A stretch of 20,137 nt of DNA from Stenotrophomonas sp. UBA2302 (GTDB taxonomy: Bacteria; Pseudomonadota; Gammaproteobacteria; Xanthomonadales; Xanthomonadaceae). Numbering within the stretch: position 1 is the stretch's first letter; every line of letters begins with the position of its first letter. This document shows, piece by piece, positions 1 to 20,137 of this stretch. The stretch covers positions 1 through 20,137 of the forward strand of contig DDVW01000022.1 of assembly GCA_002345545.1 (NCBI GenBank). Direction: 5' to 3'. The notes under the pieces are model-generated. The model was given only the letters and a program-made list of their open reading frames with translations, searched no databases and was not told the DNA's origin. Made by a program: the position numbers and the translations under genes.

Positions 1-64
1 GCATGCGGCTGTTCGGCGCAGGCGCGCGCGACCGCGGTCGGGGGAAGGAGGCGGACCCGCGCAT
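1..64 (-). CDS. Start of a gene downstream of the MlaF-like ATPase, possibly MCE/MlaD (partial)
   Basis: An open frame begins with ATG at 64-62, overlapping the TGA of the upstream ATPase by 4 bases (ATGA), and runs open to the window edge. Only 21 codons are visible, rich in Arg, Pro and Ser, without recognisable family sequence. A second in-frame ATG lies at 4-2 and could be the real start; neither has a clear Shine-Dalgarno sequence. In MlaE/MlaF-type operons the next gene normally encodes the MCE-domain substrate-binding protein (MlaD/Ttg2C), so that identity is inferred from position only. Confidence 0.35.
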   Translation of the reverse strand, partial: MRGSASFPRPRSRAPAPNSRM

Positions 65-876
65 CACGGCGGCGCCGCGCTCGTGGATCCGGCGCGCGCC
101 TGCGCCGCCGCGCGGCCGCGCGGTCCGTGGAAATAGGCCTGGATCCAGGGGTGGTCGAAGCGCTCCACCACCTCGATGCTGTCATTGACAAGCACCTGCC
201 GATTGGCAAGCACCGCCACGCGATCGCAGATCGTGTAGAGCGAGTCCAGGTCATGGGTCACCAGGAACACGGTCAGCCCCAGCGCATTGCGCAAGGTCAG
301 AATCAGCTGGTCGAACGCGGCTGCGCCGATCGGGTCCAGTCCTGCCGTCGGCTCGTCCAAGAATAGGATGCCCGCGTCCAAGGCTAGCGCCCGCGCCAAG
401 GCCGCACGCTTGACCATGCCACCCGACAGGGATGCCGGCGACTTGTCGCCGGCATCCGGTGGCAGGCCAGCCAGCGCCAGCTTGCTGCGCGCCAGGTGCT
501 CGGCCTGGGCACGCGGCAGGCCGGCGTGCTCGATCAGCGGCAGGGCGACGTTCTCGGTCACGCTCAGCGACGAGTACAGGGCACCCTTCTGAAACAGGAT
601 GCCGAAGCGCCGTTCCAGATGCGTGCGCGCTGCGCCGTGGAGCTGCAGCAGATCCAGGCCTTCGATGCGGACCACGCCGGCATGCGGGCGCTGAAGACCA
701 ACGATGCTACGCAGCAGGACCGATTTGCCGGTGCCCGAACCGCCGACGACACCCAGGATTTCGCCACGCCGAACGTCCAAGTCCAGGTTCTGGTGCACCT
801 GCTGCTCGCCGAAGCGGTTGTCCAGCGCGCGCACCTCGATGGCATGAGTTGCCGTTCCGTTCGAAAGGCCGCTCAC
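64..876 (-). CDS. ABC transporter ATP-binding protein, MlaF/Ttg2A type
   Basis: A 270-residue cytoplasmic ATPase expected to energise lipid movement by the MlaE-type permease encoded just upstream. It shows the full ABC set: Walker A GGSGTGKS at residues 45-52, Q-loop Gln96, signature LSGGM at 150-154, Walker B LFLDEP with Asp174/Glu175, D-loop AGLD, and H-loop His208. LSGGMVKR followed by AGLDPIG is characteristic of the MlaF/Ttg2A group. I chose the GTG at 876 because it overlaps the permease stop as GTGA and because homology begins right after it (AIEVRAL); the longer open frame upstream only shadows the permease gene. The C-terminal tail is Ala/Arg-rich. In MlaFEDB systems the direction of lipid transport has been debated. 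Family assignment is firm; substrate is inferred. Confidence 0.9.
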   Translation of the reverse strand: MSGLSNGTATHAIEVRALDNRFGEQQVHQNLDLDVRRGEILGVVGGSGTGKSVLLRSIVGLQRPHAGVVRIEGLDLLQLHGAARTHLERRFGILFQKGALYSSLSVTENVALPLIEHAGLPRAQAEHLARSKLALAGLPPDAGDKSPASLSGGMVKRAALARALALDAGILFLDEPTAGLDPIGAAAFDQLILTLRNALGLTVFLVTHDLDSLYTICDRVAVLANRQVLVNDSIEVVERFDHPWIQAYFHGPRGRAAAQARAGSTSAAPP

Positions 877-2024
877 CAGCCCATCTCCATGAAGAACAGC
901 GCCGCCAGCGCGTCGAGCAGGATCACGACGAAGATCGACTGCACCACGCTCGAGGTGGTGTGGTCGCCCACCGACTGCGCGCTTCCGGAGACCTTGAAAC
1001 CCTCGTGGCAGCCGATCGCGGCGATCATGACGGCGAAGAACGGTGCCTTGCTCAGCCCGACCAGAAAATGCCGCACCTCGATCTTGTCCTGCACTATGGC
1101 CAGGAACTGCGCCAGCGAGATGTCGAGACTCAGCACGCAGACCGCGGCACCGCCAGCGATGCCCGCCAGAACGCCCACCAAGGTCAGCAGGGGCAGCGAG
1201 ACCAGCAGTGCCAGCACCCGCGGCAACACCAGCAGCTCGATTGGGTTCAACCCTCCCGAGCGCAGCGCGTCGATCTCCTCGTTCGCTTTCATCGAGCCGA
1301 TCTGTGCGGTGTAGGCGCTGGCGGTGCGCCCGGCGATCAGGATCGCCGGTAGCAGCACGCCGAACTCGCGCATGAACGAGAACGCGACCAGGTGCACGGC
1401 GAAGATGCTGGCGCCGAAGTTGGCCAGCACGGTTGCGCCGAGGAAGGCGACCACGGTACCGACCATGAAACTCAGCAGGGCGACGATGGGCACAGCATCG
1501 ACAGCGACACGCTGGATCTGCGCGACCACCGCAGTCAGCCGCCAGCGCCGCGGGTACGGCGCAATGCGCAGCCAAGTCTCCAGGATCTGGCCGACGAAGC
1601 CGGCCAGATCCAGTAACGAATGCAGCCCCCGCTCGGCCGTTGCGCCGATGCCCGCGATGCCGCGCAGCCATGCAGGCGCGGAATCGAGCGCAGGGTGCCC
1701 CGCGACCTGTTGGGCCTCCGCAGCGTCCACCAGCACCTCCAGCAGGGCTCGGCGTTCCGGCTCCAGCCGTGGATCGGCGCGCAGGTGCTCGCGCGCCAGC
1801 ACTGGGCCGAGCATCTCGACCAGCAGCGCCGCGCCCGCGGTGTCGAGCTGGCGGACCTGCGTCCAGTCTAGGAACGGCACCGCGCGCTGCGCACCGGGGT
1901 TTGCGCGCGCGTCGGATACCAACGTGGCCAATCGGCCGTAGTGCTCGATCGTCCAGTCGCCGCCGGCAATCCAGGCCGCGTGTCCGTCAGCGTTGGCCTC
2001 GCGGCGTAGCCATGCCTGCGTCAT
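873..2024 (-). CDS. ABC transporter permease, STAS-MlaE fusion type
   Basis: A 383-residue inner-membrane permease of the MlaE/Ttg2B family. The N-terminal ~110 residues look like a STAS-type domain (as in MlaB), ending in a conserved-looking stretch around LDTAGAALLVEML. The C-terminal ~250 residues are the MlaE domain: hydrophobic segments, the family stretch AGRTASAYTAQIGSMK, then EIDALRSGGLNPIELLVLPR. Single-domain MlaE is about 260 residues, so the extra length is the fused STAS part. The start at 2024 is set by an AGGAGG 7 bases upstream of ATG; a longer frame to 2111 would overlap the RND gene. It lies 67 bases downstream of the pump gene and overlaps the ATPase gene by 4 bases, so it probably belongs to the same transcript. 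Expected role: phospholipid or hydrophobic-compound transport across the envelope with MlaF- and MCE-type partners. Confidence 0.9.
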   Translation of the reverse strand: MTQAWLRREANADGHAAWIAGGDWTIEHYGRLATLVSDARANPGAQRAVPFLDWTQVRQLDTAGAALLVEMLGPVLAREHLRADPRLEPERRALLEVLVDAAEAQQVAGHPALDSAPAWLRGIAGIGATAERGLHSLLDLAGFVGQILETWLRIAPYPRRWRLTAVVAQIQRVAVDAVPIVALLSFMVGTVVAFLGATVLANFGASIFAVHLVAFSFMREFGVLLPAILIAGRTASAYTAQIGSMKANEEIDALRSGGLNPIELLVLPRVLALLVSLPLLTLVGVLAGIAGGAAVCVLSLDISLAQFLAIVQDKIEVRHFLVGLSKAPFFAVMIAAIGCHEGFKVSGSAQSVGDHTTSSVVQSIFVVILLDALAALFFMEMGW

Positions 2025-2091
2025 CGCAAAGCCTCCTGGTCGTGGCGCAACGCGGACCGGAGTCGGCGTGCATGCATGGCGGAGGGGAAAC

Positions 2092-5000
2092 TCATGCGGT
2101 CGCTTCCCCATTCGTGGACTTGCCGCCGCTGCGCACGCGCAGCGAGAACAGCAGGTCGTACAGGATCGGAATCAGGCCCAGCGTCACCAGTGTTCCCAGC
2201 GCTAGGCCGCCGATCATCGTGATCGCCATGCTGGTCCACAGGGGACCGCCGAACAGCATCAGTGGGATCAGGCCGACGATGCAGGTCAGCTTGGTCATCA
2301 CGATCGGGCGCAGCCGCATCACAGCCGCCGAGATCACCGCCTCGCGCCGCGCCAGGCCCGAGGCCAGTTCAGCCTCGATGCGCTCGAGCAGGAGTACAGC
2401 GTTGTTGACGATGATGCCGGCCAGCGCCAGCAGGCCGAAGGTGGCGATGAAGCCGAACGGGTAGCCGGTCAGCAGCAGCGCCAGGGCCGCGCCGATCAGC
2501 ACGAACGGGATGCTCGCCACCACGATGAACAGCTTGCGGAAAGAATTGAATTGCCACACGAACAACAGCAGGATCATGATCAGCGCATGCGGCATGAACT
2601 GCAGCAGCGACTGGTTGGCTTCAGCCGAATCCTCTATCTCGCCGCCAAGTTCGATGCGGTAGCCCGGCGGCAGCTCGATCGCATCGATCTGCGGCGCGAT
2701 CTCGGCGACGATTCCATTGGCGGTCATGCTGGGATGGCGGCCGGTGACCGTCAGCGTGCGCACCAGGTTGCGGCGCATGATCGTTGAGGGCTCGCTCGCC
2801 GTGGAGACCAACGCGATCGCCGATAACGGTAGCGGCGCGCCGCCCGCGCCGGGATAGACCAACGTATCGGCCGGGCTGCCCGCGGCATCGCGCTCGCGCG
2901 CATCGCCGCGCAACACGATCGGCGCAGCCACGCCGTTGTCGCGGATCAGCGAGGCCTGCAGGCCGCTGTAGCGCAGTTGCAGTGCTTGGGCCACGTCTTC
3001 GCTGCTGATGCCGGCGCGGCGCGCCTTGAGCTGGTCGACCTCGACCACGTAGCGCGGCACGCGCGGCAACCAATCGTCGTAGACGTCCTGAATACCAGGC
3101 AACCCGCGCAGCGCCGCGGCGATGCGCTCGCCCGTCTCGCGCAGCACCGCCTCGTCCGGGCCGACCACGCGGTAGATGGCCACGCCGGCCTCGGTCGCAC
3201 CCAGCGGGAAGCGTTTGGGCTCGGCGCGAGCCTGCGGAAACGCCTCGCGCATGTACCGATGGGTGCGGTCGATCACCTGCTCGATGTCGGTGCCCTGCGC
3301 GACGCTGACGGTGAAGTAGGCGATGTTGCTGCCCGGCAGCGGGGGATTCAGGCCCAGCACGATGCGCGGACCGCCGTCGGCGACGTAGCCGATGCTATCG
3401 GTCACCTCTGGATTGACCTTGTCGTCGGCGAACCAGCGGCTCATCGCCTCCACCGTGCGCAGGGTTTCGCGCGAGTCGCTACCAGGTTGCAGGGTCACCG
3501 GCATCTGGAACTGCAGTCGGTCGGACTTGGGCAGGAAGTCGTAGGGGATCGACGCCAGCACAACGCCGGCGCCGGTCAGTAGCACCAGCATGGTGCCGAT
3601 GAACAGCGCCTTGTGGTCCAGCACCCGGGTGATGATCCGGCGGTAGCCGCGGTAGAAGCGCGAATCGTACTGGCCAGCACCCTCGCCGTGGGACGGATGC
3701 ACCTTGGCGAAGTACAGGCACAGCAGCGGCGTCACCGTGATGCTCAGCAGCCAGGAGCCGAGCAGGGTCAGGCCGAGTACGATCGGCAGCGAACGCAGGT
3801 ATTCGTTGGTGGCGGTCTGGCCGATGAAGAACGGCGAGAACGCCATCACGATCACCAGCGAGGAGGTCAGCAGCGGCACCGCCAGCGTGCGGCCGGCCTC
3901 GATACATGCATGGCGGCGCTCTTCGCCGGCGGCCAACCGTCGTTCGATGTCCTCGGCGATGACGATCCCGTTGTCCACCAGCAGGCCGAGAGCCATGATG
4001 ATGGCCGCGATCGATACCGTCTGCAGTTCCACGCCCAGCGCGCGCATGGCGATCAGTGCGCCGAGGATGGTCAGCGGCACGATCGCGCCGACGATCAGAC
4101 CGGTGCGCCAACCCAGAAACAGCATCACGACGACCATGACGATCAGGATTGTCTCGCCCATGACCTGGTGCATGCGGCCCATCTCGCGCGCGACCACGTC
4201 GGCCTGGAAGGTGACCACGTGCTGCTCGAAGCCGGCCGGCAACTGCCGTGCGGTCTCTTCCAGCTTAGTACGCAGCTGCGCACCGAAGTCGCCGATGTTG
4301 TAGCCGGTGGCCATCGACACCGCGACCACCACCGCCGGCATGCCCTCGTAGACCGCGGCGCTCTCGGGCGGATCGGCCGGCATCACCTCGATCCGGGCAA
4401 GATGTCCCAGCGGCACCTCGCGCGTACCGCCCGCACCGGATGTGTCCGACACCGAGACCAGAAAGTGGCGCAACTCCTCGGTGCTGCGCAACTCGCCGGA
4501 AGTGGCCACCGTCATCGCCAGCCCCGAAGCCGACACCAGCCCACCGGGCGCGACCACGTTCTGCGCCTGCAACTGCTGCATCACCGAGGCCGGGCTCAGC
4601 CCGGCCTCGACCAGGCGCCCGCGATCGAACGCCACGTAGACCCGGTCTTCCTGCAGGCCATAGAATGTCACCCGCTCGACGCCAGGCAAGGTATGCAACT
4701 GCGCGCGCAGGTCGCGTAGCGGCTCGCGCATCTCGCTCATGCCGAAGCCCGGCGCGGTGACAGCGATCGAGGCCACCGCCACCCGTCCGAAGTCGTCGTC
4801 GACGAACGGCCCGAAACTGCCGGCTGGCAGGGCCTGGCCGGCCTCAGCCGACTTGGCGCGGACGCGCTGCCACAGCGCCGGCAGGTCCTTGACGTGGTCG
4901 TAGGCGGTGAGCTGGATAGTCGCGGTGCCGGGCCGCACCGTGGTGACGATCCTCTTGAGGCTGCCGATCTCGCGCAGGCGCTCCTCGACCGGCTTGGCCA

Positions 5001-5187
5001 GCAGGGCCTCGACCTGTTCGCTGGGCATGCCGGGATGCGAAATCGTCACCAATGCATCGCGAATCGTGACCGTAGGTTCTTCCTGTGAAGGAAATCCGAG
5101 AAAGGTGACGATGCCGCCGACCAGTACCATCAGCGCGGCGAACAGGGTCAGGCGGCTGGCACCGAGGGCCGAATGGGTCAGCTTCAT
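2092..5187 (-). CDS. RND efflux pump permease, HAE1/AcrB family
   Basis: A 1031-residue inner-membrane RND transporter of full AcrB-like length. An N-terminal membrane helix (about residues 12-32) is followed by a large periplasmic region with the PTVTIRDALVTISHPGMPSEQVE motif area, a membrane bundle from about 340, a second periplasmic loop, and a C-terminal bundle ending around 1010. It should drive export of hydrophobic or amphiphilic compounds with the adaptor and outer-membrane channel encoded upstream. The ATG at 5187 overlaps the adaptor stop as ATGA, implying translational coupling. Two proton-relay positions differ from AcrB: the D407-D408 pair of TM4 reads Asp405-Asn406, and Lys940 of TM10 is replaced by Asn928 (IIVNNAV). 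RLRPIVMT further on is retained. Substrates cannot be told from sequence. Confidence 0.95.
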   Translation of the reverse strand: MKLTHSALGASRLTLFAALMVLVGGIVTFLGFPSQEEPTVTIRDALVTISHPGMPSEQVEALLAKPVEERLREIGSLKRIVTTVRPGTATIQLTAYDHVKDLPALWQRVRAKSAEAGQALPAGSFGPFVDDDFGRVAVASIAVTAPGFGMSEMREPLRDLRAQLHTLPGVERVTFYGLQEDRVYVAFDRGRLVEAGLSPASVMQQLQAQNVVAPGGLVSASGLAMTVATSGELRSTEELRHFLVSVSDTSGAGGTREVPLGHLARIEVMPADPPESAAVYEGMPAVVVAVSMATGYNIGDFGAQLRTKLEETARQLPAGFEQHVVTFQADVVAREMGRMHQVMGETILIVMVVVMLFLGWRTGLIVGAIVPLTILGALIAMRALGVELQTVSIAAIIMALGLLVDNGIVIAEDIERRLAAGEERRHACIEAGRTLAVPLLTSSLVIVMAFSPFFIGQTATNEYLRSLPIVLGLTLLGSWLLSITVTPLLCLYFAKVHPSHGEGAGQYDSRFYRGYRRIITRVLDHKALFIGTMLVLLTGAGVVLASIPYDFLPKSDRLQFQMPVTLQPGSDSRETLRTVEAMSRWFADDKVNPEVTDSIGYVADGGPRIVLGLNPPLPGSNIAYFTVSVAQGTDIEQVIDRTHRYMREAFPQARAEPKRFPLGATEAGVAIYRVVGPDEAVLRETGERIAAALRGLPGIQDVYDDWLPRVPRYVVEVDQLKARRAGISSEDVAQALQLRYSGLQASLIRDNGVAAPIVLRGDARERDAAGSPADTLVYPGAGGAPLPLSAIALVSTASEPSTIMRRNLVRTLTVTGRHPSMTANGIVAEIAPQIDAIELPPGYRIELGGEIEDSAEANQSLLQFMPHALIMILLLFVWQFNSFRKLFIVVASIPFVLIGAALALLLTGYPFGFIATFGLLALAGIIVNNAVLLLERIEAELASGLARREAVISAAVMRLRPIVMTKLTCIVGLIPLMLFGGPLWTSMAITMIGGLALGTLVTLGLIPILYDLLFSLRVRSGGKSTNGEATA

Positions 5188-6287
5188 GGGCGCCCCGCTT
5201 CATTCAGGCGCGAAGCGGAGCGGAACGGCAGCACCGCTTGGCCGTCGCTGAGGAAGGCGCCGCCAGCGGTGACCACCTGGTCGCCTGGCTGCAGGCCGGC
5301 GGTCACGCGCACGCGCTCGCCTTCGACCGAGCCGAGTTCGACGCGGCGGCGGGTCACGGTGCCCACCTTGGTATCGTAGACGTACACCGCATCCTCGCCC
5401 TGTTGTCCGACTACCGCCTGCAGTGGCACCGACAGGTCGACTGCGGACTCATTCGAAAGCGCGAGCAGCAGGCTGTCGCCGCTGCGCAGCGGTACCGAGG
5501 CCTCGGTCACGTCGAAGATTGCCTGGACGCTGGCACCGCCTTCCAGCCGTGAGGAGACGCTTCGCAAGCGCAGCTCGAACGTCGCCTGCGGCGCGTCCGA
5601 GCGCATCGCCCGCACCAGCGCGCCTGGCGCCAGGCCCTGCGCGACCGAGCTCGGCAGCGTCGCCAGCGCCTGCGGCTGGCCCTGGCCCTCGACCTGCAGC
5701 ACGGTCTGCCCGACCAAGGTATCGGCCTGGGGCTGCAATTGGCGGGCCACCACGCTGCCGTCGAACGGCGCACGCAGCTCGCTCTGGCGCAGCGCGCGTG
5801 CAGCCAACGCGCGGTCGGATTCGGCCACGCGCAATTGCGCCCGTGCCGAGTCGTCGGCGACCTGGGCGCTGGTCAGCGTCGCGTGCGAAATCGCTCCGTC
5901 CTCGAACATCGCTTGCTGTTGTTGCAATTGGATCTGCCGTTCCCTGGCCTGCACGGTGGCCGCGCGCAGGTTCGCCTCGGCCTGTGCCAGCCGCAGCCGC
6001 GCCGGCTCGGCGTCCAGACGCGCAAGCACCTGGCCCTTGCGCACGCGGTCACCCACGTCCACGGCGATCTCGGCGATGCGCCCACCGTTCTCGAACGCCA
6101 ATTCCGCGCGCTGCTCCTGGCGCAGGGCGGCGACGAAGCGCGAGGCGGCGGCGGCCGAACCGGCCCCGACGGCCTCCAGCTTGACCGTGCGCAGCGGTTC
6201 GGGCGCGGGCGTGTCGGGACTGCAGGCCGACAGCAGTAGTGTCGCGACCAGCAGGCCGGCGGGGACAATGGAGCGCGCAATGGGCAT
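5184..6287 (-). CDS. RND efflux periplasmic adaptor (membrane-fusion lipoprotein)
   Basis: A 367-residue adaptor protein linking the RND pump to the outer-membrane channel. The start at 6287 has GGAGG 7 bases upstream and yields a lipoprotein signal with lipobox LLSAC (Cys22); the longer open frame to 6392 gives no signal and is not preferred. Recognisable parts in order: lipoyl/barrel-sandwich half ENGGRIAEIAVDVGDRVRKG near residue 65, a coiled-coil hairpin rich in Gln/Ala (about 90-165), the second lipoyl half LRAPFDGSVVARQ, a beta-barrel, and a membrane-proximal domain with VYVYDTKVGTVTRRRVELG. The gene follows the channel gene by 121 bases and overlaps the pump gene by 4 bases, the usual channel-adaptor-pump grouping. 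Confidence 0.93.
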   Translation of the reverse strand: MPIARSIVPAGLLVATLLLSACSPDTPAPEPLRTVKLEAVGAGSAAAASRFVAALRQEQRAELAFENGGRIAEIAVDVGDRVRKGQVLARLDAEPARLRLAQAEANLRAATVQARERQIQLQQQQAMFEDGAISHATLTSAQVADDSARAQLRVAESDRALAARALRQSELRAPFDGSVVARQLQPQADTLVGQTVLQVEGQGQPQALATLPSSVAQGLAPGALVRAMRSDAPQATFELRLRSVSSRLEGGASVQAIFDVTEASVPLRSGDSLLLALSNESAVDLSVPLQAVVGQQGEDAVYVYDTKVGTVTRRRVELGSVEGERVRVTAGLQPGDQVVTAGGAFLSDGQAVLPFRSASRLNEAGRP

Positions 6288-6408
6288 AAGGCTACCTCCG
6301 GTCGCCTGCGCGCCGGTCTGAAGGGGGGAAGGGATAGTCGGCGCCGCTGTCCAGGTGGAGCAATCCGGCACGGGCGAAAAGCGAAGCGTCATTGGTCGGG
6401 GTCCTCTC

Positions 6409-7866
6409 TCAAAGCCGGGCGGGCAGTTCGACGCCGTAGAAGGCCCTGAACAGTGCGATGCGGCTTAGCGCCAGATCGCGCTGAGCGTGCAGGTGGTCGA
6501 GCGTGGTGCGGGTCGCCTCGATACGGTCGGCCAGCAGGTCCTGGCGATCCGCCAGCCCGCGCGAGACGCGGCGCTCGGCGCGTTCGAGACGCAGCGCCGC
6601 GAGCCGATCCTGCTCGCGCAACTGGGCTTCGGACACGGCGAAGGTGGCGCGGGCGTCGAGCGCGTCGGCGACTTCGCGGAATGCGGCCTCGATGCTGCGC
6701 TCGTACTCGATCACGCCGGCGTGCCTGCGGGTCCAGGCCAGGTCGAGGTTGGCGCGGTTGCGGCCGAAGTCGAAGATCGGCAGCACCAACTGCGGCATGA
6801 ACGACCAGCTGCGGCTGCCCGAGCTGAACAGATCGTCCAGCGAGTTGCTGGCGCTACCCAGCGAGGTGCTCAGGCGGATCGAGGGAAAGAAGGCTGCGCG
6901 GGCTGCGCCAATGTTCGCATTGGCCGCGCGCAGCTCGGCCTCGGCCTGGCGGATGTCGGGACGCTGCAGCAGCACCTTCGAATCCAGATCGCGCAGTGCC
7001 GCCATTGCGTCGGGCGCCTCGGCGAGCGGTGCCAGCGGGCCGGGTGCCACCTCCGCATCGAATCCGGTCAGCAGCTGCAACGCCCGCCGCGCTGCTGCGG
7101 CATCGTCGCCGGCGCGCAGTGCGGCCACCTGCGCCTGCTCGGTGGCGGCACGCCGGCGGTCCAGCGCGTCGCGTGCGATCAGCCCGATGTCGTACTGCCC
7201 TTGCGCGATCTCCAGCAGCGCCGCGTTGTCCGCATGCACGGCCTGCAGGCGCTGGTGCGCCTGCGTCGCCGCGCAGACCAGCGCATAGGCCCTTAGTACC
7301 TCGGCGACCAACGCGCCGCGCGCTGCCTCCTGCCCAGCCTCGCTGGCTAGATAATGTTCGCGAGCGGCATCGGATAGCGACTTCAGTCGTCCGAATACGT
7401 CCAGTTCGTAGTCGCTGATGGCGATGCCGGCACGCGACAGATCCTGCTGGTAGCGCTCGCGTAGCGCGGGATCGTCGAAGCTCTGTCGGGTCTGCTGCGC
7501 ATCGATACCGGCCGTGGGCAGGCGCGCAGAGCGCTCGACGCGGTATTGCGCGCGCGCCTGCTCGACCCGAAGCGCCGCAAGTCGATAGTCGGCGTTGTGC
7601 GCCAGAGCGCGCACTACCAGCGGCGCCAGGGCGCCGTCGGGCGTCAGGGCGCCCAGGAACTCACGCTCCTGATCCGTCAGCGCCGCGGGCGCGGCCTGCT
7701 CTGCGGCGGTGGCGGCCGCTGCAGCGCGAAGCTGCCCGAACGTCGCCGGTACTGCCTGCGGCGGCCGCTCATAATGCGGTGCCATCGAGCATCCAGCGAG
7801 CCACGGCGCGGCCAGCACGGAGGCCATCAACCAGGCCGGGACATCGCCAGACAATTTTGGGAACAT
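6409..7866 (-). CDS. Outer-membrane efflux channel lipoprotein, OprM/NodT family
   Basis: A 485-residue TolC-like channel precursor. The N-terminus is a lipoprotein signal ending in lipobox LAGC (Cys26). The typical family opening SMAPHYERPP follows, then two repeated helical regions with ALAHNADYRLAALRVEQARAQYRVERS and RPDIRQAEAELRAANANIGAARAAFFPSIRLS, both hallmarks of OprM/NodT proteins. The start at 7866 is supported by GGAG 7 bases upstream; the frame is open further upstream to 8142 but that part runs through the promoter region and into the response-regulator gene. It is the first gene of the minus-strand operon and lies 49 bases beyond an array of regulatory half-sites, so the operon promoter is probably immediately upstream. 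Confidence 0.94.
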   Translation of the reverse strand: MFPKLSGDVPAWLMASVLAAPWLAGCSMAPHYERPPQAVPATFGQLRAAAAATAAEQAAPAALTDQEREFLGALTPDGALAPLVVRALAHNADYRLAALRVEQARAQYRVERSARLPTAGIDAQQTRQSFDDPALRERYQQDLSRAGIAISDYELDVFGRLKSLSDAAREHYLASEAGQEAARGALVAEVLRAYALVCAATQAHQRLQAVHADNAALLEIAQGQYDIGLIARDALDRRRAATEQAQVAALRAGDDAAAARRALQLLTGFDAEVAPGPLAPLAEAPDAMAALRDLDSKVLLQRPDIRQAEAELRAANANIGAARAAFFPSIRLSTSLGSASNSLDDLFSSGSRSWSFMPQLVLPIFDFGRNRANLDLAWTRRHAGVIEYERSIEAAFREVADALDARATFAVSEAQLREQDRLAALRLERAERRVSRGLADRQDLLADRIEATRTTLDHLHAQRDLALSRIALFRAFYGVELPARL

Positions 7867-8013
7867 GCGAATTCTCCAGCGTGTTACAAGAATCGGTGTA
7901 GGTTGCCTTCGGGACTTGAAGGGATGTTTCGGGTTTTTTTTAGATTTGATTAAGAAGCGCCGCTTCGCGCCCAGCGCGATCACGTGGCGCATGCACGAGC
8001 GAGTGGAGTCAGC
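7867..8013. promoter_or_regulatory. Divergent promoter region between RND operon and two-component system
   Basis: These 147 bases separate the channel gene (minus) from the response-regulator gene (plus), so they must hold promoters for both. The only clear structure is the half-site array at 7916-7954. A run of eight T (7934-7941) belongs to that array. No good sigma70 -10 box can be seen on either strand; for the minus strand a weak candidate is TACACC around 7900-7895. Confidence 0.6.
7916..7954 (-). promoter_or_regulatory. Array A: four 11-bp-spaced half-sites upstream of the RND/ABC operon
   Basis: On the minus strand, hexamers CTTAAT (7954-7949), CTAAAA (7943-7938), CCGAAA (7932-7927) and CTTCAA (7921-7916) are separated by exactly 5 bases each. 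The spacing equals one helical turn and matches how OmpR/PmrA-family regulators bind tandem half-sites. The array points toward the channel gene and ends 49 bases before its ATG. Base by base it matches array B at 32 of 44 positions (7958-7915 against 11502-11545). Binding by the neighbouring AdeR-like regulator is inferred. Confidence 0.6.
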
Positions 8014-8703
8014 ATGTCTCAACAGAAAATACTGGTCGTCGAGGACGATCTGGACAGCGCCAGCATCCTGGAGGCCTACCTGCACAAGGACGGCTTCCAG
8101 GTCAGCAAGGCACACGACGGCGCGCAGGCCCTGCAGTTGCACGCACAGTGGCGCCCCGACCTGGTCCTACTGGACGTCATGCTGCCCAAGGTCAGTGGTA
8201 CCGACGTGCTCTCCGCTATTCGCCGTGTTGGCGACACGCCGGTGATCATGGTCACCGCCATCGGCGACGAGCCGGAGAAACTCGGCGCACTGCGCTACGG
8301 CGCCGACGACTACATCGTCAAGCCCTACAGCCCAAAGGAAGTGGTGGTTCGCGTGCACGCAGTGCTGCGCCGCGCACGCCCCTCGCCGCGGCCCGATGGT
8401 CTACTGCGCCACGGCAACGTCGTAGTCGATACCGGTGCGGTTTTGGCCAGCGTGGAGGATGCATCGGGACAGCCAATTCCGCTGTCCCTGACGCCTGCCG
8501 AGTTCAACCTACTGGCCAAGCTGTTGAAGACGCCGTTCAAGGCCTTCACCCGTCATGAACTGCTCGACGCCTGCTTGCCCGAAAGCGATGCACTGGAGCG
8601 GTCCGTCGACGTGCACATGCACAACCTCCGCCGCAAGCTAGAACAGCGTGGTGTGAGCGGCGTACTGATGACAGTACGTGGCGTCGGATACCGTTTCCAA
8701 TGA
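8014..8703 (+). CDS. OmpR-family response regulator, AdeR-like
   Basis: A 229-residue DNA-binding response regulator. Receiver domain: acidic pocket VVEDD with Asp11/Asp12, phosphoacceptor Asp54 in LVLLDVMLP, Thr81 in VIMVTA, Lys103 in YIVKPY. The winged-helix output domain occupies about 135-229 and ends VLMTVRGVGYRF. The stretch SDALERSVDVHMHNLRRKLE closely resembles AdeR of Acinetobacter, the regulator of the AdeABC RND pump; BaeR/CreB-like regulators are the nearest alternatives. The ATG at 8014 has GGAG 5 bases upstream; an upstream in-frame GTG at 7984 is less likely. It overlaps the kinase gene by 4 bases and is divergent from the RND operon, which it probably controls. It is also the best candidate to bind the three half-site arrays. 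Confidence 0.93.
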   Translation: MSQQKILVVEDDLDSASILEAYLHKDGFQVSKAHDGAQALQLHAQWRPDLVLLDVMLPKVSGTDVLSAIRRVGDTPVIMVTAIGDEPEKLGALRYGADDYIVKPYSPKEVVVRVHAVLRRARPSPRPDGLLRHGNVVVDTGAVLASVEDASGQPIPLSLTPAEFNLLAKLLKTPFKAFTRHELLDACLPESDALERSVDVHMHNLRRKLEQRGVSGVLMTVRGVGYRFQ

Positions 8704-9908
8704 AGCTGCGTACGCTGCTGTGGCCGCGCCGGCGTCCGGGCTCGCTATGGTGGTGGTTCGGTCTGCGCATGAGCGCGCTGGCCGTAGGAACCGTGTTGGC
8801 GGTGGCGATCGGCATGTGGGCGTACTTCGACATCGCCGATACGCTAACACTGCGCCAGGCACCGCCGGAGACGCGCCAGGAGATCGAGCGGCTGCGTGAG
8901 GATCCTCGCGGCAATGAGCCTCGGCTGTGGGAGCTGATGGAGCGCTACCACAACATCGAGCGATTCGGCCCCGGCCTGACCAATCCTGACTGGCTGATGT
9001 TGGCCGTCATGGTCGTCGTCGCAATCCCTGTCGTCATCCTGGTCGGGCTGTGGTTGTCGCGACCACTTTCGCGTCAGTTCGTACTGATCGCAGAAGCAGC
9101 CCGCAGAGTCAGTGAAGGCCATTTCGGTAATCGCGTCGATGCGGTGACTACCGCACCCGACGAATTGGCGGGCCTTGTGCGCAACTTTAACGACATGACC
9201 ACGCGGCTACAGCAGTACGAGCGCGAGGTGCGTGACTCCAGTGCGATGCTGGCGCACGAATTGCGCACGCCGCTCAACGCGGCCATGGGCCGTGTCCAAG
9301 GCATGATGGATGAGGTCTTCCCGCTGGAGCAGGATCAGCTTGGTGCGATTCTTCGCCAGCTCGAGCAGATCAACCGGCTGGTGGGCGATCTACACCTGGT
9401 TTCTCTGGCGCGTGCCGGGCAGCTCCCGCTCGAAATGGACAGCTTCCCGCTGCAGGAACTGATTGCGGAGCGGCTGGAATGGGCCGCAGCTGACCTGGAT
9501 CGAGCAGGCATTAAGCCGGTTGTGTCGGCTGCGACCCATATCCAACTGTATGCCGACCGAGATCGCATAGGGCAGGTACTGACGATTCTCGTCGAGAATG
9601 TCCTGCGTTACGCGGCGCGCGGCAAGACACTGGAGATCGACGCAAATAGTACGCCGTTGGGCACAACGATTACCGTCTCGGACCACGGGCCTGGCGTCGC
9701 ACCAGAACATCTTCCCGCGATGCTCGACCGCTTCTGGCGCGCCGAAACCTCGCGAGCGCGTCATTCCGGTGGAAGCGGACTTGGCCTGGCGATAGCTGCG
9801 GCCGTCTGCCGGGCACACGGGGGCGAGCTGGAATGCGGCAATCGTAGCGCTGGCGGCTTGATCGTAAGCGTGCGCCTGCCGACGCGGACTTTTGTCTCGA
9901 CCGGTTGA
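8700..9908 (+). CDS. Sensor histidine kinase, AdeS/BaeS-like
   Basis: A 402-residue membrane sensor kinase partnered with the response regulator, whose stop it overlaps (ATGA). Membrane helices lie at about residues 23-43 and 98-119, bracketing a short periplasmic domain of about 55 residues. A HAMP domain follows (about 120-172), then the phosphoacceptor His186 in LAHELRTPL. The ATPase domain shows N-box Asn300 (LVENVLRYA), G1 box SDHGPGV (327-333) and G2 box GGSGLGLAI (357-365). The periplasmic loop is too short to hold a PAS-like domain, so the signal may be sensed at or in the membrane, which would fit envelope or hydrophobic-compound stress (inference). No terminator is evident downstream. 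Confidence 0.93.
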   Translation: MKLRTLLWPRRRPGSLWWWFGLRMSALAVGTVLAVAIGMWAYFDIADTLTLRQAPPETRQEIERLREDPRGNEPRLWELMERYHNIERFGPGLTNPDWLMLAVMVVVAIPVVILVGLWLSRPLSRQFVLIAEAARRVSEGHFGNRVDAVTTAPDELAGLVRNFNDMTTRLQQYEREVRDSSAMLAHELRTPLNAAMGRVQGMMDEVFPLEQDQLGAILRQLEQINRLVGDLHLVSLARAGQLPLEMDSFPLQELIAERLEWAAADLDRAGIKPVVSAATHIQLYADRDRIGQVLTILVENVLRYAARGKTLEIDANSTPLGTTITVSDHGPGVAPEHLPAMLDRFWRAETSRARHSGGSGLGLAIAAAVCRAHGGELECGNRSAGGLIVSVRLPTRTFVSTG

Positions 9909-10307
9909 CCTGAGACCTGAAGTAAGCGGACGAAAGTCGTGGCGAATACTGAGCTACGAATTGGCGAGCTGGCTATTAGGGAATGCGCCGGCCCAGTCAA
10001 GTGCTTCTGGCAACTGCCAGTCTCGTCGAGAGACTTATCCAGCATTGGACAACGGCAGCAAGCGGATCTGAATTCATCTCTCAACTGATCGGCCTTTTTA
10101 CCGGTGTGCGAAGCCGCGCAGTTCGTCACCAAAGGTGTGCTGGTAGCCAGTCACAACATCGATTGCGGATAGGGCTGCATGTGCTGCGCGTACTGTTTGA
10201 TGGTGTCCTGACGCAATCCATGCCTAACGAAAGGTCAACCATATCCAAAGAAAATCTTTAAATTCCACGCGCATGCTCGCCACGCTCCGAAAGCAAGCTG
10301 CCGTGCA
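9909..10307. other. Non-coding region between kinase and lpxR-like gene
   Basis: About 400 bases with no convincing gene. It starts with a tandem 7-mer GACCTGA (9907-9920, partly over the kinase stop). Two adjacent short palindromes follow: CTGGCA/TGCCAG (10007-10020) and TCTCG/CGAGA (10021-10031); neither is followed by a T-run, so they are not good terminators. Half-site array C lies at 10223-10261. A 92-codon frame at 9983-10261 runs through the array and has no recognisable composition. Confidence 0.6.
10223..10261 (+). promoter_or_regulatory. Array C: four 11-bp-spaced half-sites upstream of lpxR-like gene
   Basis: Hexamers CCTAAC (10223-10228), GTCAAC (10234-10239), CCAAAG (10245-10250) and CTTTAA (10256-10261), each separated by 5 bases, point toward the lpxR-like gene and end 46 bases before its ATG. 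Phase, orientation and distance match array A. The individual hexamers are more diverged than those of arrays A and B. No clear -10 element is visible after it. Confidence 0.5.
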
Positions 10308-11438
10308 ATGCTCATCCCGTCCCTGCTTCTGCCGCCCCGGCAGGCAATCCAGCCCGCACTTCTGGAGCGAGCCGGCAGTTTCCATCGCGCCACCGCGCCC
10401 GCTCGGGGGTTGTTCTTACTCTCCGTGCTGTGCTGGGTCTCGACGGCACTGGCCAGCGAGCCATGCCAAGCTCCCGCCACCCCCAGAAGTGCGAGCACGC
10501 TCAACCTGCGCATGGACAACGACCTGCTCGGCGGCACCGGCCAGGATCAGGGATATTCCAACGGCATATTGGCGACGCTGGTCTCCCCTAACCTAGCAGA
10601 TCAAGCGAATTCGACCTGCCTGCCGGGCGTGGCGCGCTGGCTCAGCCAGCAGTTTGCCGAACGACAATCATCGACCATCGATGAATGGCATCTCACTGCC
10701 GGATTCGGCCACCTGATGTTCACGCCCACGGAGCGAAAGCGGCGGGGCCTGATTGCCAGCGACCGCCCCTACGCCGGGGCGCTGATGTTCAGCTTGGGAT
10801 ACAGCGCGCGCACGGGTGATGTCCTGCGGACGTCCCAGTTGCGCGTCGGCGTGGTAGGCCCCTCGGCCAAGGCTGGCGAAGTACAGAACGCGCTGCACCG
10901 CGTCATCGGTGCTGACAGCTCTCTTGGCTGGGACAATCAATTGCATGACGAGCCCGTGATCCAACTGATTCACGAGCGGCGAGAGCGTCTGCGCAGCAGC
11001 TCCTCGTCCCAGGCTTGGCAGTGGGACGCCATCGGGGCGGTGGGTGGCAGCATTGGCAACTTCGCGACTGCCGCCCATGCAGGGATGGAACTGCGCCTGG
11101 GCACTGAGTTGTCGGACGACTTCGGCATGGCGCCGCTGCGTCCGGCCGGTGAGAACACCACAGCCTTTCAAACTCTCGCGGATGGCATGTGGCGTAGCCA
11201 CCTGTTCCTGTCCCTCGATGCCCGCTGGGTGATGCGCGACATCACACTCGATGGCAATACCTTCCGCAACAGCCACAGCGTCGATAAGCGCCCCTTCGTC
11301 GCCGACATCGGCTACGGCATCGCGGCCGACCGCGGGCGCTGGCGGATCGCCTTTGCACGTTATCACCGCACCCGCGAGTTCGCAGGGCAGCGACAACGAC
11401 CGGTCTTTGGTAGCGTCACCTTCACCCGAGGCTTCTAA
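10308..11438 (+). CDS. lpxR: Lipid A deacylase, LpxR family (DUF2219)
   Basis: A 376-residue precursor of an outer-membrane beta-barrel enzyme that removes the 3'-acyloxyacyl chain of lipid A. A hydrophobic stretch (35-48) ends in ALAS before Glu51, a signal peptide; the n-region is unusually long (about 33 residues) and there is no good Shine-Dalgarno, so the true start may lie further in. Family motifs are all present: LRMDNDLLGGTGQDQGYSNG with Asn71, Asp72 and Ser84, DRPYAGAL (152-159), and Gln193/His197 in the QNALH motif followed by GWDNQLHDEP. These correspond to the Asn9, Asp10, Thr34, Gln118 and His122 region of Salmonella LpxR, so the enzyme looks intact. Array C directly upstream suggests co-regulation with the RND operon. 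Lipid A deacylation would alter outer-membrane permeability and immune recognition. Confidence 0.9.
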   Translation: MLIPSLLLPPRQAIQPALLERAGSFHRATAPARGLFLLSVLCWVSTALASEPCQAPATPRSASTLNLRMDNDLLGGTGQDQGYSNGILATLVSPNLADQANSTCLPGVARWLSQQFAERQSSTIDEWHLTAGFGHLMFTPTERKRRGLIASDRPYAGALMFSLGYSARTGDVLRTSQLRVGVVGPSAKAGEVQNALHRVIGADSSLGWDNQLHDEPVIQLIHERRERLRSSSSSQAWQWDAIGAVGGSIGNFATAAHAGMELRLGTELSDDFGMAPLRPAGENTTAFQTLADGMWRSHLFLSLDARWVMRDITLDGNTFRNSHSVDKRPFVADIGYGIAADRGRWRIAFARYHRTREFAGQRQRPVFGSVTFTRGF

Positions 11439-11722
11439 GGAACAGTTCGAGACATCCAGAGGTTATCGTCCCAGCGCCGCATTCGCGCCGTGCAATGGCA
11501 AGCGACTTAACAAAATCCAAAAGAATCCCAAAAGAATTCTTCAAGCAAGCCCGGCAGGCTGCTACGGCGGACAGATGCACAAACGCACAACGTGAGGCGG
11601 AAGAAGCTTGGGCACGACCTGGTCGTTTCGTCCGCCGACAAGCGTTTGTCATGGTTGCCGCAAAGCCGACCATAAAGTCGCATCCGATTTGCAGACTCCG
11701 GACATACTACCAAGGCGGACAC
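11439..11722. other. Non-coding region and possible leader upstream of the DUF1269-type gene
   Basis: Contains half-site array B (11506-11544) and then about 178 bases before the next ATG. In this stretch the 12-mer GGCGGACA(G/C)ATG occurs twice (11566-11577 and 11714-11725), first ahead of a six-codon frame MHKRTT (11575-11595) and then at the real start. Nested inverted repeats GGCGGA/TCCGCC (11596-11601, 11631-11636) and ACGACC/GGTCGT (11614-11619, 11621-11626) could fold in a transcript leader. Upstream of the array no lpxR terminator is seen. Confidence 0.5.
11506..11544 (+). promoter_or_regulatory. Array B: four 11-bp-spaced half-sites upstream of the DUF1269-type gene
   Basis: Hexamers CTTAAC (11506-11511), CCAAAA (11517-11522), CCAAAA (11528-11533) and CTTCAA (11539-11544), each separated by 5 bases. 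The first and last hexamers agree with those of array A in 5 and 6 of 6 bases, and similarity to array A continues past the array (CCCG, GGC and CTAC in the same order). It points to the DUF1269-type gene but ends 178 bases before its ATG, leaving room for a leader. Confidence 0.6.
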
Positions 11723-12520
11723 ATGAACAAATTTGTAGCCATCATTTTTCCAGATGAAGCGCGGGCCTACGAAGGGGTCCTGGCGCTTCGCGAGCTGCAT
11801 CGAGAGGGCAGTATCCTCCTTTACGGCGAAACGGTAGTCGTCAAGGACGAAGCCGGCAAGCTCTCGATCAGGGAAGCCAAGTCGGCGGGCGGGCTTGCAA
11901 CCACGATTGGCGCAGTTACTGGTGGTCTTCTCGGCTTGCTGGCAGGTCCGTTCGGCACAATCGCAGGACTGACCGGCGGCGCGCTTCTCGGCGGGCTTAA
12001 AGATATATTCGATGCTGGAATTTCTGGGGATTTTATCAAGGTCATCTCCGAAGAACTTACGCCTGGCAGGAGCGTGGTCATTGCCGAAATCGATGAGGGC
12101 TGGACTTCGCCCCTTGATATTCGCATCGCCCCTCTAGGCGGCGTGGTGGTGCGTACGTTCCGTCACGAAGTCGAGGAAGCCCAGATCCGACGCGAGATCA
12201 ATGACATCACGAACGAATTGACGTACCTACGCGAGCAACTGCTCCAAGAGGGTAAGCATGCTGGCACAGAACTAAAGGTGCGCATCGAACTGTTGGACAA
12301 ATCCTTGGCCGAAGCCAGCAAGCGAATTCAAGGGAAGGCCAAAGCTCTTCGCGAAGAAACGGAGGCTGTAATCGTCTCATTACAAGCGCAGGCCGAGGGG
12401 GCTGTCGAATCGGCTGGAAAGCGGATTGAACAACGCATTGCCGATATCCAGGAAGACTACGATAAGCGCGCTGCCAAACTCGAACAGGCTTGGGAACAAA
12501 CCAAGGCCGCGCTGAGATAG
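11723..12520 (+). CDS. DUF1269-type membrane protein with coiled-coil tail
   Basis: A 265-residue protein. Residues 1-55 form a small alpha/beta-looking domain (FVAIIFPDEARAYEGVLALRELHREG). Residues about 58-95 are a glycine-rich hydrophobic hairpin (GGLATTIGAVTGGLLGLLAG and following), the glycine-zipper pattern of DUF1269 proteins. A short domain with VVIAEIDEGW follows, and residues 150-265 are a charged, heptad-like helical region with many Glu, Lys and Ala. The biochemical role of this family is unknown to me; envelope association is likely. The ATG at 11723 is chosen because family similarity starts there; the frame is open to 11495 but that part crosses array B. Third codon positions are noticeably richer in A/T than in the flanking pump and transfer genes, suggesting a separate origin. 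Confidence 0.8.
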   Translation: MNKFVAIIFPDEARAYEGVLALRELHREGSILLYGETVVVKDEAGKLSIREAKSAGGLATTIGAVTGGLLGLLAGPFGTIAGLTGGALLGGLKDIFDAGISGDFIKVISEELTPGRSVVIAEIDEGWTSPLDIRIAPLGGVVVRTFRHEVEEAQIRREINDITNELTYLREQLLQEGKHAGTELKVRIELLDKSLAEASKRIQGKAKALREETEAVIVSLQAQAEGAVESAGKRIEQRIADIQEDYDKRAAKLEQAWEQTKAALR

Positions 12521-12734
12521 CGGCAAAGAAAGCGATCGTCTAAATCGTTGCCCATTGCGCTCTAACGACCCGCGCGGTCGTCGTGGTGGAAGTGCTCGCA
12601 ATTCTCCTTCTCCAGTTGGATGAGGTCGCTGGCAAGCTGGTTTCAATCCCTCCCGATCCGAGGGAAAGGAGGTCGAGCCAGATGTATGGATGAAATGTGT
12701 TAATGAAAAAATACGCAATGGACATCAGGTCGAT
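12521..12734. other. Spacer between DUF1269-type and AI-2E-family genes
   Basis: 214 bases without a firm gene. It holds a hairpin ACGACC-CGCGC-GGTCGT (12565-12581) without a T-run. An open frame from about 12544 to 12693 ends in TGA overlapping an ATG at 12690 (ATGA). A strong AGGAGG occurs at 12667-12672, too far (17 bases) from that ATG for normal use. It could be a small undescribed gene or a decayed remnant. Confidence 0.4.
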
Positions 12735-13835
12735 ATGCAATTAGTGAACCTAAAGGATCGGTCGTTCATTCTCGCGCTGATCGTAATTACGCTGCTCTTC
12801 GGCCTACTGCTATGGCCGTTCTACGCAGCAATCTTTTGGGCGACGGCGCTAGCAGTGCTGTTCTGGCCGCTCTACGAGCGCATCTTGTCATCGATGCCTC
12901 GATCCCCGGCACTGGCATCTCTTTTGACCATAGTAGCGTGCGTGCTGCTCGTAGTGGTTCCGCTTGCACTGGTCGCTATATCTGCTGCGCAGGAAGTAGT
13001 GCAACTCTACGATCACCTACTGGCTGATGGCGGCAGCGGCATCGAAGCCCGTATACATCAGGCCGTAAAGACGGCTCCTCCTTGGTTGCGGGCGTGGCTG
13101 GAACGGATGGGCCTCAACCAGTTGGATGGCATCCGCGGCAACACAGTACAGATCCTCGAACAAGCGCTGCAATTCATCGCCTCGCACGCCGTCGCAGTTG
13201 GTCAAGATACGCTGCGGCTTGCAGTGAGCTTCACGTTGATGCTCTACCTTCTTTTCTTTGCTTTCCGTGATGGAACGAAGGTGGTCGAGAATTTACGTGA
13301 CGCATTACCAATCGAGCGCAGCTACTTGGGTGAGTTGGGGCTTCGGTTCGAGAACATGGTGAAAGCGACGATTAAGGGAAGCCTGATGGTCGCGGGCATC
13401 CAGGGTGCGCTTGGAGGCGTGCTGTTCTGGTTGCTCGGAATCCAAGGAGCAGTTTTGTGGGGTGTCGTAATGGCAGTGCTGTCACTAATCCCCGTGCTGG
13501 GGGCGTGGTTGGTCTGGGGGCCGGTGGCACTTTATCTTCTAGCAACGGGTGAAGTGGCAAAAGCGGCTCTTATGGCCGCGTTCGGCGCCGGTGTAATCGG
13601 ATTAATCGACAACATCCTGCGACCGATCCTCGTTGGTAAGGAAGCTCGCATGCCGGATTATATCGTCCTGCTATCCACTCTCGGTGGAATCTCGCTTTTT
13701 GGATTGACCGGTCTCGTCGCTGGACCGGTTATCGCGGCCTTTTTTATGGCGGCCTGGTCATTGTTTGTCGCAGGAAACACAAGTGGCGAATCCAGCACTC
13801 CGCATGCTTCAGCCGAGCCCGAGAATTCGGGGTAG
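12735..13835 (+). CDS. AI-2E/PerM-family membrane transporter
   Basis: A 366-residue polytopic inner-membrane protein. Family features: N-terminal hydrophobic block with LLWPFYAAIFWATALAVLFWPLYERIL, an amphipathic middle part, and a C-terminal bundle with LIDNILRPILVGKEARMPDY followed by LSTLGGISLFGLTGLVAGP, a hallmark of the family. Family members are variously described as AI-2 exporters, ion antiporters or permeases of unknown substrate, so no substrate is assigned. I prefer ATG 12735 since homologous-looking sequence begins at LKDRSF shortly after; ATG 12690 would add 15 residues. As with the preceding gene, codon use is more A/T-rich than in the pump operon. The next gene (lysR) begins 27 bases downstream with no terminator. 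Confidence 0.88.
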   Translation: MQLVNLKDRSFILALIVITLLFGLLLWPFYAAIFWATALAVLFWPLYERILSSMPRSPALASLLTIVACVLLVVVPLALVAISAAQEVVQLYDHLLADGGSGIEARIHQAVKTAPPWLRAWLERMGLNQLDGIRGNTVQILEQALQFIASHAVAVGQDTLRLAVSFTLMLYLLFFAFRDGTKVVENLRDALPIERSYLGELGLRFENMVKATIKGSLMVAGIQGALGGVLFWLLGIQGAVLWGVVMAVLSLIPVLGAWLVWGPVALYLLATGEVAKAALMAAFGAGVIGLIDNILRPILVGKEARMPDYIVLLSTLGGISLFGLTGLVAGPVIAAFFMAAWSLFVAGNTSGESSTPHASAEPENSG

Positions 13836-13862
13836 AGATTAACTCCCGGGTATGGCGAGACC

Positions 13863-14801
13863 ATGACAATGGAACTACGACACCTTCGCTATTTCCTTGC
13901 CGTAGCCGAAGAATTGCACTTCGCCCGTGCGGCTGAGCGGCTGCATATTGAGCAATCGCCGCTGTCGCGCGCCATCAAGGAGCTTGAAGAAGAACTGGGC
14001 GTGATTCTGCTTGCCCGCACCACTCGCAGCACACGACTTACTCGTGCCGGAAAGTTATTTATGGATCATGTGCCGCGCGTCTTCGCAGCATTGCAGCAGG
14101 CTCGCGATAGCGTGCAAGCAGCTGCGAACGGCTTCCACGGGCAGTTGCGCGTGGCTCTTTCCGATGGCATCACCCCGTCGCGTTTGCCGGGGCTCTTGGC
14201 GCTGTGCCGCCAAGAAGAGCCAGAGGTTGAGCTTCGGTTCTTCGAGGTGCCTCTATCGCAGCAGATCAAGGGACTGCATGATGACCTCTATGACGTGGGT
14301 TTCGCGCAGTCCGACGAAGTGGGCGACAGAGTTGTCGCCATGCCGGCCTGGAGCGATACGCTTATGGTGGCGGTGCCTGCGCGGCACCCTCTGTTGGTCC
14401 ACAAGCGCATCCCTTTGGATGCGCTGTTGCGTTACCCGCTAGTGCTATGCGATCCACAGGTGTGCGAGGGTCATGCCAAGCACGTCGAACGTGTGCTGCG
14501 TCGGACAGGCATGGAGCCGTTGATAGCCGAGCGTGTGGCCTCCTGCGATCTGATGATGGCGCTGGTATCCGCAGGCTTCGCGTTGGGTCTGACGGGCGAG
14601 GCGCACATTTCCACCAGTCGCGAAGCGGGCGTTGTGGCACGGCCGCTTGCATCGCGTGTGCCGCCGCTGACGACCTACTTGCTGCGCCTTGAGGGCGATC
14701 CATCCGATGAGATCTCGCGCTTCATCGAGCGAGTGAAGGCCATCCAGTCGCCAGAGTCTCCCAAGCATCGACCTGATTCCCCGGGAGCGCTTGCGCCATG
14801 A
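13863..14801 (+). CDS. LysR-family transcriptional regulator next to the transfer genes
   Basis: A 312-residue LysR-type regulator. The N-terminal winged helix-turn-helix is clear (MELRHLRYFLAVAEELHFARAAERL, then SPLSRAIKELEEELG, about 3-65); the periplasmic-binding-protein-like effector domain spans about 92-295. ATG 13863 and ATG 13869 are both possible. A LysR gene adjacent to traG is a known arrangement in Tn4371-type elements, where it is thought to control transfer; that role is inferred here. It overlaps the following lipoprotein gene by 4 bases (ATGA). It follows the accessory gene by only 27 bases, so a junction between cargo and transfer module may lie in 13836-13862. Confidence 0.9.
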   Translation: MTMELRHLRYFLAVAEELHFARAAERLHIEQSPLSRAIKELEEELGVILLARTTRSTRLTRAGKLFMDHVPRVFAALQQARDSVQAAANGFHGQLRVALSDGITPSRLPGLLALCRQEEPEVELRFFEVPLSQQIKGLHDDLYDVGFAQSDEVGDRVVAMPAWSDTLMVAVPARHPLLVHKRIPLDALLRYPLVLCDPQVCEGHAKHVERVLRRTGMEPLIAERVASCDLMMALVSAGFALGLTGEAHISTSREAGVVARPLASRVPPLTTYLLRLEGDPSDEISRFIERVKAIQSPESPKHRPDSPGALAP

Positions 14802-15076
14802 AAAGGATCATCCCGCTTTTGCTGGTGACCGCGATGACTGCCTGCGGCCAGTCCGAAGCGCCTCAGAAGATCAACGCTTCCGAAGCGAATATTCCAACAG
14901 TGGAAGAGCTTGCGGCCAATCCTGAACGGCTCAAGGAACTGCGCCAGCACTGCAAGACTGACCGCCCAAAGTTGGGTGGCGTGCTGTGCAACCGGGTGGC
15001 CGAAGCTACGCGCAAGCGGTTCTATGGCGACGGCGAAACGCCATACACGCCTCCGAAGGAACCGCCCAAGTTCTGA
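14798..15076 (+). CDS. EexN-like lipoprotein (putative entry exclusion)
   Basis: A 92-residue lipoprotein: signal peptide with lipobox MTAC (Cys16), then a short mature protein. The stretch VEELAANPERLKELRQHCKTDR followed by Cys63 and RVAEATRKRF resembles the EexN/entry-exclusion lipoproteins of Trb-type systems, which are thought to stop a cell from acting as recipient of an element it already carries. It starts within the lysR stop codon (ATGA) and is followed by a strong terminator, so lysR and this gene form their own transcription unit rather than being part of the traG-trb operon. The family call rests on motif recognition; exclusion function is inferred. Confidence 0.8.
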   Translation: MKRIIPLLLVTAMTACGQSEAPQKINASEANIPTVEELAANPERLKELRQHCKTDRPKLGGVLCNRVAEATRKRFYGDGETPYTPPKEPPKF

Positions 15077-15119
15077 TCGTTGTCGGTTCGACGCATCATC
15101 TTCATTCTCCTGTTCGACA

Positions 15120-15156
15120 CGCCGCAATGCGTCTTCGCTTGCGGCGCTTTTCTTTG
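15120..15156 (+). terminator. Rho-independent terminator after the EexN-like gene
   Basis: Arms CGCCGCAA (15120-15127) and TTGCGGCG (15139-15146) pair perfectly. Inside them GCG (15129-15131) pairs with CGC (15136-15138) around a TCTT loop, with one bulged T. The T-rich tract CTTTTCTTT (15147-15155) follows. It lies 43 bases past the stop of the EexN-like gene. Confidence 0.8.
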
Positions 15157-15248
15157 ACTCGCCACTGCACTCATTCTTTCTTTTTTCTTGACTTTTCTGC
15201 TCAACACGGTCTTTGACCAGCACTGACTTGACACCGAACCTGACGCCT

Positions 15249-15268
15249 GCGGCACGCCCCTGTGCCGC
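15249..15268. promoter_or_regulatory. Perfect 7+7 bp dyad upstream of traG (candidate operator)
   Basis: GCGGCAC (15249-15255) and GTGCCGC (15262-15268) form a perfect inverted repeat with a 6-base centre, 44 bases before the traG ATG. A TTGACA (15228-15233) lies just upstream and could be a -35, with the dyad over the -10/start region, though no good -10 is visible. It could be an operator for the LysR or ribbon-helix-helix protein, or a hairpin in the traG leader. Confidence 0.5.
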
Positions 15269-15312
15269 GATCTCCATGAGGAATCAGCGCAGGAGAAATC
15301 GGAGGCCAGGTC

Positions 15313-17316
15313 ATGCAAGGGACGAACGTGCTGTTTGGTCAGATCGCCGTGGTGCTCGGCATCGTGATCGCCGGAGTGTGGGCCGCCACACAATGGACGG
15401 CAGCGGCCCTTGGCTATCAAGTACGCCTTGGCTCGCCCTGGTTCGACTTTCTTGGCACGTCGATCTACCACCCGTGGAAACTGTTTGAGTGGTGGTTCTT
15501 CTTCGGCGCCTTTGCACCGGAGGTCTTCGACACCGGCGGCGCGATTGCCGGCGCCAGCGGCATGGCCGCCGTGGGCGTCGCCATCGCCATGTCGGTCTGG
15601 CGCTCGCGTCAAGCACGCATGGTCACAACCTACGGCTCTGCGCGCTGGGCGAACGCACAGGACATTCGCAAGGCTGGCCTCACACAGCCTGCCGGCGTGT
15701 TCCTGGGCCAGCATGATCGCCAATACCTGCGTCATGAAGGCCCGGAACACGTCCTGACCTTCGCACCCACGCGCTCGGGCAAGGGCGTTGGCCTCGTGGT
15801 GCCGACGCTGCTGTCATGGCCGGCCTCCGCCGTCATCCACGACATCAAGGGCGAGAACTGGCAGATCACCGCCGGCTGGCGCTCGCGCTTCTCGCACTGC
15901 CTGCTGTTCAACCCGACCGATGTGCAGTCGGCGGCCTACAACCCGCTGCTGGAGGTTCGACGCGGCGCGCATGAAGTTCGCGACGTGCAGAACATCGCGG
16001 ACATTCTCGTTGACCCCGAAGGCGCGCTGGAGAAGCGCAACCATTGGGAGAAAACCAGTCACGCGCTGCTGGTCGGGGCCATCCTGCATGTGCTCTATGC
16101 GGGCGAAGACAAGACGCTGCGCGGCGTCGCCAACTTCCTGTCCGACCCGGCCAGCCCGTTCGAGCTGACTTTGCATCGGATGATGACCACGCCCCATCTG
16201 GGCAATGGGCCGCATCCTGTCGTCGCTTCGGCGGCGCGCGAAGTACTCAACAAGTCGGACAACGAGCGTTCCGGCGTGTTGAGCACCGCCATGTCGTTTC
16301 TCGGCCTGTACCGTGATCCGACCGTGGCCGCAGTCACGTCGCGCTGCGACTGGCGCATCGCTGACCTGATCGCTGCCGAGCATCCGGTGTCGCTGTATCT
16401 GGTGGTGCCGCCTTCGGACATTTCTCGGACGAAGCCGCTCATTCGCCTGATCCTCAACCAGATCGGTCGGCGCCTCACCGAATCGCTCGATGGCTCCGAC
16501 GGCATCGAGCGTCGCCACAAGCTGCTGCTGATGCTTGATGAGTTCCCGGCGCTGGGACGCCTGGACTTCTTTGAGACGGCGCTGGCCTTCATGGCCGGCT
16601 ACGGCATCCGCAGCTTCCTCATCGCGCAGTCGCTCAACCAGATTGACAAGGCGTATGGGCAAAACCACTCCATCCTCGACAACTGCCATGTGCGCGTGAC
16701 GTTCGCCACGAACGACGAGCGCACCGCCAAACGGATCTCCGAGACGCTGGGCACGGCCACCGAGCTGCGCGCCCAGCGCAACTACGCGGGCCACCGACTC
16801 GCGCCGTGGCTCGGGCATCTGATGGTGTCGCGCCAAGAAACAGCGCGCCCGCTGCTGACGCCGGGCGAGGTGATGCAGCTTCCGCCTGACGAGGCGGTGG
16901 TGATGGTGTCCAGCGTCGCGCCGATCAAGGCCAAGAAGCTGCGCTACTACGCGGACAGCAATTTCAAGCGCCGTGTGCTGCTGCCTCCCGCGCTCGCGGA
17001 CGGGCAGTACGCGGACGTGCCGCCGTTGCGTCTGGACGACTGGAGCGGCCTGGCGATTCCCGCCGTGCCCGTTGCGCCGGCGTCCGATACCGCCGAGGGC
17101 TTCGCTGCCTCTGCCGACGACGGCGGCCCGCGCCGTCAGCCCGAACTCTCCGAAACCGTCGCCTACGCCCCTGAGCTGGCCGCGCCTGCGGCCGACCTCG
17201 CGCTGCTCGATGACGACGACGACCTGCCGCTTCCCCTTCCTCGCCAGCTTGACCCATCCATGCAGCGCACGGCGCGGCTGGCTTCCCTCGACCCCAACGA
17301 CGGAATCGAGCTATGA
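15313..17316 (+). CDS. traG: Type IV coupling protein TraG/VirD4 family
   Basis: A 667-residue coupling protein that brings the relaxase-DNA complex to the mating channel. N-terminal membrane helices lie at about residues 8-30 and 78-96 (with a further hydrophobic stretch near 58-68). Walker A TRSGKGVG (153-160) is followed by VVPTLLSWPASAVIHDIKGENW, and Walker B LLLMLDEFPALG has Asp409/Glu410. The C-terminus is Pro/Ala-rich with an acidic run (DDDDDLPLPLP) typical of a partner-binding tail. ATG 15313 has GGAGG 8 bases upstream. Its stop overlaps the next gene (ATGA). Length and order match Tn4371-type elements, in which traG leads the trb operon. Confidence 0.95.
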   Translation: MQGTNVLFGQIAVVLGIVIAGVWAATQWTAAALGYQVRLGSPWFDFLGTSIYHPWKLFEWWFFFGAFAPEVFDTGGAIAGASGMAAVGVAIAMSVWRSRQARMVTTYGSARWANAQDIRKAGLTQPAGVFLGQHDRQYLRHEGPEHVLTFAPTRSGKGVGLVVPTLLSWPASAVIHDIKGENWQITAGWRSRFSHCLLFNPTDVQSAAYNPLLEVRRGAHEVRDVQNIADILVDPEGALEKRNHWEKTSHALLVGAILHVLYAGEDKTLRGVANFLSDPASPFELTLHRMMTTPHLGNGPHPVVASAAREVLNKSDNERSGVLSTAMSFLGLYRDPTVAAVTSRCDWRIADLIAAEHPVSLYLVVPPSDISRTKPLIRLILNQIGRRLTESLDGSDGIERRHKLLLMLDEFPALGRLDFFETALAFMAGYGIRSFLIAQSLNQIDKAYGQNHSILDNCHVRVTFATNDERTAKRISETLGTATELRAQRNYAGHRLAPWLGHLMVSRQETARPLLTPGEVMQLPPDEAVVMVSSVAPIKAKKLRYYADSNFKRRVLLPPALADGQYADVPPLRLDDWSGLAIPAVPVAPASDTAEGFAASADDGGPRRQPELSETVAYAPELAAPAADLALLDDDDDLPLPLPRQLDPSMQRTARLASLDPNDGIEL

Positions 17317-17777
17317 GCCACTACCGCCTCAATCTGTTCATCCAGCCTGAGCACGCCAAGCGGCTCGATGAACTGGCTGCCAAGAAGGGCGTGTCCAAGT
17401 CGTCCATCGTCGCGGCGGCGCTCGCATCGTGGCTGTCGCCCGATGCCGGCGACCAGCGCGAAGCGGCCATTTCCAAACGGCTTGATCGCCTCTCGCGCCA
17501 GGCCGAGCGCATGGAGCGCGACCAGAACATCGCCATCGAAACGCTGGCGCTGTTCATTCGCTACTACCTGACCGTGAGCACGCCGGTTCCCGAGGCGCAT
17601 CAAGACGCGGCACGCGCGCAGGGCAAAGTGCGCTTCGAGCAGTTCACCGAGCAGCTTGGCCGCCACCTGCTGCGGGGCCGCAGCCTGGTTCGTGACGTGG
17701 TGGAGGAACTGCATCCCGATCCGATGCGGATGGAGGACGCGGCGGCAGCCGCGCAAGCGCAGGAGCGTGCTTCATGA
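17313..17777 (+). CDS. Ribbon-helix-helix (CopG-like) protein between traG and trbB
   Basis: A 154-residue protein with an N-terminal ribbon-helix-helix domain: a beta strand YRLNLFIQPEHAKRLDELAAKKGVSKSSIVAAAL (about residues 4-36), as in CopG/Arc regulators. The remainder is helical, including a charged stretch around 50-75 and RFEQFTEQLGRHLLRGRSLVRDVVEELHP. It overlaps traG and trbB by 4 bases on each side, so it is made with the transfer apparatus. It may autoregulate the traG-trb operon or bind DNA near the transfer origin; which of these cannot be told from the sequence. Confidence 0.88.
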   Translation: MSHYRLNLFIQPEHAKRLDELAAKKGVSKSSIVAAALASWLSPDAGDQREAAISKRLDRLSRQAERMERDQNIAIETLALFIRYYLTVSTPVPEAHQDAARAQGKVRFEQFTEQLGRHLLRGRSLVRDVVEELHPDPMRMEDAAAAAQAQERAS

Positions 17778-18826
17778 GCGCCGCTCCGCAGTCCATGAGC
17801 GCCACGTCGCTCGACCGGCGCATCCAGATGCTGCGCACGGCGATGGGGCCGCTGATCGCCGCCGCGCTGGAAGACCCGGACGTGGTGGAAATCATGCTCA
17901 ACCCCGATCGCACCCTTTGGGTGGATCGCCTGTCGTCGGGTCGTGCGCCGATCGGTGTGGAGATGCCCGAGGCCGATGGCGAGCGGATCATCCGCCTCGT
18001 CGCGGCCCATGTGGGCGCGGAAGTCCATCGCGGCCAGCCGCTGCTATCCGCCGAACTGCCCGAAACCGGCGAACGCTTCGAGGGCATCTTGCCGCCCGCC
18101 GCGCCAGGGCCGGCCTTCGCGCTGCGGAAGCGCGCCATCGGCGTGATCCCGCTGGAGCGGTACGTCATCGACCAGATGATGACCGCCGCCCAGGCGGGCT
18201 TTCTCGTTCGCGCCGTGCGCGAGCGGCAGAACGTCCTGATCGCCGGCGCCACCAGCAGCGGCAAGACCACGCTCGCCAATGCGCTGCTGGCCGAGATCGC
18301 CGCCACGGGCGACCGCGTGCTGGTGCTTGAAGACACGGTGGAGCTGCAATGCGCGGCCCGTGACCACGTTCCGCTGCGCACCCGCGCAGGCGTGGTATCG
18401 ATGACCGAGCTGGTTCGCTCGTCCATGCGCCTGCGGCCTGATCGCGTCGTCGTTGGCGAAGTGCGCGGCGCCGAGGCACTGGATCTCATCAAGGTGTGGG
18501 GCACAGGCCATCCGGGCGGCATCGCCACGATCCATGCCGGCTCCGCGCTCGGCGCGCTGCTGCGCCTGGAGCAACTGATTCTCGAAGTGGCGGTGAATCC
18601 GCCCCGTGCGCTGATTGCCGAGGCGGTCAACGTGGTGATCCACATAGCCGGACGCGGGCGCAAGCGCCGCATCGAGAGCATCGCCCGCGTCGTCGGCTTC
18701 GACGGCGTGGGCTACCAACTGGCGGACGCGCTGGAAACGCCGTTTCCCGAGCTGCCGCCACGTCCCGATGCCGCACCCGCTGCGGCGACTTCCCGATCCC
18801 CTCACTCACTTGGAGAACTGCCATGA
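17774..18826 (+). CDS. trbB: Conjugal transfer ATPase TrbB (VirB11 family)
   Basis: A 350-residue cytoplasmic hexameric secretion ATPase for the mating-pair channel. Walker A GATSSGKTT (Lys164), Asp box VLEDTVELQC, Walker B-like VVVGEVRGAEALDLIKVW, and the His box TGHPGGIATIHAGSA are in the usual VirB11/PulE order. The C-terminal 30 residues are Pro/Ala-rich. ATG 17774 overlaps the preceding stop; a second Met at residue 8 is possible. Its stop overlaps trbC (ATGA). Confidence 0.95.
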   Translation: MSAAPQSMSATSLDRRIQMLRTAMGPLIAAALEDPDVVEIMLNPDRTLWVDRLSSGRAPIGVEMPEADGERIIRLVAAHVGAEVHRGQPLLSAELPETGERFEGILPPAAPGPAFALRKRAIGVIPLERYVIDQMMTAAQAGFLVRAVRERQNVLIAGATSSGKTTLANALLAEIAATGDRVLVLEDTVELQCAARDHVPLRTRAGVVSMTELVRSSMRLRPDRVVVGEVRGAEALDLIKVWGTGHPGGIATIHAGSALGALLRLEQLILEVAVNPPRALIAEAVNVVIHIAGRGRKRRIESIARVVGFDGVGYQLADALETPFPELPPRPDAAPAAATSRSPHSLGELP

Positions 18827-19215
18827 CGCAGATGACCATTCCTGCTTTCCGTGTTTCCGTAAATCCGCCTTCTCACTTGTCTAACTCTGCACGGCTGCGC
18901 TGCCTGGGCCGCCCTGCGGGGCAAGGACTGCTGCTGGCCGCGCTGCTGCTGTTCCTGGCTGGAACAGCACAGGCCGCCGGCTCCTCGATGCCGTGGGAAG
19001 GCCCGCTGCAATCCATCCTCGAATCCATCCAGGGGCCGGTAGCTCGCATCGTCGCCGTCATCATCATCATCGCCACGGGCCTCGCGCTCGCGTTCGGCGA
19101 CACGTCTGGCGGATTCCGCAAGCTGATCCAGATCGTCTTCGGCCTGTCCATCGCTTTCGCGGCTTCCAGCTTCTTCCTGTCGTTCTTCAGCTTCTCCGGC
19201 GGGGCCGTCGTATGA
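18823..19215 (+). CDS. trbC: Conjugal pilin precursor TrbC (VirB2 family)
   Basis: A 130-residue pilin precursor. A long n-region precedes the hydrophobic signal segment GLLLAALLLFLAGTAQA (about 35-51), with likely cleavage after AQA. The mature part begins near AGSSMPWEGPLQSI and has two membrane helices (about 73-91 and 101-123) split by a short polar loop GDTSGGFRK, the standard VirB2/TrbC layout. In RP4 the TrbC pilin is further trimmed and cyclised by a TraF-type peptidase; no such gene is in this window. ATG 18823 overlaps the trbB stop and its own stop overlaps trbD. Confidence 0.92.
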   Translation: MTQMTIPAFRVSVNPPSHLSNSARLRCLGRPAGQGLLLAALLLFLAGTAQAAGSSMPWEGPLQSILESIQGPVARIVAVIIIIATGLALAFGDTSGGFRKLIQIVFGLSIAFAASSFFLSFFSFSGGAVV

Positions 19216-19484
19216 GCGCCCCGGACGCCTTCACGGAAGGCTTCGAGGTGCCGCTGCATCGCTCGCTGACCGAGCCGATTCTGCTGGGCGGTGCGCCGCG
19301 CACCGTGGCGATCGCCAACGGCACGCTGGCTGCCGCGGTCGGCCTGGGCCTGCAACTGTGGATTCCCGGCGTGGTGCTCTGGATCGTCGGCCATTCGCTG
19401 GCGGTGTGGGGTGCGCGCGTCGATCCGCAGTTCATGCAGGTCTTTGCGCGGCACATCAAGCACCGCCCGCTGCTGGACGTGTGA
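19212..19484 (+). CDS. trbD: Conjugal transfer protein TrbD (VirB3 family)
   Basis: A 90-residue inner-membrane component of the mating-pair apparatus. FEVPLHRSLTEPILLGGAPR at residues 11-30 is the typical TrbD/VirB3 opening, followed by a hydrophobic hairpin (about 35-65) and the closing HIKHRPLLDV. The ATG overlaps the trbC stop by 4 bases. VirB3-type proteins act with the VirB4 ATPase, here encoded by the next gene. Confidence 0.92.
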   Translation: MSAPDAFTEGFEVPLHRSLTEPILLGGAPRTVAIANGTLAAAVGLGLQLWIPGVVLWIVGHSLAVWGARVDPQFMQVFARHIKHRPLLDV

Positions 19485-19499
19485 GGGGAGGACGCCGCG

Positions 19500-20137
19500 A
19501 TGCTGAACCTCGCCGAATACCGCCAGCGCCCGGCCTTGCTTGCTGACTGGCTGCCCTGGGCCGGACTGGTCGCACCGGGCGTCGTCTTGAACAAGGACGG
19601 CAGTTTCCAGCGCACAGCCCGGTTTCGTGGGCCCGACCTCGACAGTGCGACGCAAGGCGAACTGATCGCCACGTCGGCGCGCTTGAACAACGCCCTGCGC
19701 CGCATGGGATCGGGCTGGGCGCTGTTCATCGAAGCCGACCGCCGGGCCGCTGCCGACTATCCGCGCTCGGAGTTTCCCGAACCGCTTTCGTGGCTGGTGG
19801 AGGAAGAACGCCGGGCCGCCTTCGAGGAATCGGGCCATCACTTCGAGAGCGGCTATCACCTAACGCTGCTTTACCTGCCGCCGGAAGAATCCCGCGCCCG
19901 CGCAGCCAGGATGCTCTACGAGAACACGCCGACGAATGGTGTGGACTGGCGCGAGCGGCTGCAAGCCTTCGTCGCGGAAACGGATCGCGTCTTTGACCTG
20001 CTCGACGGCGTGATGCCGGAAATTGACTGGCTCGATGACGCGCAGACGCTGACCTACCTGCACGCGACCATCTCGACGCGGCGCTATCGCGTGGGCGTGC
20101 CCGAAGTGCCGTTCCACATCGACGCGCTGCTGACCGA
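19500..20137 (+). CDS. trbE: Conjugal transfer ATPase TrbE (VirB4 family), 3' end missing
   Basis: The first 212 codons of a large ATPase that powers pilus assembly and transfer. The start MLNLAEYRQRPALLADWLPWAGLVAPGVVLNKDGSFQRT is the recognisable TrbE opening. The visible part is the N-terminal domain only; the Walker motifs (normally beyond residue 400) lie outside the window. ATG 19500 is preceded by GGGGAGG 8 bases upstream and lies 15 bases after the trbD stop, the first junction in this operon that is not an overlap. Confidence 0.95.
   Translation, partial: MLNLAEYRQRPALLADWLPWAGLVAPGVVLNKDGSFQRTARFRGPDLDSATQGELIATSARLNNALRRMGSGWALFIEADRRAAADYPRSEFPEPLSWLVEEERRAAFEESGHHFESGYHLTLLYLPPEESRARAARMLYENTPTNGVDWRERLQAFVAETDRVFDLLDGVMPEIDWLDDAQTLTYLHATISTRRYRVGVPEVPFHIDALLT

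Follow-up and report, generated by a model that had tools for sequence, protein, structure and literature searches.

An AdeR/DzrR-like response regulator probably binds three four-part arrays and activates the three promoters of one envelope-defence regulon, which lies on a Tn4371-type element and takes in an efflux pump operon, an LpxR gene and a DUF1269 gene. A single OmpR-family regulon of this composition is well supported by computation, and binding by the regulator is predicted. The window, meaning the whole stretch of DNA that was analysed (20,137 nucleotides), contains the following features.

64..879, minus strand: ABC ATPase
873..2024, minus strand: MlaE-type permease
2092..5187, minus strand: RND efflux permease
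5184..6287, minus strand: membrane fusion protein (MFP)
6409..7866, minus strand: outer membrane efflux protein (OMF)
7900..7904, minus strand: conserved bases downstream of array 1 (A 7904, T 7900), presumed -10 region
7916..7954, minus strand: efflux array (array 1), CTTAAT CTAAAA CCGAAA CTTCAA, 11-bp period, upstream of OMF-MFP-RND-MlaE-ABC
8014..8703, plus strand: OmpR-family response regulator, AdeR/DzrR-like, presumed array binder (PF00072, 97.5 bits; PF00486, 66.5 bits)
8700..9908, plus strand: sensor histidine kinase, AdeS/BaeS-like (HAMP, HisKA, HATPase_c; below the curated cut-offs of AdeS and BaeS)
10223..10261, plus strand: LpxR array (array 2), CCTAAC GTCAAC CCAAAG CTTTAA, upstream of the LpxR gene
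10273..10277, plus strand: conserved bases downstream of array 2 (A 10273, T 10277)
10308..11438, plus strand: LpxR family lipid A deacylase (PF09982, 315.8 bits, residues 43-375)
11506..11544, plus strand: DUF1269 array (array 3), CTTAAC CCAAAA CCAAAA CTTCAA, preceding the DUF1269 gene and the further genes as far as the LysR in the traR position
11556..11560, plus strand: conserved bases downstream of array 3 (A 11556, T 11560)
11723..12520, plus strand: DUF1269 protein (alternative in-frame ATG at 11651)
12690..13835, plus strand: AI-2E family transporter
13863..14801, plus strand: LysR-type regulator, placed where Tn4371-family elements have traR (83% and 71% identical to the LysR in the same place in two other elements)
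14798..15076, plus strand: EexN-like lipoprotein (31.4 bits against a cut-off of 33)
15313..17316, plus strand: TraG coupling protein (97% identical in L081, 88% in L161)

The pump genes are divergent from the regulator-kinase pair, and the order on the plus strand is regulator, kinase, LpxR, DUF1269, AI-2E, LysR, EexN, TraG and trb genes. The regulator has both the receiver domain and the Trans_reg_C winged helix of the OmpR/PhoB family. Its best NCBIfam family is AdeR (NF012227), at a score below the equivalog cut-off (234.1 vs 340 bits), and its best sequence match in the PDB is the AdeR DNA-binding domain. The PF09982 domain spans the full length of the predicted LpxR lipid A 3'-O-deacylase. 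A tRNA-Ser call inside the MlaE gene was taken as a false positive.

The first-pass annotation had described four hexamers separated by exact 5-base gaps at each of the three stretches, and all of its coordinates and strands match the sequence. Its hexamer list for the efflux array was right, but those for the other two arrays were interchanged relative to their coordinates. It also placed the ends of two arrays 49 and 46 bases before start codons, which is true of the efflux array (OMF ATG at 7866) and the LpxR array (ATG at 10308), respectively. The distance is longest for the DUF1269 array, which ends 178 bases before the ATG at 11723 and 106 bases before the in-frame ATG at 11651. A GTG at 11592 was rejected as the DUF1269 start because it is out of frame.

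The array is conserved together with the regulator. We compared 19 external regulator loci, three from a scan of genome contigs (Duganella, Pseudoxanthomonas and Uliginosibacterium, with regulators 76%, 69% and 70% identical) and the other 16 from searching one order (398 genomes). That search gave matches at E <= 1e-80 in 17 of the 398 genomes, one of them the Pseudoxanthomonas of the contig scan; repeated in a second order (399 genomes), it matched only the Duganella genome itself. A four-part array with an 11-bp period lies in intergenic DNA upstream of the regulator and points away from it at 18 of the 19 loci (15/16 when held-out loci are counted, since three of the 18 trained the matrix). 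The sole miss is L116, where the regulator is 55% identical and there is no convincing array. The array faces the efflux operon in the external loci, and in L113 a peptidase M1 gene. Counted from the array start, the regulator match begins 11-26 bases away in 17 of the 18 loci and 34 bases away in L013.

The 39-bp block is far better conserved than its flanks in an alignment of 12 non-redundant external arrays with the window array, and the array consensus is CTTGAT N5 CTTGAA N5 CTAGAA N5 CTTGAA, the window arrays being A-richer. With a half-site matrix from three genomes, the mean score over 16 held-out loci (the window and L101-L115, some of them near-duplicates) was 29.3 at a period of 11; every other period between 6 and 17 gave a mean of -1.0 to 5.1. 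No fifth half-site was seen: the next half-site position on either side scores negative in 19/19 loci.

The picture is mixed at ten further loci from the contig scan (L003-L012), whose regulators are 51-57% identical. In L008, L009 and L012 an array precedes the regulator, and L003 and L005 have one only further downstream; the other five (L004, L006, L007, L010 and L011) have no array at the regulator. On a Variovorax plasmid (L083, regulator 58% identical) there are several matches scoring 16.9-20.8, both near the regulator and elsewhere.

The background for tests of chance was 67 loci around more distant response regulators (L014-L080), of mixed base composition. Under a half-site matrix derived from three other genomes, the window's best two sites are the efflux array (first) and the DUF1269 array (second), and none of 1,984,884 background positions scores as high. 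The LpxR site is weak by half-sites alone: when its intergenic region was shuffled 1000 times, 72 of the shuffled sequences reached its score. This leaves room for a reading in which two of the arrays, efflux and DUF1269, are true operators, the LpxR array being due to chance or decay and lpxR being transcribed in some other way.

Against that reading, the LpxR array is the third-ranked independent site in the window with matrices that exclude it. It scores 26.0 with a 39-column matrix built from the other two window arrays and Duganella, a score reached by 2/1,984,884 background positions. Shuffles reach it in 0/2000 cases for the intergenic region, 0/5000 for positions 10180-10307 and 1/5000 for the 39 bases alone. 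Among L101-L131, which themselves contain such arrays, 8 of 754,454 positions reach the same score. One background match, in L051, scores 37.1 with one 39-column matrix, not far below the 38.7 that the two best window sites reach in a similar matrix.

We also built a model that uses no window sequence, from the 12 of the 18 external loci whose arrays are non-redundant (<80% identity over 110 bases), covering the array and 21 downstream bases. These 12 loci share 15 invariant columns, 13 within the array and two downstream (A at +50 and T at +54). All 15 are present in the efflux and DUF1269 arrays and 12 in the LpxR array, including both downstream bases. In the window only the three arrays have at least 12 of the invariant bases; in the background 27 of 1,979,256 positions do, of which two reach 13 and none 14. 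The corresponding matrix places the three arrays at ranks 1-3 of 40,116 window positions, and of 1,979,390 background positions none scores as high as the efflux or DUF1269 array and one as high as the LpxR array. Scored by themselves, the downstream bases set apart only the LpxR array (6.6e-4 of the background is as high), not the efflux (0.18) or DUF1269 (0.076) array. The LpxR array remains the weakest of the three, with three of the 15 invariant bases changed, but given its rarity, its two downstream bases and the 46 bases to the ATG we think it improbable that it is not an operator.

The three arrays are A-rich islands in 65% GC DNA, as would also be seen if the periodicity were a chance property of AT-rich promoter DNA. 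This explanation is contradicted by the external models, by shuffling and by the period test; it is refuted for the efflux and DUF1269 arrays, and we attach practically no weight to it overall. Taken together, the array at 18/19 regulator loci and an external-only model that picks exactly three sites in the window lend good support to the first-pass proposal that the adjacent AdeR-like regulator drives the RND/ABC operon, LpxR and DUF1269 as one regulon.

LpxR genes are not in general under array control. When 41 other LpxR loci were scanned with two 39-column matrices, no adjacent array was found at any of them, an observation that also speaks for discounting the LpxR array. The best scores there are 13.7 and 12.5, and none is rarer than 1e-5 of background positions; the 41 include L123, which is the L002 gene far downstream of the L002 array, and two short loci (L136 and L147). 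With the half-site matrix there is likewise no adjacent array at 15 LpxR loci in regulator-positive genomes. The best half-site score, 10.3 in L117, lies about 430 bases upstream of LpxR and was not counted, being taken for coding sequence; L120 and L124 have lower-scoring counterparts. A search of viral contigs for LpxR gave two distant matches, which were not used. Two other Tn4371-type elements have LpxR beside a different pump and a TetR-type regulator, in the order TetR-LpxR-HlyD-ABC-OMF in L081 and TetR-OMF-MFP-RND-MipA-MBL fold-LpxR in L161. Thus LpxR beside an efflux system recurs, but array control of LpxR does not.

The boxes of PhoB, PmrA and PhoP consist of direct half-sites every 11 bp, the last of which replaces the -35 element. 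These regulators differ from the window system in signals, genes and half-site consensus, though the CTTAAT of the window resembles the PmrA half-site. The arrays might on these grounds be bound by a host OmpR-family regulator of the PhoP, PmrA or ColR type, since such regulators also use 11-bp-phased direct half-sites and the first half-sites CTTAAT and CTTAAC of the window look like that of PmrA. We consider this very unlikely, because the array adjoins relatives of the element's regulator in 18/19 external loci, the consensus there is CTTGAT/CTTGAA and not CTTAAT, and the 15 LpxR loci of regulator-positive genomes have no array beside them. The element's own regulator is the preferred candidate.

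What the arrays head elsewhere was compared in 19 array systems (the window and the 18 external loci). In 14 of them the gene for MipA, an outer-membrane protein family, sits between those for OMF and MFP, all in one orientation. In two more it stands apart behind an array of its own, at 79 bases (L114) and 46 bases (L115). LpxR is present and MipA was not found in another two, the window and the Pseudoxanthomonas locus L002; in L002 two other genes separate RND from the LpxR gene, which follows downstream in the same orientation, whereas the window gene has its own array. L113 has neither protein. A 64-residue LpxR remnant adjoins the kinase gene in L103, which has MipA. In distant relatives (regulators 51-58% identical) arrays scoring 12.6-25.6 are found at MipA in L008, L009, L012 and L082, and at MFP-RND in L005, L009, L012 and L082. 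This suggests that the central task of the regulator group is to combine an RND pump with a barrel protein of the outer membrane, either MipA or LpxR.

The closest described systems are DzrR and AdeR. DzrR of Dickeya oryzae, with homologs in Burkholderia and Ralstonia, is described in the available part of PMC10052836 as binding a box of CTCCAT-N5-CTCCAT with 11-bp phasing. By that description it is, like the window regulator, an AdeR-like OmpR-family regulator of an RND pump with 11-bp-phased repeats upstream of the pump. The DzrR box has two repeats and the window arrays have four; the half-site is CTCCAT in DzrR and CTTNAT here, the window half-sites being of the CTTAAT/CTTCAA type. Among the arrays listed, CTCCAT occurs only in L114 and L115, where it opens the MipA arrays as their first half-site. 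The DzrR target described in the same part of PMC10052836 is one pump operon, and that text does not mention MipA, LpxR or a mobile element. The AdeRS-AdeABC system of Acinetobacter baumannii also has an RND operon divergent from a regulator-kinase pair and is the best NCBIfam and PDB relative. The AdeR direct repeat has an 11-base period and lies in the intergenic region (quoted in the available part of PMC10052836). It differs in having two repeats of another sequence, and the window regulator scores too low for the AdeR equivalog. PMC11892822 reports cross-binding between AdeR homologs of two genera, each to the promoters of the other. Relative to the AdeR and DzrR regulons, the four-part boxes, the gene set and the location on a mobile element are new. 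A literature search of titles and abstract openings, covering few subscription papers, found no description of such a regulon. The analysis proposes an exact operator for a little-studied AdeR/DzrR-like regulator group and, with it, a conjugative element that carries a regulon of this kind.

The invariant T follows the end of the last half-site at 15 bp, and a simple scan of 9850-12750, the region around arrays 2 and 3, gave no sigma-70-like promoter. These two results suit activator-dependent promoters at which the regulator replaces the -35 contact. Envelope damage would be the signal, as inferred from the DzrR and AdeR relatives; envelope-targeting agents are the signals of DzrR in the available text of PMC10052836. 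The kinase would then phosphorylate the regulator, or the regulator may act otherwise; DzrR activity was reported to be likely phosphorylation-independent. Two regulator dimers in tandem would bind the four direct half-sites on one face of the helix, with the last half-site in place of the -35 box, 15 bp before a weak -10. RNA polymerase would thereby be recruited at three promoters, those of OMF-MFP-RND(-MlaE-ABC), lpxR, and DUF1269 with its followers, the genes of each run presumably being co-transcribed.

The regulator could instead be a repressor, the array blocking polymerase, and the closeness of array to regulator match in 17/18 external loci suggests that it may also repress its own gene. 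This is unlikely as its main role, since the last half-site sits at the -35 position, the scan around arrays 2 and 3 gave no sigma-70-like promoter, and AdeR and DzrR are reported as activators of their pumps in the available part of PMC10052836. We therefore infer activation rather than repression.

By its gene content, the window appears to be part of a Tn4371-type conjugative element, with both cargo and transfer genes; the integrase and attachment sites of such an element would lie outside it. The family block traR-eexN-traG-RHH-trbB-trbC-trbE is present, with 83-97% protein identity to a Hydrogenophaga plasmid (L081), and LysR, EexN and TraG are 67-88% identical to their counterparts in L161. 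By position, the LysR gene would be traR. Searches for similar DNA gave two short weak plasmid matches and none in E. coli genomes. DUF1269 homologs were found neither in viral contigs nor in 3 genomes, 91 genomes of one genus and 21 genomes.

PMC11448139 describes a Tn4371-family element whose traR shares a transcript with cargo genes and activates excision and transfer; when traR is overexpressed, xis and traG expression goes up and transfer is activated. In the window, genes on one strand run from the DUF1269 array into the LysR gene, and a simple scan found no plus-strand terminator-like site between the array and 13404, so envelope stress could trigger transfer. One terminator-like site lies inside the AI-2E gene, and the scan gave no more such sites than shuffled sequence. 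RNA structure is not unusual in the DUF1269 leader (z -1.22) or in the following gap (0.43), and an Rfam search gave no match. It is conceivable, and we put it forward tentatively, that the regulator also raises traR through the DUF1269 array and so couples the signal for the pump and lipid A trimming to spread of the element. Exposure to envelope-damaging agents would then protect the host and also promote spread. Counting against this link are the 169-base gap between DUF1269 and AI-2E (that between AI-2E and LysR is 27 bases), the promoter of its own that traR also has in the element of PMC11448139, as far as its available text describes it, and the identification of traR by position. Tn4371-family elements as described there share with the window the LysR(traR)-eexN-traG-trb order and cargo pointing at traR. 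In contrast to them, the window cargo has its own two-component system and three arrays.

Two loci that encode relatives of the window regulator have a second array 5' of a separate MipA gene (L114, 12438-12476, and L115, 12542-12580). The first half-site of both arrays is CTCCAT, which is identical to the half-site of the DzrR box. In the region 7317-9727 of another such locus, L113, the array is retained, although the gene it points toward encodes a peptidase M1. No relatives of the RND, MFP or OMF genes were found in this 20-kb locus. With a 39-column matrix, a score of 37.1 was obtained at position 1558 on the minus strand of L051, the locus of a more distant regulator, and this match is possibly a real array.

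A regulator 58% identical to that of the window is present on Klebsiella and Salmonella plasmids (L082 and matches H14-H22); in L082 it sits in a MipA/regulator-kinase-MFP-RND cassette. In L103, which has the same two-component system, a truncated LpxR remnant (7848-8063; 58% identical to residues 306-369 of the window LpxR) lies next to the kinase gene.

L161 is a further Tn4371-type element (TraG 88% identical to that of the window) with the cargo order TetR-OMF-MFP-RND-MipA-MBL fold-LpxR. Its pump differs from that of the window, the RND proteins being 26% identical. An element on a Hydrogenophaga plasmid (L081, 13155-21804) carries TetR-LpxR-HlyD-ABC-permeases-OMF, directly preceding the LysR-EexN-TraG block as the window cargo does.

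The GC content of the DUF1269 and AI-2E transporter genes (window 11723-13835) is 55-56%, as opposed to 67-72% in the pump genes, suggesting that this block may have a different source. Among the protein-search matches listed, an identical DUF1269 protein (window 11723-12520) occurs on 26 contigs with the source name Stenotrophomonas maltophilia, which hints at a possible host. Finally, the tRNA-Ser called by ARAGORN within the MlaE gene (window 904-984) is probably false.
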